Source of the DNA: an uncultured Burkholderiales bacterium
GTDB taxonomy: Bacteria > Pseudomonadota > Gammaproteobacteria > Burkholderiales > Burkholderiaceae_C
Assembly (NCBI GenBank): GCA_903820745.1
Contig: CAIJIT010000283.1
Span: forward strand, 1-57,830
Length of the DNA: 57,830 nt
Direction of reading: 5' to 3'
In this document: one piece after another, positions 1 to 57,830 of the stretch
How the letters are laid out: every line of letters starts with the position of its first letter
Position numbering within the stretch: position 1 is the first letter of the stretch
The notes under the pieces: generated by a model
The model's input: the letters and a program-made list of their open reading frames with translations, nothing else
Told to the model about the DNA's origin: nothing
The model's database searches: none
Made by a program: the position numbers and the translations under genes

Positions 1-49
1 CACCAATCAGCGCGGTCAAGGCCAGCGCAATGCCAATCCATTTATTCAT
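1..49 (-). CDS. N-terminus of an unidentified gene translationally coupled to radA (partial)
   Basis: The reverse strand has an ATG at 49-47 followed by MNKWIGIALALTALIG before the window edge. The stretch is positively charged and then hydrophobic, as expected for a signal peptide or first membrane segment. Its ATG lies inside the last codons of radA, with an 8-base overlap to the radA TAA, so it is probably translated by coupling to radA. Too little is visible to assign a function. It is listed because an overlapping start with a hydrophobic N-terminus is more than chance would usually give. Confidence 0.55.
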   Translation of the reverse strand, partial: MNKWIGIALALTALIG

Positions 50-1460
50 GGGTCAGGATGCTAGCAGCCAGGGGCAAGGCGCCGGGCAGCAACAGGCCGT
101 ACAAGCCGCGGACCCGTTCCATCGCGTCCTCGATCCGCTCGACTGCATGGATCGTCAGGCCTTCAATCGGCTTTTTCGGCGCATTCGCCTTGGGCACGAC
201 GGCGATCGAAAAGCCCAGCTTGGCGGCTTCCTTCAAGCGCTCTTGGCCGCGCGGCGCAGGCCGCACTTCGCCGGCCAGGCCGACTTCACCAAAAGCAAAG
301 AAGCCTTTCGGCAAAGCCCGGCCGCGCAAGCTGCTTTGAATCGCCAGCAGCACCGCAAGGTCGGCCGCTGGTTCGCTGATGCGCACGCCGCCGACCGCAT
401 TGACGAACACATCCTGGTCATTGGTGGCCACGCCGGCATGGCGATGCAGCACCGCCAGCAGCATCGCCAGCCGGTCGCGGTCGAGGCCGACGCTCAAGCG
501 CCTCGGGCTGGGCCCGCCTGAATCGACCAAGGCCTGCAGCTCGACCAGCAGCGGGCGCGTGCCTTCCAGCGTCACCAGCACACAGCTGCCAGGCACCGGC
601 TCGCCATGGGTCGAAAGGAAGATCGCGCTCGGGTTGGCCACGCCTTTGAGGCCTTTTTCGGTCATTGCGAACACGCCGATCTCGTTGACCGCACCGAAGC
701 GGTTCTTGATCGCCCGCACCAGCCGGAAGCTCGAATGGGTGTCGCCCTCGAAATAGAGCACCGTGTCGACGATATGTTCGAGCACGCGCGGGCCGGCGAT
801 TGCGCCTTCCTTGGTCACATGGCCGACCAGCACGATTGCGCAGCCGGTCGACTTGGCGGTGCGCGTCAGCTGCGCTGCGCATTCACGCACCTGCGCGACC
901 GAGCCCGGCGCCGATGACAGGTGTTCGGAGTAGAGGGTCTGGATCGAGTCGATGACGCAAAAAGCCGGTTGCTCGACTTCGAGCGTGGCGAGGATTTTCT
1001 CGAGGCTGATTTCGGCCAGCACGCGCACGCGTTTGCCGGCCAGGCCGAGGCGGCGCGAACGCATCGCGATCTGCGCGCCGGATTCCTCGCCGGTGACGTA
1101 AAGCACCGGCAATTTGTTCGACAGATCGTCAATCGCCTGCAGCAGCAGCGTCGATTTGCCAATGCCGGGGTCGCCGCCGATCAGCACCACGCCGCCAGCC
1201 ACGATGCCGCCACCGAGCACGCGGTCAAGCTCTTCCTGGCCGGTCGGGGTGCGCTCGAAGTCGGCGGCCTCGATCTCGCTCAGCGTCGCCACCGGCTGGC
1301 TCTTGGCCAGCGACTGATAGCGATTCTTGCCGCCCGCAGCGCTTTCGGCCACGCCTTCGACCAGCGTATTCCAAGCGCCGCAAGCCGGGCATTTGCCCAG
1401 CCATTTCGGGCTGGTACCGCCGCAATCAGAGCAGGTGTAAATCGATTTTTCCTTGGCCAT
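42..1460 (-). CDS. radA: DNA repair protein RadA
   Basis: RadA is a RecA-like, DnaB-type branch-migration helicase that processes recombination intermediates in the cytoplasm. The 472-residue product is close to the usual 455-460. An N-terminal four-cysteine zinc finger (TCSDCGG then KCPACGAW) is followed by a Walker A loop (GGDPGIGKST), the RadA-specific KNRFG motif, and a C-terminal Lon-protease-like domain (VGGVRISEPAADLAVLLA) that serves as a scaffold. I chose the ATG at 1460 (MAKEKSIYTC) because it places the zinc finger at the canonical distance; an in-frame start at 1538 would add 26 non-conserved residues. It lies divergent from the LysE-type exporter, and its stop overlaps the next minus-strand gene. 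Identification is secure. Confidence 0.97.
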   Translation of the reverse strand: MAKEKSIYTCSDCGGTSPKWLGKCPACGAWNTLVEGVAESAAGGKNRYQSLAKSQPVATLSEIEAADFERTPTGQEELDRVLGGGIVAGGVVLIGGDPGIGKSTLLLQAIDDLSNKLPVLYVTGEESGAQIAMRSRRLGLAGKRVRVLAEISLEKILATLEVEQPAFCVIDSIQTLYSEHLSSAPGSVAQVRECAAQLTRTAKSTGCAIVLVGHVTKEGAIAGPRVLEHIVDTVLYFEGDTHSSFRLVRAIKNRFGAVNEIGVFAMTEKGLKGVANPSAIFLSTHGEPVPGSCVLVTLEGTRPLLVELQALVDSGGPSPRRLSVGLDRDRLAMLLAVLHRHAGVATNDQDVFVNAVGGVRISEPAADLAVLLAIQSSLRGRALPKGFFAFGEVGLAGEVRPAPRGQERLKEAAKLGFSIAVVPKANAPKKPIEGLTIHAVERIEDAMERVRGLYGLLLPGALPLAASILTHE

Positions 1461-1537
1461 GGGCTGGATTGTCGACTGCCCAACTGCCGGCGCGCTGCGC
1501 CGGCATGCTAAAAGGGCGATTTGCTTTTCGAAAATCA

Positions 1538-2167
1538 ATGAATTTCAGCACTTGGTTGGGTTTTTTTGCGGCGTCCTGGGCGATCAGCCTGTCGCCGGGC
1601 GCCGGCGCAATCGCGGCGATGAGCGCGGGCTTGAATCATGGCTTCAGGCGCGGCTATTTCACAACCTTCGGTCTGGTGCTGGGCATCCTGACCCAGGTGC
1701 TGCTGGTCGGCATCGGCCTGGGTGCCTTGATCGCAAGCTCGAGCCTGGCTTTCACGCTGGTGAAATGGCTCGGCGTGGTCTATCTGGTCTGGTTGGGCAT
1801 CCAGCAATGGCGCGCGCCGGTCACACCGCTGCAGGCAACGGCCAGTGAAGAGCCCCGCCTGCCGCGGCGCCGGATGGTGCTGCGCGGCTGGCTGGTCAAT
1901 GCGGTCAATCCGAAAGGGACAGTCTTCATGCTGGCGATCGTGCCGCAGTTTCTCGACCTGCAGGCCAGCCTGCCGCAGCAATATCTGTTGATCGCCGCGA
2001 CACTTTGCTGCACCGACCTGGTGGTGATGGCGGGCTATACGGCGCTGGCGGCGCGCCTGCTGACGGCGCTGCGCTCAAGCCGCCAGATCAGGCTGATGAA
2101 CCGCAGTTTCGGCGGCCTCTTCATCGTCGCCGGCGCCTTGCTAGCCACCTTCAGGCGCGGGGCCTGA
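1538..2167 (+). CDS. LysE/RhtB-family amino acid exporter
   Basis: An inner-membrane exporter of the LysE/RhtB family, whose members pump out amino acids such as homoserine, threonine, leucine or lysine. The 209-residue protein has about six hydrophobic segments and the family N-terminal signature (ASWAISLSPGAGAIAAMSAG, then NHGFRRGY). A second conserved block is NAVNPKGTVFMLAIVPQF near residues 120-140. The ATG at 1538 was chosen because it puts MNFSTWLGFFAASW directly before the first helix; an ATG at 1505 is possible and neither has a strong Shine-Dalgarno sequence. The stop overlaps the start of the following EamA transporter by one base (TGATG), so the two exporters are co-translated. 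The substrate cannot be told from sequence. Confidence 0.9.
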   Translation: MNFSTWLGFFAASWAISLSPGAGAIAAMSAGLNHGFRRGYFTTFGLVLGILTQVLLVGIGLGALIASSSLAFTLVKWLGVVYLVWLGIQQWRAPVTPLQATASEEPRLPRRRMVLRGWLVNAVNPKGTVFMLAIVPQFLDLQASLPQQYLLIAATLCCTDLVVMAGYTALAARLLTALRSSRQIRLMNRSFGGLFIVAGALLATFRRGA

Positions 2168-3048
2168 TGCGCGCCGTCTCCGACCGGTCGCTGTTCTGGC
2201 TGCCCACCCTGATCTGGGCCAGCACCTGGCATCTGATTCTTTTCCAACTCGATGCACCGGTGCCGGTGCTGAATTCAGTCGCCTGGCGCTTTGGCTTGGC
2301 AGCCTTGCTGTTGCTGGCGCTGGCGCGCTGGCGCGGCGAGTCGCTGCGGCTGCCGCGCTCGGCCCATTGGCTGATGGCTGCCACCGGCATCGTGCAGTAC
2401 AGCGGCAATTACTGGGCCGTCTATGAAGCCGAGCGCTATGTGCCCAGCGGGCTGGTGGCGGTGCTGTTTTCGCTGATGGTGTTCGGCAATGCGATCTCAG
2501 GGCGCTATTTTTTCGGCCAGTCGGTGGGCCGGCGTTTCATGTTGGCGGCCAGCGGCGGCGTGGCCGGCGTAGCGATGATTTTCTGGCCCGAGATCGCCTC
2601 GACCGGCGCCCGCCCCGGCGCGGCCCTGGGTCTGGGCCTGGGTCTGCTGGCCATGCTGTCGGCCTGCACCGGCAATGTGCTGACCCTGACGCTGACAAAC
2701 CGCCAGCTGCCGCTGGTGCCGATCCTGGCCTGGAGCATGGCTTATGGCGCGATCTTCCTGATCCTGCTGTCGCTGGCCAGCGGAGCCGGTCTGCATTTCG
2801 ACTGGCGCTTGCCTTATGTCGGGTCGCTGCTCTACCTGTCGCTGTTCGGTTCGGTCACGGCCTTCGTGCTTTATTTCAAGCTGGCGCAGCGCCAAGGCCC
2901 GGCGCGAGCGGCCTTGACCGGGGTGGTGGTGCCGGTGATCGCGCTGCTGATCTCGGCGCTGCTGGAAGGCTGGCAGCCGACCCCGCTGGCATTGGCAGGC
3001 ATGACGCTCTGCCTGGCCAGCATTTTCGTCGCTACTCGCCCGCGCTGA
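2167..3048 (+). CDS. EamA/DMT-family transporter
   Basis: A drug/metabolite transporter superfamily protein of 293 residues with ten predicted membrane helices arranged as two EamA repeats. The first begins LFWLPTLIWASTWHLIL, the second about residue 160. Such proteins export small metabolites, amino acids or drugs across the inner membrane. The start ATG (2167-2169) shares one base with the stop of the upstream LysE-type gene, so both belong to one operon of exporters. The last 17 bases overlap the 3' end of arfB on the other strand, giving a tail-to-tail convergent overlap. Substrate unknown. Confidence 0.9.
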   Translation: MRAVSDRSLFWLPTLIWASTWHLILFQLDAPVPVLNSVAWRFGLAALLLLALARWRGESLRLPRSAHWLMAATGIVQYSGNYWAVYEAERYVPSGLVAVLFSLMVFGNAISGRYFFGQSVGRRFMLAASGGVAGVAMIFWPEIASTGARPGAALGLGLGLLAMLSACTGNVLTLTLTNRQLPLVPILAWSMAYGAIFLILLSLASGAGLHFDWRLPYVGSLLYLSLFGSVTAFVLYFKLAQRQGPARAALTGVVVPVIALLISALLEGWQPTPLALAGMTLCLASIFVATRPR

Positions 3049-3442
3049 CGCGGCTGCGGCCGGCCTTGATACCGCTGCGCAGCGATTTGCCTTCGAGCCG
3101 GCGCTGTTTGGAGCCGAAGGTCGGCTTGGTCGGGCGCCGCGGCGTGGGCAGATGGGCCACGCTCTGCACCATCGCCTGCAAGCGCGCCACTGCATCGGCG
3201 CGGTTCATCTCCTGGCTGCGATGTTCCTGCGCCTTGATGACGACGATGCCGTCGCGGTTGATGCGCTGGTCGGCCAGATGGAGAAGGCGCTGCTTGATCA
3301 CCTCGGGCAGGCTGCTGGCTGCGATGTCAAAGCGCAGGTGGATCGCACTGGACACTTTGTTGACGTTCTGCCCGCCCGGGCCGCTGGCGCGGATCGCACT
3401 GAAGTCAAGCTCGGCCTCTGAAGGAATCCAGTTCAGCAACAT
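3032..3442 (-). CDS. arfB: Alternative ribosome-rescue factor ArfB (peptidyl-tRNA hydrolase, class I RF-like)
   Basis: ArfB (YaeJ) enters stalled ribosomes and releases the nascent chain, a backup to tmRNA. The 136-residue product has the catalytic GGQ loop (ASGPGGQNVNK, near residues 19-29) that hydrolyses peptidyl-tRNA. It ends in the basic tail (RRPTKPTFGSKQRRLEGK, then SLRSGIKAGRSR) that threads into the empty mRNA channel. Length matches the family (about 140). It is followed 7 bases downstream of the alr stop on the same strand, so co-transcription with alr is likely. Its 3' end overlaps the convergent EamA gene. Confidence 0.95.
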   Translation of the reverse strand: MLLNWIPSEAELDFSAIRASGPGGQNVNKVSSAIHLRFDIAASSLPEVIKQRLLHLADQRINRDGIVVIKAQEHRSQEMNRADAVARLQAMVQSVAHLPTPRRPTKPTFGSKQRRLEGKSLRSGIKAGRSRVSAGE

Positions 3443-3449
3443 GGCCGCA

Positions 3450-4553
3450 TCAAGCCCGGTTGTCGACCGTCACCGGCACACGCTTGGCCAGCGCGCACAT
3501 CAACTCATAGCTGATCGTACCGGCGGCCTGCGCCACGGCGTCGATCGGCAGCATTGCACCCCCGGGCCCACAGCCCCAGAGCGTGACTTCGCTGCCCAGG
3601 CCGGCCTGCGGCATATCCGTCAAATCGACCACCAGCATGTCCATCGAAACCCGGCCGACCGTCGTGGTGCGCTGCCCGTTGACCAGCACCGGCGTGCCGC
3701 TGCCGGCATGACGCGGGTAGCCATCGGCATAGCCGCAGGCCACGATGCCGATGCGCATCTCTTGGCTGGCGCAAAAGCTGCTGCCATAGCCGACGCTGTC
3801 TCCTGGCTGCAGCTTCTGCATGCCGATGACGCGGGAACGCAGCGTCATCGCCGGGCGCAGATCCCAGTGAGCCGGGTCGTTGCCGGGGTAATCGGGGGCG
3901 CTTCCGTAGACCATCACGCCAGCCCGTACCCAGTCGCTGCGCAGGCGGTAGCGCAAGGTGGCCGCGCTGTTGCTCAAGGACCTTTCGCCGGGCAGATCGG
4001 CCGCCGCAGCCTCGAAACTGGCGAGCTGATGGGCGATGCCGTCCACGCCGAAGCGCAGCCCGTCGGCGTCGGAAAAATGCGTCATCAAGGAAATCTCGTC
4101 GACCTGCGGTAGCGCGTTGAGCCTGGTCCAGGCGGCGCGGAAAGCCTGCGGCGTGAAGCCCAACCGGTTCATGCCGCTGTTGAGCTTGAGGAAAACGCGG
4201 TGCGGCTCATGGGTTTTGTGCATGGCCAGCCAGTCGATCTGCTGTTCGCAATGAACCGCATGCCAGAGCTTCAGACGCGAGCAAAGCTCCAGGTCGCGTG
4301 ATTCGAAAGCGCCTTCCAGCAACAAGATCGGACCGCGCCAGCCCAGTTTGCGGAGCAATTGCGCTTCGTCGAGATCGAGCAGGGCAAAGCCGTCGGCAGC
4401 CCGCAGTCCCGGGTAAGAGTTTTCAATCCCGTGGCCATAGGCATTGGCTTTGACAACGGCCCAGACCTTGGCGTCGGGCGCTGCATTGCGGGCCTGCGCC
4501 AGGTTGTGCGTCAAGGCTTGAACATGGATGATGGCTTCGATGGGACGCGGCAT
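3450..4553 (-). CDS. alr: Alanine racemase
   Basis: A PLP enzyme that interconverts L- and D-alanine, supplying D-Ala for peptidoglycan. The 367-residue length is typical. The PLP-binding lysine lies in [10 protein letters not shown] near residue 34. The catalytic tyrosine region [10 protein letters not shown], about residue 260, and the conserved [12 protein letters not shown] block near residue 310 are present. It begins the alr-arfB pair and is divergent from lplT. Single-gene racemase next to arfB and radA looks like the biosynthetic Alr rather than catabolic DadX; dadA is present but 8 kb away and not linked. Confidence 0.95.
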
Positions 4554-4608
4554 GGGCGAATTGTGGCATCGCGCCAGAAGCTGTTGAACGTCCCCCGAAT
4601 AAGCTGCA

Positions 4609-4617
4609 TGCTATAAC
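4609..4617 (+). promoter_or_regulatory. Possible extended -10 promoter element for lplT
   Basis: TGCTATAAC fits an extended -10 (TGn plus TATAAC), 78 bases before the lplT ATG, in the 141-base divergent gap between alr and lplT. A convincing -35 at 17 bases is not seen; TTGAAC at 4584 is 22 bases upstream. This is a weak, motif-only call. Confidence 0.3.
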
Positions 4618-4694
4618 GTCGCCTGCTCGCAAATGTTGCGACGGTTTTCGTACCTGGGCCTTTTTGCCACTTTCCCGCAGTTCAGAATGGGTTC

Positions 4695-5966
4695 ATGAAA
4701 AAAGGCTTCTTCACCATCATGGCGGCGCAGTTCTTCAGCTCGCTGGCTGACAACGCGCTGTTCGTCGCCGCCGTTGAATTGCTCTACACCTCCGGCAGCC
4801 CCGAATGGCAGCGCGCTGCCTTGGTACCAATGTTTGCGCTCTTCTACGTCGTGCTGGCGCCTTTTGTCGGCGCCTTTGCCGATGCGGTGCCCAAGGGCAA
4901 GGTGATGTTCTACGCCAACAGCATCAAGGTCGTCGGTTGCCTGATGATGTTGTTCGGCACCCATCCGCTGATGTCCTATGCCATCGTCGGCCTCGGCGCG
5001 GCGGCTTATTCACCGGCCAAATACGGCATCTTGACCGAGTTGCTGCCGGCATCCCAACTGGTCAAGGCCAATGGCTGGATCGAGGGCTTGACGATCAGCT
5101 CGATCATCCTGGGCGTGCTGCTGGGCGGGCAACTGGTCGGTCTGCATGTGTCGAGCATGTTGCTGGCCTTCGATTTTCCCTTGATCGACACCAGCATCGA
5201 CACCGCGCCCGAGGCGGCGATTTCGGCTCTGGTCGGCCTTTATGTGATCGCTGCCATCTTCAATCTGCGCATCCCGCGCACGGATACGCCGCTGCAAGCG
5301 CTGTCCCATGGCGTGGTCGGTCTGGTGATCGATTTTTCCCGCTGCAACAAGCGCCTGTGGCAGGACAAGCTCGGGCAGATTTCGCTCTCGACCACCACCT
5401 TGTTCTGGGGCGTTTCGGGCAATCTGCGCTACATCGTGCTGGCCTGGGCTGCTGCAGCCCTGGGTTATGGCACGACCCAGGCTTCCAGCCTGGTCGGCGT
5501 GGTCGCGATCGGCACTGCGGCCGGCGCAGTGCTGGCCTCGATGTATATCCGCCTCGATCGTGCCACTGCGGTGATCCCCCTGGGAATCGCGATGGGGCTG
5601 CTGATCATCCTGATGAACTTCATCAGCAATGTCTGGATCGCCGCGCCCTTCCTGATCATGCTTGGCGGCATCGGCGGTTATCTGGTGGTACCGATGAATG
5701 CGCTGCTGCAGCACCGGGGCCATAACCTGATGGGCGCCGGTCGCTCGATCGCGGTGCAGAATTTCAATGAGCAGGCCTGCATCCTGGGCCTTGGCGCCTT
5801 GTATACCGGCATGACAAGAATGGGCATGTCGGCCTTTGGCGCCATCACGATCTTCGGCGTGGTGGTCGCCAGCATCATGTGGGTGATACGCCGCTGGCAC
5901 CAGAACAATTGCATCCACCACCACCATGAAGTCGATCGCTTGCTCAAGCTGACGCGCTGCGAATAG
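4695..5966 (+). CDS. lplT: Lysophospholipid transporter LplT (MFS)
   Basis: LplT flips lysophospholipids, mainly lysophosphatidylethanolamine, across the inner membrane for re-acylation. The 423-residue protein has twelve hydrophobic segments and the family hallmark N-terminus FFTIMAAQFFSSLADNALFVAA. The conserved AAYSPAKYGILTELLPASQLVKANGW block lies near residues 100-125. In enterobacteria lplT is fused or adjacent to the acyltransferase aas; no aas lies in this window. The C-terminus carries a short HHHH run before the last 15 residues, which is unusual but outside the membrane core. The gene is convergent with the chalcone-isomerase-like gene, with only two bases between stops. Confidence 0.93.
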   Translation: MKKGFFTIMAAQFFSSLADNALFVAAVELLYTSGSPEWQRAALVPMFALFYVVLAPFVGAFADAVPKGKVMFYANSIKVVGCLMMLFGTHPLMSYAIVGLGAAAYSPAKYGILTELLPASQLVKANGWIEGLTISSIILGVLLGGQLVGLHVSSMLLAFDFPLIDTSIDTAPEAAISALVGLYVIAAIFNLRIPRTDTPLQALSHGVVGLVIDFSRCNKRLWQDKLGQISLSTTTLFWGVSGNLRYIVLAWAAAALGYGTTQASSLVGVVAIGTAAGAVLASMYIRLDRATAVIPLGIAMGLLIILMNFISNVWIAAPFLIMLGGIGGYLVVPMNALLQHRGHNLMGAGRSIAVQNFNEQACILGLGALYTGMTRMGMSAFGAITIFGVVVASIMWVIRRWHQNNCIHHHHEVDRLLKLTRCE

Positions 5967-5968
5967 CT

Positions 5969-6553
5969 TCAGCCGCCGAGCAGGCCCTTCTTCAGGCTGG
6001 CTTCGACCGGCTTGTCGCCGATCCAGATCCGCAACACGGCAGTAAAGAACTCCTCGCCAGCGATCACCGCGCCGCGCGGCTGGCCATTGACCATCACGCG
6101 GGTGCCGACTTCGGGAACAAATTCGAAGTTGATCAGGTCGCCCTTTTTGGCCTCGCCGACCAGTTTCAGCGTGGCATTCAAGGCGTCGATCTGTGCTTTC
6201 AGGCTGGCGAGTTGCGCCGGGCTGTGGTTGTTGCGCAAGCCTTCGTTCAGCGCATCGGCGAACGCTTCGGCGTCTACATTACGCAACATCGTGATGGCGA
6301 TGCGACGCGGTCCTTTCTGGGCCAGCAGCACGTTGGCATCGGCTGATTTCTGCGCTACGTAGAGCGCCGCCACATAGACCTTGAAGAAAACGCGCGTGCG
6401 CAAACCGGCGCCGTTCAACAGCAAGGCGGCATTGCCGACCTGGGCTGAAGACTCGAGCTTCACGCCCTCGACTTCAACCGTTTGCGCGCCCGATCCTGCC
6501 GCGGCCAGGGCCAGCAAACTTGCGGCCAGCAGTCGCGTAAAAATTCTGCTCAT
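5969..6553 (-). CDS. Exported chalcone isomerase-fold protein
   Basis: A 194-residue protein with a Sec signal peptide ([20 protein letters not shown]) followed by a chalcone-isomerase-like domain ([14 protein letters not shown], then [16 protein letters not shown]). Bacterial members with this fold are periplasmic, are not shown to act on chalcones, and may bind fatty acids or other small hydrophobic molecules. The start is well supported by AAGGAG nine bases upstream on the minus strand. It stands alone, tail-to-tail with lplT and divergent from pckG. The molecular role is unknown. Confidence 0.85.
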
Positions 6554-6805
6554 GATCGATCTCCTTTGCTTGGGGGATATCAGTTTGACAGATCAGACGG
6601 CGGTTTAGGCGAAGCCCCTGTTACTGCGACAAAGCATGAACGAGTTCTCGCCCGACCCATCCATTGGCCCACAGGAAAAAGTTACAAGGCGGTTACATTG
6701 GGGAGACAATGCACGCCCTGTCGCCGTTTTGAGCGGCATTGGGCCAGCTTCGACCGAACCGTCGGGACTGACCCAATTCTGTTTTTTACATTAAGTGGGA
6801 TGACC

Positions 6806-8686
6806 ATGAACCAAGCTGAAATCTGGAATTTGCACATGAACGTGCCGGACTATGTGAAGCACCAGCGCTTGATCGCCTGGGTCGCCGAGGTCGCTGCGCT
6901 GACCCAGGCGCGCGATGTCTATTGGTGTGACGGTAGTCAGGAAGAATATGACCGCCTGTGCCAGCAACTGGTGCAAAAAGGCACGTTCAAGAAGCTCAAC
7001 CCGGAGTTGCGCGCCAACAGCTATCTGGCCTGCAGCGACCCCACCGATGTGGCGCGCGTCGAAGACCGCACCTTCATCTGCTCGGCCAGGAAAGAGGACG
7101 CCGGCCCGACCAACAACTGGACCGATCCGGCCGAAATGCGCAGCCTGCTGCAGACCTGCGAGCAAGCGCTGTTCAAGGGCAGCATGCGCGGCCGCACGCT
7201 CTATGTCGTGCCGTTCAGCATGGGCCCGCTGGGCTCGCATATCGCGCATATCGGTGTCGAGTTGTCGGACAGCTCCTATGTGGCAATCAATATGCGCCTG
7301 ATGACCCGGATGGGCCGCGCGGTGATCGACCTGCTGGGTGAAGACCATGACTTTGTGCCCTGTGTGCACACGGTGGGCGCTCCGCTCGAAGCCGGCCAGG
7401 CCGATGTGAAATGGCCCTGCAATGCGACCAAATACATCGTCCAGTACCCGGAGACGCATGAAATCTGGTCCTACGGCTCGGGCTATGGCGGCAACGCCTT
7501 GCTGGGCAAGAAATGCTTTGCCCTGCGCATCGCGTCGAAGATGGGCCTCGACCAAGGCTGGCTGGCCGAACATATGCTGATCCTCGGCGTGACTTCGCCG
7601 GCAGGCAAGAAATACCATTTTGCCGGCGCCTTCCCGAGTGCTTGCGGCAAGACCAATTTCTCGATGCTGATTCCGCCTGCCGCCTTTGAGGGCTGGAAGG
7701 TAACGACGATCGGCGACGACATCGCCTGGATCAAGCCTGGCGCGGATGGCCGCCTCTATGCGATCAACCCTGAGGCGGGCTATTTCGGCGTTGCGCCAGG
7801 CACCAATAACCTGACCAATGCCAATTGCATGGCCAGTCTGCACAAGGATGTGATCTTCACCAATGTCGCGCTGACCGACGATGGGGATGTCTGGTGGGAA
7901 GGCTTGACCGACACCCCGCCAGCCCATCTGATCGACTGGCAGGGCAAGGACTGGACTCCGGCGATCGGCAAGGAGACCGGTGCCAAGGCCGCCCATGCGA
8001 ATGCGCGCTTCACCGTTTCAGCCGGAAACAACCCGGCGCTGGACGCCGACTGGGATGATCCCGAAGGCGTGCCGATCGACGCTTTCATCTTCGGCGGTCG
8101 CCGCTCGACCACCGTGCCGCTGGTGACCGAAGCTCGCAACTGGAACGAAGGCGTTTACATGGCGGCGACGATGGGCAGTGAAACCACTGCGGCGGCGGCT
8201 GGCCAGCAAGGCGTTGTGCGCCGCGACCCCTTCGCCATGCTGCCCTTCGTCGGTTACAACATGAGCGACTATTTCCAGCATTGGCTGGACATGGGCAAGA
8301 AGCTGCAAGCCCTGTGCGAAAAGTCAGGCGCCAAGCTGCCCAAGATCTACTGCGTCAACTGGTTTCGCAAGGGGTCTAACGGCAAATTCGTCTGGCCTGG
8401 CTATGGCGAAAACATGCGCGTTCTGAAGTGGATGCTCGACCGGGTTGAAGGCCAGGGTCATGGCGATGACCATGCCTTCGGCGTGACGCCGCGCTATGAG
8501 GACATCAACTGGAACGGCATGGACTTCACGCCGGCACAGTTCGAAACGGCGACCCGCATTGACAAAGCTGACTGGACTGCCGAGATGGGCCTGCATGCGG
8601 CCTTGTTCGAGCAACTCGCCTACCACCTGCCGCCCGAACTGCCTGCCCTCAAGGCCAAGATGGAACTGCGCTTGGCGGCCGAATAA
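6806..8686 (+). CDS. pckG: Phosphoenolpyruvate carboxykinase (GTP)
   Basis: Catalyses oxaloacetate + GTP to PEP + GDP + CO2, the first step of gluconeogenesis from TCA intermediates. The 626-residue length is normal for the GTP-dependent class. Visible motifs are [14 protein letters not shown] near the N-terminus and the P-loop [13 protein letters not shown] with the reactive cysteine at residue 280. The mid region has [14 protein letters not shown] and the nucleotide-binding block [18 protein letters not shown]. Two ATGs are possible (6800, 6806). I chose 6806 because GGGA sits five bases upstream of it, whereas it abuts the first. A strong terminator follows directly. Confidence 0.97.
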
Positions 8687-8711
8687 GACCGGTAAACCGC
8701 CATCAGTAAAG

Positions 8712-8736
8712 AGCCCGCTTTCAGCGGGCTTTTTTG
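8712..8736 (+). terminator. Rho-independent terminator of pckG
   Basis: A perfect 8-bp stem (AGCCCGCT at 8712-8719 with AGCGGGCT at 8723-8730), three-base loop, then a run of six T residues. It begins 26 bases after the pckG stop and ends against the stop of the convergent 76-codon gene, so it may serve both strands. Confidence 0.93.
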
Positions 8737-8967
8737 TTATTTGCTGGACATGACATGGCGAAGTTCGGCGGCCAGCGAAGGCATCGCTGTTTCATATTCA
8801 CTCACCAAAGCCTGGAGCTCGCGGTCCGCACGCGACCGCGCTGCCTGAGCAAGGCGAGCCTTGCCTACGGCGATGAGATGCAGCCAGAGGCGCGCACCGA
8901 TGGCGGTGAAGCTGCCGCTATGGTTGACATTGCGATACAGCCCGAAAGTTTGCGTTGCGACGGTCAT
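8737..8967 (-). CDS. Small conserved-looking protein of unknown function (76 aa)
   Basis: An open frame of 76 codons in a slot otherwise empty between pckG and yecA. The product has a helical, basic middle (GARLWLHLIAVGKARLAQAA) and an acidic helical end; I see no catalytic motif, signal peptide or membrane segment strong enough to name. Support for it being a gene: it fills the gap exactly up to the shared terminator, and its upstream region has a TATACT hexamer (9010-9015, minus strand) overlapping a perfect palindrome. No clear Shine-Dalgarno is present. Function not recognised. Confidence 0.55.
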   Translation of the reverse strand: MTVATQTFGLYRNVNHSGSFTAIGARLWLHLIAVGKARLAQAARSRADRELQALVSEYETAMPSLAAELRHVMSSK

Positions 8968-9013
8968 GGATTGATCCAGTTGACTGGCTCTTTGCGAGCC
9001 GATGGCTGAAGTA

Positions 9014-9027
9014 TAGGGTATACCCTA
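9014..9027. promoter_or_regulatory. Perfect 14-bp palindrome, candidate operator
   Basis: TAGGGTATACCCTA is a perfect inverted repeat centred between the divergent 76-codon gene (start 8967) and yecA (start 9119). It overlaps the TATACT that could be the -10 of the minus-strand gene, so a bound dimeric regulator would block that promoter. The cognate regulator is not known. Confidence 0.45.
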
Positions 9028-9118
9028 GTTTTCTGCTCGAGCCGCTTCACGAAGGCTGACGCAGAGTCAGCCAGGCCCCGGAATACGCTGCTGGCGGCGA
9101 AGCAGCGACAATCAGCGG

Positions 9119-9877
9119 ATGAGTACAGATCTGCTTGATTCCGAGTTCACCGAACTCGACGAACTGCTGGCCACCACACCCGCACCGTTGCAGGCGCTGA
9201 ACGCCTGCATGCTCGATGGCTATCTTTGCGGCGTGCTGGTACAGCCGCGCTTGATCGAGATCGACGAATGGCTGCCCAACATCTTCGACTACGACGGTGG
9301 CTTGCTGCCCGATGATGTCGATGCTGTCTGGCTGGCGCGCGTGCGCGAATTGGTCGAGAGACGTCATGGGGCGCTGAACCGCTCGATGGTCGAAGATGGC
9401 TGGTTCGACCCGGTCGTGCTCGATCTCGATGAGCCGCTCGAACCCGAAGCGCCACCCGAAGATGAAGATGCCGAACAGGCCAAAGCACGCGCCACCTATG
9501 AAGCGATGAGCCTGATTTCGCGCACGCTGATGCCCTGGGTCGCCGGTTTTCAGCATGCCTCGTTCTGCTTTCCGGAATTGTCGGAAATCGACGACGATGC
9601 GGTGATGGCAGCCCAGGCGCGGATTTATCGGCATCTGCCGGCAGAGACTGCCGAGGAAATTGAAATCGTTGCCACGTTGGACCGCGAGCATCCGCTCTCT
9701 GATCTGGACGATGCGATCGAGGAAATGGTCGGTGCGGTCGCCGACCTCTGCGACCTGACCAAAGCGCAGCGTTATCACGTCGAGACGATCCGCCGCGACG
9801 GCGCCAAGCTCGGACGCAACGACCCCTGCCATTGCGGCTCGGGCCGCAAGTACAAGCAATGCCATGGGGCGACCTGA
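9119..9877 (+). CDS. YecA/UPF0149-family protein with C-terminal SEC-C zinc motif
   Basis: A 252-residue protein with an N-terminal UPF0149 (YgfB/YecA) helical domain, recognisable by the [18 protein letters not shown] block at about residues 22-40. It ends in a SEC-C metal-binding tail ([20 protein letters not shown]). In YecA-type proteins the SEC-C motif binds metal and can contact ribosomes or SecA-related targets; the exact role here is unknown. The middle is acidic ([14 protein letters not shown] near residue 115). The start at 9119 places the conserved domain at the usual distance. A second paralog without SEC-C is at 15.3-16.0 kb. Confidence 0.88.
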
Positions 9878-9916
9878 ATGGGCCTGACCGATAGCGCCAA
9901 GCGCTGATCGGCAGCA

Positions 9917-10708
9917 ATGCGATTGCAGCTGCTGTCGGATCTCCATCTGGAGACCGAACAATTCGATCCTGAGCCGGCCGCGGGCGCCGAACTGCTGGTG
10001 TTGGCTGGCGATGTCGACAGCAGCTGGCAAGGTTTGCGGCGCTTTCGGGACTGGCCGGTGCCGGTGCTGTTCATCCCCGGCAATCACGAATATGACCGGC
10101 GCGATTTTGACCAGGCGCGGGCCGGTCTGCAGGCGCTGTCGGCTGAGCTGGGTTTCATCCTGCTCGACGACGCCAGCACGCTGCGCGTTGACGAACAAGG
10201 TCGCCGCGTGCGCTTTCTGGGCAGCACCCGGTGGAGCGACTTTGACGTCTTCGGCAGCGCCGAGCGGGTGCGCTCGATGCGAGCTGCCGGCTATTTCCAG
10301 CGCGCGATGCAGGCCACAAGAGACGGCGCGCCGTTCGGAGCCGCCGCAGTCCGCGACGAAGCGCTGCGCTGTCAGACCTGGCTCGCGCAGGAGTTATCGC
10401 AGGGTGAATGCGGGAGTGATTGGGATGCAACGGTAGTGGTTACACACTTTGCACCTAGTCTTCGGAGCGCCGACCCGCGTTTCGGCAAACAACCCGGTAC
10501 GGCCAGCTTTTGCAACGATGACGAAGCCTTGTTGCCGATGGCGCGCTTGTGGCTGCATGGCCATCTGCATTGCCAGTTCGATTACCGCGTCGATCATGGC
10601 ACCAACCGGGCAACGCGAGTGGTCTGCAACGCCCGCGGCCATTTGCGCAAAGGCGAGCCGGCCCGCTTCGCTCCGCAAGCCTTGATCGAAGTCTTCGACC
10701 CGGCTTGA
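9917..10708 (+). CDS. Metallophosphoesterase
   Basis: A calcineurin-like phosphoesterase of 263 residues. The dinuclear metal motifs are all visible: LSDLHLET at residues 7-14 (DxH), LAGDVDSS (GDxD), IPGNHEY (GNHE), then VVTHFAPS and the C-terminal WLHGHLHCQFDY (GHxH). Such enzymes hydrolyse phosphomonoesters, diesters or nucleotides; the substrate is not predictable. No signal peptide, so cytoplasmic. It follows the yecA-like gene by 39 bases on the same strand and may be co-transcribed with it. Confidence 0.92.
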   Translation: MRLQLLSDLHLETEQFDPEPAAGAELLVLAGDVDSSWQGLRRFRDWPVPVLFIPGNHEYDRRDFDQARAGLQALSAELGFILLDDASTLRVDEQGRRVRFLGSTRWSDFDVFGSAERVRSMRAAGYFQRAMQATRDGAPFGAAAVRDEALRCQTWLAQELSQGECGSDWDATVVVTHFAPSLRSADPRFGKQPGTASFCNDDEALLPMARLWLHGHLHCQFDYRVDHGTNRATRVVCNARGHLRKGEPARFAPQALIEVFDPA

Positions 10709-10778
10709 CCATCATCAGTCAGTTCGTCCTGGCCCATGCCAGACTGACGAGACCGATGTTGGAGTGAAGGGAAATACC

Positions 10779-11201
10779 ATGAAGATTCTGGTCGCCGTCG
10801 ACGGCAGTGCTTACACCAAACGCATGCTGGCTTATCTGGCTGCCCATGATGAATGGCTGGGCGCCTCGCATCACTACACGGTGTTGCATGCAGTCAATCC
10901 AATTCCGCCGCGCGCTGCAGCGGTCATCGACCGGAGTTTGCTGAAGTCCTATTACGCCGACGAGGGCGAAAAGGTATTGAAAACCGTCCGGACGTTTTTC
11001 GCCAAACAGCATCTTGAGGCCGAGTTCCTCAACAAGGTTGGTTTGGCGGCCGATGTGATCGCAGCGACCGCCGCCAAGACCAAGTTCGACCTGCTGATAT
11101 TGGGCTCACATGGCCATGGCTTGGTCGGCAATCTGGTGATGGGATCGGTCGCCACCAAGGTGTTGGCGCATTGCAAGGTGCCGGTGTTGCTGGTGCGATG
11201 A
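10779..11201 (+). CDS. Universal stress protein (UspA family)
   Basis: A single-domain Usp of 140 residues. It starts MKILVAVDGSAYTKRMLAYL and ends with the ATP-binding signature LGSHGHGLVGNLVMGSVATKVL followed by CKVPVLLVR. The G-2x-G-9x-G(S/T) pattern suggests the nucleotide-binding subgroup. I chose the ATG at 10779, preceded by GAAGGG at a good distance, over an in-frame GTG at 10764. A hairpin follows the stop. Confidence 0.93.
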   Translation: MKILVAVDGSAYTKRMLAYLAAHDEWLGASHHYTVLHAVNPIPPRAAAVIDRSLLKSYYADEGEKVLKTVRTFFAKQHLEAEFLNKVGLAADVIAATAAKTKFDLLILGSHGHGLVGNLVMGSVATKVLAHCKVPVLLVR

Positions 11202-11207
11202 AAACTG

Positions 11208-11231
11208 GCTGTCCCGCTTCGATGGGACAGC
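11208..11231 (+). terminator. Hairpin after the Usp gene, possible terminator without T-tract
   Basis: GCTGTCCC (11208-11215) pairs perfectly with GGGACAGC (11224-11231) around an eight-base loop, seven bases after the Usp stop. There is no U-run after it, so it may stabilise the mRNA 3' end or act with Rho rather than terminate on its own. Confidence 0.4.
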
Positions 11232-11295
11232 GGCAGGGGTAGAGCCTCGCTATGCTGATTGACCTGACCCCAGCCCATGGAAGGCAAGTCTTCGA

Positions 11296-11532
11296 ATGAA
11301 TGCAGAGATCCTGAAATGGTTCAGCCTGAGCTTGATCGGCTCGGTCGTGTTCTGTGCGGTATGGCTGGCTGGCGCCGTGCAGGCGACCCAGGAAGAAGCC
11401 GCAGCAATCGCAGCCGCTCAGAACAACAAGGTCCACGCAACGGCGGTGGTCAAGCCGGCCGATGCCGAGCAGTCGCGCTACGCCTCGGTCAAGGCCAAGC
11501 GCGCACCAGCAGCCAATGCCAGGCCGATCTGA
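11296..11532 (+). CDS. Small single-pass membrane or exported protein (78 aa)
   Basis: A 78-codon frame starting MNAEILKWFSLSLIGSVVFC with one hydrophobic segment (LSLIGSVVFCAVWLAGAVQA) followed by an Ala-rich, charged tail (EEAAAIAAAQ, AVVKPADAEQ). This fits a signal-anchored or exported small protein. The last 55 bases overlap the 3' end of the convergent argP-like gene. No family is recognised. A coding role is plausible because the N-terminal topology is ordered and the region upstream is otherwise unused. Confidence 0.5.
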   Translation: MNAEILKWFSLSLIGSVVFCAVWLAGAVQATQEEAAAIAAAQNNKVHATAVVKPADAEQSRYASVKAKRAPAANARPI

Positions 11533-12410
11533 TCGAGCAAGGCAACGCGCGTCGGCGCCGCAGCCAGTTCGGATTGCAGCTTCCACTGGTGCCAGTAGAG
11601 CGCCACATCGACGCTCACCTCGGAGTGCAGGGCCTGCAATTGCCCACTGGCAATCAATGGCCTGGCCTGCAACTCGGAGGCTACGCCGATTCCCCAGCCC
11701 AGGCAGACCGCCTTCACATAGCCTTCGCTCGAGGGCAGGTAGCGCAATTGCAGGCGTGGGGCGCGCAGCCCGAAGGCCTTGGCGACCCATTGCAACTGGA
11801 CGTCGTCCTTGCGATTGAAAACCAGAAACGGTGCGCTTGAAAAGTTCCCGGCATTCAAGCCCTCGGGCAGGCGCGCCTGCATGAAGGCCGGGCTGGCAAC
11901 AGCGACATAACGCATCACGCCGAGCGGCTCGACCCGGCAACCGCGCAGGGCCTTGCGCACCGTGCTGACACAGCCGAGCACTTCACCCTGGCGCAACCAG
12001 TCATGAGTGAAGTCCTGGTCATCGACGACCAGTTCCAGGCCGAAGCCTTCCTTCAAGCCGGCCTGGACGATCTCGTTCAGAGCCGGCAGCACCCAGGTGG
12101 CCAGGCTGTCCGCGTTGACGGCAATGGCGATCGTCTCGTTCGACGCCACCCGGCTGCCGAGTTCGCGCGCGGCATCGGTGCGCAGCGCCTGCAGCTGACG
12201 GGCAAAGCGCAACAGGACCTTGCCGGCCTCGGTCAAACGCAGCGGCCGCGAACGTACGACCAACAATTGGCCAAGCTGCGCCTCCAGGCTGCGCAAGCGC
12301 TGCGAAACCGCGCTCTGCGTGACCGAAAGCTGCTGAGCAGCGCGCTCAAAGCTGCGCTCATCGGCCAGCGCGGCAAGGCAATCCAGCCCGGCGGAATCGA
12401 TGTCTTTCAT
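11478..12410 (-). CDS. argP: LysR-family regulator of the ArgP/IciA type
   Basis: A LysR transcription factor of 310 residues. The N-terminal winged helix-turn-helix reads SFERAAQQLSVTQSAVSQRL at residues 20-39, closely matching ArgP (IciA), which in E. coli controls arginine/lysine export and related genes using lysine and arginine as effectors. A ligand-binding domain follows. The ATG at 12410 is used; a GTG six bases upstream is also possible. It is divergent from dadA rather than from an argO-type exporter, which suggests that here it may sense amino acids to control D-amino-acid catabolism. That role is inference. Confidence 0.88.
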   Translation of the reverse strand: MKDIDSAGLDCLAALADERSFERAAQQLSVTQSAVSQRLRSLEAQLGQLLVVRSRPLRLTEAGKVLLRFARQLQALRTDAARELGSRVASNETIAIAVNADSLATWVLPALNEIVQAGLKEGFGLELVVDDQDFTHDWLRQGEVLGCVSTVRKALRGCRVEPLGVMRYVAVASPAFMQARLPEGLNAGNFSSAPFLVFNRKDDVQLQWVAKAFGLRAPRLQLRYLPSSEGYVKAVCLGWGIGVASELQARPLIASGQLQALHSEVSVDVALYWHQWKLQSELAAAPTRVALLDQIGLALAAGARLALTEA

Positions 12411-12519
12411 AAGCACAACTACTGGAGAGTGATATTTATTAATGTAGCTTCATATTTACAAGGACCGTCACGACAATCCGCTGCGCCAGCGCACCGCCGG
12501 CTTGAAAGAGGCAATCGCC

Positions 12520-13797
12520 ATGAAAGTCGTCGTTTTGGGTGCCGGCACGATCGGCATCAGCACCGCCTGGTATCTGCTCGAGCAAGGCCATCAGGTCACC
12601 GTGGTCGATCGGCAGCCGGATGCCGCGATGGAGACCAGCTTCGCCAACGGGGCACAGATTTCAGTCAGTTTTTGCGAGCCCTGGGCCAATGCCGGCGCGC
12701 CTTTCAAGGTTGCCAAATGGTTGTTGCGCGACGACTCGCCCTTGCTGTTCCGCCCGCGCCTGGACCCGCATCAATGGCGCTGGGGCTTGTGCTTTCTGGC
12801 CCAATGCACAACCCGGGCCTTCGAGCGCAATGTCGCGCAACTGGTGCAACTCGGTCGCTACAGCCAGCAGTCGATGCAAGAGCTGCTGACGCAAACCGGC
12901 ATCGAGTACCAACGGCTCGAGCGCGGCATCCTGCATTTTTTCTCGTCGCAGGCCGACTTCGACGCCGGTGCCGAGGGCGCCGAGATCATGCGCCGGCATG
13001 GCGTTGATCGACGCGTATTGAGCCGTGCCGAAGTGCTGGAGGTCGAACCGGCGCTGGCCAGTTTCAGCAGCCATGTTGCTGGCGGCACCTTCACGCCCAG
13101 CGATGAATCGGGCGATGCCCGCGTCTTCACGCAGAAGCTGGCCCGGCTTTGCGCCTTGCGTGGTGCCAACTTCCTCTACGACCACGATGTCCTGAAGCTG
13201 GGGCGCAGCGGTGAACGGATCGCCGAGGTGCTGGTCTCGTCGCGCGAAGCGGGCACCACATCGGTCTTGCAGGCCGATGCCTTCGTGGCGGCGCTGGGCA
13301 GCTACACGCCGGCCTTGTTGCGGCCCCTGGGCGAATACCTGAACATCTATCCGGCCAAGGGCTATTCGGCAACGCTGCGCCTGAAGCGGCCGCAGGACGC
13401 GAGCGTCGTCAGCCTGCTGGACGACAGCCGCAAGATCGCGATTTCACGCCTTGGCGACCAGATCCGCATCGCCGGCACGGCCGAGCTGGCCGGCTTTGAT
13501 ACCCGCCTCGACAGCGCCACCGCCAAGGTCCGCTGCGAGGCGCTGGTGCGCCGCTACGAAGAGCTCTTCCCCGGCGCCGCCGATTGCAGCGAGCCCAACT
13601 TTTGGACTGGCTTGCGCCCCAGCACGCCGACCAATATCCCCTATATCGGCCGCAGCAAAAAAGCGGCCAATCTATGGATCAATGCCGGTCATGGCACCCT
13701 GGGCTGGACCCATGGCGCCGGCTCGGGCCGCGCACTGGCCTTGTTGATGGCCGGACAGCAACCGGAGATGGCATTCAAGTACTACGGCATGGGCTGA
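12520..13797 (+). CDS. dadA: D-amino acid dehydrogenase (DadA)
   Basis: A membrane-associated FAD enzyme that oxidises D-amino acids, chiefly D-alanine, to keto acids plus ammonia and passes electrons to the quinone pool. The 425 residues begin with the FAD-binding MKVVVLGAGTIGISTAWYLL and contain DRQPDAAMETSFANGAQISV, the typical DadA second block. The C-terminus has FWTGLRPSTPTNIPYIGRS and GHGTLGWTHGAGSGRALALL. The ATG at 12520 has AGAGG upstream at good spacing. It is divergent from the ArgP-like gene. Confidence 0.94.
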   Translation: MKVVVLGAGTIGISTAWYLLEQGHQVTVVDRQPDAAMETSFANGAQISVSFCEPWANAGAPFKVAKWLLRDDSPLLFRPRLDPHQWRWGLCFLAQCTTRAFERNVAQLVQLGRYSQQSMQELLTQTGIEYQRLERGILHFFSSQADFDAGAEGAEIMRRHGVDRRVLSRAEVLEVEPALASFSSHVAGGTFTPSDESGDARVFTQKLARLCALRGANFLYDHDVLKLGRSGERIAEVLVSSREAGTTSVLQADAFVAALGSYTPALLRPLGEYLNIYPAKGYSATLRLKRPQDASVVSLLDDSRKIAISRLGDQIRIAGTAELAGFDTRLDSATAKVRCEALVRRYEELFPGAADCSEPNFWTGLRPSTPTNIPYIGRSKKAANLWINAGHGTLGWTHGAGSGRALALLMAGQQPEMAFKYYGMG

Positions 13798-13854
13798 AGA
13801 CGCCCGGCAGCCGGGGGCACCGCTACAATCCGCGCCCCTTCATCGCCCCTTGCC

Positions 13855-15165
13855 ATGCCGCTGCCAATGAGTTTGCCTGCTTCCTTTTGCGCCATCGATT
13901 TCGGTACCTCAAACTCAGCCATCGCGATCCCGCGTGAGGGCGGCATGCGGCTGGTCGAGCTCGAAGGCGGACAGCAGACCATGCCAACAGCGGTTTTCTA
14001 CTATGTCGACGGTCGCCATGACGCCGATGGCCCGCCGCGCGCCTTTGGCCGCGCCGCCATCGCCGCCTATGTCGACGGCATCGACGGGCGCTTGATGCGT
14101 TCGATGAAAAGCATCCTGGGGTCAGGTCTGATCGAACAAACCACCGATGTCGGCGGCGGCCGCGGCGTCAAATATTTCGACATCCTGGCGGGCTACCTGA
14201 AGCGCCTGCGCAATTCGGCCCTCGCCGCCGGCGCCAGTACTTCGATGAAGCAGGTGGTGCTGGGTCGACCGGTGTTCTTCGTCGATGGCGAGCCCGAACG
14301 TGACGCCGCAGCCCAGGCCTCGCTGGAAGCGGCGGCGCGCGCTGTCGGGTTTGACGAAGTGCATTTCCAGTTCGAGCCGATCGCCGCGGCTTTCGATTAC
14401 GAAAGCGGCATCAAGCGCGAGGAAATCGTGCTGGTCGCCGACATCGGCGGCGGCACTTCGGACTTTTCAGTCGTGCGGGTCGGGCCGCAGCGGATGCAGC
14501 GGATCGATCGCCGTGACGACATTCTCGCCAACCATGGCGTGCATATCGCAGGCACCGATTTCGACCGCCATGTCGAGCTGGCGAGCATCTTGCGCGAGTT
14601 CGGCTACCGCTCGATCGGCCCGCCGCGCAAAGGCGCGCCAGCGCGTGAAGTGCCCAGCGCGGTCTACTTCGATCTGGCCACCTGGCATTTGATCAATACC
14701 GTCTACAGCCCGCTGCGCGTGGCGGAATTGCGCCAGATGCGCAGCTTCTACGGCAGCGCCTTGCATCACCAACGCTTGATGACGGTGCTGGAAGAGCGCC
14801 TCGGCCATGAACTCGCAGCACGCGCCGAAAGCGCCAAGATCGCCGTGTCGGGCGGCGGCGATACGCTGATCGACCTCGACATGGTCGAGCCGGGCTTGCA
14901 GATCCTGCTCAGTGAAGCGGTGGCGATTGACGCGCTGGACAGCGACATCAACCGCATCGTGCAGGCCGGCCGCGATGCGGTAGCGCAAGCCGGGCTCAAG
15001 CCGGAACAGATCAGCGCGCTGTATTTCACCGGTGGATCAACCGGATTGCGCCTGCTGGCCGAGCGCATCGCCGCTGACTATCCTGCTGCCGCCCATGTCA
15101 AGGGCGACCGCTTCGCCTCGGTCGCTACCGGCCTGGGCCTGCATGCGGCCAGGCTTTTTCGCTGA
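13855..15165 (+). CDS. Hsp70-like ATPase (YegD type) lacking the substrate-binding domain
   Basis: A 436-residue actin/Hsp70-fold protein. Phosphate-1 (CAIDFGTSNSAIAI), phosphate-2 (LVADIGGGTSDFSVVRV) and the adenosine motif (ALYFTGGSTGLRLLAE) are all present in the right order. The protein ends just after the adenosine motif, so the C-terminal peptide-binding domain of DnaK is absent. This matches the YegD group, whose partner is unknown. A second ATG at 13867 is an alternative start. A 59-bp tandem repeat follows directly, beginning at the stop codon. Confidence 0.9.
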   Translation: MPLPMSLPASFCAIDFGTSNSAIAIPREGGMRLVELEGGQQTMPTAVFYYVDGRHDADGPPRAFGRAAIAAYVDGIDGRLMRSMKSILGSGLIEQTTDVGGGRGVKYFDILAGYLKRLRNSALAAGASTSMKQVVLGRPVFFVDGEPERDAAAQASLEAAARAVGFDEVHFQFEPIAAAFDYESGIKREEIVLVADIGGGTSDFSVVRVGPQRMQRIDRRDDILANHGVHIAGTDFDRHVELASILREFGYRSIGPPRKGAPAREVPSAVYFDLATWHLINTVYSPLRVAELRQMRSFYGSALHHQRLMTVLEERLGHELAARAESAKIAVSGGGDTLIDLDMVEPGLQILLSEAVAIDALDSDINRIVQAGRDAVAQAGLKPEQISALYFTGGSTGLRLLAERIAADYPAAAHVKGDRFASVATGLGLHAARLFR

Positions 15166-15273
15166 ATCAGTTAGGACAAGAGCTTGCCGGGTAAGGCAAG
15201 GTCTTGCCCGCAAGAACCCCCTCAATCAGTTGGAGCCATTGCTTGCCGGGTACGGCAAGGTCTGGCCCGCAAG
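15165..15273. repeat. Two tandem copies of a 59-bp hairpin-forming repeat
   Basis: Two direct copies with a 59-base period. Each starts AATCAGTT (15165 and 15224) and contains GCTTGCCGGGTA then GGCAAGGTCT and CCCGCAAG (15182-15214 and 15241-15273). Within each copy CTTGCCGGG can pair with CCCGCAAG with one bulged base, and TTGCC with GGCAA, so both fold into REP-like hairpins. Copy two differs at a few positions (taagg to tacgg, cttg to ctgg). It fills the convergent gap between the Hsp70-like and YecA-like genes. Confidence 0.8.
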
Positions 15274-15276
15274 TTA

Positions 15277-16017
15277 TCAGTAACGTCCGCGGCTGGGCGG
15301 GCCGCGCCGGGCGGGCGGGCGCTGCGGCGCGTTGGGGCGGGGCTGGGGCCGGGTGATGTCGGCCAGCAGCAGCGTTGATCGAACCAGGCTTTCAACCGCC
15401 TCGCTGAGGTCGGCTGGCGGCTCGAGCGTGTCGATTTCCTCGAGCAGGTCGTCAGCATCTTCGAGATCGTCAGGGTCCAGATGCATGTACAGCGAAGCCA
15501 GCGGCTCCAGCAGGTCGGACGCATCCTCCTTCATCAGGTCGGGGAACAGCTCGGTCGCCAGGGAAAAACCGGCCACCCAGGGAAACACCACATCGGAAGG
15601 AGCGGCATCTTCTTCCAGCTCGAACACCCAGGGGTCGAACCAAAGCCGCTGCGTGATCGCCTGATTGAGCTCCTGATAGCGGCGTTTGACCAAGGCCATC
15701 AAGTTGCGGCTGTCAAAACCCTCAGGCGGGCTGCGGCCTTCGCTGTCCAGCACATTGCGGGTCCATTGAAAAGTCGGCACCGCCTTGGGCTGCAGCAGCA
15801 CGCCGACCAAATAGCCGTCGAGCATGCTGACATCCAGCGCCTCCAGCGGTGTAGGCACGGCGTCGAGCAGCGCTTGCAGTTGCTCCATCTCGGCTTCGCT
15901 GAGCGGTTGCAGCGCAACGGCGTCCTTGGCGGCTGGCTGGGCCGGCTTGCGCGAATGGCCTGCGGCCTGACGCGGCGCTGCGGGATTGTGGGGACGGTTC
16001 GGTTTTTGCGTGCTCAT
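15277..16017 (-). CDS. YecA/UPF0149-family protein without SEC-C tail
   Basis: A 246-residue paralog of the protein at 9.1 kb. It shares the ALDVSMLDGYLVGVLLQP block and the VFPWVAGFSLATELFPDL block typical of UPF0149. It has a longer, basic and Pro/Ala-rich N-terminus (about 35 residues) and an Arg/Pro/Gly-rich tail (PQRPPARRGPPSRGRY) in place of the SEC-C zinc motif. The basic ends may bind nucleic acid; this is inference. Function of the family remains poorly defined. Confidence 0.85.
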   Translation of the reverse strand: MSTQKPNRPHNPAAPRQAAGHSRKPAQPAAKDAVALQPLSEAEMEQLQALLDAVPTPLEALDVSMLDGYLVGVLLQPKAVPTFQWTRNVLDSEGRSPPEGFDSRNLMALVKRRYQELNQAITQRLWFDPWVFELEEDAAPSDVVFPWVAGFSLATELFPDLMKEDASDLLEPLASLYMHLDPDDLEDADDLLEEIDTLEPPADLSEAVESLVRSTLLLADITRPQPRPNAPQRPPARRGPPSRGRY

Positions 16018-16136
16018 GCCGCTATTGTCCGGCCGAATCGCTGCGCGCCTCGTGGACCTAGGGATAGTCGGCCTGTGGACGCACCTATAGAGTCACGCCT
16101 GTTTGAGGTTGATGGTCTTGCAAAGCTCCCAACGAT

Positions 16137-16190
16137 GTCCTTTCAAGGACCTTCACGCCCGCCAGGTTCGCTTGGTGGGCGTCTTTTTTT
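16137..16190 (+). terminator. Tandem hairpins with T-tract, orphan plus-strand terminator or sRNA 3' end
   Basis: GTCCTTTCAAGGAC (16137-16150) is a perfect short palindrome. It is followed by a 10-bp stem, ACGCCCGCCA (16155-16164) with TGGTGGGCGT (16173-16182, one G-T pair), and then CTTTTTTT. This is a classic intrinsic terminator on the plus strand, yet the nearest plus-strand gene upstream ends at 15165. The 190-base gap 16018-16207 may therefore encode a small RNA ending here. The alternative is read-through control from the Hsp70-like transcript. Confidence 0.7.
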
Positions 16191-16207
16191 AGTTTGCTCT
16201 GGCCGAG

Positions 16208-17140
16208 TCAATATCCGGTAAAGCCCTGGCGCAAATGTTCGATCAACAGGCGCAGCGGCCGCGGTGTCGTGCTGCTCCAGGGATGGATCGCATAGATCGA
16301 ATCGCCAAAGAATCCGACCGTCCGCCATTCGCTGAGCAACTCGACCAGCGTGCCGCTGCGCAGGGCTGGTGCTGCGGTGAAGTCGGGCAGCAGGGTCAGC
16401 CCGAGACCGTCGATCGCGGCATCGCGCAGGATTTCACTGTTGCCGGCACGCAGCGGGCCTTGCACGGGAATCTGCAAGCGCTGCGTGGCTTCGCCAGCAC
16501 CGCGCTCGAACAGCCAGACTGCCGGACCCGGACGCAGATAGGGCAGGCAAGCATGTTGCGACAGTTGTTCGGGATGATCCGGCTGACCATGGATCGCCAG
16601 GTACGCGGGGCTGGCCGCCAACAGCGCACGCGAGGCGCAGAGCTTGATCGCCACATGGGTGTCGGGCGGCGCGCTGGTGTGGCGGATCGCCAGATCGAAG
16701 CCCTCCTGAGTCAGCGCCACCAAGCGGTCCGACAAATCGAGCTCGATGCGGATCTCGGGAAAGCGCTTCAGAAAGCTGCTCAACAGCGGCGTCACATGCT
16801 GGCGGCCCAGCGCCACCGGAGCGGTGATTCGCAGCAGGCCGCGCGGCTGTCCGACCGCATCGCGGGCTGCACCCAGGCTGCTGGTGATCTGGGCGAAGCT
16901 GGCTGAGGTCTCGTCGACCAGATGTTGGCCGGCGTCGGAAAGCCGCACCGAACGGGTCGTGCGTGCCACCAGGGTCTGGCCCATCGCGCGCTCGAGATCG
17001 GCAATGCGCTGGCTGACTGCCGCCTTCGACAAGCCCAGGCGCTGCGCTGTCTTGGTGAAACTGCCCAGCTGCGCGATCACCGTCAGCGCATGCAACTGGC
17101 CCCACAGCAGGTCATGGCGGAGTTCGATTTTTTTGGTCAT
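16208..17140 (-). CDS. LysR-family transcriptional regulator divergent from mmsA
   Basis: A 310-residue LysR regulator with the N-terminal HTH (SFTKTAQRLGLSKAAVSQRI, residues 27-46) and a substrate-binding domain of the DsdC/AaeR-like type (LRITAPVALGRQHVTPLLSS near residue 105). It is transcribed away from mmsA with 91 bases between starts, the usual layout for a LysR activator of the adjacent gene. A 22-bp palindrome overlaps its start codon (separate entry). It probably controls mmsA in response to a valine-pathway or related aldehyde or acid; the effector is unknown. Confidence 0.9.
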   Translation of the reverse strand: MTKKIELRHDLLWGQLHALTVIAQLGSFTKTAQRLGLSKAAVSQRIADLERAMGQTLVARTTRSVRLSDAGQHLVDETSASFAQITSSLGAARDAVGQPRGLLRITAPVALGRQHVTPLLSSFLKRFPEIRIELDLSDRLVALTQEGFDLAIRHTSAPPDTHVAIKLCASRALLAASPAYLAIHGQPDHPEQLSQHACLPYLRPGPAVWLFERGAGEATQRLQIPVQGPLRAGNSEILRDAAIDGLGLTLLPDFTAAPALRSGTLVELLSEWRTVGFFGDSIYAIHPWSSTTPRPLRLLIEHLRQGFTGY

Positions 17141-17160
17141 TGTTCATATTACCGAACAAT
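17139..17160. promoter_or_regulatory. Candidate LysR operator
   Basis: ATTGTTC (17139-17145) and GAACAAT (17154-17160) form a perfect 7-bp inverted repeat with an 8-base spacer. The element contains the LysR-type T-N11-A pattern and sits over the start codon of the LysR gene, upstream of mmsA. It fits autoregulation plus control of mmsA. Confidence 0.6.
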
Positions 17161-17231
17161 CAGATCAGCGTAAACCGATTGGCAGGATTGCCTGTGATCC
17201 TTAAACTGGCGCTATTCCAACGGAGACCGAC

Positions 17232-18746
17232 ATGACCAGCCCCTACGAGAGCCAGCAAGACATCACCCATTTCATCAATGGCGCGCCGCAAGCCGCGACT
17301 TCAGGCCGCAGCCAGGCGGTCTACAACCCGACCACCGGCGCCGTGGCACGCCAGGTGCAACTGGCCAGCATCGAAGATGTCAATGCTGCGGTAGCCAGCG
17401 CCAAGGCGGCATTTCCGGCCTGGGGCGATGCGCCGCCGCTGCGCCGCGCCCGGGTGATGTTCAAGTTCCTTGAGCTGCTCAACCTGAACAAGGACAGCAT
17501 CGCAGCGATGATCACCGCCGAACATGGCAAGGTTTTCACTGACGCGCAGGGCGAAGTCGCGCGCGGCATCGACATCGTCGAGTTCGCCTGCGGTGCGCCG
17601 CAATTGCTCAAGGGCGACTTCACTGATCAGGTGTCGACCGGCATGGACAACTGGACGCTGCGCCAGCCGCTGGGCGTCGTCGCCGGCGTCACGCCGTTCA
17701 ATTTCCCCTTCATGGTGCCGATGTGGATGGTGCCGATGGCGATTGCCACTGGCAATGCCTTCATCCTGAAGCCGAGCGAGCGCGATCCTTCGGTCAGCCT
17801 GTTCGTCGCCGATCTGCTCGCGCAAGCCGGTCTGCCCAAGGGCATTTTCACCGTGCTGCAAGGCGACAAGCTGGCCGTCGATGGTTTGCTCAACCATCCT
17901 GACGTGAAGGCCTTGAGCTTCGTCGGCTCGACCCCGATTGCCCAGTACATCTACGAAACCGGCGCCCGCAACGGCAAACGCGTCCAGGCGCTGGGCGGGG
18001 CCAAGAACCATATGGTCGTGATGCCCGATGCCAACATCGAACAGGCGGTCGACGGTCTGATCGGCGCGGCTTATGGCTCAGCCGGCGAGCGCTGCATGGC
18101 GATTTCGGTGGCGGTACTGGTCGGCGACGTGGCCGACAAGATCATCCCGAAGCTGGCCGAGCGCGCCCGCACGCTGAAGATCAAGAATGGCATGGAACTC
18201 GACGCCGAAATGGGTCCGATCATCACGCGTGAAGCCCGCGACCGGATCGAAAACTACATCGGTACCGGTGTCGAAGAAGGCGCGACGCTGGTCGTCGATG
18301 GCCGTGGACACAAAGTCGAAGGCTATGAAAACGGCTTCTTCACCGGCGGCACCCTGTTCGACCATGTGACGCCTTCAATGCGCATCTACAAGGAAGAAAT
18401 CTTCGGCCCGGTACTGTCTTGTGTGCGCGTCAAGGACTTTGCCCAAGCGGTGGACCTGGTCAACGAACATGAATTCGGCAACGGTGTGGCCTGCTACACC
18501 AGCGACGGCAATGTCGCGCGCGAGTTCTCACGCCGCATCCAGGTCGGCATGGTCGGCATCAATGTGCCGATCCCGGTGCCGATGGCCTGGCATGGCTTCG
18601 GTGGCTGGAAGAAGAGCCTGTTCGGAGACATGCATGCCTATGGCGAAGAAGGCGTGCGTTTCTATACCAAGCAGAAAAGCATCATGCAGCGCTGGCCTGC
18701 GAGCATCGGCAAGGGCGCCGAGTTCGCGATGCCGCAAAGCAAGTAA
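17232..18746 (+). CDS. mmsA: Methylmalonate-semialdehyde dehydrogenase (CoA-acylating)
   Basis: A CoA-dependent aldehyde dehydrogenase that converts (S)-methylmalonate semialdehyde to propionyl-CoA with NAD in valine (and inositol or beta-alanine-type) catabolism. The 504-residue length is typical. Conserved features are [14 protein letters not shown], the NAD-binding [14 protein letters not shown], and the catalytic cysteine at residue 288 in [16 protein letters not shown]. The C-terminal [20 protein letters not shown] block is specific to MmsA. The usual partner mmsB is not adjacent. Confidence 0.94.
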
Positions 18747-18771
18747 GTCACGCCAAGGAAACGTCCGAGCG

Positions 18772-19641
18772 CTATTTGCGCTCGACCACTAGCGCGCTGC
18801 TGGCAAGGGCAAAGCGAGCCCGCTCGGCGGCCTGGCTGGCATCAGCGCGTGTCGCATAAGGCCCGGCCTGCAGCCGGTGCAAGCTGGCCTCCTTGAAGAT
18901 CGCCAACATCGGCGCCATCCAGTCAAGTTGCAAGGCCAGCTTGTTGCGCATCGCTTCAGCGCCGTCGAGCTTGGAGAAGGCGCCAAGCTGCAGCCAGAAT
19001 GCCGGGGCGGTCTGCATCGGCGGGCCTTCACGCTGCGGTGCTCCGACCGGCTCGGCCGCCGCGTAAACCGGCGTCGGGTTACTGCGTTGCCAGGCACCGC
19101 TGCGGATGTCGGCATAGGTAATCCGCTCGACCTCGACCATCGTCACGCCCCGCAGGATGTCGAGTTTCAAGGCGGCGGTATAGCTGAGGTCGATGATGCG
19201 CCCGGCATGGAACGGCCCGCGGTCATTGATACGCACGATCACCTCGCGGCCATTGGCCGGGTTGCGAACCCGCGCATAGCTGGGAATCGGCATCAAGGCA
19301 TGGGCGCCGGTCATCGCGTACATGTTGTAGACCTCGCCGCTCGAAGTTGGCCGGCCATGGAACTTCTTGCCATACCAGGAGGCCAGGCCGCGCTCGATCA
19401 GCGGCTTGTCCTCGGTCATCGGCTCATAGCGCTGCCCCAGCACCTCATAGGGCTTGTTCGGGCCGCCCAGGCGCGGTGTTTCGATCTTCGGTGCGGCATC
19501 GGAAACATGCTGCAGATCCGGCGGAATCACGGCTTCGGGGCCGTCTTTGTCCGAAAAAGATCCGGCAGGCACCGGCGAACGGCTCGCGCAGCCTGCCAGC
19601 AGCAGGATCAACAGCGGGATTGCCCAGGCTCTAACTTTCAT
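18772..19641 (-). CDS. rlpA: Septal ring lytic transglycosylase RlpA-type lipoprotein
   Basis: An outer-membrane lipoprotein of 289 residues. The signal peptide ends in the lipobox LLAGC (cysteine at residue 18). The double-psi beta-barrel domain follows with ERGLASWYGKKFHGRPTSSG and VRINDRGPFHAGRIIDLS, carrying the conserved catalytic acids of RlpA. The C-terminal SPOR domain (FWLQLGAFSKLDGAEAMRNK onwards) targets denuded glycan at the septum. I chose the ATG at 19641 because it gives a proper lipoprotein signal; the longer frame adds 35 unrelated residues. It is divergent from the FAH-family gene. Confidence 0.94.
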   Translation of the reverse strand: MKVRAWAIPLLILLLAGCASRSPVPAGSFSDKDGPEAVIPPDLQHVSDAAPKIETPRLGGPNKPYEVLGQRYEPMTEDKPLIERGLASWYGKKFHGRPTSSGEVYNMYAMTGAHALMPIPSYARVRNPANGREVIVRINDRGPFHAGRIIDLSYTAALKLDILRGVTMVEVERITYADIRSGAWQRSNPTPVYAAAEPVGAPQREGPPMQTAPAFWLQLGAFSKLDGAEAMRNKLALQLDWMAPMLAIFKEASLHRLQAGPYATRADASQAAERARFALASSALVVERK

Positions 19642-19751
19642 CCCTGCAACCCTAAACCATAAAGGGCAGGTTTGCCAAGCAGGGAAGGCCGCTATATGCA
19701 AAATGGCCAAGAGGCTTATGCTGCGAGGCTTCGACTGCCAGCCCAATCCTC

Positions 19752-20450
19752 ATGAGCCCATATATCTTTCCCCCTGCCGAACAAGCCAGCGTCGCCGTGC
19801 GCGGCACGACCGCCCGTTATGCCGTTTCAAGGATCTTCTGCGTCGGGCGCAATTACGCCGCCCATGCGCTCGAAATGGGGGGCAACCCGGACCGTGAACC
19901 GCCGTTCTACTTCTCCAAGCCGGCCAGCGCGCTGGTGCCATCAGGCTCGACAGTTCCCTACCCGCCGAGCACAAAAAACTACCATTTCGAGATGGAGCTG
20001 GTGGTGGCCATCGGTGCGCCGGTCTTCAAGGTCGCTGCCGCAGACGCGCAAGCTGCTGTCTGGGGTTATGCGGCCGGGCTCGACATGACGCGGCGCGACC
20101 TGCAGGCCGAAGCCAAATCGATGGGCCGCCCCTGGGATACCGCCAAAGGCTTCGAGCAATCGGCGCTGATCACCGAACTGGTGCCGGTCAGCGAGATCGG
20201 CCCGTTGAACCAGGGTGCGATCACGCTGGCGGTCAACGGTGTCGAAAAACAGCGCGGCGATCTGTCTGACCAGATCTGGAATGTGGCTGAAGTCATCAGC
20301 AATCTGTCGCATTATTACCACCTCGAGCCGGGCGACCTGATCTACACCGGCACGCCAGAAGGCGTCGGCGCGGTCAAGCCAGGTGACGTGATCACCGGCG
20401 CGATCGAGGGGCTGGCAACGCTAAGCCTGACGATCGGCCAGCCGGAATAA
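19752..20450 (+). CDS. Fumarylacetoacetate hydrolase-family protein (fumarylpyruvate hydrolase-like)
   Basis: A 232-residue FAH-fold enzyme. The signature FCVGRNYAAHALEMGGNP is followed by the metal ligands in HFEMELVVAIG (two glutamates) and the aspartate in AAGLDMTRRDLQ. Small members of this size include fumarylpyruvate hydrolase, acylpyruvases and oxaloacetate decarboxylases. The sequence, especially EPPFYFSKPASALVPSG, is like the fumarylpyruvate/acylpyruvate group of gentisate degradation, but no gentisate genes are near. The ATG of nadC follows two bases after its stop, so they are co-transcribed. Confidence 0.9.
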   Translation: MSPYIFPPAEQASVAVRGTTARYAVSRIFCVGRNYAAHALEMGGNPDREPPFYFSKPASALVPSGSTVPYPPSTKNYHFEMELVVAIGAPVFKVAAADAQAAVWGYAAGLDMTRRDLQAEAKSMGRPWDTAKGFEQSALITELVPVSEIGPLNQGAITLAVNGVEKQRGDLSDQIWNVAEVISNLSHYYHLEPGDLIYTGTPEGVGAVKPGDVITGAIEGLATLSLTIGQPE

Positions 20451-20452
20451 GC

Positions 20453-21322
20453 ATGCCCGAGCGCAACGAGACGCTGGCCGAAGCGCGCCAGCGCAATGTC
20501 CGCGATGCTCTTCGGGAGGACATCGGCGTCTGCGACTGGACCGCGCAACTGGTGGCCGCCGGCAGGCGTGTCAAGGCGAGTCTGACGGTGCGCGAAGCGG
20601 CCGTTCTGTGCGGGCGCGATTGGTTCGAGGCGGTGCTGCTGGCGCTTGATCAGTCGGCAAGCATCGACTGGCATTACGCCGAAGGCGCGTTGATGGCGGC
20701 TGACAGCAAGGTCTGCATGATCGAAGCCGATGGCCGCGCGCTGCTGTCGGCCGAACGCCCGGCATTGAACTTTTTGCAGCTCTTGTCGGGCACCGCGACC
20801 TCGACCCATGCCCATGTGCAGGCGATCGCCGGCGCCAGCAGCAACCCACGCGGCTGCCAGATCCTCGATACCCGCAAGACCCTGCCCGGGCTGCGCCTAG
20901 CGCAGAAATATGCGGTGCGGGTCGGCGGTGGCTCGAACCAGCGCTTGGCGCTCTATGACGGCATCCTGATCAAGGAAAACCATATCGCCGCCGCCGGTGG
21001 CATCGCTGCGGCGCTGCAGGCTGCCCAGGCCTTGAATGCCGGCGTGAGCATACAGATCGAGGTCGAGTCATTACCCGAACTGCAGCAGGCACTGGCAGCA
21101 GGTGCGGTCAGCGTGCTGCTCGACAACTTCAGCGAAGCGATGATGGTCGAAGCAGTGGCGCTGACTGCCGGGCGCGCGCTGCTGGAAGTTTCGGGCGGCG
21201 TGGCCCTGGATCAGCTGCGCTGGATCGCAGCCACCGGCGTCGACCGGATCTCGATCGGCCGGCTGACCAAGGATGTCAGCGCGGTCGATTACTCGCTGCG
21301 CGTCGATCCCAACGTCGACTGA
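20453..21322 (+). CDS. nadC: Nicotinate-nucleotide pyrophosphorylase (carboxylating)
   Basis: Quinolinate phosphoribosyltransferase, the de novo NAD step that turns quinolinate and PRPP into nicotinate mononucleotide plus CO2. The 289-residue protein has ERPALNFLQLLSGTAT, the active-site LDTRKTLPGLRLAQKYAVRV and GGGSNQRLALYDGILIKENH. The C-terminal EVSGGVALDQLRWIAATGVDRISIG phosphate-binding region is intact. It follows the FAH-family gene by two bases. nadA and nadB are not in the window. Confidence 0.95.
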   Translation: MPERNETLAEARQRNVRDALREDIGVCDWTAQLVAAGRRVKASLTVREAAVLCGRDWFEAVLLALDQSASIDWHYAEGALMAADSKVCMIEADGRALLSAERPALNFLQLLSGTATSTHAHVQAIAGASSNPRGCQILDTRKTLPGLRLAQKYAVRVGGGSNQRLALYDGILIKENHIAAAGGIAAALQAAQALNAGVSIQIEVESLPELQQALAAGAVSVLLDNFSEAMMVEAVALTAGRALLEVSGGVALDQLRWIAATGVDRISIGRLTKDVSAVDYSLRVDPNVD

Positions 21323-21349
21323 ATCCGGGCTGCAGCAATGGACTGACGG

Positions 21350-22306
21350 TCAGGTGCGACCCGCCGATTGGCGCATCAAAGTGCTCTTGCCGAACAGGCT
21401 TTCAATCAAGTCCACCGCCAGTTCGGCGGTCTGGTTACGCAGGTCGAGCGCCGGATTCAGTTCCACCAGGTCGAGCGATGCCAGGCGACCGGTGTCGGCG
21501 ATCATTTCCATACAGAGCTGAGCTTCGCGGTAGGTCGGGCCTCCGCGCACGGTCGTGCCCACGCCAGGTGCAATGGAAGGATCCAGGAAGTCGACGTCCA
21601 GGCTGACATGCAGGTGGGTGTTTGCGTCCACCAAGGCGAGTGCAAGGTCCATGCTGTGGCGCATCCCCATCTCGTCGATATAGCGCATGTCAAAGACCTC
21701 GATGCCGACGTCGTGAACCAGTCGTTTTTCGCCCTCGTCCACGCTGCGGATGCCGATTTGGCGAATCTCCTTGGGCCGCAGTGCCGGCACATGCCCGCCG
21801 ATTTCAATCAATGCCTGGGGCCCATGACCGCATAGACAGGCCACCGGCATGCCGTGGATGTTGCCGCTCGGCGTGAGCGTTCCGGTGTTGAAGTCGGCAT
21901 GGGCATCAAACCAGAGCACACGCAGCTTTTTGCCCTGCTCCCGGCAATGCCTTGCCACCGCGCTGATGGAGCCTATTGCCAGGCAGTGATCACCACCGAG
22001 CATGATGGGCAGGCGGGCAGCCTCGAGCTCGGCGTGCACCGCGTCGTGCACCAAACGGTTCCATTGCACCACTTCGGCCAGGTGCCGAAAGCCGTTGACG
22101 GCATCCTTCCATGGGTTGGCTGGCCCTGCAAGGTTGCCGCAGTCCCGCACGTCAAGTCCGAATTGGGCAATCGCCTGGGCGATACCGGCCACACGCAGCG
22201 CCTCCGGCCCCATGCGCGCACCCAGGGTGCCGGCGCCGATGTCGGAAGGAACGCCGATCAGGCTGACGCCGCCAGCCGCCGGTCTGGCCTCGGGCAGATT
22301 CCTCAT
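21350..22306 (-). CDS. rocF: Arginase
   Basis: A manganese enzyme that hydrolyses L-arginine to ornithine and urea. The 318 residues carry all ureohydrolase metal motifs: GGDHCLAIG, WFDAHADFN and SLDVDFLDPSIAPGVGT, and the C-terminal LVELNPALD. The DxDxxDPxxAPG form with TTVRGGPTYREA favours arginase over agmatinase. The ATG at 22306 overlaps the stop of the upstream ornithine cyclodeaminase gene (ATGA), so the two are translationally coupled. The longer in-frame extension upstream lies wholly inside that gene and is rejected. Confidence 0.94.
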   Translation of the reverse strand: MRNLPEARPAAGGVSLIGVPSDIGAGTLGARMGPEALRVAGIAQAIAQFGLDVRDCGNLAGPANPWKDAVNGFRHLAEVVQWNRLVHDAVHAELEAARLPIMLGGDHCLAIGSISAVARHCREQGKKLRVLWFDAHADFNTGTLTPSGNIHGMPVACLCGHGPQALIEIGGHVPALRPKEIRQIGIRSVDEGEKRLVHDVGIEVFDMRYIDEMGMRHSMDLALALVDANTHLHVSLDVDFLDPSIAPGVGTTVRGGPTYREAQLCMEMIADTGRLASLDLVELNPALDLRNQTAELAVDLIESLFGKSTLMRQSAGRT

Positions 22307-23397
22307 GCTGGCGCAAGCTCGTGGCGCTGCGCTGCGGCGCGCATGGGGCGCGCTGGCTTTGCAGCCGGTTGGATCAGGCTGAACAGGTCCTTCGGGTTGG
22401 ACAGCTCGGGGATCAGCGACACCCATTGGCCATAACCCAATCGCCGCGCCGCATCACGCATGAAACGAAGGGCCGAATAGTCCTCCAGCGCAAAACCGAC
22501 CGAGTCAAACAACGTCACTTGGGCATCGTGGCTGCGCCCCGGCGCTTCATGACGCAATACCCGCCAGATTTCAGTCACAGCAAAGTCTGCGGGCAGATGC
22601 TGCAGATCGCCTTCGATGCGAGTCTGCGGTTCGTACTGGACGAACACGGCGGCGCCGCGCAGCACGTCGGGGTGCAACTCCGTCTTGCCGGGACAGTCGC
22701 CGCCGACGCCGTTGATGTGCATGCCGGGCTCGATCAGCTCGGGCGTGAGAATCGTCGCATTGGTTTTATCGGCTGTCACGGTGGTCACAATATCCACGCC
22801 GCGTACAGCCTCGGCGATGCTTGCGCAAGGCAACAGGCGCAGGCCGGTAGGTTGCAGGTTGTGCATGAGCTTGGCGGTGGCGGCCCTGTCGGTGTCAAAC
22901 AGGCGGATTTCTCGAATGCCCAGCAATTGCTGAAAGGCCAGCGCCTGGAACTCGCTTTGCGCGCCGTTGCCGATCAAGGCCATGCTGCTGCTGTTGGGAC
23001 GGGCCAGGGCGCGCGCCGCCACAGCCGACATCGCTGCCGTGCGTAGCGCCGTGGTCAAGGTCAGCTCGCAGAGCAGATCGGGAACCCCGGTGTCGACATC
23101 GGCCAGCACGCCGAAAGCCATCACGGTCGGCAGACCGATCCGGGTGTTTCTGGGATGACCGTTGACGTACTTGAAGGCATAAGTCTTGGCATCGGCGATC
23201 GGCATCAGTTCGATCACGCCCTCGGTCGAATGGCTGGCCACGCGAGCGCATTTGTCAAAATCCTGCCAGCGCCCATAGTCTTGCTCGATGGCGTCAGCAA
23301 GGCCGGCCAAGGTGCTGGCTAGGCCCAGCTCGTGGACCATGCTGGCCATATCCTGAGCGGTGAGAAATAGCGTCTGGGCAAGCGTTGGGCTGTTCAT
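22303..23397 (-). CDS. Ornithine cyclodeaminase
   Basis: An NAD-using mu-crystallin-family enzyme that converts L-ornithine directly to L-proline and ammonia. The 364-residue product has the substrate-binding KYVNGHPRNTRIGLPTVMAF block near residue 75. The Rossmann motif ALIGNGAQSEFQALAF lies near residue 140 and DIVTTVTADK near residue 195, and VNGVGGDCPGKTELHP is the signature of the longer ornithine cyclodeaminase subgroup. With arginase downstream in ATGA overlap, the pair converts arginine to proline. The ATG at 23397 was chosen because it begins just before the first conserved region. Confidence 0.92.
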   Translation of the reverse strand: MNSPTLAQTLFLTAQDMASMVHELGLASTLAGLADAIEQDYGRWQDFDKCARVASHSTEGVIELMPIADAKTYAFKYVNGHPRNTRIGLPTVMAFGVLADVDTGVPDLLCELTLTTALRTAAMSAVAARALARPNSSSMALIGNGAQSEFQALAFQQLLGIREIRLFDTDRAATAKLMHNLQPTGLRLLPCASIAEAVRGVDIVTTVTADKTNATILTPELIEPGMHINGVGGDCPGKTELHPDVLRGAAVFVQYEPQTRIEGDLQHLPADFAVTEIWRVLRHEAPGRSHDAQVTLFDSVGFALEDYSALRFMRDAARRLGYGQWVSLIPELSNPKDLFSLIQPAAKPARPMRAAAQRHELAPA

Positions 23398-23448
23398 GGG
23401 GCGGTTCTCGTTGAAGTGACGAGAAGTTTCTCCGGCGCCCATGGCAAT

Positions 23449-23508
23449 GTAAATCCACAACTATGTATCGTTTTGCCTAAAAATTTACCATTTAGCTAGA
23501 TAAAAATG
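23449..23508. promoter_or_regulatory. Candidate Lrp-type operator region between ocd and the Lrp gene
   Basis: The 124-base divergent gap is AT-rich and has two inverted repeats. GTAAAT (23449-23454) pairs with ATTTAC (23483-23488), and CATTT (23489-23493) pairs with AAATG (23504-23508) around TAGCTAGATAA-type sequence. Lrp-family regulators bind such degenerate AT-rich dyads. The second lies just before the Lrp start, consistent with autoregulation. Confidence 0.45.
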
Positions 23509-23521
23509 ACAAAATGACAGT

Positions 23522-23947
23522 ATGGACAACACAGATCAGCAACTTTTGTCTTTGCTACGCAAGGACGCTCGCACCTCCGTGGCGACCTTGGCGCAAAAGC
23601 TCGGGGTGTCGCGCGGCACGGTGACAAACCGTGTCACCAAGCTGGAGGACGCAGGCATCATCGTGGGCTATACCGTGATGCTGCGGCCCGATGCACAGCC
23701 CGGCGAAATCAGTGCCTGGATGAGCATTGCCGTGGAGGGCAACGAAACCCGTTCGGTCATTGCCAGCCTGCTGGGCGAACCTGGGGTGGCCACGCTGCAC
23801 GACACCAATGGCCGCTGGGACCTGCTGGCCGAACTGCGCGCGCCGAATCTGGCGGGGCTGTCGAAAGTGCTGGAGCGCATCCGCCTGATACGCGGTATCA
23901 GCAGCACCGAAACGAGCATTCACCTTGAAACCTACCGGCTGTCATGA
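23522..23947 (+). CDS. Lrp/AsnC-family transcriptional regulator
   Basis: A 141-residue feast/famine regulator with the N-terminal HTH (TSVATLAQKLGVSRGTVTNR, residues 19-38) and a C-terminal RAM ligand-binding domain (AWMSIAVEGNE through IHLETYRLS). It is divergent from the ocd-rocF operon and very probably controls it, sensing arginine or ornithine as related regulators do; the effector is inference. No good Shine-Dalgarno precedes the ATG. Confidence 0.92.
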   Translation: MDNTDQQLLSLLRKDARTSVATLAQKLGVSRGTVTNRVTKLEDAGIIVGYTVMLRPDAQPGEISAWMSIAVEGNETRSVIASLLGEPGVATLHDTNGRWDLLAELRAPNLAGLSKVLERIRLIRGISSTETSIHLETYRLS

Positions 23948-24010
23948 GGGCAGGTACGCCTCGCTCCAGCCGTCATAAGCTACTTGACGGGCCTGCTGCA
24001 TGTAGCGGGT

Positions 24011-24090
24011 CCGGCTTATGAAAGGGCTTGCATGGACCCTCCATAAGCCGGGCGCTTGCAAAAACCTGTTAGCCAAGGATAATTGCAAGC
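24011..24090. promoter_or_regulatory. Inverted repeats upstream of hicA, candidate HicB operators
   Basis: CCGGCTTATG (24011-24020) and CATAAGCCGG (24042-24051) are a perfect 10-bp inverted repeat with a 21-base spacer. A second perfect pair, GCTTGCAA (24054-24061) and TTGCAAGC (24083-24090), ends at the hicA ATG. HicB proteins with a ribbon-helix-helix autoregulate through such sites. Confidence 0.55.
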
Positions 24091-24345
24091 ATGAACAGCA
24101 AGCACTCCAAGACGCTGAAGGCGATATTTGCAAAGCCGGTTGCAAGCAATATCAAGTTTTCAGACATCGAGGCGCTTGTGATCGCTTTGGGTGGCGAAGT
24201 GCGCGAAGGCGATGGCTCACGGGTGGCCTTGCTGTTGGGTGCTGGCATAAAGCACGCACACCGCCCCCATCCGGGCAAAGAGGCAAAACAGTACCAGGTC
24301 AAAGAAATCAAGGAATGGCTGATCGCCATAGGAGTGAAGGTATGA
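24091..24345 (+). CDS. hicA: Toxin of a HicAB type II system
   Basis: An 84-residue HicA-like mRNA interferase with a double-stranded RNA-binding fold. It shows IKFSDIEALVIALGGEVRE, then DGSRVALLL and HRPHPGKEAKQYQVKEIKEWL, the standard HicA blocks. In many HicA proteins the catalytic histidine sits in GS(H); here the position is Arg (GSR), while a downstream HRPHP is kept, as in a known sub-group. Its stop overlaps the antitoxin start (ATGA), giving coupled translation in the usual toxin-first order. Confidence 0.88.
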   Translation: MNSKHSKTLKAIFAKPVASNIKFSDIEALVIALGGEVREGDGSRVALLLGAGIKHAHRPHPGKEAKQYQVKEIKEWLIAIGVKV

Positions 24346-24680
24346 GCAGCATGCATTACAAGGGCTACACCGCTCGCATTCAGTTCGATGAAGGTGACGG
24401 CATTTTCTGGGGCAAGGTGCTGGGCTTGCCGGCCACGACCAGCATCAGCTTTGAGGGTGAAACAGTCGCGCAGTTGACGCAGGACTTCCACAATGCAGTG
24501 GACTTCTACGTTGCAGACTGCGCAAAGTCTGGCAAAAAGGCACTCAAACCAGCCAGCGGCAAGTTGATGCTGCGGGTAGCGCCCGAAGTCCACAGCGCTG
24601 CGTTGATAGCAGCCCAGGCCCATGGCCAGAGCCTGAACCAATGGGCGGCCAAGGTTTTGCAGGAAGCCGCGCAGGTTTAG
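24342..24680 (+). CDS. hicB: HicB-family antitoxin
   Basis: A 112-residue antitoxin with the degenerate RNase-H-like HicB fold (HYKGYTARIQFDEGDGIFWG and GLPATTSISFEGETVAQLTQ) that covers the toxin. Its C-terminal ribbon-helix-helix (GKLMLRVAPEVHSAALIAAQ, then SLNQWAAKVLQEA) binds DNA. It overlaps hicA by four bases. The inverted repeats before hicA are its probable operators. Confidence 0.92.
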   Translation: MSSMHYKGYTARIQFDEGDGIFWGKVLGLPATTSISFEGETVAQLTQDFHNAVDFYVADCAKSGKKALKPASGKLMLRVAPEVHSAALIAAQAHGQSLNQWAAKVLQEAAQV

Positions 24681-24845
24681 TTTTCACCCGCGCCCGACCC
24701 GTCAGGACAACCGAACGGCCAAAACCCGGCAACGGCATGCCTTCATGATTTTCTGAGCCTTGCCGAAAGTGCCAGCAATTTAGGCCGCCGCAGTTGGCCC
24801 GCGTGATGGCGCGGCGCTCAAATCAATGCGACCCGAGCCGCAGCT

Positions 24846-25250
24846 TCACAAGCCCGCGCAGGCCGCGCAGCGGCCATACAGCGTCAACTCATGGTGATCA
24901 ACGGTGAAGCCTTCGGGCGCCAGCTTGGCCAGATTGCCGGGGCAGGCATGCACGTCGAAGACGCGACTGCAGTGCAGGCATTGGAAATGGTGATGATGGC
25001 CATGGCGGACTGCTTCATAGCGCGGGCTGTCGCCAGGCAGCGTGACAACGCTGATTTCTTCCGACGACAGCAGCAGTTTGAGGTTGCGATAAACCGTCGC
25101 CAGGCTCAGACCGGGCACCGCAGACTGGGCGCTGGCCAGCACCTCCTGAGGCGACAAGGGTCGGCCGGCCGCGTCGATCGCATCGCGGATCGCTGCGCGC
25201 TGGCGGGTCGAACGCTCGATCGGGACGGCGGGAAGGATGGCAGGCTGCAA
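24846..25250 (-). CDS. zur: Fur-family regulator, probably Zur
   Basis: A 134-residue Fur-family repressor. The winged helix (PLSPQEVLASAQSAVPGLSL, then ATVYRNLKLL) is followed by the metal-sensing GHHHHFQCLHCSRVFDVHAC block and a C-terminal CAAC. The two CxxC pairs form the structural zinc site. Linkage to a zinc-type ABC operon, divergent across a Fur-like dyad, points to Zur rather than Fur. The only good in-frame start is TTG at 25250; no ATG exists before the conserved core, so an unusual start codon is likely. Its C-terminus is compact. Confidence 0.88.
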   Translation of the reverse strand: MQPAILPAVPIERSTRQRAAIRDAIDAAGRPLSPQEVLASAQSAVPGLSLATVYRNLKLLLSSEEISVVTLPGDSPRYEAVRHGHHHHFQCLHCSRVFDVHACPGNLAKLAPEGFTVDHHELTLYGRCAACAGL

Positions 25251-25295
25251 GTGGTGACCTTCAAGTCTGTGCCAGGCTCGGCATGTTATTCTATT

Positions 25296-25315
25296 GCAAA
25301 TGATTTCGCATTAGC
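25296..25315. promoter_or_regulatory. Candidate Zur/Fur box
   Basis: GCAAATGATTTCGCATTAGC is a near-perfect inverted repeat (arms GCAAATG and CATTAGC, one mismatch) and resembles the Fur-box consensus core AATGATnnnCATT. It sits in the 73-base gap between zur and the zinc-transport operon, nine bases before the first ATG. It could repress both directions when zinc is replete. Confidence 0.6.
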
Positions 25316-25323
25316 ACCAGAGC

Positions 25324-25440
25324 ATGTCCCGCCGAATATCTCCTGTCAGCCTGCTGATGAAAAGCGCCGCGCAGCGCGTCGCCGGCGCATTGGCTGTCGT
25401 CGCCTTTCTATGGGTGGCCGTATTCTGGGCGTTGCGATGA
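25324..25440 (+). CDS. 38-residue membrane peptide leading the zinc ABC operon
   Basis: A 38-codon frame, MSRRISPVSLLMKSAAQR followed by a single hydrophobic helix (VAGALAVVAFLWVAVFWALR). The basic N-terminus and one membrane span give a clear N-in topology. Its stop overlaps the ATG of the ATPase gene (ATGA), exactly like the other junctions in this operon, which is the main support for translation. It could be a small regulator or chaperone of the transporter; no such function is known to me. Confidence 0.65.
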   Translation: MSRRISPVSLLMKSAAQRVAGALAVVAFLWVAVFWALR

Positions 25441-26174
25441 CCGCAATCGCCATCAGCGACTTGACGGTGGCCTATGACGGTCACCCGGCCGTCCATCATT
25501 TTTCGGGTTCCTTCGAGCGTGGCAGCCTGACTGCCATCGTCGGACCGAACGGGGCTGGCAAATCGAGCTTGCTGGCCGCAGTCATGGGGCGCTTGCGCCC
25601 GGCGGCGGGCCAGGTGCGGATCGCCGAAGATTTACGCGGACGCATCGCCTGGCTACCGCAGCAGGCCGAGATCGAGCGCAGCTTCCCCATTGCTGTCTTC
25701 GACCTGATCGCCTTGGGGCATTGGAGCCGTAGCGGCGCTTTTCGCGGCCTCGACCAGGTCCAGCGCGATGCGGTGATGGAAGCCCTGGACAGCGTCGGTT
25801 TGAACGGCTTCGAGCGCCGCAGCATCGGCGAGTTGTCTGCCGGCCAGTTCCAGCGGGTCTTGTTCGCCCGCTTGCTGCTGCAGGATGCGCCGGTGATCCT
25901 GCTCGATGAACCGTTCAACGCAATCGATGCCCGCACCACCGCCGACCTGCTGGCGCTGGTACATCGCTGGCATGAAGAATCACGCACGATCGTCGCGGTC
26001 CTGCATGACCTGGAGCAGGTGCGCGCACATTTCGACCGCACGCTCTTGCTCGCCAGACGCTGCGTGGCCTGGGGACCGACCACCCAAGCGCTGCAGCCGG
26101 AAAATCTGGCCAAGGCACGCCAGATGGCCGAAGCCTGGGACGACCATGCGCCGCCATGCCGGGAGGCGGCATGA
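25437..26174 (+). CDS. Zinc/manganese-type ABC transporter, ATP-binding protein
   Basis: The cytoplasmic ATPase of a cluster A-I metal importer, 245 residues. Walker A is GPNGAGKSSL, the Q-loop is AWLPQQAEIERSFP, the signature is ELSAGQFQRVL, and Walker B is VILLDEPFNAID followed by the switch histidine in AVLHDLEQV. The signature LSAGQ in place of LSGGQ is common in this family. It overlaps its neighbours on both sides by ATGA. Zinc is the likely substrate given the Zur box and the binding-protein ligands. Confidence 0.93.
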   Translation: MTAIAISDLTVAYDGHPAVHHFSGSFERGSLTAIVGPNGAGKSSLLAAVMGRLRPAAGQVRIAEDLRGRIAWLPQQAEIERSFPIAVFDLIALGHWSRSGAFRGLDQVQRDAVMEALDSVGLNGFERRSIGELSAGQFQRVLFARLLLQDAPVILLDEPFNAIDARTTADLLALVHRWHEESRTIVAVLHDLEQVRAHFDRTLLLARRCVAWGPTTQALQPENLAKARQMAEAWDDHAPPCREAA

Positions 26175-27046
26175 CGCTTTATGAATTACTGATCCAGCCC
26201 TTCGCTGATTACGGCTTCATGCGCCGGGCCCTCGTCGCCAGCTTGGCCTTGAGTCTGGGCAGCGCGCCGATCGGCACCCTGCTGGTGCTGCGCCGGATGA
26301 GCTTGATGGGCGACGCGATGGCCCATGCGTTGCTGCCGGGCGTGGCGCTGGGATTCCTGTTCGGCGGCTTTTCGCTCGTGGCGATGAGCTTGGGCGGCTT
26401 CACGGCCGCAGTCGCCGTGGCGCTGGCTGCTGGCTTTGTCACCCGCGCCACCAAGCAGCGCGAAGACGCAAGCTTTGCCGCCTTCTACCTGATCGCGCTG
26501 GCACTGGGCGTGCTGTTGATCTCGACCCATGGCAGCAGCGTCGACCTGATCCACCTGCTGTTCGGCACCATCCTGGCGGTCGATGATCCGGCCCTGCTGC
26601 TGATGGCGGCGGTCACGAGCATCACGCTGATCCTGCTGGCATTGCTTTACCGCCCGCTGGTGGTCGAATGCGTCGACCCCGGCTTTTTGCGCAATATGGG
26701 CGGCCATGGGGCGCTGATCCACGGCCTGTTTCTGGTGCTGACCGTGGCCAATCTGGTCGCCGGGTTCCAGGCGCTGGGCACGCTGATGGCAGTCGGACTG
26801 ATGATGCTGCCGGCCACCGCAGCGCGCTTCTGGGCCGCCCAGGTCTGGAGTCTGGCCCTCGCCGCCATGCTGATCGCGATGCTGTCGGGTCTGGTCGGTT
26901 TGCTGCTCTCCTATCACCTGCAATGGCCCTCGGGGCCGGCGATCGTGCTGGTGGCCGGCGCGATCTACCTGCTGTCGCTGGCCTTCGGGCCGCGCGAGGG
27001 TCTGGTCTGGCGCGTCCTGCATCGCCACTCGCACAAGGCCGCATGA
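26171..27046 (+). CDS. Zinc/manganese-type ABC transporter, permease
   Basis: A 291-residue ABC-3 (ZnuB/MntB) permease with eight or nine membrane helices. Family blocks include RRMSLMGDAMAHALLPGVAL near residue 40, THGSSVDLIHLLFGTILAVD near residue 120, and FQALGTLMAVGLMMLPATAA near residue 200. I chose the ATG at 26171 (MTLYELLIQPF), which overlaps the ATPase stop as ATGA. It forms the membrane channel with the adjacent ATPase and binding protein. Confidence 0.94.
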   Translation: MTLYELLIQPFADYGFMRRALVASLALSLGSAPIGTLLVLRRMSLMGDAMAHALLPGVALGFLFGGFSLVAMSLGGFTAAVAVALAAGFVTRATKQREDASFAAFYLIALALGVLLISTHGSSVDLIHLLFGTILAVDDPALLLMAAVTSITLILLALLYRPLVVECVDPGFLRNMGGHGALIHGLFLVLTVANLVAGFQALGTLMAVGLMMLPATAARFWAAQVWSLALAAMLIAMLSGLVGLLLSYHLQWPSGPAIVLVAGAIYLLSLAFGPREGLVWRVLHRHSHKAA

Positions 27047-27933
27047 ACTGCTCGCGGCGTGCCGCCATCGCGGCGATGCTGGCCGGTTCTGCCGGCTTCG
27101 GACGGGCCCAGCGCCGGCCGTTGCAGGTGGTGGCGAGCTTTTCGATCCTGGCTGATTTGCTGCGCAATATCGGCGGCACCAGCATCGAAGTCACTGCCCT
27201 GGTCGGCCCGGATGCAGATGCCCATATGTTCGAGCCGCGCCCTGCCGATGCGAAGCGGCTCGCCGATGCCGATCTGGTGGTGGTCAATGGACTGGGCTTC
27301 GAGGGCTGGATTGACCGTTTGGTGCGGGCATCAGGCTACCGCGGCCCGCTGATCGTTGCCAGCGCCGGCCTGCAGCCGCGCATGCTGAACGGCGCTCCCG
27401 ACCCCCATGCCTGGCAAAGCCTGACTTGTGGCCAGGACTATGTGCGCAATTTTCGCGATGCGCTGCTGCGCTTGGCGCCGGCCGATGCCGCCGGCTTGCA
27501 ATCGCGCACAACGCAATATCTGGCCCGTTTGCAGACACTTGACCAGTCCATTCACAAGGCGCTGGAGCCTGTGCCAAAGGCGCGACGCCGTGTCATCACC
27601 AGCCACAATGCTTTCGGCTATTTTGACGCAGCCTATGGCATCGAGTTCATCGCCGCCCAAGGTCGCAGCACCGAAAGCGAGGCCTCGGCAGCCTCGGTTG
27701 CGCGCCTGATTGACCAGATCCGCAGTCAGAAGGCTGCGGCCGTCTTTGTCGAAAACATCTCCGACCCGCGCCTGATGGCCCGCATCGCCAAAGAAAGCGG
27801 TGCCAAGCTGGGCGGACGGCTCTATTCGGATGCCCTGTCGGCGCCCGGTACCGAAGCCGACAGCTATCTGAAGCTGTTCGCTCACAACGCAAAAACGATC
27901 ATCACTGCACTGCAAACAGCCCAAGCTTCTTGA
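27043..27933 (+). CDS. Metal ABC transporter, periplasmic zinc-binding protein
   Basis: A 296-residue cluster A-I solute-binding protein with a twin-Arg-like, short signal (NCSRRAAIAAMLAGSAGFGRAQ). The four metal ligands can be placed: H61 in DAHMFEPRP, H122 in PDPHAWQS, H188 in TSHNAFGYF and D263 in YSDALSAPGTE. Three histidines plus an aspartate favour zinc; manganese-type proteins carry glutamate at the third site. The His-rich loop of ZnuA is missing, as in AztC-type proteins. ATGA overlap with the permease. Confidence 0.93.
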   Translation: MNCSRRAAIAAMLAGSAGFGRAQRRPLQVVASFSILADLLRNIGGTSIEVTALVGPDADAHMFEPRPADAKRLADADLVVVNGLGFEGWIDRLVRASGYRGPLIVASAGLQPRMLNGAPDPHAWQSLTCGQDYVRNFRDALLRLAPADAAGLQSRTTQYLARLQTLDQSIHKALEPVPKARRRVITSHNAFGYFDAAYGIEFIAAQGRSTESEASAASVARLIDQIRSQKAAAVFVENISDPRLMARIAKESGAKLGGRLYSDALSAPGTEADSYLKLFAHNAKTIITALQTAQAS

Positions 27934-27998
27934 AGATAGGGCGCTGGATCTAAATTGCAAAGGCTTACCGCAGAACGCCCCACAAATAAGCAGGCAGG

Positions 27999-28307
27999 TC
28001 ACGCTGCATACACCGCTTCCCGATTGCGATTGATACTGGCAAGCACATAGGGGTTTCTCACCGCCCCGGCCTCGACCAAGTCAACGCTTCGACCAAGAAG
28101 CTTCTCAAGGTCGTCTTTCGCACCAAAGAATGTCTCCAGACCAGGGTGCGTGCCAGGTGCAAACTCGACCAGAAAATCGACATCGCTGCTGGCAGGATTG
28201 AAGTCATCCGCGCGTGCCGCAGAGCCAAACACGTCCAACCGACTGATGCGGTAACGCTGGCAAATAGTGGATATACCGGTGCAGTGCAGGGCGATGGCTG
28301 GGTGCAT
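27999..28307 (-). CDS. Solitary MNT-type nucleotidyltransferase
   Basis: A 102-residue minimal nucleotidyltransferase. The signature DVFGSAARADDFNPASSDVD (GSxAR then SDxDFLV) contains the three metal-binding acids. In HEPN/MNT systems such proteins neutralise a HEPN RNase by polyadenylylation. No HEPN frame adjoins it on either side here: 28308-28435 is too short and the downstream gene is the zinc-binding protein. It may be an orphan antitoxin or act in trans. ATG at 28307 was preferred to a TTG nine bases upstream. Confidence 0.85.
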   Translation of the reverse strand: MHPAIALHCTGISTICQRYRISRLDVFGSAARADDFNPASSDVDFLVEFAPGTHPGLETFFGAKDDLEKLLGRSVDLVEAGAVRNPYVLASINRNREAVYAA

Positions 28308-28435
28308 GGGAGGCAATTCTGGGCGGGTTTGTTTGACGACGGTCTGAATTTCAGGCGCCTGGCCCGATCGGCGTCACCCCGGCGCCGCACCCGCCGCTGA
28401 CCCCGCCCCGTAGGGCGAGGTTTGTCACGGATGGG

Positions 28436-29071
28436 TCAGGCGATCTTGACGATATGGCGCTGGATCACCGAGCCCGCCATTGCCTGTTTGCCGCCTTCGA
28501 GGAATTTGGGCAAAAACTCGGGGCTCGTGGTCAATTTGGTGCGGTATGCATCGACGGCGGCGGCGTTTGGAAAGCCCGTCAGCATGGCAACCCCGCCCAG
28601 CACGCCATAAATGGTGTGAAGAATATTGGTGTCAACGCCAGTAATACCTTTGCACAAGTCTGCATACTCGTTGGCCCATTTCAGTGCAGCCATCCAGTCA
28701 CCCCCTTGAGCAAGTTGGAACATGCTTTGTGAAACCACGGTGCCCACGGGAATGTCTGTGCCCATGGTGCCGCCGCGAATGTACTGGAGGATCAGGTCGG
28801 GCTCGACGCTCAACACATGCTCGCGCAACTTCCGATTGAGCGCCCACCAAGCCTTGCTGGCTCCGAGTTTGGCGTTCGCATCAGCACGTGCGGCCAGCGA
28901 CTCATAAGCAATCGAGAAGGCAAGCGTTCCGACGACGCAGCCGTTGCTACCGCCCCAGACGTTGACCGCTACGCCGCCGTCCTGTTTGACCGTTGCGGCA
29001 AGCTCTTGGACGATCGGAAGCAAGGCCTCCATATCTCCGGTGGTAACGAGTGCGCGATTGAATAACAACAT
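28436..29071 (-). CDS. Conserved-looking hypothetical protein, 211 aa
   Basis: I do not recognise a named family. The 211 residues have no signal or membrane segment. The pattern of an N-terminal strand (MLLFNRALVTTGDMEALLPI) followed by helices, repeated after about residue 130 (GITGVDTNILHTIYGVLGGV), suggests two ferredoxin-like or dimeric alpha-beta-barrel halves; this is inference from secondary-structure rhythm. Codon use is ordinary coding GC-rich. It stands alone before the AT-rich gap, with a clear ATG and a leader of mixed AGAGAG before it on the minus strand. Confidence 0.7.
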   Translation of the reverse strand: MLLFNRALVTTGDMEALLPIVQELAATVKQDGGVAVNVWGGSNGCVVGTLAFSIAYESLAARADANAKLGASKAWWALNRKLREHVLSVEPDLILQYIRGGTMGTDIPVGTVVSQSMFQLAQGGDWMAALKWANEYADLCKGITGVDTNILHTIYGVLGGVAMLTGFPNAAAVDAYRTKLTTSPEFLPKFLEGGKQAMAGSVIQRHIVKIA

Positions 29072-29212
29072 ACTCTCTCTCCTATGAAATTAAAGTTCAC
29101 TGACACCGAGGTTCAGGCCGGCATCATGCCGACCTAAAACCGCAATATATTATCCGTAAAAATATTTTTCAGCGAGTAAATATTTATTAATTTGAACCCA
29201 TCAATCTGCTGA

Positions 29213-29300
29213 CGTCATCCTGGCTATGACAACGGCCGATGGCAGCAGCGCCATGCTGCTGGCCTTCGCGCATTGAGCTTGCGCCACCCCTTTGTCTGAG
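29213..29300. repeat. Direct repeat, left copy (with 33743-33830)
   Basis: About 88 bases, roughly 90 percent identical by eye to 33743-33830, including the shared CGTCATCCTGGC start and CCCTTTGTCTGAG end after the stop codon. The two copies lie 4530 bases apart in the same orientation and bracket the subtilase and lipoprotein genes. Confidence 0.8.
29214..29276 (+). pseudogene. Relict 3' end of a paralog of the 33.1-kb lipoprotein gene
   Basis: The 21 codons translate to VILAMTTADGSSAMLLAFAH plus stop. This matches the last 20 residues of the lipoprotein at 33.1-33.8 kb (VILALTTADGGSAMLLTLAH) with five differences, and DNA similarity continues past the stop to 29300. Upstream sequence is unrelated and AT-rich, so only the 3' end remains. 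Confidence 0.8.
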
Positions 29301-29650
29301 AGCCACCGGGCTGGGCTTACTGCACCATGCAGCCGATGCCGAAGCCGACATGGTCATCACCACGATGAGAACAGCCGGGACCCACAGAAGCTTGATCCAG
29401 CCACGTGGCCAGAATGGCACCGCTTGACCAGGAACAAGCAGGGGCAGCCGGTCGCCGGCCATCATCTTTTGATGCTGCTTCGATTCGACTCAAGAAGGAT
29501 CGCAGGCGTCGCAGCCAGGCAAATGGTCCAGTCTTCAAGAAAGTCCCTTGCGAATTGTCTTGTGCTGACAAGCAATGTGTCAGGGCTGATATTTGATCAA
29601 CCCTGCTGGCACAAATATAGACCAGATTTGAAATTTCCCGGGAGATGCAG

Positions 29651-32600
29651 ATGCCCAGTGCGAGAACCAGCGCAATCACTCAGGCTGACAGTGCCCCGGC
29701 CGGAGGCGTCGAACCATTTCCTGAAATTTCAATTATTGATGGTGTTCAGGAAAATTTGCTTGAAAAGCTGACAGCGGCTACAGATTTATCTATTTATCAA
29801 TCGGCTTCATTGGTAGCCGTAACACCGAATATCGATGTCGCTGCGGCGACGGTCATCGAAGGCAACAGTGGCAGCGCCGCCCTGATCTTCACGGTCTACC
29901 TGTCGACGGCCAGTTCAAGCCAGGTGACCTTTCATGTCAGCACGGCAACCAATACAACTGCAACTGCCGGAATTGATTTCATCGCCTTATCCGCAACGGT
30001 CACGGTTCCGGCCGGAAAAACCAGTGCAACCTTCTCCGTTCAGGTCATCGGCGACAAGATATTCGAGCCTTCCGAAGCGGTGCTTGTCTATCTGAGCAAG
30101 CCGGTCAATGCCGTACTCCAGGAAGCCACGGTCTATGGCTTCATTCAGGATGACGACAACCCCTATAAATTACCCTCAGAGCCCTCGCTTGGACTTGAAT
30201 GGTATCTGTATCCAGGCACCGGTATCAATGCCCTGCCGGTATGGGCTGATTATACTGGCGCGGGCGTGCGCGTTGCCGTCTTCGATCAGGGTATCGACCC
30301 GCTGCATCCAGATCTGGAAAATAATTTACTCACCGTTCTGGGGCGGAGTTCAGTCGATTTATCAGCCGGGGGCGCGCCGGTCCTTTCCACAGATAATCAT
30401 GGCACTGCGGTCGCGGGTACTATTGCTGCAGCCTTGAACGGTATCGGTACCGTCGGTGTCGCTTATGACGCCGAGTTGATCAGTATCTACTCGCCGATGA
30501 ATTTCAGCGGTTTGGCAGCCCAGATTGTCAATGCCTACAACTATGCGGCGACCTGTGCCGATATCTTGAATGACAGCTGGGGATTTTCCAATGGTTTCCC
30601 AAGCGGCGCCACTTGGGCCTTCTATGATGATTTCCGCACGACCCAATTTTCCGCAGCCGGCGCGGCCTTGGCCAACCTCGCTGCCAAAGGCCGGGCCGGC
30701 CTGGGCACCATCGTCGTTCAGTCAGCCGCCAACGGTCATCTCGATGGCGACGACACCAATCTGCACAACTTCCAGAACAGCCAGTACATCATCACCGTAG
30801 CGGCGACAGATTACTCCGGAAATATCGCCGATTACAGTACACCCGGGGCTTCGGTGCTGGTATCAGCCCCGGGCGGTGGCGGTGGCACGGCCGATCCCTT
30901 GAGCAATATCCTGACCACCGATCGCAGCAGCGTTGCCGGCTATAACTCGACCGACTATGTCGACATGGCCGGCACCTCATTTTCAGCGCCGATCGTCTCC
31001 GGCATCGTCGCGCTGATGCTCGATGCCAACCCGTTGCTCGGCTACCGGGATGTTCAGGAGATTCTTGCTTATTGCGCCCGCAAGGGTGCCTCGAACAATA
31101 ATGACTGGGCCTATAACGGTGCCACCAACTGGAATGGCGGTGGTTTGCATTTTGATTCAATCGATCAACATCTGGGTTATGGCTTGGTCGACGCCCGGGT
31201 CGCCGTGCGTTTGGCAGAAACCTGGGGGAATATATCCCATACAGTCTCGAATCGACTCGAAATCATAAGCAACAGCAGCCCGGCCAAGATTATTCCTGAT
31301 AACAGCTCGGTCGGCGCAGTCGACAGCATCAAGGTCACCCAGGATATGGAAGTCGAACGGGTCGAAGTTACCTTGAAAGTGACCCATGGTTTCATCGGCG
31401 ACCTGACGGTTTTGTTGACTTCCCCTTCGGGCACCCAAAGCTATCTCTTATCCCGCCCGCAGGAAACCGCTGCGAATCCGGATGGCTCGGACCTGGAGAA
31501 TATCAACTTCACCTTTGATACCGTGCTGAATTGGGGCGAATCATCGGTCGGCATCTGGTCATTGAAGATCACAGATTTATCGCTTCTGACCACGGGGAAA
31601 TTCGATTCCTGGTCGCTCGATCTGATTGGCAAGCCGGCCAGCACCGATGATGTTTATATCTACACCGACGAGTTTCTAGAAACCTGCACCATCAATCCCT
31701 TGCGCGCCACCTTGGCCGATAGCGGAGGCATCGACACGCTCAATGCAGCGGCCTGCAGCGCAACGGTCTCGCTCAACCTCGCCGCCAATGGCGTCAGCCA
31801 GATCGATGGGCAAAGCCTCGCCCTGGCGCCAGGCACAGTGATCGAAAACGCCTATGGCGGCGACGGCAACGACCTGCTGACGGGCAACGAGGCCGCGAAT
31901 ATTCTCTATGGCATGCGCGGCAACGACACCATCGATGGCGGGGCCGGCAACGACCGCTTGGTCGGTGGCGCGGGCAATGACCTGTTGATCGGCGGCGCCG
32001 GCATCGATACCGCCGTGTTCGCCGGGTTGGCGGCGCAGTACCAGCTACAACGCACCAGCAGCGGTTGGACCGTTTCCGGGCCGGACGGCGTCGACAGCCT
32101 GACATCGGTCGAGATCGCCAGGTTTGACGACAAGTCGCTGCCGCTTGACAACGCAGCGCCCGCCGGCCAAGTCAGCATCTCCGGCAACGCCACCGAAGGC
32201 CGGATGCTGAGCGCCGGCAACAACCTGACCGATGCTGACGGCCTGGGGTCGATCAGTTACCAATGGCAGGCCGATGGGGTGAACATCTCCGGGGCAAGCA
32301 CGGCCAGTTTCCTGCTGACCGCAGCCCAGGTCGGCAAAGCCATCAGCGTCGGCGCCAGCTACATCGACGGCCACGGGCAGGCGGAATTCGTCGCCAGTCC
32401 AGCCACCGACCTGGTGCTTGGAGACGCCGATCAAGATGGCATCGCTGACGGCGTCGAGGCCGCAGCACCGGCGCTGACGGTCAGCAGTGGCCTGAAGGCA
32501 GGCGACGGCAATGGCGATGGCATTGCCGACTCGCACCAAGCCAATGTCTGCTCGACACCGCTGATGCTGCTGGCTGCCTCAAGCAGCAACCCGGTCTATG

Positions 32601-33046
32601 CAACGCTGGTCGCCGACTCCTTGTTGGGCAAATTGCTGCCCACAGCGAACACGGCGATCAGCTCATTCAGCCAGCAAGCTGCACCCAGCCATTTGCCGGA
32701 ATCGATGTTGATGCCGGTCGGCTTGATCGATTTCTCTGCTGCGATTGGCACCGTTGGCAAAGTCGAATCATTCAGCCTCTACGTCGACGCCGCCCTGGGC
32801 GCCAATGGTTACTGGCAAAAGGACGGTTCCGGCACCTGGGTCAATCTGGCGAGCGAGGCCTATGGCGGGCAACTCAGTACCGAGGGCGGCAAGACCCGGC
32901 TGGATTTCCAGATCACCGATGGCGGCCAGTTCGACAGCGATGGGCAGGCCAATGGCGTCATCCATGACATCGGCGCAGCGGCCTTCATGACCCTGAGCCT
33001 GATCGGCTATGCCCCGCCACCTCTTGACAGCAATTACTGGTTCTAA
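29651..33046 (+). CDS. Multidomain secreted subtilase with Calx-beta, P-domain and RTX repeats
   Basis: A 1131-residue S8 serine protease. The order is: Calx-beta domain (about 60-168); subtilase domain with D212 (FDQGIDPLHPDLE), H250 (DNHGTAVAGT), the oxyanion Asn in SAANGH and S443 (AGTSFSAPIVSG); P/Homo-B domain (about 522-660); RTX calcium repeats (about 733-783, GGAGNDRLVGGAGNDLLIGG); an Ig-like segment; EF-hand/thrombospondin-3-like acid loops (DADQDGIADG, DGNGDGIADS); and a C-terminal choice-of-anchor-U-like domain (about 1027-1118). There is no Sec signal, so type I secretion through the RTX region is likely. The ATG at 29651 has GGGAG at good spacing; 29645 does not. The first half is more AT-rich than neighbours, suggesting transfer. 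Confidence 0.93.
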   Translation: MPSARTSAITQADSAPAGGVEPFPEISIIDGVQENLLEKLTAATDLSIYQSASLVAVTPNIDVAAATVIEGNSGSAALIFTVYLSTASSSQVTFHVSTATNTTATAGIDFIALSATVTVPAGKTSATFSVQVIGDKIFEPSEAVLVYLSKPVNAVLQEATVYGFIQDDDNPYKLPSEPSLGLEWYLYPGTGINALPVWADYTGAGVRVAVFDQGIDPLHPDLENNLLTVLGRSSVDLSAGGAPVLSTDNHGTAVAGTIAAALNGIGTVGVAYDAELISIYSPMNFSGLAAQIVNAYNYAATCADILNDSWGFSNGFPSGATWAFYDDFRTTQFSAAGAALANLAAKGRAGLGTIVVQSAANGHLDGDDTNLHNFQNSQYIITVAATDYSGNIADYSTPGASVLVSAPGGGGGTADPLSNILTTDRSSVAGYNSTDYVDMAGTSFSAPIVSGIVALMLDANPLLGYRDVQEILAYCARKGASNNNDWAYNGATNWNGGGLHFDSIDQHLGYGLVDARVAVRLAETWGNISHTVSNRLEIISNSSPAKIIPDNSSVGAVDSIKVTQDMEVERVEVTLKVTHGFIGDLTVLLTSPSGTQSYLLSRPQETAANPDGSDLENINFTFDTVLNWGESSVGIWSLKITDLSLLTTGKFDSWSLDLIGKPASTDDVYIYTDEFLETCTINPLRATLADSGGIDTLNAAACSATVSLNLAANGVSQIDGQSLALAPGTVIENAYGGDGNDLLTGNEAANILYGMRGNDTIDGGAGNDRLVGGAGNDLLIGGAGIDTAVFAGLAAQYQLQRTSSGWTVSGPDGVDSLTSVEIARFDDKSLPLDNAAPAGQVSISGNATEGRMLSAGNNLTDADGLGSISYQWQADGVNISGASTASFLLTAAQVGKAISVGASYIDGHGQAEFVASPATDLVLGDADQDGIADGVEAAAPALTVSSGLKAGDGNGDGIADSHQANVCSTPLMLLAASSSNPVYATLVADSLLGKLLPTANTAISSFSQQAAPSHLPESMLMPVGLIDFSAAIGTVGKVESFSLYVDAALGANGYWQKDGSGTWVNLASEAYGGQLSTEGGKTRLDFQITDGGQFDSDGQANGVIHDIGAAAFMTLSLIGYAPPPLDSNYWF

Positions 33047-33065
33047 GGCCAGGACGAGACCCTTC

Positions 33066-33806
33066 ATGCATTTTCGAAAATTTCTCTTCATCCTCCTGGC
33101 TCTCATGCTGGCCGACTGTGGTGGCGGCGGTGGCGGCAGCAGCACCCCGGCCTCGCCCCCAGCACCGACCGGCCCGTCGATCACTTCACTGCAAGGCATC
33201 TGGGAAGGTCAGCTGACTTCCGGCAGCAGCAGCCTGGCGGCTTCAGCGGTCGTGCTTGCCGATGGCCAGCTCTGGCTGCTGGTCACCGAAACCAATGGCA
33301 GCACCCGCATGGTCAAAGGCGCTTTGCTGGTCAACGCCAGCAACTTCAGCGGCAGCGGCAAGAGCTATCTGCTGGGCTTGTCGACTGTCAATCCGGTCAG
33401 CCTCAACGCCAGCGTCACGGCGAAAGCAAACCTCAGCGGCAACTTGATCACCGGTAGCTTGAACGAGGCCTGGTCGCTGAACTACCAGAGCCGCTACGAC
33501 AAGGCCGCGACCTTGAGCGACTTTGCCGGCCATTGGACGGCCACGCTCGGCCCGGCCAATGTCAGCTGGACGATTGCTGCCGGCGGCCTCACCGGCACCA
33601 GCAGCACCGGCTGCAGCTACATCGGTCAAGCGGCGCTGCGGCCCGAAGCCAAAGCCCTGGTCGACTTCAGCTTGACCGAAACCTGCGCCGGCAAGGCCAT
33701 TGCGCTGGCCGGCATCGCCACCTTCAACGCCGATGGCACCCGCGTCATCCTGGCGCTGACAACGGCCGATGGCGGCAGCGCCATGCTGCTGACCTTGGCG
33801 CATTGA
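33066..33806 (+). CDS. Lipoprotein of unknown function with Gly-rich linker
   Basis: A 246-residue lipoprotein. The signal FRKFLFILLALMLADC ends in a lipobox with cysteine 17, followed by a GGGGGG-SSTPASPPAPT linker, then a beta-rich domain beginning SITSLQGIWEGQLTSGSSSL. Tandem WEGQL- and HWTATL-type half-repeats suggest a lipocalin-like or beta-barrel fold; no enzyme motif is seen. It follows the subtilase by 19 bases and is probably co-transcribed, so it may be a surface partner or inhibitor. A relict of a paralog lies upstream of the subtilase. Confidence 0.82.
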   Translation: MHFRKFLFILLALMLADCGGGGGGSSTPASPPAPTGPSITSLQGIWEGQLTSGSSSLAASAVVLADGQLWLLVTETNGSTRMVKGALLVNASNFSGSGKSYLLGLSTVNPVSLNASVTAKANLSGNLITGSLNEAWSLNYQSRYDKAATLSDFAGHWTATLGPANVSWTIAAGGLTGTSSTGCSYIGQAALRPEAKALVDFSLTETCAGKAIALAGIATFNADGTRVILALTTADGGSAMLLTLAH

Positions 33807-33830
33807 GGCTGCGCCCCCCTTTGTCTGAGG
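33743..33830. repeat. Direct repeat, right copy (with 29213-29300)
   Basis: This copy is the intact 3' end of the lipoprotein gene plus 24 bases after its stop. Sequence after the repeat differs from the left copy. Confidence 0.8.
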
Positions 33831-33921
33831 GGTGAACCCGGGCATTTCACTTGTACTGAGACGACGGCGGTGAAACAGTCGCTGCTGCGCCAGCTTTCGG
33901 CGCCAGCGAACGAAGTCGACC

Positions 33922-34497
33922 TTGCCCCTCAGCAGCGCCAACCATTCATACCCAGGCTTGTCTGAAGCTTTTTCAGCAGCGCTGCAGAGCGACGCCTGGA
34001 TACCGTTCGGCAGCAGCCTGTGGGGCTGGTTCTTGTCGATGCTGCTGCTGGCCCGCGCTTTCGATCTGCTGTCCACCTGGATCGCCACGCCGAACCTGGC
34101 CTTTGAAGGCAACCCCTTGATGCGGCGGCTGGGCTGGCGCATCGGCCTGCCGCTGAATCTCGCCTTCGTGCTGATCGCCGCCTGCTGGCCGATGCTGACG
34201 ATCTCGCTGACCACCACCAGCTTGCTCGTCAGCGCCCGCAACCTGCAATCGGCCTGGTTGATCCGCTCGCATGGTCAGGCCGCCTACCTTCGCTGGATGT
34301 CGGAGCGGCTCGCCGCCGGATCACGGCTGCTGGCCTGGGCCTGCTTTCTGGGCGAGGCCGCGATGTTCGCCAGCATCGGCACCGCGCTGATGTGGGTCTC
34401 GCGCTGGCAGCTCTTGCCCTTCAGCATCGGCCTGGGCATCCTGGTCTACGCTGGCGCCGTGGCGATGTTCATGACCTTGTCGATCTGGCGCCGCTGA
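33922..34497 (+). CDS. Multi-pass membrane protein of unknown function
   Basis: A 191-residue protein with four hydrophobic segments: GWFLSMLLLARAFDLLSTW, NLAFVLIAACWPMLTISL, LLAWACFLGEAAMFASIGTA, and the C-terminal LPFSIGLGILVYAGAVAMFM. The motif RAFDLLSTW with NPLMRRLGW recalls DUF5658-like membrane proteins (D...T, then NPxM), a weak match. The start shown is a TTG with no strong ribosome site, so the N-terminus is uncertain. The gene precedes the ether-lipid fusion gene by 85 bases on the same strand. Confidence 0.65.
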   Translation: MPLSSANHSYPGLSEAFSAALQSDAWIPFGSSLWGWFLSMLLLARAFDLLSTWIATPNLAFEGNPLMRRLGWRIGLPLNLAFVLIAACWPMLTISLTTTSLLVSARNLQSAWLIRSHGQAAYLRWMSERLAAGSRLLAWACFLGEAAMFASIGTALMWVSRWQLLPFSIGLGILVYAGAVAMFMTLSIWRR

Positions 34498-34582
34498 ACA
34501 GGGCCCCAGGGATGTTCTGCTTGCAGAGCATCTCCAGGTTTAACCCCATTTCGCCGCCGGCCAGGTTGGCGAAAATCGGGGC

Positions 34583-36319
34583 ATGAGCAAAGTCATAGTT
34601 TTCGCGATGCCGGTTTTTCTGCTGTTGATCGCCATCGAATGGGTTTGGGGCCGGGTTCGCGCAGGTCGCGATGTCTACCGCTTCAACGATGCCATCAACA
34701 GCCTCAGCCTCGGGGTCATCAGCCAGCTCGCCGGCGTGTTGACAAGGTTGCTGACGATCGGCATCTACAGCGCAGTCTTCGGCGCCATCGCGATCTTTCC
34801 GAAGCTGGAGTTCTGGAACAACTGGTACGGCTGGGTCTTCGCCCTGCTCTTTTACGATTTTTGCTATTACTGGTTGCACCGCGCCGGCCACGAAGTCGCG
34901 CTCTTCTGGGCCGCCCATGTCGTGCACCATCAGAGCCAGGAATACAACCTGTCAACCGCGCTGCGCCAATCCTCGAGCGGCGCCCTCTTCGGCTGGATTT
35001 TCTATCTGCCGATGGCGATTGCCGGCGTGCCGCCGCTGCTCTTCGGCATCGTCGCGATGATCGATTTGCTCTACCAGTTCTGGGTCCACACCGAGCTGAT
35101 CGACCGGCTCGGCTGGTTTGACCGGGTGTTTTGCTCACCCAGTAACCACCGGGTCCACCATGCCGTCAACGACCGCTATATCGACCGCAACTACGGCGGC
35201 ATGTTGGTCATCTGGGACCGCATGTTCGGCAGCTTCCAGCCCGAAATCGAGTCGGATCGATGCGTCTACGGCACCCGCAGCCCGCTCGAAAGCTGGGACC
35301 CGCTATGGGCCAATGCCGAGGTTTACTGCGCTCTGGCAAGGAACAGCTGGCGCACCAGGAATTGGGCCGACAAGCTCAGGGTCTGGTTCAAAGCGCCCGG
35401 CTGGCAACCCGCCGATCTGGCCTTGATTGATCCCAAACCGGCTTTCATCCTGGCTTCGGTCAGGCGCTATGACCCAGCGCTGAGCCGCGCGAGCTGCTGG
35501 TTCATCGGCGCGCAGTTCGCCTTGATCCTGGCGGCGGTGTCGCAATTCCTCTGGGCGGAGGACAGCATGCCGGCCGGTCAGTCTGCCATCTGGGTCGTGT
35601 CAATCAGCAGCGCCCTCTGGGCCATCGGTCTGTTCATGCAAGGCCGCCTGGCCCTGCTCGAGCTGCTGCTGCTGGAAACTGCCCTGCTGGCAACGCTGGC
35701 TGCGCTGGGCTGGATCGCTTTCCCGATGGCGCTGAAGCCAATGCCGATGTCGATCGCTTGCGTCTTCGTGCTGCAGCGGGCGATTTCATCGCAAGGCCTG
35801 GGCAAATTCGACCGGCTGCTCGGCGCCGCCTTGCTGGCTTCACTCGCCGGCGATGTGCTGCTGATGTTGCCGGGCGATCATTTCATCGCCGGCCTGGCAG
35901 CGTTCCTGGTCGCCCATCTGTTCTACATCGCCCTGTTCCGCCAGCAAGCGCCCTGGTTTCCCGACCGCCGCGCCCTGGCTGCAAGCCTGGGCTTTGGCGC
36001 GCTGATGTACGCCGCGCTCTGGAGCAGCCTCGCAGACCCGGTGCTGAAGCTGGCCGTCGGCGGCTATATCGGCGTGATTTCGCTGATGGTCGCGCAAGCG
36101 ATCGGCCGCGCCAGGGTGATTGGCGATGCGGCGTCAAGCTGGGTCGCGATCGGCGCTTGCCTGTTCATGCTCAGCGACTCATTGATCGCCATCGATCGCT
36201 TCCTCACGCCGCTGCCCATGGCCTCGCTATGGATCCTCAGCAGCTATTTCGCCGCCCAGATGCTGATCGTTCATCACAGCCGGGCGATGTCTGCCGGAGC
36301 CGGGATCAACCCGCGTTAA
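34583..36319 (+). CDS. Fusion of alkylglycerol-monooxygenase-like hydroxylase and YhhN/TMEM86 lysoplasmalogenase domain
   Basis: A 578-residue integral membrane protein with two enzymatic domains. Residues about 1-310 are a fatty-acid-hydroxylase-superfamily domain with the eight-histidine diiron set: H99 and H103 (HRAGH), H112, H115 and H116 (HVVHH), H169 (WVHTEL), H189, H192 and H193 (NHRVHH). The sequence HHQSQEYNLSTALRQS matches the alkylglycerol monooxygenase hallmark. Residues about 395-570 form a YhhN/TMEM86 domain (SLAGDVLLMLPGDHFIAGLA and LFMLSDSLIAIDRF with conserved aspartates), a family that includes lysoplasmalogenases. Both activities cleave ether or vinyl-ether lipids, so the fusion predicts a bifunctional ether-lipid-degrading enzyme. 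That function is inference. Confidence 0.9.
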   Translation: MSKVIVFAMPVFLLLIAIEWVWGRVRAGRDVYRFNDAINSLSLGVISQLAGVLTRLLTIGIYSAVFGAIAIFPKLEFWNNWYGWVFALLFYDFCYYWLHRAGHEVALFWAAHVVHHQSQEYNLSTALRQSSSGALFGWIFYLPMAIAGVPPLLFGIVAMIDLLYQFWVHTELIDRLGWFDRVFCSPSNHRVHHAVNDRYIDRNYGGMLVIWDRMFGSFQPEIESDRCVYGTRSPLESWDPLWANAEVYCALARNSWRTRNWADKLRVWFKAPGWQPADLALIDPKPAFILASVRRYDPALSRASCWFIGAQFALILAAVSQFLWAEDSMPAGQSAIWVVSISSALWAIGLFMQGRLALLELLLLETALLATLAALGWIAFPMALKPMPMSIACVFVLQRAISSQGLGKFDRLLGAALLASLAGDVLLMLPGDHFIAGLAAFLVAHLFYIALFRQQAPWFPDRRALAASLGFGALMYAALWSSLADPVLKLAVGGYIGVISLMVAQAIGRARVIGDAASSWVAIGACLFMLSDSLIAIDRFLTPLPMASLWILSSYFAAQMLIVHHSRAMSAGAGINPR

Positions 36320-36327
36320 CCCATCGG

Positions 36328-36729
36328 TCAAGCCCCCTTGAGTGCCATTGCCTGGCGGGCCGCCTGGGCCAGGAAGCCGCTGCGTGTGGATCCTTGGCTG
36401 CGCGCGAAAGCGTCGATCTCATCGACCAGATTGGCCGGCAAACTGATGTTCAGCCGCACCGGGCTCGTATCCATGCGGCTCAGGTCAACATCGGCCAGCA
36501 TCCAAGCGCCGCCCTGGTACTGAGCATCGGCGGTCAGCAGTTCCAAGGCCGTAGGCTCAGGCACGGCTTGCGCACCCTCGCCATGAAAGTGCGCCTGCAC
36601 CGCCTCTTGAATCGCTGCAGGCAGACCGGCCCATTCATCAGCCGCGGCGAAACAACCGGGGAAGTCGGGAAAAGTCACACCATGCGCGTGCTTGGCATCA
36701 CCGCCATGCACATAGACAGGGTAGAGCAT
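36328..36729 (-). CDS. HicB-like antitoxin/repressor without HicA
   Basis: A 133-residue protein with the HicB fold (MLYPVYVHGGD, GVTFPDFPGCFAAADEW) and an intact C-terminal ribbon-helix-helix (PVRLNISLPANLVDEIDAFA, then TRSGFLAQAARQ). There is no hicA on either side: the fusion gene ends nine bases beyond its stop, and Fic lies upstream. AAGGAG eight bases before the ATG at 36729 supports this start over an in-frame GTG. It follows fic by 25 bases and probably belongs to the Fic operon, perhaps as its transcriptional repressor. Confidence 0.85.
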   Translation of the reverse strand: MLYPVYVHGGDAKHAHGVTFPDFPGCFAAADEWAGLPAAIQEAVQAHFHGEGAQAVPEPTALELLTADAQYQGGAWMLADVDLSRMDTSPVRLNISLPANLVDEIDAFARSQGSTRSGFLAQAARQAMALKGA

Positions 36730-36754
36730 CGTCGTCACTCCTTGTTTGGCGGCT

Positions 36755-37396
36755 TCATGGTTCTGACTCGCTGGAACTTAGTCCGGCAAGGACCAGTTCG
36801 CGTAGCAGTGCATGGTCGGCGCGTTGGACGCAATCGATTGACGCGCGGATGTAGTTGTTGTCCACCTCGGAGTCATCGCGCAGTGCGAGTCCGTAATTGA
36901 CGGGACCAAACCCGTTGGCAATGGCGATCAGATCAAAAAATAAGCGGGTAATTCGCCCGTTCAGTTCGTAAAACGGATGCAGGGCAATCAGCTCGCTTTG
37001 GTAGTAGGCCAGGCGGTCGGCAAATCGGGCCAAGGGCCAAAGCGCGGCACCCTGCAGGAAGTCTTCATTCTCCAACTCGCGGAAAATGCGGCGTGCTTCG
37101 TTCGGCAAAAACGTGGCACGGCAAAACATCGACCCGCCTTTGACCATGTCCTGTGTGCGGTACTGGCCTGCCCAGTCATACAGGGTATCAAACGTGCGTT
37201 GGTGCAGGGATTGGAAATAGGGTTCGTCAAACCGGGTGTCTGCCGTCAGCTCGGATACAAAAGTTTCGTACGCTTGCTGCAGTAACTGTGCTTCTATTTC
37301 GCGGAGGATTTCGGCATCGCCGATGTTCAGCCGATTGATGGGAAGGTCGGTCCCCGGCTGATAGACGTCACTTTGATGGAACTGATACTTTGACAC
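36755..37396 (-). CDS. Fic-domain toxin (putative AMP-transferase)
   Basis: A 213-residue single-domain Fic protein that would transfer AMP or another nucleotide moiety to a target hydroxyl. The active loop is HPFYELNGR at 140-148. The catalytic H140 and the phosphate-binding N146, G147 and R148 are kept, but the consensus glycine before Asn is Leu (E-L-N in place of D/E-G-N), a variant seen in small cell-filamentation Fic proteins. No internal S/TxxxE inhibitory helix is visible, so it needs a separate antitoxin, which precedes and overlaps it. It begins with GTG at 37396. Confidence 0.9.
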   Translation of the reverse strand: MSKYQFHQSDVYQPGTDLPINRLNIGDAEILREIEAQLLQQAYETFVSELTADTRFDEPYFQSLHQRTFDTLYDWAGQYRTQDMVKGGSMFCRATFLPNEARRIFRELENEDFLQGAALWPLARFADRLAYYQSELIALHPFYELNGRITRLFFDLIAIANGFGPVNYGLALRDDSEVDNNYIRASIDCVQRADHALLRELVLAGLSSSESEP

Positions 37397-37526
37397 GCTG
37401 TTGATCCATCAGCGCTTTGGCTTTGGCCTGAATTTGGAGCGACGAGCTGGGGTGATAGCCTTCAATTCGCATGGAGACGCGCACTGCCTCTTCAAGGCGG
37501 TTTTGGAGTTTTGGCGTGACTTGCAT
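37368..37526 (-). CDS. 52-residue Fic antitoxin with inhibitory motif (VbhA/YhfG-like)
   Basis: A short gene read from 37526 down to a TGA at 37368. The product starts MQVTPKLQNRLEEAVRVS and includes SMRIEG at residues 18-23, exactly the class I Fic inhibitory pattern (S/T)xxxE(G/N); E22 would pair with the second arginine of the Fic loop and block ATP binding. The rest is helical (SLQIQAKAKALMDQ). It overlaps the Fic GTG start by 29 bases in another frame, the arrangement expected of a class I antitoxin-toxin operon. No alternative gene uses this stretch. Confidence 0.88.
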   Translation of the reverse strand: MQVTPKLQNRLEEAVRVSMRIEGYHPSSSLQIQAKAKALMDQQRVKVSVPSK

Positions 37527-37726
37527 GTGCGGGTAGGTAAGTCGGGCTGACGTCGATTTTACCCTGTCTCATGCCGTCAGCTCGTCAATCACGGTCAGGA
37601 GAAATCAACAAGACCTACGGATCGGTCGACTGACCCTGGAGCGAGTCGGTCAGCCCACATCCGCCGGCCCTATAACAAGCCGCCTGTAGCGATCCGTGGC
37701 TTTGATGTCCACACCAGCCCCGCCGC

Positions 37727-38614
37727 TCAAGCCGCCCTTGCAGCCACCGTTTGAATGGCGGCCACAAAGCGCGGCCAGAGAGGCTCGGGCAGGTCATGGC
37801 CCATGCCTTCGATCAGCTCGAGCTGCGCGCCGGGGATGCGGGCCGCCAAGTCGTGGGCCGCAGCCACCGGGATCAAGGGGTCGGCCAGACCATGCAGCAC
37901 CAGGGTCGGCCGCTTGATACGACCCAGCTGCGCGGCGCGCCCGGTGTCGGCGGCGATCGCCATCAACTGCCGGGCGAAACCTTGCGGGCGATTGCTGCGC
38001 CGGACGGCATCCGCACAGACCTGCCGCAACCAGGCTTCAGGTCCCGGATAAGCCGGGCTGCCGATCAGGCGGAACAAGCGGTAGTAATGATCGACCAAGC
38101 TATCCAGGTCATAAGGATCGGCCGGCCTGGCCAGCAAGGCAGCGCTGACCTTCAGGGTCGGACGCGGCAAACCGCGCGCACCGCTGTCCGTCATCATCAG
38201 GGTCAGGCTGCGAACCCGCTCGGGGTGGTTCAAAGCCAGCTGCTGGGCAACCATGCCGCCCATCGAAGCGCCGCAGACATGGGCGCTCTTCAAGCCCAGC
38301 GCGGTCAGGACGCCGGCCGCATCGTCGGCCATGTCGCTGAGGCTGTAGGCGCTGCGCACCGGCCAGCGGGCCAGCCGCTGCAGCGCGGCCAGGGCCAGAT
38401 TGGGCGCCCCCAACCCGTCGAAATTCTGGCTCAGACCGACGTCCCGGTTATCGAAACGGATGACCCGAAAGCCCTGGTCCAGCATCTGCTGCACCAGCCC
38501 CCGATGCCAAGCTGTCAGTTGCATACCCAGGCCCATGATCAGCAGCAGCGGTTCACCCGTCGGTTTGCCCAGGTCTTCGACCTCGATCACGATACCGTTG
38601 GCCGAAATCTGCAT
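37727..38614 (-). CDS. Alpha/beta hydrolase
   Basis: A 295-residue cytoplasmic alpha/beta-hydrolase of the esterase/epoxide-hydrolase-like type. The oxyanion region LLLIMGLGMQLTAWH is followed by the nucleophile elbow CGASMGG (serine near residue 117). The acid LHGLADPLIP and the histidine GMGHDLPEP near residue 278 complete the triad. FDNRDVGLSQ is a conserved strand motif of this group. Its start lies four bases from the stop of the next upstream hydrolase gene, so both form a two-gene operon. Substrate not known. Confidence 0.9.
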   Translation of the reverse strand: MQISANGIVIEVEDLGKPTGEPLLLIMGLGMQLTAWHRGLVQQMLDQGFRVIRFDNRDVGLSQNFDGLGAPNLALAALQRLARWPVRSAYSLSDMADDAAGVLTALGLKSAHVCGASMGGMVAQQLALNHPERVRSLTLMMTDSGARGLPRPTLKVSAALLARPADPYDLDSLVDHYYRLFRLIGSPAYPGPEAWLRQVCADAVRRSNRPQGFARQLMAIAADTGRAAQLGRIKRPTLVLHGLADPLIPVAAAHDLAARIPGAQLELIEGMGHDLPEPLWPRFVAAIQTVAARAA

Positions 38615-38617
38615 CGA

Positions 38618-39433
38618 TCAATGATTTCCGCTGCGGTAGAACCAGCGCCTGGCGCCATGGGGTTCGAACGGCTTCCACGAGGCCGGCTGCTGCGCCAAGC
38701 GGTCGGCCACCGCAAAGAGCGCCAGCGGGTTCAAGCCCATGCCCAGATGGCTGCCATGGACCTCGATGTTTTCACTCAAGGGGCCGGGTTCCATCACGCT
38801 GCAGCGCCAGGACACGATGCCGTCGCTTCGCGAATAGATCGAGGTCGTCGGCAATGAAGGCGGCTGACGGATCTGCGCCAGCAATTCGGGATCATGGCTG
38901 TGCCGGCCATTCATCAATTCGAAGAAGCGCCAGGCATTGGTTGCGCGCGGATGACCGGTGAAGGGCGTGCCCAGGGTGATGACGCAGCGGGTCTGCTCGG
39001 GCAAGGCCTTGGCCAGCTCACGCGCATAGATGCCGCCCAGACTCCAGCCGACCAGGCTGACCGGCTGCTGATGGCGCTCAAACAGGGCCTGCAGGTCAGC
39101 ATTGCATTTTTCCAGCACGCCTTGGCGCGGGCCGAAATTGAAACCCTGACCCCAGGGGTGGGTGACATAGCCGAGATGGTCAAGAAAACGCCGCAGCGGC
39201 TCGGTCGTGGTGTCGTTGGCACCAAGCCCCGGGAAGACGATGACTGGATGACCATCGCCGCGTGGCAAGCGGCGCAACCAGGGCGCTGACGCCAGCAAGG
39301 CGGCAAACTCCCAGGGCGCGCGGGCCTCGAGCAGCATCAGCCAGGCATTCGGCGCACGCAAATCCATCCAGGCATGGTCGGCAACTTGTTCGGTATTCGG
39401 CTTCGGTTTGCGGTGCAGGGTCAGCATGGTCAT
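38618..39433 (-). CDS. Alpha/beta hydrolase, lipase-like
   Basis: A 271-residue lipase-like hydrolase. It shows the oxyanion HPVIVFPGLGAND, a nucleophile elbow VGWSLGGIYAREL (GxSxG, serine near residue 135), and the late SDGIVSW and HGSHLGMGLNP that supply the acid and histidine. I used the ATG at 39433; a TTG 13 codons upstream would extend it into sequence with no motif. It precedes the other hydrolase by three bases. Function could be esterase or triacylglycerol lipase; no export signal. Confidence 0.85.
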   Translation of the reverse strand: MTMLTLHRKPKPNTEQVADHAWMDLRAPNAWLMLLEARAPWEFAALLASAPWLRRLPRGDGHPVIVFPGLGANDTTTEPLRRFLDHLGYVTHPWGQGFNFGPRQGVLEKCNADLQALFERHQQPVSLVGWSLGGIYARELAKALPEQTRCVITLGTPFTGHPRATNAWRFFELMNGRHSHDPELLAQIRQPPSLPTTSIYSRSDGIVSWRCSVMEPGPLSENIEVHGSHLGMGLNPLALFAVADRLAQQPASWKPFEPHGARRWFYRSGNH

Positions 39434-39612
39434 AGGTTGCAAAAGACTGCCCCATGGTATCGAATCGCTCAATTTTCCTCGCGAGTGCTTCCCCTAACTG
39501 CGGACTCCAGTTCATGGCCGGCTCGCCCTGCGACAGCCGGGCTGATCGCGCCGTCCCGGACAGGCCAGTGAGAGCGGCCGTAGGCAAGGGCGTACTCCCC
39601 CAGCCCATAGAT

Positions 39613-39668
39613 GTCCTTATTAATGGACGTATTTACCAAAAAATACAATAATGTCCTTTATGAAGGAC
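39613..39668. promoter_or_regulatory. Two HipB-type operators GTCC-N8-GGAC before hipB
   Basis: GTCCTTATTAATGGAC (39613-39628) and GTCCTTTATGAAGGAC (39653-39668) share perfect GTCC/GGAC arms with an eight-base AT-rich spacer, exactly the geometry of the E. coli HipB site TATCC-N8-GGATA. They are 40 bases apart, about four helical turns. The second overlaps the hipB ATG. GTATTT/AAATAC (39629-39646) forms a third dyad between them. Confidence 0.82.
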
Positions 39669-39941
39669 AAAATACGTATTCCACAAGACTTGGGTCGTGC
39701 CGTCATGGAGATTCGCAAGACCTCCGGCTTGAAGGCAACCGATATAGCCAGGAATTCCGGTCGCAGCAGGAATGTGCTCAATCGACTGGAACGTGGAGAG
39801 GATGTGACCGTGGCCTCCCTGATGGACATTCTTCGTGTGATGGGGTTGACGCTTCGCCTCGAAAGAGCGGGGCTGCCAAGCTTGGCCGAGATGACCGCTC
39901 GATTCAGCAATCTCGACGATGAGGACGGTGATGCTTCCTGA
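39651..39941 (+). CDS. hipB: HipB-type XRE antitoxin
   Basis: A 96-residue Cro/CI-family DNA-binding antitoxin. The HTH is LKATDIARNSGRSRNVLNRL at about residues 27-46, and the tail LGLTLRLERAGLPSLAEM is typical of HipB. It binds HipA and represses the pair through the GTCC-N8-GGAC operators. Starts at 39651 or 39660 are both possible; neither has a Shine-Dalgarno and both lie in the second operator. It overlaps hipA by 11 bases. Confidence 0.88.
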   Translation: MSFMKDKIRIPQDLGRAVMEIRKTSGLKATDIARNSGRSRNVLNRLERGEDVTVASLMDILRVMGLTLRLERAGLPSLAEMTARFSNLDDEDGDAS

Positions 39942-41178
39942 ACAAATCAAATTGCTCGAAGTAAGCATTGCAGGGGAGCTCAAGGGCCAACTGCTGCGTC
40001 AATCCCGTTACGAATTTCGCTATCTGGACGCGGATGCCTCCCAACCGCCGGTCGGCTTGTTGATGCCTGCCCAGCAACTGACGTATGAGGATGGAGACCT
40101 GTTCCCCGTCATGGATCAGCATTTGCCCGAAGGTGATCTGTTCATGCGCTTGCGCCAGTTGTTTCCCAAACAGGCGTTGACGGCAATGCATTTGCTGGCA
40201 CTGGTCGGAGCCAACGGCATCGGTCGTCTTGGTTACGCGCTGCCGGGGCATGCGCCAGCGCCCAACGCGTCGGTGCTGTCGCGTCAGACGCTGCTCGAGA
40301 CGACCTTCACCCCCGAATTTTTCGATGATCTGGTCAGCGCCTATCTGAGCACCGGTGCCGGCATTGCTGGAATGCAGCCCAAGATCATGGTGCCTGATCG
40401 ACCCACCATTTCAATTCCGACCTTGATCGTCAAAGCGGGATCGCAGGCCTACCCAGGCCTGGCAGCCAATGAATTTCTATGTCTGCGCGCCGCGCAGCGC
40501 GCGGGCATTCAGACGCCTGATTTCGATTTGTCCTACGACGGGCAACTGCTGCTGCTGGACCGCTTCGACATCGAACCCGACGGACAGCGCTTGGGGTTCG
40601 AGGATATTGCGTCGCTGATGGGGCTGCGGGTGCGCGACACGCTTGCGGATCGCAAATACCACGGCAGCTACCAACGTATCGCCGACGTACTGAAACTTCT
40701 GCAACTGCCGGAAGTCAACCTGCATCGATTTTTCGAGCAGGTTGCGTTCACGATCATGGTGCGAAACGGCGACGGCCATCTCAAAAACTATGGCGTCTTG
40801 TACAGGACTCCGCAGGACATCTGGCTTGCCCCGATGTTCGATGTGGTGACAACGTCCATCTATCGCTACCAACGATATGGCGGTGGTCCGAAACTTGAAG
40901 ACCGGACGATGGCGCTCAAACTGTTCTCGGGCAAGGGCCAGACGCGAAGTTATCCCGATACCGCCGAATTGCTGCGCTTTGGCCGGACGGTCTGTGGCGT
41001 CGAGCGCCCCGGTACCGTCCTTGAGAAAATCGCGCAGGCCATGGCCTCGGTATTGGACGATGCACGCCACGATGTCAGGGTCCCGGGTGCAACATTGACA
41101 GCCATGCGGGACGCCTGGCTCATCGGCATGACCTATGCGGCCGAAGCGGCTCGCACGGCCGTCAAGCACAGTGCCTGA
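39931..41178 (+). CDS. hipA: HipA-type serine/threonine kinase toxin
   Basis: A 415-residue HipA-like kinase that in E. coli inactivates glutamyl-tRNA synthetase and induces persistence. The N-terminal domain leads to TGAGIAGMQPKIM (the P-loop-like SGxQPK block), the ATP-binding PTLIVKAGS, and NEFLCLRAAQRAGI. Next is LLLLDRFDI, and the catalytic loop is VRNGDGHLKNYG, with DVVTTSIY as the metal-binding aspartate. All kinase residues look intact. ATG 39931 has GAGGA at good spacing; 39919 is less likely. Confidence 0.92.
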   Translation: MLPEQIKLLEVSIAGELKGQLLRQSRYEFRYLDADASQPPVGLLMPAQQLTYEDGDLFPVMDQHLPEGDLFMRLRQLFPKQALTAMHLLALVGANGIGRLGYALPGHAPAPNASVLSRQTLLETTFTPEFFDDLVSAYLSTGAGIAGMQPKIMVPDRPTISIPTLIVKAGSQAYPGLAANEFLCLRAAQRAGIQTPDFDLSYDGQLLLLDRFDIEPDGQRLGFEDIASLMGLRVRDTLADRKYHGSYQRIADVLKLLQLPEVNLHRFFEQVAFTIMVRNGDGHLKNYGVLYRTPQDIWLAPMFDVVTTSIYRYQRYGGGPKLEDRTMALKLFSGKGQTRSYPDTAELLRFGRTVCGVERPGTVLEKIAQAMASVLDDARHDVRVPGATLTAMRDAWLIGMTYAAEAARTAVKHSA

Positions 41179-41224
41179 GCCCATCGCCAACTCCCGTAAA
41201 AAGGCGGCCTGTCGTGGCCAACGG

Positions 41225-41941
41225 TCAGCCCGGAACGCCCTTGGGCAGGACCCGTTCCAGAGCACGAATCTTTTGCCACAGTACGGCCCGCGGCATCGGC
41301 ATGCCCATTGCCTGCATGCAGCGATCGAGCCGCCCTTGCCGGTTCTTCAGCTGCTCGATGGCCTTGCCTAGATCCCGCAGCACCGAATCACCATAGGCAG
41401 ACTCGGCCTTCGCAATCGCCCGCCTGAGCAGATCAAGCTTCGGTGCCATCATCGCAAGGTCAATCACATCGCGACTGAACACTCCGTCGTCGGCCCACCG
41501 GTCTGAGTTGGCAAGCAGCTTGCTCGTGGCCAGGTCCATTGGGGTGAGTGTGGCGATGCCGCAAACAAGGTCGGCGGCGGTGGGCGGCGCCAGCGCGATA
41601 CGGCCTTCCAGCACGATTTCAAACTTGATCTGCTGCTGCTCGACCTCGAGCATCGTGCGCAGGCCGTATTGATCCGCTCGAAGTTCCCGTACCTGCTTGA
41701 GCACCCTACCGGCGCGGGTCACAGCGGACAAACCTTTCGCACCCATGAGCGCCTGGCGCAGCCGGCCATAGGCGGCGACATCGGAAACCAGAAAGTCGAT
41801 GTCCACCGATTCCCGATACTCGCCATAGCGCAACGCAATCGCGGTGCCGCCGCCGAACAGGCAGTTGTTGTCGCGCAGCACCTGGCCGTCGAGCGCCTCA
41901 AGTACCTTTGCAAGCTTCAAATGGTGGGGCCGTTCAAACAT
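41225..41941 (-). CDS. AbiEii/MenT-type nucleotidyltransferase toxin
   Basis: A 238-residue nucleotidyltransferase of the AbiEii family. The core LFGGGTAIALRYGEYRESVD then IDFLVSD contains GGTxlal and SxDiDF. The basic helix PMDLATSKLLANSDRW and the DVIDLAMM region are the other conserved blocks. Such toxins add nucleotides to tRNA or other targets and stop growth during phage infection. The ATG at 41941 overlaps the stop of the upstream XRE gene by eight bases, as in other type IV or tandem antitoxin-toxin pairs. Confidence 0.9.
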   Translation of the reverse strand: MFERPHHLKLAKVLEALDGQVLRDNNCLFGGGTAIALRYGEYRESVDIDFLVSDVAAYGRLRQALMGAKGLSAVTRAGRVLKQVRELRADQYGLRTMLEVEQQQIKFEIVLEGRIALAPPTAADLVCGIATLTPMDLATSKLLANSDRWADDGVFSRDVIDLAMMAPKLDLLRRAIAKAESAYGDSVLRDLGKAIEQLKNRQGRLDRCMQAMGMPMPRAVLWQKIRALERVLPKGVPG

Positions 41942-42434
41942 CAATCCGGCCCTTGTCACCGGCCTCGCGCAAGGCGTCGATCAACCGCAGCTCGGGCGGT
42001 TCGATTGCATTTTGGTCAAGATGACGCCAGTTGCGCTCGTAGATGCCGAGGGCTTCGGCCGGAGTCAGCTCGTCGATTCCGTGCACCTGCCAGGCGAGCT
42101 GTTTGAGTTGTGGATAGTCGGCCAGCCGGATATGGGCCGGGAGCTGCATTTGCACAGCCGGCGCCAGGGCCTTGGTGGCGGTATCCACGGGTGAGATGCC
42201 GAGTTCGAGTCCCAGCGCTGCTGCGGCATTCATATAAGCCCCCATCGTCACCGACGCCTCGCCGCCCTCGATTCTGTGCAGCGTCATGCGCGACATGCCG
42301 GCGGCCTGCGCAGCACTCGTGGCACTGACCCGCAGGAGCTTGCGATGGGCCCGAATCTGCTGGCCAAGCGCGCGAAGTTTCGCGCTCGCAGATTCGGCGC
42401 TGGCCGAAGTATCTTGATTCAATTTGTCTCTCAT
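41934..42434 (-). CDS. XRE-family antitoxin/repressor paired with the AbiEii-type toxin
   Basis: A 166-residue protein with a Cro/CI helix-turn-helix (SATSAAQAAGMSRMTLHRIE near residues 37-56) and a long C-terminal domain (LADYPQLKQLAWQVHGIDEL, then TPAEALGIYERNWRHLD) found with nucleotidyltransferase toxins. It starts at ATG 42434 (MRDKLNQDTS); a TTG at 42461 would add nine residues that repeat KLNQ. It overlaps its own direct-repeat operator, which suggests autoregulation. Confidence 0.88.
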   Translation of the reverse strand: MRDKLNQDTSASAESASAKLRALGQQIRAHRKLLRVSATSAAQAAGMSRMTLHRIEGGEASVTMGAYMNAAAALGLELGISPVDTATKALAPAVQMQLPAHIRLADYPQLKQLAWQVHGIDELTPAEALGIYERNWRHLDQNAIEPPELRLIDALREAGDKGRIDV

Positions 42435-42446
42435 TTGATTCAATTT
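42414..42446. promoter_or_regulatory. Direct repeats TTGATTCAATTT, candidate XRE operator
   Basis: Two perfect 12-base copies (42414-42425 and 42435-42446) are spaced 21 bases start to start, two helical turns. Each contains the 9-base palindrome TTGATTCAA. GTCTCT (42426-42431) and AGAGAC (42466-42471) are an outer inverted repeat. They cover the start of the XRE gene. Confidence 0.65.
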
Positions 42447-42696
42447 CGTGAAATTGTACAAAGTAAGAGACAGTATTTCAAATTCAATGGCGCCAACTCA
42501 CAGTCGGCCTGCCCTGTCGAAGGGTTCGGCCCATCGCAGGCCAGCCTTTGACGGCAACAAGATCCTCAATGTCAAACTGTCCGGGCAGGATGCGAACGAG
42601 ACCGAAAAAATACTGGTCTACAAACGCTGCGAGTTGACAGTGAACGGCAGCCGTTCCGCCACGCGGCCCGGCAGGAAGTTTCCGGGCGATGCTGAA

Positions 42697-43761
42697 TCAC
42701 AGCCCGGCCGCGGCTCGCGGCGACTTCCAGACCTGACGCGCTAAGCGCATCAGATTCCCGCCAAGAACAGCCTGGATGTCCGCGTCCTGGTAGCCCCAGT
42801 TCATCAGAATCTGCACGATCCCCTCCAGTTGCTCTGGCGCGACCATCAGAACGCCCTTCTGGTAGCCGAGTTCGGCGGGAAAGATGTTGCCCATTTTCTC
42901 CAGGTAGTCATCCAGTTCCTGGGTATCAAACACATAGTCCAGACCCAGCGCCACATGCTGAGGTCCGACCAGTTGAACCACATGGTCGACATGGCGCGCG
43001 AAGGTTTCGCTGCTGTTGTCGTTGTTGCCCAGAAAGTTGCCGATACCGTTGATGCCCACGACACCGCCGGTGTTGGCGCAGGCACGTATCAGGTCGTCGG
43101 GAATGTTGCGCCCGTGCGCATGGAGCGCACTCGGATTGCTGTGGGAAAAAATCACCGGTCGGGTTGCCACCGCGAACACATCGCGGACCGTACGGTGGCC
43201 GGTATGGCTGCAGCACACCAGCATGCCGACCCGCTCCATCTCGGCGATCACCACGCGGCCAAAGTCCGTCAGGCCCTTGTCATCATCCTGGCAGCCGCCC
43301 CCGACCCGGTTGTTGTTGTTGTAGGCCAGCAGCATCCAGCGTACGCCCAGGTCGTAGTAGAGCTGTACCAGACTGGGTTGGTCGGCAAGCGCATTTGCGC
43401 CTTCGATGTCAAAACCCACAGCCAAGCGCCCGGTAGCGCGTGCCAGCTCAATATCGTCCGCGCTTTCGATCAGCAGGTAGTCCTGGGGCCGCTGCTTGAT
43501 CCAGTGACGCATGCCCGCCAAGGTGCGGATGTGATCTTCGATGCCCATCTCACCAAAGCCAACATTGAGCATCACTGCATCGACGCCGGCCGCCCGATAG
43601 CGCTGAAGCTGCGGCAGGAACGATGCGTCATGGGCGCGCATGACAGGCATGCAGCCATGGTTGTCCCAGACCAGGCTGTCGCGCAGCAGCGCGCGCGCGT
43701 CGCCTGAGGTCGCAGCCATGACCGATGTCAAGCGTGAATCGTTGGAATTGTTCGGTGGCAT
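42697..43761 (-). CDS. Membrane-dipeptidase-family (M19) hydrolase with altered metal site
   Basis: A 354-residue renal-dipeptidase-like enzyme that would cleave dipeptides, including D-amino-acid or dehydro dipeptides. Motifs are WDNHGCMPV at 32-40, FDIEGANAL with E120, CCSHTGHRT with H186, IFSHSNPSALHAHGRNIPDD with H207, and LGLDYVFDT with D275. The usual DxHxD has D33 and H35 but Cys37 in place of the second aspartate. No signal peptide is seen, so it is probably cytoplasmic. It is divergent from the AraC regulator by 99 bases between starts and is likely part of the same peptide-utilisation locus. Confidence 0.9.
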   Translation of the reverse strand: MPPNNSNDSRLTSVMAATSGDARALLRDSLVWDNHGCMPVMRAHDASFLPQLQRYRAAGVDAVMLNVGFGEMGIEDHIRTLAGMRHWIKQRPQDYLLIESADDIELARATGRLAVGFDIEGANALADQPSLVQLYYDLGVRWMLLAYNNNNRVGGGCQDDDKGLTDFGRVVIAEMERVGMLVCCSHTGHRTVRDVFAVATRPVIFSHSNPSALHAHGRNIPDDLIRACANTGGVVGINGIGNFLGNNDNSSETFARHVDHVVQLVGPQHVALGLDYVFDTQELDDYLEKMGNIFPAELGYQKGVLMVAPEQLEGIVQILMNWGYQDADIQAVLGGNLMRLARQVWKSPRAAAGL

Positions 43762-43860
43762 ATCATTTGCTGGCAGGCATGCATCATGGGCAAGACCTTA
43801 GACGAAGCCATGTCCGCTTGCATTAGGCCGGGCCAACTATTATTTAGGAGCAACGACCGC

Positions 43861-44913
43861 ATGACGCTTGCACCCACCGAAAAACAGCCATCGCCGAATG
43901 AAACATGGTCGCCGCTCGACTTCGACCGGGAATCGTTTCGCGTGTCCACAGTTGAAGGCTCGTTCAAACGTTTTGCTCGCAACGGGGTGCGCACCTTCCA
44001 CCATGTGGTGGGCGGCAGGGGCATCGCCGACACGGTGCGCTTTGACGATGGTGTACTGCTCACGGTCGTCAATTGCGTACTTCCCCTGATGGCCCGATGG
44101 CGCTATGACAACGATGAGCCGCTGATCATGCTGCGCGCCTCCCTGAGTTGCGAGGTTGCGTACCACTATGACGGCATCGCGCCGATCATTTTCAACCGAC
44201 CCGAAGTCACCCTCGCTTGCCTGCCCGCCGGTCAGAATTTGAGCGTTGATGTTATCGGCGGGGCCCGGCAGCAAGGCTTGATCGCCCTGTTTCGGGCATC
44301 AAGCTTTGCCGCCCGCTACGGGCTGCAGCCCGATGACCTGCCACCCGAAATGCGCGATGCGTTCACCGGCAATCGACCGGTAGGACGGATCGCCTCGTTC
44401 CCGCTGGACCAGCACATTGCCGGCCTGGTGGCAGATACCATCGACAGCCGGCTCGATGGCGAAATGCGGGTGGTGCAGTACGCGGGGCGCTTGGCCGAGT
44501 TGGTGGCCTACACGATCGACGCGATGCAGCACACGCCTTCATCGCGCGGCGGTGCTCTGCATCTGCGCCGCGATGTCCAACTGGCCCAAGCCGCGCTCAA
44601 TCGCCTGCAAAAGGATTATCGAAGACCGCCGCTATTCGCTGAACTGGCGAAGGACGTCGGGACCAACCAGAACAAGCTCAAGGCGGTCTTCAAGGAAGCC
44701 TTCGGCCTGACCATGGCCGAGTACTGCCTGGAGCGGCGCATGCGCGAAGCACAGTTGCTGTTGATGGAGGCAACGCTGACCATCGCGCAAGTCGCCGATC
44801 GCGTCGGCTACGAACACCAAAGCAGCTTTGCAGCGGCCTTTCGAGGTCATGTCGGCATGTCAGCGCGCGAATATCGACAGCATCGCGCGCCGTTCAGCCA
44901 GACTTTGGAGTGA
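43861..44913 (+). CDS. AraC-family transcriptional regulator
   Basis: A 350-residue regulator. The C-terminal double HTH reads PPLFAELAKDVGTNQNKLKAV and LTIAQVADRVGYEHQSSFAA followed by FRGHVGMSAREYRQHR. The N-terminal 200 residues are an AraC-type effector/dimerisation domain. I used the ATG at 43861 with AGGAG upstream; an ATG at 43786 lacks one. Placed between the dipeptidase and the TonB receptor, it is the obvious regulator of both; the effector is probably the substrate or an early breakdown product (inference). Confidence 0.9.
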   Translation: MTLAPTEKQPSPNETWSPLDFDRESFRVSTVEGSFKRFARNGVRTFHHVVGGRGIADTVRFDDGVLLTVVNCVLPLMARWRYDNDEPLIMLRASLSCEVAYHYDGIAPIIFNRPEVTLACLPAGQNLSVDVIGGARQQGLIALFRASSFAARYGLQPDDLPPEMRDAFTGNRPVGRIASFPLDQHIAGLVADTIDSRLDGEMRVVQYAGRLAELVAYTIDAMQHTPSSRGGALHLRRDVQLAQAALNRLQKDYRRPPLFAELAKDVGTNQNKLKAVFKEAFGLTMAEYCLERRMREAQLLLMEATLTIAQVADRVGYEHQSSFAAAFRGHVGMSAREYRQHRAPFSQTLE

Positions 44914-44941
44914 GCAACCGGCGTTACTTCCAAACCAGATA

Positions 44942-44976
44942 AGGGTTCACCCGCAGAAAGGAGGCGTGAGGGTTCA
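44942..44976. promoter_or_regulatory. Direct repeats AGGGTTCA upstream of the TonB receptor gene
   Basis: AGGGTTCA occurs at 44942-44949 and 44969-44976, 27 bases apart in the same orientation. Direct half-sites are typical of AraC-family activators, although usually about 21 bases apart. They lie 150-180 bases before the receptor start, just after the regulator gene. Confidence 0.45.
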
Positions 44977-45125
44977 TAGTCGGTACGATCGCCTAAATTT
45001 TCGGTGCAAGTGCAAATGCGCTCGGTATTGGGCTTCCGATATCGTTTGACCGTTCGATCCGGAGCCCTTCTTTTGGAGCCGGCGATCAGTCACTCATGTC
45101 AGCCTACTTGAGAAGGAACCGCAAA

Positions 45126-47288
45126 ATGACGACCCGCATGATTTTCAGCCTCCATAGTCTTGAGGGCGCGCGGCCCAAAGTCATCATTCAAGCGTTGCTG
45201 GTTGCAGGGTTGATCTCGGCCTTGCCAGCGGTCGCGCAGCAACAAGCGACCGAAGCTGAGACGGTCCTGCCAAAGGTGGTCATCACCGCCAACAAGCGGG
45301 TCGAGAGCCAGCGCGAAGTCGCGGGCACAGTGTCAGTGCTGCAGGGCAGCGACCTCGAGCAGCGCGGGGCAAGCAGTCAGGAAGATGCCCTCAGGCTGAC
45401 TCCCGGCGTTCAATTGACCAAAGGCGAAACTTCATTCAATGACATCACCATCCGGGGCCTGGGCACGGGTGGCTGCTCGGTATGCGGCAATCTGCTGCAG
45501 GGTACGACGGGCGTGTATCTGCAAGATGTTCCCCTCACAGACCCGATCGGCAAGTTGGCGGTGCCGGACATTCAGCTTTTTGATGTTGAGCGCCTAGAAG
45601 TGCTTCGCGGACCGCAGGGTGCCTTGTATGGATCGTCGTCGCTGGGTGGCGCATTGCGGTACGTCCTGGCACAGCCAAACCTGAAATCCTTCGAAGCCAG
45701 CGTGCAGGGTGGCATCAGCACCGTCGCCCATGGCAGTTCCGGTTTTTCACTGTACAGCATGGTCAACGCCCCCGTTTCCGATGGTGTTGCCGCCATTCGA
45801 GCCGTGGCCTTCGACCGCAAGGATGGCGGCTATCTCGACAACATGGGTACTGGCAAGAAAGACGCCAACGAGGCGCGCCAGCGGGGCGGTCGCGTTCTCG
45901 CCAAAATTCAGCCGACCAAGGCATTCGCCGCCACCTTGACGGTCATGACCCAGACATCGGAACAAGATGACGGCTTCAGCATCGTCCCTGATCCCGCCAA
46001 GCTGGAGCACAACACCCCCTCCGCGTCGCCTCGCACGCAGAAGTTCGACTTCGCGAATCTTGAGATGACCTACGACTTGGGTGGCCATGTCCTGACATCG
46101 ATAACCGGAAGATGGAAGAAGTCGCGCGATCAGACATGGGACAACACGCCGCTATTCAAGTCCTTCGGGATTCCCTTCCCGTTCACGCGTGTCTATGCGA
46201 ACCAGGTCGGACAGGCCTCGGCGACGTCCCAGGAGTTCAGGGTCGCCAACAAGCCAGGCGGCGCGCTCAGCTACCTGTTTGGTGTCTTTGAGCAGAGTGT
46301 CGACTCGAGCAGCACCTTGCGCGCGCGCGGCGAGGGAACGCCCGGACCCTATCTGGACAGCGACCAAGCCAGCCACGAAGCGGCCAAGGAACGTGCGGTC
46401 TTCTTCGATGGCGAATATGACCTGGGCAGTGGCTGGGGCGTCGGACTGGGTGGTCGTCTCTATCGAACCAGCAGCAATTTGGGTGGCCAATCTGGCGGCG
46501 TCGCGGTACCAGACCTCAATTCAGAGGCAAGTGGCAGCACCCCAAAGGCCTCGATCAAGTACCGCTTTGGTGAGAATTTGTGGTACGCCAGTACTGCCAA
46601 GGGCTATCGATTCGGCGGCCGCAACCCACCCCCTACCAACTTGCCATACAGCTCGGATTCGGTCTGGAACTACGAGACCGGTGTTCGCATGACGCCGGCC
46701 AAGGGACTATTGGTCGACGTGAGCCTCTTCTATCTCGATTGGGACAAGGCGCAGTTTTCCTATCTCGACATGAGTGGTCCGCTGCCGACCTCGGTGACTG
46801 GCAACGTCGGCAAAGCCCGCAACGTCGGTCTCGAAGGATCGCTGCAGTACCGGGTCAACGCAAGATTCGACCTGCTGGCTGTTTTCGCCTACACCGACGC
46901 GAAGACGACCCGGGACGTGACCGGACCATCCGGACTGATCGCATCGGGTTCGCGCCTTCCGAATACGCCAAAGCTGCAGACCTCCGTGCAAGCCAACGCG
47001 CGCTTTGAAGGTCCCATGGGGAGTGCTGGCAAGATGTACGTCACGCACTCGCACGTTGGGGACCGCGTCCTGAACATCGACGGTTCGGCCAAGGTCGGTG
47101 GCTACAACACGGTCGATCTGGGTCTGAGCCTCTCGCGCGGCCAGTACAACCTGCTGGTCAATCTGGCCAACGCGATGGATGGCAGAGGCGTGCTGAGTAA
47201 TATCCCGAGCGTTCCCGGCGCGGTCTATTCCGAAGTCTTCACCCAGAAGCCGCGCACGCTCAGCGTTTCGCTGCGCTACGATTATTGA
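45126..47288 (+). CDS. TonB-dependent outer-membrane receptor
   Basis: A 720-residue receptor for active import across the outer membrane. The signal peptide ends near LISALPAVAQ. The plug carries VVITANKRVESQREVAGTVS (TonB box region) and ALRLTPGVQL with TIRGLGTGG. The GVYLQDVPLTDP, RVLEVLRGPQGALYGSSSLGG-type block and C-terminal aromatic residue (LSVSLRYDY) are all typical. A Cys pair (GGCSVCGN) in the plug is less usual. GAAGGA precedes the ATG at 45126; a start at 45096 is possible. It opens the transport/degradation operon. Fold family resembles siderophore-type receptors, but context suggests a peptide-like substrate. Confidence 0.93.
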   Translation: MTTRMIFSLHSLEGARPKVIIQALLVAGLISALPAVAQQQATEAETVLPKVVITANKRVESQREVAGTVSVLQGSDLEQRGASSQEDALRLTPGVQLTKGETSFNDITIRGLGTGGCSVCGNLLQGTTGVYLQDVPLTDPIGKLAVPDIQLFDVERLEVLRGPQGALYGSSSLGGALRYVLAQPNLKSFEASVQGGISTVAHGSSGFSLYSMVNAPVSDGVAAIRAVAFDRKDGGYLDNMGTGKKDANEARQRGGRVLAKIQPTKAFAATLTVMTQTSEQDDGFSIVPDPAKLEHNTPSASPRTQKFDFANLEMTYDLGGHVLTSITGRWKKSRDQTWDNTPLFKSFGIPFPFTRVYANQVGQASATSQEFRVANKPGGALSYLFGVFEQSVDSSSTLRARGEGTPGPYLDSDQASHEAAKERAVFFDGEYDLGSGWGVGLGGRLYRTSSNLGGQSGGVAVPDLNSEASGSTPKASIKYRFGENLWYASTAKGYRFGGRNPPPTNLPYSSDSVWNYETGVRMTPAKGLLVDVSLFYLDWDKAQFSYLDMSGPLPTSVTGNVGKARNVGLEGSLQYRVNARFDLLAVFAYTDAKTTRDVTGPSGLIASGSRLPNTPKLQTSVQANARFEGPMGSAGKMYVTHSHVGDRVLNIDGSAKVGGYNTVDLGLSLSRGQYNLLVNLANAMDGRGVLSNIPSVPGAVYSEVFTQKPRTLSVSLRYDY

Positions 47289-47374
47289 ACAATGACTGTT
47301 ACCTTCATGCGGAGCCACCGACGGGGAATGCGCCGCAGCAACGATCTGACGGTTGGCCCCCGGCCCAGACTCTC

Positions 47375-48607
47375 ATGAGCGAGGCGCCGAACCTGGATTC
47401 CCGCGCCAGCTGGCGGGTACTCATCGGCTGCTGTGTGCTCGCTTCCGTGAGCATGTCGTCGCTGTTCGGATCGACCTTTGGCCTCTTCATGCGCCCGTTG
47501 GAGGAAGAGCTGCGATGGACGCGCTCCGAGATCGCGTTCTCGTTGACGATACTGATGCTGCTATCGCCATTCATCGCTCCGGCGACGGGATGGGTCATCG
47601 ACCATGTGCGTCTGCGCTCACTTGTGCTGTGGGGCGTGGTGCTGCAGTCCGCAAACCTCATGGCATTTGCCCTGCTGGGAGGAGAAGTGTGGGTCTACTA
47701 CCTCACTTGTGGCGCGATGTTGATCACCGGCGCGGGCGCTTCCTTGCTGGCACTTTCAAAGGTGGTTCAGAGTTGGTTCGACAAGTCACTGGGCCGTGCG
47801 CTGGGCATCCTGTTCGCCTGCGCAGCTGGCGGTGCCATCGTGCACCCCATGCTGGTTCAGGCGCTGATCGAACATGTGGGCTGGCGTGGCGCGCTGCTGG
47901 CGATGGGCGGTCTAAGCCTGTTGTTCGGCGGCCTGGCAGCCTGGTGGACCGTGGACGAACGGCCGTCCGGTGTGCCGCCGGTCGTAGCTCCCGCCAGTAC
48001 GCCGCCCATCTTGCCGCGCCCTGCCTCGTGGCTCGCGACCTTCGCCAGGAGCCGGGCGTGGTGGGTTCTATCATTTTGGAACATGTTGTTTGCATTTGGC
48101 GCAGGATCGATCGGTATTCACCTCGCTGCCTTGCTGCAGGATCGCGGCGCGACCCCAGCACTAAGCGCGATGGCCTTGAGTCTGATGGGCGCGGGCGCGC
48201 TGATCGGCAACCTGGCTGCGGGTTGGCTGATCGACCGCACCTCGGCCCGCAGGTTGGCAGGCCTTGTGATGCTGCTGCCTATGTCCGCAGCACTGCTCCT
48301 GTACGTCGGAGCCGGTTACGAATTTGCAATACTTGCTGCGGTGGCCCTGGGTCTGAGCACAGGCACCGACGGCAGCTTGTGCGCCTTCCTGGCCCAGCGC
48401 TTCTTTGGATCATCGCTATTTGGGCGTGCCAGTGCCACGCAAATGGTTGCCGCTTCACTGGGTGGCGGCCTGTCGCCTTGGCTGTCCGGGCTGCTTCGCG
48501 ACAGCTCAGGCAGCTACCAGCTCTCCTTGCTGATGGCTGCAGCAGCATTCGGCCTTGCCGCTGCGAGCGCGATCTGGCTGCCGGACCCCCAGCGGTCGAC
48601 CGACTGA
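47375..48607 (+). CDS. MFS transporter
   Basis: A 410-residue major facilitator with twelve hydrophobic segments. The loop 2-3 motif is WVIDHVRLRS, and FGLFMRPLEEELRWTRSEIA near residues 34-53 is the oxalate/formate-antiporter-like signature seen in MFS carboxylate transporters. It follows the TonB receptor by 86 bases, so it likely moves the imported compound or its fragments across the inner membrane. The ATG at 47375 was selected as the first with correct topology. The substrate is not predictable. Confidence 0.9.
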   Translation: MSEAPNLDSRASWRVLIGCCVLASVSMSSLFGSTFGLFMRPLEEELRWTRSEIAFSLTILMLLSPFIAPATGWVIDHVRLRSLVLWGVVLQSANLMAFALLGGEVWVYYLTCGAMLITGAGASLLALSKVVQSWFDKSLGRALGILFACAAGGAIVHPMLVQALIEHVGWRGALLAMGGLSLLFGGLAAWWTVDERPSGVPPVVAPASTPPILPRPASWLATFARSRAWWVLSFWNMLFAFGAGSIGIHLAALLQDRGATPALSAMALSLMGAGALIGNLAAGWLIDRTSARRLAGLVMLLPMSAALLLYVGAGYEFAILAAVALGLSTGTDGSLCAFLAQRFFGSSLFGRASATQMVAASLGGGLSPWLSGLLRDSSGSYQLSLLMAAAAFGLAAASAIWLPDPQRSTD

Positions 48608-48637
48608 TCCGCGGATCCACTCTTGCACACCCCGCGC

Positions 48638-49819
48638 ATGAAGACGACCGGCCTGCAGTACGGCCTGCATCGTTTCCTCAGCCAGGAGTGGTCAGGACTG
48701 GTCATAGCAGCGATGTTCGTTATCGTTGGGCTATCGGCGCAAACTGCGTTCCCGCAGTCCTGGCAACCACCACTGACGGTGTGCGTGATGACCCTCGGCG
48801 GGCTATTGAGTTTGGGCGCAATGCGCCACTGGCTGAACACCGTGCGCATGCACCGAAGACACCCAGCACCCGGGCTCATGGTCGACATGGGCGGCTGGCG
48901 GATGCACATGCTGGCCGAAGGCGAGGCGCAAGGTCGGCCCACTGTGGTCTGGTTTCCCGGTGGCCACGCCGGCGGCCATGCACTGCATCACCTGCACTTG
49001 GCGATGCGCAACGAGACACGATCGATCCTGCTCGACCGGGCCGGTAGCGGCTGGAGTGAAGCAGGTCCTTTCCCGCGCAGCACGGCTCGCGAAGCCGAAG
49101 AGGCTTGGTGTTGCCTGGAAAGGGCCGGCGAACGCGGTCCCTTCATCCTCGTTGGTCACTCGTTGGGCGGGCTGCTGGCCGCCAATATGGCCCGCCGACG
49201 TCGCAAGCAAGTGTGTGCGCTGGTACTGCTCGACGCCACGCCGCTCGACACGATTGTCTATGGGCCGCCCATGATGGGAATCGCGAGCCTGCAAAGGCAG
49301 GCCCTGCTCAACGGTCTGCTGGCCCTGTTCGGCATCTACCGAAATACGCCGGAACGGGCTGCGCGCGGCAATCCCGAAATCGCCGAACTCGAGCGCGTGG
49401 TCCGCAAGGCCCTGGGCCCGGCGGCGAGTATTTTGCGTGACATCGAAACGAATGCTCGCGCCCATTTCGCCTACGCCTCGGTCTATAGCGAGCACTCTCC
49501 AACGGGCTTGCCAGGCTCAGCTTGGCAGACCGTGGTCTATGACGGCGACCTGGGTGACCTGCCAGTATGGGTGGTGGCGCCGGGAGATCACGCCGAAACA
49601 GCATCGCTGCCGACAGGCTTGGCGGCCGATGCAGCCGACGCGGCGCGGATGCACCGCTTCTACCGCCGCAACCGAGAACGCTATCTTGCCACCTCGACCC
49701 AATCACATCGTGTCGATGTGCCCGCGGGTTGCGGGCACAACTTTCCATACGAGGCGCCGGAGTTCGTCATCGATCTGGTGCGTGGTGTCTTGCAGAGCAG
49801 TTCGCGCTGCGCTGGGTGA
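48638..49819 (+). CDS. Membrane-anchored alpha/beta hydrolase
   Basis: A 393-residue protein with two N-terminal hydrophobic helices (GLVIAAMFVIVGLSA and PPLTVCVMTLGGLLSLG). These are followed by an alpha/beta hydrolase domain: oxyanion VVWFPGGHAGGH, nucleophile elbow LVGHSLGGLLAA, acid near VWVVAPGDHAE and final CGHNFPYEAPE. The catalytic domain would face the cytoplasm or periplasm near the membrane. It sits 30 bases after the MFS gene and 14 before the DUF885 gene. A TTG at 48623 is the only longer start. It may cleave an ester or amide in the imported compound. Confidence 0.87.
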   Translation: MKTTGLQYGLHRFLSQEWSGLVIAAMFVIVGLSAQTAFPQSWQPPLTVCVMTLGGLLSLGAMRHWLNTVRMHRRHPAPGLMVDMGGWRMHMLAEGEAQGRPTVVWFPGGHAGGHALHHLHLAMRNETRSILLDRAGSGWSEAGPFPRSTAREAEEAWCCLERAGERGPFILVGHSLGGLLAANMARRRRKQVCALVLLDATPLDTIVYGPPMMGIASLQRQALLNGLLALFGIYRNTPERAARGNPEIAELERVVRKALGPAASILRDIETNARAHFAYASVYSEHSPTGLPGSAWQTVVYDGDLGDLPVWVVAPGDHAETASLPTGLAADAADAARMHRFYRRNRERYLATSTQSHRVDVPAGCGHNFPYEAPEFVIDLVRGVLQSSSRCAG

Positions 49820-49833
49820 TCCGAGAGAACAAC

Positions 49834-51549
49834 ATGGCAAATGAAGAGAAGAGTCGAGCCTTGGCCGACATGGCGAATCGCTTCTGGCAGTTCGAGTGCC
49901 GTCAATGGCCGCTGACTGCTGCGCTGGCCGGGGAGATCCTGGACGACACCGTGTTGTTCCGCGAAGCCGCGAGCGATCATGACCAGCGATATGTCGAGGC
50001 CGGCCAGATGCTTCAGGAACTTGCCGGCATCTGCAGCGACGAAATGAACCCCCAGGACCGGGCCACCTACCGCCTTCTGCAGCGGGAGCTCCATGGAATC
50101 CGCCGCTACCACGACGTGGACGGACATCTTCGACCGTCGCTGTTTCCCGCCGGAATCGACTTCACCACAGTGTTTTTCGCCAACTCGACGAGCATCGACG
50201 ATGCCGCTACCGCGCGGCGCTATCTGGCGCGGCTGGAGTCCATACCCGGTGCGATAAAGGACATTCAAGCCAATCTGATGGCAGGTCACCGCAAGGGCAT
50301 CCGTTATCCACGCATCGTGCTCGACAGCGCAGTGTCCAACATCGAGGGCCTGACCCAGGGGCCGGCCCAAGCCACTGCCTGGTACGGCCCGTTTCAGCGG
50401 TGGACGGCTGCGGATGGCGCTGGGCAGGCGCTCGGGCATCGGGCACTGGCATTCATTGCCGACACGTTGGTGCCGGCATTTCAGGCCCATGCTGCGTTCT
50501 TGCACGGCCCGCTGGCAATGGGTGCGCTAAGTGGTCTGGCATGTACCGATGGCCCCAAGGGCCGCGACTTCTATCGAATGCTCGTTCAGCACTTCACCAC
50601 CATCGATGTCGAGCCCGAAGCTTTGCACGCGTTGGGCCTTCGAGAGGTCGAACGGTTGCAGTCTGAAATCGAGGATCTGGCTGCCAAGGCCGGCTTTGCC
50701 GACGATGTGACCGGCTATCGCCGGTTCCTGTCCACCGACCCCCAGTTTGTTGCCGAGTCGAAGGATGCGTTGCGAGCAGACATCGAGCGCCTGTGCAAGC
50801 GGATCGACAAATGCATCCCGGCCTTCTTTGGCCGCATTCCACGCATCACCTACGGTGTTGAAAGCATCCCGGAGACCATCTCCGCAAAGGTGCCGGGAGC
50901 CTATGCCCAGCCCAACCCAGCCGATCGCAGCGCACCCGGCATCATCTGGGTCAGCGGCATACCAGCCAAATGTCCGAGCTATCTGCATGTACCGCTGGCG
51001 CTGCACGAGGGGTGGCCTGGCCATCTCATGCACATTGCCTTGATGCAGGAGGCCGATAGTTTGCCAAGCTTCCGCAGACACGGCGCCATCAAGTACACAG
51101 CTTATGTCGAGGGCTGGGCCCTTTATTGCGAGAGCCTTGGCGTGGAAATGGGTTTGTACGAAACAACCCACCAGCACTATGGCCGCGTCGAGATGGAGCA
51201 ATGGCGTGCCGTGCGCCTGGTTGTGGACACCGGCATTCATTGGTACGGTTGGTCACGCGAAGCTGCCATCGCCTACATGGCGGCGCGTCTGACACTTTCG
51301 CGCGAGTCGATCGAAGGCGAGGTCGATCGTTACGCAGCGATGCCTGCCCAGGCGTTGGCTTACCAGATCGGCAATCTCAAGATGCGGGAGTTGCGACAGC
51401 ATGCACAGCAGACACTCGGCCCTCGCTTCAAGCACCGAAGGTTCCACGAGGCGGTGATGTGCGCGGGCGCGGTGACTTTGCCGGTCCTTGAAGAACTCAT
51501 CGAAGACTGGTTGACGAGCGAACAGTCTTTCGAAGCGGAGCGAAGCTGA
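49834..51549 (+). CDS. DUF885-family metallopeptidase
   Basis: A 571-residue DUF885 protein. Members are zinc peptidases with a HExxxGH-type site. Here LHEGWPGHLMH places H391, E392 and H397, and AYVEGWALYCESL near residue 425 supplies the downstream glutamate. ITYGVESIPETISAKVPGAY and GIIWVSGIP are family blocks. No signal peptide, so cytoplasmic. Its stop overlaps the M81 gene start by one base (TGATG). Role: probably carboxy- or dipeptidyl cleavage of peptide fragments. Confidence 0.92.
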   Translation: MANEEKSRALADMANRFWQFECRQWPLTAALAGEILDDTVLFREAASDHDQRYVEAGQMLQELAGICSDEMNPQDRATYRLLQRELHGIRRYHDVDGHLRPSLFPAGIDFTTVFFANSTSIDDAATARRYLARLESIPGAIKDIQANLMAGHRKGIRYPRIVLDSAVSNIEGLTQGPAQATAWYGPFQRWTAADGAGQALGHRALAFIADTLVPAFQAHAAFLHGPLAMGALSGLACTDGPKGRDFYRMLVQHFTTIDVEPEALHALGLREVERLQSEIEDLAAKAGFADDVTGYRRFLSTDPQFVAESKDALRADIERLCKRIDKCIPAFFGRIPRITYGVESIPETISAKVPGAYAQPNPADRSAPGIIWVSGIPAKCPSYLHVPLALHEGWPGHLMHIALMQEADSLPSFRRHGAIKYTAYVEGWALYCESLGVEMGLYETTHQHYGRVEMEQWRAVRLVVDTGIHWYGWSREAAIAYMAARLTLSRESIEGEVDRYAAMPAQALAYQIGNLKMRELRQHAQQTLGPRFKHRRFHEAVMCAGAVTLPVLEELIEDWLTSEQSFEAERS

Positions 51550-53054
51550 TGCGCATTTTCATCTCGTCCCTCTACACCGAGACGAATACCCTCTCGCCGA
51601 TCCCGACCGGGTTGCGTGCATTCGAAGAGTACGGTCTGATCCGCGATGCTTCGATGCGGCAGGATGTCCCCGCGTCAGTACCACTCGGCGAAATCAGGCG
51701 CCTGGCCCAGGCTTGCGGTGACGAGATCATCGAGGGACTCTCCGCGAGCGCTCAGCCGGCCGGAAAGACTGTGCGTGCCGTCTATGAAAAGTTGCGCGAC
51801 TCGATTCTTGTCGACCTGCGCGCTGCGCAGGCCGCCGCCCCCCTGAACATGATCCTGTTGGCACTGCACGGGGCCATGGTGGCTGACGGATACGACGACT
51901 GCGAAGGGGATCTCATCGCCCGAGCGCGAGCGATTGCACCGGACGCCGTCATAGGGATCGAGCTCGACCTTCATTGCCACCTGACTGACGCCATGGTGCG
52001 CGAAGCCGACGTGATCATCGCGGTCAAGGAGTACCCGCATATCGACATGGCCGAGCGTGCCAACGAACTGTTCCACATCTGCCGAAGAACCGCCCTCGGC
52101 GAAGTCAATCCGGTGGCCGCGCTGGTGGACACCCACATGATCGGCGCATATCCCACGTTCGATGCGCCGATGTCTGGGATCGTCGCCAATCTTCGGGCGG
52201 TGGAAACCCGGGCTTCCATCCTCACGGCAACCATCGCGCACGGGTTTGCATGGGCCGATGTGGCTGAAGTCGGCACAAAGGTACTCGTCTACGCCGACAC
52301 CGACCTGCGCGGGGCGGTGCGTGAAGCCGTGGCTCTGTCCCAGCAGATCTACGACACACGCGAGGAACTTCTGCCGCGTTATCCGGACATTGCGACGTCA
52401 CTGGATCGAGCCACGGCCTTGCCCGGACTTGTCGTGCTGGGTGACTTCGCGGACAACCCGGGTGGCGGTGCCCCAGGCGACAGCACGTATTTCCTGCGCG
52501 AGTTGCTGGCGCGGGGGATACGAGATGCCGTAGTCGGTTGCTTCTGGGACCCGATGGTGGTCGAACTCTGCGCAGAAGCAGGCATTGGTGCGACGCTGAC
52601 GATTCGACTCGGCGGCAAGTGCGGGGTCACCTCGGGTGAACCGATCGACTTGACTGTGCAGGTACTGGGTCTGCGCGAGCAACATGATCAAGGCTGCTTC
52701 GGATTCCGGCAGAAACTCGGCCGGGCCGTCTGGATCAGAAGCCAAGGGATCGACATTGCAGTCTGTTCGGCTCGATCACAGGTCTTCGATCCCGATGCTT
52801 TCACGGGCTTGGGAATCGCTTTGGCGGATAAGCGCCTCATCGTCGTGAAGTCATCGGCACATTACCAGGCCAGATTCAGCGAGATTGCCGACCATCTCTG
52901 GCATGTGCGGACGCCTGGCGCGATGTCGCTCGATTTCGCGGCCATTCCATATTCGAAGCGCGACGGACAGTACTTCCCGCGCGTCCAGGATCCATGGGCA
53001 TTGCACGGTCAACCCGAACCGCGGACCTTTGTTCGTCGGCGGGCCTTGGCTTGA
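51549..53054 (+). CDS. M81-family metallopeptidase (MlrC-like)
   Basis: A 501-residue M81 (DUF1485/MlrC) peptidase. Signatures are SSLYTETNTLSPIPT at the N-terminus, LALHGAMVADGYDDCEGD (H107), IELDLHCHLTDAMV (H142, H144) and EYPHIDMAERA (H164). The second half has LGDFADNPGGGAPGDSTYFL. MlrC completes microcystin and nodularin breakdown by cleaving the Adda-containing tetrapeptide. MlrC itself is about 528 residues, and this length is close. The gene is translationally coupled to the DUF885 gene. M81 members are also found outside toxin degradation, so the substrate remains open. Confidence 0.93.
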   Translation: MRIFISSLYTETNTLSPIPTGLRAFEEYGLIRDASMRQDVPASVPLGEIRRLAQACGDEIIEGLSASAQPAGKTVRAVYEKLRDSILVDLRAAQAAAPLNMILLALHGAMVADGYDDCEGDLIARARAIAPDAVIGIELDLHCHLTDAMVREADVIIAVKEYPHIDMAERANELFHICRRTALGEVNPVAALVDTHMIGAYPTFDAPMSGIVANLRAVETRASILTATIAHGFAWADVAEVGTKVLVYADTDLRGAVREAVALSQQIYDTREELLPRYPDIATSLDRATALPGLVVLGDFADNPGGGAPGDSTYFLRELLARGIRDAVVGCFWDPMVVELCAEAGIGATLTIRLGGKCGVTSGEPIDLTVQVLGLREQHDQGCFGFRQKLGRAVWIRSQGIDIAVCSARSQVFDPDAFTGLGIALADKRLIVVKSSAHYQARFSEIADHLWHVRTPGAMSLDFAAIPYSKRDGQYFPRVQDPWALHGQPEPRTFVRRRALA

Positions 53055-53095
53055 ACGCGACTCGCTTCGGCAGCGGCCCGAGTCCGGATGTTTAG

Positions 53096-54583
53096 ATGAG
53101 CCGCCAGATGCCCAACCGGCCGCCGCCGCGCCCGCTCGACCTGCTGGATGTTCGTTTGCGCCCTATTTGCGATGCCTACTTGGGAACAAGGCAGGTTCCC
53201 GGTGCATCGATCGCTGTTGTGCATGGCGACATGAGCTATCACTATGCCTATGGAGTGAAGTCCACCGTCAGCGCCGAGCCGGTGACTGCGCAGACGGGAT
53301 TCAACATTGCATCTTGCTCCAAGGCCTTTGTGTCAGCGGCCGTGGCCTCCCTGGTTGCTGACAGGCTGGCGAGTTGGGACGACCCGATAAGCCGTTTCGT
53401 ACCAGAGTGGCAATTGCAGGATCCAGCCGATACGCTGAAGGTTACCCTGCGCGATCTCAGCGCCAACCGCTTGGGCTTGCCCCGGGTCGGTCTGATGGAG
53501 GCTGGACTTGATCCGCGCCTGCCGGCGGAACATGTTTTTTCGAGGCTTCGCCATACGGCCGCCGTTCACGCGCTGCGCGAACGCTTTACATACATCAACG
53601 CCGGGCACAACGCGAACGCTGTGGCGGTCGGACGCATCACGGGTCAGGGGTTTATCGACACCCTGAGAGACCGCATCCTGCAACCCTTGGGCATGAGCAC
53701 CAGCTCGGGCGGCGAGCAGGCGCGCACGGCATTGGCCGATCAAGCCGCGTGGCACTGTCGCGTTGGTGGGAATATTGTGCCGATCGATAGCATTTTTACG
53801 GACCAGCAAACCGGTGCCGGTGGCATGGTGGTTTCCGGCGCCGACGCGTTGCAGTGGTTGCGCTTTCACCTCAACGGCGGATTGGTGGATGGTCGACAAG
53901 TCATTTCTCGCGAAGCCTTGCTCGAAACCCACAAGCCACAGGTCGTTGCTGAGCCTGGCAAGGATCTGCCGAGCCTGTTCTATCCAGGCGCTCACATGGC
54001 CGCATATGCGCTCGGCTGGGCAGTTTCGGACTTCGAAGGCCGTCCCCTGATCTGTCACTCTGGCACCGGCTACGGCGTCGCCGCCATGACCTTGCTGCTG
54101 CCGGGTGCGGGGCTGGGCATCGCCGTGTACGCCAACGTTCTGGGTGCACCGGTGACATCACTGTCCTTTGCTCTTGCAGCCGCCGTGCTGGGTCTGCCCG
54201 TACGTGACTGGCGGGCTTACTTCGAATCCTTCGCTCCAGCTCCGCCGGCAATGCCGGTGGCCAAGCCATCGCCTGCGAGTACCGAAGAGACTATCGATCT
54301 GGACTCCTACGTCGGTACCTATGTCCACGCTGCGGACGGCCCGCTGGTTGTCGAACGAGTGGGCGACGGACTGTCAGGGAGCCTGAGACATGGTTATCGG
54401 ATGAACTTCTCGCTGCTGCCCATCGGCTCAAACAGTTTCTCAGTGAAGTTCAGCCAACCTGAGTGGCGGGCTTTGATGGACAACGAGCGCACCGTGCTGA
54501 ATTTCAAGGTCGTCGGTGGGGCCAGCGTTGCGGCCCAACTTGACGCAGGGCTGTTGACCCGGGAGTTCGAGCGTCGTGTTTGA
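53096..54583 (+). CDS. Class C beta-lactamase-like serine hydrolase (MlrB-like context)
   Basis: A 495-residue S12-family hydrolase. The SxxK motif is S73-C-S-K76 (NIASCSKAF), YxN is Y166-I-N168, and a HSG triad lies in LICHSGTGYG. A C-terminal DUF3471-like beta domain follows (LDSYVGTYVHAADGPLVVER). No signal peptide is visible, so it acts in the cytoplasm, unlike most beta-lactamases. MlrB, the second microcystin enzyme, is of this family and size (about 540). Forty-one bases from the M81 gene, it ends the operon. It could be a D-aminopeptidase or amidase. Confidence 0.9.
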   Translation: MSRQMPNRPPPRPLDLLDVRLRPICDAYLGTRQVPGASIAVVHGDMSYHYAYGVKSTVSAEPVTAQTGFNIASCSKAFVSAAVASLVADRLASWDDPISRFVPEWQLQDPADTLKVTLRDLSANRLGLPRVGLMEAGLDPRLPAEHVFSRLRHTAAVHALRERFTYINAGHNANAVAVGRITGQGFIDTLRDRILQPLGMSTSSGGEQARTALADQAAWHCRVGGNIVPIDSIFTDQQTGAGGMVVSGADALQWLRFHLNGGLVDGRQVISREALLETHKPQVVAEPGKDLPSLFYPGAHMAAYALGWAVSDFEGRPLICHSGTGYGVAAMTLLLPGAGLGIAVYANVLGAPVTSLSFALAAAVLGLPVRDWRAYFESFAPAPPAMPVAKPSPASTEETIDLDSYVGTYVHAADGPLVVERVGDGLSGSLRHGYRMNFSLLPIGSNSFSVKFSQPEWRALMDNERTVLNFKVVGGASVAAQLDAGLLTREFERRV

Positions 54584-54719
54584 ACGCCGGCTTCGCGAAG
54601 GCACCCGTGGTGGGTGAAACTCTTGATCAGTCCGCGGTTGCGGTCATGTCGCTCCCTTGTGCTCGGGTCCGATGGCTGGGCACGGGCATGATGTCCTCAA
54701 TTGCCAGGCAGCCTCGGAG

Positions 54720-54812
54720 ATGAAACTGCGCACCCGCTACTCCGCCCTTGACCTGCTGGGTGCTGCCCGCAATGGCCAGGCCGACTGGGCGCCGGCCTGG
54801 CGAGATGCCGGG
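54720..54812 (+). pseudogene. soxB 5' fragment
   Basis: From the ATG at 54720 the frame reads MKLRTRYSALDLLGAARNGQ followed by [10 protein letters not shown]. It aligns to the start of the real soxB at 57.6 kb ([20 protein letters not shown] then PAWRDA) and then loses similarity before the FAD-binding region. Only the first 30 codons remain. Confidence 0.8.
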
Positions 54813-54862
54813 TCAAGGCCGCCAATTGGCGCCGCTGAACCACAACTCTTGTAGCGGCGGGC

Positions 54863-55077
54863 ATGAGCGGCTTCATCCAGAACGCCTGGAATGTCGCCGC
54901 CTGGGACCTGACGGTCGCTTTCGCGGCAGATGGCGGCATCGTCGCGGCCCAGCAGAAAATCTCGACCTCGAACCTTCGGTCAAAATGATGCCAGTGGTCG
55001 CCGACCTGCCGCTGACCCAGTTCCGGGGCGTCGTTCAAGTCGCGCTGGAGCTGGAATGTCCCGAGCTGAAAACCTGA
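54863..55077 (+). pseudogene. Decayed Rieske aromatic oxygenase (VanA-like) gene
   Basis: The start MSGFIQNAWNVAAWD is the typical N-terminus of VanA-type oxygenases (xxFxxNAWYVAAW). It runs straight into LTVAFAADGGIVAAQQ, which resembles the C-terminal region, so the Rieske and catalytic centre are deleted. After AAQQ a one-base deletion in an A-run (about 54952-54959) shifts the frame, and the proper sequence continues as NLDLEPSVKMMPVVADLPLT to a stop at 55077. Confidence 0.72.
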
Positions 55078-55089
55078 GGATCGATCCAT

Positions 55090-57375
55090 ATGCTTGAAAT
55101 ACCTGCACCCAAGCTGATGCATTCCCCGGCCCCGACGTTCTGGCGCAGGCTTGCCCCTCTCGCTGCATTGCTGTTGAGCTTGGTCGGTGCGGCCGGTGCA
55201 GCCAACACAATGGATCGGATCGACTTGCCGCAGGCAAGGTTTTCCACCGGCGACAACATGGCTTGGCGAGAGCCGGATTTCGACGACAGTGGCTGGAAGT
55301 TGCTCAACACCACGCAAGCTTACGAAGGCCAGGGCTACGAGGGTTACGACGGCTACTCCTGGTATCGCATCCATGTCGTGATCCCCTCGGCGCTCAAGCT
55401 CAGCACCGACTGGCCCGAGCGGCTGAGGGTCTACCTTTCGGCCATCGACGATGCCGACGAAACTTATCTAAACGGCGTGCGTATCGGAGCGACCGGGCGT
55501 ATGCCCAGCGACCCGCTGGGCTATGAGACCCGCTGGGATTCGCCTCGCGACTATGCGGTGGACCTGCGCTCAGGCCTGGTTCGCTGGGATCGCGACAACG
55601 TGATCGCAGTGCGCGTTTACGACGGCGGCGGTGGCGGTGGTTTTTACAAGGACATGCCCTATCTGGCCATGCCGCACAGGGTTGACGGCCTGCAACTGGA
55701 TGCGGGCCAGGCCCGCTACCACTTTCTTGCAGATGGGCGCGTACAGGCCAGGCTGGACTTGCGCAACAACTACCCGGTGCTGCAGCGTGGCGTGTTGCAA
55801 ACCGAGGTGTTCGACCTGGTCTCCGGAAGGGTATTGGAGTCGGGCAAGCGCTCGATCACCATCGCGGCCGAGAAAAGTCTGGACCTGCAATGGATCTGGC
55901 CGGCGCGTCCGGGTATCCAGGTCCGCTATCGTTTTGTGGACGCGAGGTCTGGCCGCATCGCAACAGCCACCCATGACCTGCCCTACAGACTCACACCCCC
56001 CGATGCGCCCACGCCCGCCCTTCATGGCGCGCAACTGCTCGGCATGCGCCCCGGCACGCCGCTGCACTACAGAATTGCCGCAACCGGTCGCCTGCCACTG
56101 CACTTCAGCGCCCAGGGTCTGCCAGAGGGATTGAAGCTGAACCCGCTCAGCGGCGTCATCAGCGGTACAACGCCCGCCGCAGGCAGTTACAAGGTTCAAC
56201 TGCAAGTGCGCAATGCCCTGGGCAGTACGAAGCGGGTTTGGACCTTGGTGGCGGGCGAGCAACTCGCCTTGACGCCGCCGATGGGCTGGAACAGCTGGAA
56301 CGCCTACGGTTTGAACGTCACCGACGAGCTGGTGCGCAAGGCCGCGCAGTTTCTGATCGACAAAGGGCTGGCAGCCAAAGGCTGGAACTCGGTCAATATC
56401 GACGATGGCTGGGAGGCGCCGGAACGCCGTGCCGATGGCGAAATGATGGGCAACGCGCGCTTTCCCGACATGAAAGCATTGGGTGATTTCCTGCACGAGC
56501 GGGGCTTGCACTTTGGCATTTATTCGTCTCCCGGTGCGACCACCTGTGGCGGCTATCTGGGTTCACTCGGCCATGAGTTCCAGGACGCAGCAAGCTATGC
56601 CCGCTGGGGAGTGGACTACCTCAAATATGACCTCTGCAGCTACGCGGCGAACATGTCCAAAACTCCGACGCTGGACGAGCACCGGAAACCTTATCAGTTG
56701 ATGGGCGAAGCAATATCCAGGCAGCCGCGCAGCATGGTCTACAGCCTTTGCCAGTATGGCGAGCAACAGGTCTGGACCTGGGGTGCATCGGTCGGCGGAG
56801 TGGCATGGCGCATGACAGGTGACATCGCCGACAACTGGAACAGCGTGCTGGAAACCGGTTTTTCGCAGGCGCCGCATACCCGCTTTGTGGCGCCCGGGCG
56901 TTGGAACGACCCTGACATGCTGGTCGTGGGGCAGTTGGGATGGGGCGATAAGCTGCGTCCGTCGCGTCTGACACCCGACGAGCAATACAGCCACATCAGC
57001 CTGTGGAGCCTGCTGGCGGCGCCGCTGCTGCTGGGCAACGACCTGCCAAATCTGGACGAGTTCACGCTCAGCCTACTCACCAACCACGAAGTCATTGCGA
57101 TCAACCAGGATGCGCTGGGCAAGGCGGCGCAGCGGGTACTGAACCAGGACGACTGGCAGGTCTGGGTCAAGGAACTGGAAGGCGGCGCCAAAGCGGTGGG
57201 CATCTTCAATATGGGCTCGAGCTTCCGCTCGACCCGAATCGAATCAAACCGCATGGGGCTCGAGAACCGATTCCAGTTGCGTGATGCCTGGCGCCAAAAG
57301 GACTTGGGGCTTCAGTCGAAGCACATCAGCGTGAACTTGCCGGCTCACGGCGTGATGCTCTTTGTCGTCAAGTAG
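55090..57375 (+). CDS. Exported GH27 alpha-galactosidase-like glycosidase with N-terminal beta domains
   Basis: A 761-residue enzyme with a signal peptide (WRRLAPLAALLLSLVGAAGA). The N-terminal 38-225 is a galactose-binding-like sandwich (WREPDFDDSGWKLLNTTQ, YSWYRIHVVI, YLNGVRIGATG). Residues about 300-385 form an Ig/putative He-PIG domain (LPEGLKLNPLSGVISGTTPA). The GH27 barrel starts at PPMGWNSWNAYG (about 393). The nucleophile is D514 (DYLKYDLCSY) and the acid/base is D578 (WRMTGDIADNW). It would release alpha-galactosyl or alpha-N-acetylgalactosaminyl ends in the periplasm or outside. GAGGA precedes the ATG. It is flanked by soxB-like sequence on both sides. Confidence 0.94.
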   Translation: MLEIPAPKLMHSPAPTFWRRLAPLAALLLSLVGAAGAANTMDRIDLPQARFSTGDNMAWREPDFDDSGWKLLNTTQAYEGQGYEGYDGYSWYRIHVVIPSALKLSTDWPERLRVYLSAIDDADETYLNGVRIGATGRMPSDPLGYETRWDSPRDYAVDLRSGLVRWDRDNVIAVRVYDGGGGGGFYKDMPYLAMPHRVDGLQLDAGQARYHFLADGRVQARLDLRNNYPVLQRGVLQTEVFDLVSGRVLESGKRSITIAAEKSLDLQWIWPARPGIQVRYRFVDARSGRIATATHDLPYRLTPPDAPTPALHGAQLLGMRPGTPLHYRIAATGRLPLHFSAQGLPEGLKLNPLSGVISGTTPAAGSYKVQLQVRNALGSTKRVWTLVAGEQLALTPPMGWNSWNAYGLNVTDELVRKAAQFLIDKGLAAKGWNSVNIDDGWEAPERRADGEMMGNARFPDMKALGDFLHERGLHFGIYSSPGATTCGGYLGSLGHEFQDAASYARWGVDYLKYDLCSYAANMSKTPTLDEHRKPYQLMGEAISRQPRSMVYSLCQYGEQQVWTWGASVGGVAWRMTGDIADNWNSVLETGFSQAPHTRFVAPGRWNDPDMLVVGQLGWGDKLRPSRLTPDEQYSHISLWSLLAAPLLLGNDLPNLDEFTLSLLTNHEVIAINQDALGKAAQRVLNQDDWQVWVKELEGGAKAVGIFNMGSSFRSTRIESNRMGLENRFQLRDAWRQKDLGLQSKHISVNLPAHGVMLFVVK

Positions 57376-57604
57376 CTGGACCGGTGCGGGTCACCTCGTG
57401 GCAGAGCCATCGGTACTCAGCTCTAGCCACGCCCATGCACGGCTCGGATCGCAACTTCTTCATGGCGGCGGACTTTCACCACTGACTCTTTGTCGGTATC
57501 CCGGCGCACCCGAATCCAGGTTGACAGAAACTGCACACGACAAACTATTCGTGCGGCAGGCCTAAGTCGAACTTGGTCTGTCGCGCTACGCTCAGCTCAC
57601 TTTG
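57376..57604. other. 229-base gap before soxB, no gene recognised
   Basis: No convincing coding frame, terminator or promoter was found. Short open stretches exist (one ends near 57472 and one near 57565), but they show no motif and could be gene remains. Confidence 0.5.
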
Positions 57605-57830
57605 ATGCCCAACCTGAAACCACGGCGTAAGCGCTACTCCGCCTGGAACCTCTTGGCCTCTGCCCTGCAAGGCCAGGCCGACTGGGCGCCGGCGTGGCGC
57701 GATGCCGAGCCCAAGGCCCGCTACGACGTGATCATCATTGGCGGCGGCGGCCACGGCCTGGCCACGGCCTACTACCTGGCGAAGAACCACGGCATCACGA
57801 ATGTGGCGGTGCTGGAAGCCGGCTGGATCG
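57605..57830 (+). CDS. soxB: Sarcosine oxidase beta subunit (partial, window edge)
   Basis: The first 75 codons of soxB. It reads [20 protein letters not shown], then [10 protein letters not shown], then the FAD/NAD dinucleotide fold [20 protein letters not shown] and [15 protein letters not shown]. Heterotetrameric sarcosine oxidase demethylates sarcosine, yielding glycine and methylene-THF, in choline/betaine catabolism. The other subunits should follow beyond the window. The ATG at 57605 is chosen as the first, without a strong Shine-Dalgarno. Confidence 0.9.

Follow-up and report, generated by a model that had tools for sequence, protein, structure and literature searches.

The closest described counterpart of the locus reported here is the mlr cluster of sphingomonads, composed of MlrA, MlrB, MlrC and MlrD. 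PMC12474180 describes MlrA as a 36-kDa protein with eight helices and MlrB as predicted to be periplasmic, with a signal peptide predicted at 95.2%, and reports that MlrD contains PTR2. Degradation independent of mlr is also on record: according to PMC8068134, Paucibacter toxinivorans can degrade microcystins although it has no mlr genes, the tested peptides included anabaenopeptins, and the enzymes responsible for the mlr-free degradation had not been identified.

We analyzed a window of 57,830 nucleotides, the whole stretch of DNA under study, from an uncultured bacterium of the Burkholderiales that probably comes from fresh water. The run at 42697..54583 encodes an M19 dipeptidase, an AraC-family regulator, a TonB-dependent receptor, an MFS transporter, an alpha/beta hydrolase (ABH), a DUF885 metallopeptidase, an M81 metallopeptidase and an S12 serine hydrolase, and all families were confirmed by a Pfam scan covering 17 window proteins (10 + 7) (Table 1). 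The gene order and the gaps of 86, 30, 14, -1 and 41 bases given in the first-pass annotation are exact with the MFS, ABH, DUF885, M81 and S12 genes starting at 47375, 48638, 49834, 51549 and 53096, respectively; its count of four further hydrolases besides M81 and S12 was corrected to three (M19, ABH and DUF885). The genes from the receptor onwards would be read as a single transcript. Between 42.6 and 55.2 kb, no sigma-70-like site was found against 2.7 expected, and six terminator-like sites were found against 9.3 expected.

Table 1. Features of the peptide locus and its flanks (window coordinates)
Feature	Position	Strand	Evidence
M19 dipeptidase, divergent	42697..43761	-	Pfam E 1.2e-76
AraC-family regulator	43786..44913	+	HTH_18, Pfam
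Conserved 18-base CGCCTAAATNTTCGGTGC, candidate regulator site	44990..45007	+	Alignment of five core loci
TonB-dependent outer-membrane receptor	45096..47288	+	Plug domain, Pfam
Recombination junction (ancestry switch inside receptor gene)	45296..45370	.	G542 identity falls, L064 identity rises
MFS transporter	47375..48607	+	MFS_1, Pfam
Membrane-anchored alpha/beta hydrolase (ABH)	48638..49819	+	Abhydrolase_6/1, Pfam; structural model and fold comparison
DUF885 metallopeptidase (PF05960)	49834..51549	+	Pfam E 2.1e-126; HE-x4-H and distal E
M81 metallopeptidase	51549..53054	+	DUF1485 E 1.3e-75 and MlrC_C E 2.6e-53, Pfam; 7YLQ alignment; tree
S12 serine hydrolase	53096..54583	+	PF00144 E 4.2e-46, Pfam
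soxB (sarcosine oxidase beta) 5'-end remnant	54734..54821	+	82% over 88 positions to the window's second soxB start
Rieske (VanA-type) oxygenase remnant, 5' and 3' pieces	54849..55049	+	93% over 60 bases to G542 5' end; 83% over 145 to L036 3' end
Alpha-galactosidase-like gene, between operon and soxB	55090..57375	+	Melibiase_2, Pfam
soxB 5' part, cut by contig end	57626..57830	+	81% to L065 SoxB

Like the mlr cluster, this locus holds an M81 protein whose zinc ligands are those of MlrC, together with an S12 protein and an MFS transporter. In contrast, the run contains no MlrA by Pfam, as the first-pass annotation had noted, and has the receptor, AraC, ABH, DUF885 and M19 as additional parts. 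On other contigs, the genome encodes two Rce1-like proteins (222 and 145 aa). The MFS protein, with eight non-overlapping hydrophobic stretches above threshold, matched only MFS_1 at E <= 0.001, whereas MlrD has PTR2. The S12 protein carries SCSK (S73), YIN and HSG at 321, corresponding to the family motifs SxxK, YxN and H/K-x-G, and unlike the predicted periplasmic MlrB it has no N-terminal hydrophobic, signal-like stretch as judged by hydropathy alone. A paralogue of this S12 protein (58% identity) on G000:C100 adjoins another M81 gene.

The M81 protein retains the zinc ligands of MlrC, with E39, D167, H169 and H191 (the source paper prints H196 once) corresponding to E11, D140, H142 and H164, and H133 corresponding to H107; these positions are invariant (10/10). 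Among the mapped substrate residues of MlrC, N41 is kept as N13, whereas E70, W59, F67 and F96 are replaced by P41, I31, D39 and S67 in an alignment read by hand. The protein is 39.6% identical to MlrC (50th of 120 BLAST rows, MlrC itself counted), reached 336.6 bits where 999 are required, and in a quick tree, where MlrC is a long row, falls in a 34-row clade (starred) without MlrC. By these sequence measures, it is a member of the MlrC family and not an MlrC orthologue. The mlr-like reading proposed at first sight thus stands for the zinc site and fails for the four substrate residues, the MlrC branch and the export signal of S12. A search of plasmid records for true MlrC with neighbouring MlrB (280 records each search) found only M81 genes below 60% identity.

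The first-pass annotation had considered a housekeeping clade for the M81 protein; it lies instead in a clade that, by its content alone, is rich in S12/receptor loci. Of the 29 rows labelled as such loci, 23 fall in this clade, the labels having been set by hand for 15 loci and 12 family loci, so that some rows may be unlabelled. A label shuffle, with 86 of the 120 rows left out, gave 5 changes against a shuffled mean of 4.8 and hence no support.

Every gene of the run has its counterpart in L064, a contig of a beta-proteobacterium MAG with the isolate name Loclat; in L065, a second MAG contig, conservation covers the part from a truncated MFS gene to S12 (75–87% identity). Identity to L064 is 80–89% from the receptor on (receptor 84%, MFS 80%, ABH 80%, DUF885 88%, M81 89% and S12 86%). 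Of 13 gene comparisons with L064 and L065, the 11 that were scorable gave NG86 dN/dS values of 0.08–0.22, and therefore selection maintains the genes; values are lacking for AraC/L064 and ABH/L065 because of a stop in the aligned stretch (such a stop occurs in 3 of 24 comparisons), and those for three L156 genes are undefined owing to saturated dS. As a conserved arrangement, the peptide uptake and degradation locus proposed earlier is borne out: it has peptidases of the M81 and S12 families, a TonB receptor and a regulator, and lacks MlrA.

An mlr-like pathway centred on M81 and S12 was rejected as the core of the locus, since three further carriers have other genes in place of these two. In G336, G306 and G542, the last from the window's genus, the M19, AraC, receptor, MFS, ABH and DUF885 genes occur in the same order, with CGCCTAAATNTTCGGTGC upstream of the receptor (M19 of G542 is cut by the contig start), and are followed by an alpha/beta hydrolase (ABH2, 257–271 aa) and an M3 peptidase instead of M81 and S12; these assignments come from a Pfam scan of the G306 copies. 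The loci also have a linked nitroreductase gene, and sox genes lie nearby. From these comparisons, M19-AraC-receptor-MFS-ABH-DUF885 and the upstream sequence form the conserved core, with the end enzymes as an exchangeable module; such an exchange is in keeping with a single uptake route that has been adjusted to different variants of a peptide.

Other Burkholderiales clusters also place M81, S12 and TonB receptor genes side by side, often with MFS (L070, L075, L084, L090, L106, L120, L128, L140 and others). However, in the family loci their S12 proteins are only 23–28% identical to that of this locus, and MR_MLE epimerase-like and DAO-type genes are found in many of the clusters. M19, DUF885 and ABH turn up in them only exceptionally (M19 at 54% in L079, DUF885 at 30% in L061, and short ABH matches in L039, L044, L084, L119 and L120). 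Among the literature matches listed we found no description of these clusters, and no paper brought together four or more of five themes, namely receptor, dipeptide epimerase, D-amino acid, peptidase and serine hydrolase.

A distance of 88 bases separates the 18-base CGCCTAAATNTTCGGTGC from the start codon of the receptor gene downstream. Among 173 loci, it is exact only in L064, L156, L157, L160 and L162, the last being the window's own copy. A copy with three mismatches lies between AraC and the receptor in L072, one of the Burkholderiales clusters above, whose AraC is related (56%), whereas within three mismatches none was found in L170, the genome's second operon, or in L173; two further window matches at this threshold lie at 20901 and 25621. 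This co-occurrence suggests that AraC may pair with CGCCTAAATNTTCGGTGC as its candidate site. Judged by eye, the AraC gene may start more internally, around 43861. Its product shares 94% identity with that of G542, a genome of the same genus, and 64–68% with those of L064, L156 and L157 (64% with L064). The M19 protein is 73–77% identical to its counterparts in the same three loci (73% to L064), has no signal-like N-terminus, and carries WDNHGC (H-x-C) as its first metal motif, which was read in 5 of 6 M19 proteins, with WDNHAC in the remaining one.

Inside the receptor gene, at 45.30–45.37 kb, genus-type sequence turns to L064-type sequence, a transition resolved within 2–3 bins of 25 bases and also followed in 100-base bins; the receptor as a whole is 84% identical to L064, 53% to G542 and 47% to L156/L157. 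At the other end, the L064 alignment extends to 54821. The alpha-galactosidase-like gene is absent from the corresponding place in L064 and L065, and the soxB piece at the contig end has 96–99% protein identity to two G542 soxB copies, with DNA identities of 95.6–97.5% to G542 versus 80.9–83.0% to L064/L065. Contigs C283, C267 and C67 all have sox genes at an end. The operon body was thus swapped behind the resident regulator, beside sarcosine-oxidase genes. A genome in 357 contigs with 4.25% contamination could also yield an assembly chimera of two organisms at 45.3 kb, without a real operon swap, but we consider this very improbable, since both flanks look genus-type (AraC and the soxB piece), two separate misjoins would be required, and GC is even, at 62.0% in the operon versus 61.9% in 1–42.6 kb.

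The receptor also bears on what the locus imports. Of the NCBIfam models, TonB-siderophor fits it best (114.9 bits), and the pesticin receptor is its top match in the PDB. AraC regulators of the PchR/YbtA kind govern siderophore uptake. The locus could accordingly take up and open a foreign peptide siderophore, with the receptor, MFS, esterase and peptidases freeing iron and recycling amino acids. We regard this as quite improbable: the score stays below the cut-off of 223.5 bits for the siderophore receptor subfamily TIGR01783, the other listed siderophore models are also below cut-off, no ferric reductase or siderophore gene was found among the 17 window proteins scanned, and five hydrolases would exceed the need for siderophore opening. 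The counter-case raised in the first-pass annotation, a siderophore-specific receptor with a neighbouring siderophore locus, did not emerge from the receptor models or from these 17 proteins.

The ABH protein has two N-terminal helices, a nucleophile S180 in GHSLGG, and H372 (numbering from 48623), both residues being invariant in 6/6 homologues, and its catalytic domain probably faces the cytoplasm. We claim no specific activity because, among the folds listed, the comparison ties many esterases. In DUF885, H392, E393, H398 and E427 (numbering from 49831) are invariant (7/7); the protein exceeds the Pfam cut-off and shares the family fold, which adjoins the M32/M3 peptidases. Structures of the family are known (3o0y, 3iuk and 3u24), and no function was visible among the literature matches listed for the family term.

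On balance, we think it probable that the run is an AraC-controlled operon by which the cell takes up a small peptide that otherwise resists breakdown and hydrolyses it in the cytoplasm. Passage through the outer membrane would fall to the TonB receptor and passage through the inner membrane to the MFS protein. The membrane-anchored ABH would make the first cut, most likely opening an ester or lactone or removing a terminal cap. The linear product would then be cut by DUF885, M81 and S12, and M19 would finish the dipeptides. The best reading of the substrate is a small capped or cyclic peptide, probably with D- or N-methyl residues, the neighbouring sarcosine-oxidase genes giving a hint of the latter. 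That the substrate is cyclic, capped or contains D-amino acids, as suggested earlier, and that the pathway runs completely from import to amino acids, are inferences.

The operon might also serve to salvage short peptides in general, among them D-residue peptides of the cell wall, since the M19 and S12 families include D-residue-active enzymes. Elsewhere in this genome, a contig (L170) has M19, S12 and a receptor together with DUF1611 and MR_MLE, a pair known as DgcN/DgcA for D-glutamate. PMC12363236 describes dgcN for acidic D-amino acids. This use of the operon is nonetheless improbable given the rarity of the core: ABH was found in 3 of 399 order genomes and 2 of 18 genus genomes, the window genome included in both, although the order and phylum searches scored at most four (ABH) or three (S12) candidates per genome, so that weak or hidden copies could be missed.

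A more specific possibility, which we hold to be unlikely, is that the preferred uptake and hydrolysis operon degrades a cyanopeptide of fresh water, such as a cyanopeptolin, an anabaenopeptin, a microcystin or a related compound, with ABH replacing MlrA as the first cutter. The near-identical operon of L064 comes from a MAG with the isolate name Loclat, which is also the name of a Swiss lake, and a Paucibacter genome (L084), from the genus in which mlr-free microcystin degradation is reported, holds M81/S12/receptor clusters. However, the L084 stretch does not contain this core, which also occurs in another family.

In its widest and still speculative form, which we would not expect to hold in full, the locus would be a catabolic platform, modular in build, that deals with resistant peptides from secondary metabolism. 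In such a platform, the regulator, site, dipeptidase and core would be fixed, operon bodies and end peptidases would be exchanged by recombination beside repeated sarcosine-oxidase genes, and ABH would perform the ring- or ester-opening of MlrA, providing a genetic basis for mlr-independent cyanopeptide degradation. The locus, together with the genome's other M81/peptide operons and the Burkholderiales clusters, Paucibacter included, forms a short testable gene list. It also exemplifies how a whole peptide operon is exchanged behind a regulator that stays in place, both junctions being readable, and it hints at the kind of substrate handled by DUF885, whose structures are solved but for which we found no role. 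The finding thus offers a testable lead to how bacteria without known toxin-degrading genes may break down tough natural peptides.

Pfam analysis bore out the family of every gene that the first-pass annotation had named in the run from M19 to S12, and the gaps of 86, 30, 14, -1, and 41 bases were reproduced with the start positions in the table. Besides M81 and S12, three hydrolases were found rather than the four it had counted. The first metal motif of the M19 protein reads H-x-C, as in all six M19 sequences of its group that were read; renal dipeptidase has H-x-D at this motif. The genome comprises 5.1 Mb in 357 contigs, and the window is one entire contig (C283).

Features of the window and of related loci
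Feature	Position	Remark
Gene run M19 to S12	42697-54583	
M19	42697-43761	
18-base sequence CGCCTAAATNTTCGGTGC	44990-45007	exact match in window
MFS	47375	start
Membrane alpha/beta hydrolase	48638	start
DUF885	49834	start
M81	51549	start
S12	53096	start
Subtilase	29645-33046	1133 aa; P-domain, Calx-beta, RTX repeats
Fic-domain gene	36755-37396	
HipA-like gene, then AbiEii nucleotidyltransferase and HTH gene, immediately to the left of M19	39919-42461	toxin-antitoxin type
L170, sister operon (window genome, C267)	1-15514	
L036 (window genome, C102)	1-15471	
L173 (window genome, C143)	427-6680	
Extra DUF885 gene in L064	1-1243	beyond M19
M81 in L057 (genome G062)	7543-8907	

With at most 3 or 4 candidates scored per genome, the membrane alpha/beta hydrolase (E <= 1e-25) was detected in 3 of 399 genomes of the order, own genome counted, and in the own genome only among 398 of the phylum; under the same limit, the S12 protein (E <= 1e-60) was found among the 399 genomes of the order in the own genome only, there in two copies. 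The hydrolase was present in 2 of the 18 genomes of the genus (own genome counted) and in 2/28 of a second family. All three other carriers (G336, G306, and G542, the last in the window's genus) have M19-AraC-receptor-MFS-hydrolase-DUF885 in the same order, at 47-58% identity to the window from the receptor onward, the G542 contig covering only the first 25 residues of M19. After this core, they carry an alpha/beta hydrolase and an M3 peptidase instead of M81 and S12 (Pfam was run on the G306 copies).

A profile search of genome contigs with an M81 alignment gave 551 confirmed relatives, and the best 80 were taken as loci. Two near-identical operons were among them, L064 and L065, both in MAGs labelled uncultured beta-proteobacteria. 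L064 is complete from M19 through S12, and L065 is present from a truncated MFS onward. Compared gene by gene with these operons, the window gave dN/dS values of 0.08-0.22 in 11 of 13 cases; the other two could not be scored. The extra DUF885 gene of L064 is 47% identical to the operon's own and is missing at that place in the window.

The operon body of the window has been swapped, and genus-type sequence lies on both flanks of the swapped stretch. From 43.75 to about 45.3 kb, identity to G542 is 82-97% per 100 bases (one bin 79%) and that to L064 is 54-85%; past about 45.35 kb, the figures are 52-70% for G542 versus 78-95% for L064. The change of ancestry falls at about 45.30-45.37 kb, within the receptor gene. 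On the right, similarity to L064 extends as far as 54821, inside the beginning of a sarcosine oxidase beta gene (soxB) that survives only as a remnant; Rieske oxygenase gene remnants, an alpha-galactosidase gene, and a second soxB start come next. At the DNA level, this second, right-hand piece of soxB shares 95.6-97.5% identity with G542 versus 80.9-83.0% with L064/L065. The genus-type flanks on both sides count against a simple assembly chimera.

Sarcosine oxidase genes recur beside these operons. In L064 and L065, soxB directly follows S12, and L065 also has soxA (Pfam on the L065 pair: DAO for soxB; SO_alpha_A3 with GCV_T for soxA). G336 and G306 each have a convergent soxA <1 kb from the M3 gene, with soxB adjoining, and in G542 a soxB piece lies just past the operon. 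Because soxB has several copies in the window genome and in G542, its proximity may point to a site of recombination and not to the pathway.

The 18-base sequence upstream of the receptor was conspicuous when five regions, otherwise diverged, were aligned. Of the 173 loci, L064, the core loci L156, L157, and L160, and the window copy carry it exactly, and no other does. Because these loci were the source of the pattern, finding it in them is a given; its weight lies in survival across two families and absence elsewhere. Within 3 mismatches, the window holds three matches versus 0.18 expected, the two besides the exact one having 3 mismatches. L072, outside the pattern-making set and with the gene order AraC (56%)-receptor-MFS-S12-S12-M81, carries the sequence with 3 mismatches between its AraC and receptor genes (0.02 expected; a match of this kind in 4 of 200 shuffles). 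The AraC protein would be the candidate to bind this sequence.

Around the best 80 of 551 M81 relatives, with L064 and L065 counted in the nearer set, S12 occurred in 20 within 5 kb versus 6 at 5-10 kb (28.5 vs 9.9 per Mb of available sequence). The corresponding counts were 14 vs 4 for receptors, 13 vs 3 for MFS/POT, 22 vs 5 for DAO/SoxB, 8 vs 2 for MR_MLE, and 20 vs 1 for SBP_bac_5; DUF885 (2/1), M19 (2/2), and the membrane hydrolase (3/2) were not enriched in these loci. The window M81 was matched at E <= 1e-60 in 14 of 120 genomes of its family, own genome counted, and 15 of 29 M81 regions from this family (up to 20 kb) contain both S12 and a receptor. In the same family, the L057 M81, beside a TonB receptor, is 52% identical to MlrC, is starred with it in the tree, and is a closer relative of MlrC than the window M81.

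The window genome has four M81 genes (Pfam model). Its sister operon L170 encodes M19, M20, a nitrilase-type hydrolase, receptor, aminotransferase, S12, DUF1611, MR_MLE, an esterase-like protein, M32, and MFS, and each end of its contig carries a piece of soxB. L170 may be the next contig after the window, because its right end shares 84 identical bases with the window's 3' end and its left end matches at 95% over 310. A pair of DUF1611 and MR_MLE proteins corresponds to DgcN/DgcA. The gene dgcN is described as the key gene of a pathway that racemises acidic D-amino acids, in a paper without the term DUF1611 (PMC12363236). Elsewhere in the genome, L036 has a receptor, an AmpG-like MFS (by eye), M81, DAO, and a Rieske VanA-type oxygenase side by side (DAO and Rieske by Pfam), a set similar to that of L046; L173 has a further receptor (45% to that of G542) with MFS, peptidase-like, and TetR-like genes (by eye).

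Microcystin degradation by P. toxinivorans 2C20 proceeds in the absence of mlr genes, and the authors of that study call for omics work aimed at identifying the enzymes (PMC8068134). The Paucibacter stretch L084 contains M81/S12/receptor clusters and lacks the window-type core; a tie between such clusters and mlr-free degradation is a lead, not evidence. In the window, the catalytic domains are predicted to be cytoplasmic, from missing signal peptides by hydropathy and positive charges after the second helix (by eye). The receptor and MFS would import the substrate, the membrane hydrolase would make the first cut, DUF885, M81, and S12 would shorten the product, and M19 would perform the final step.
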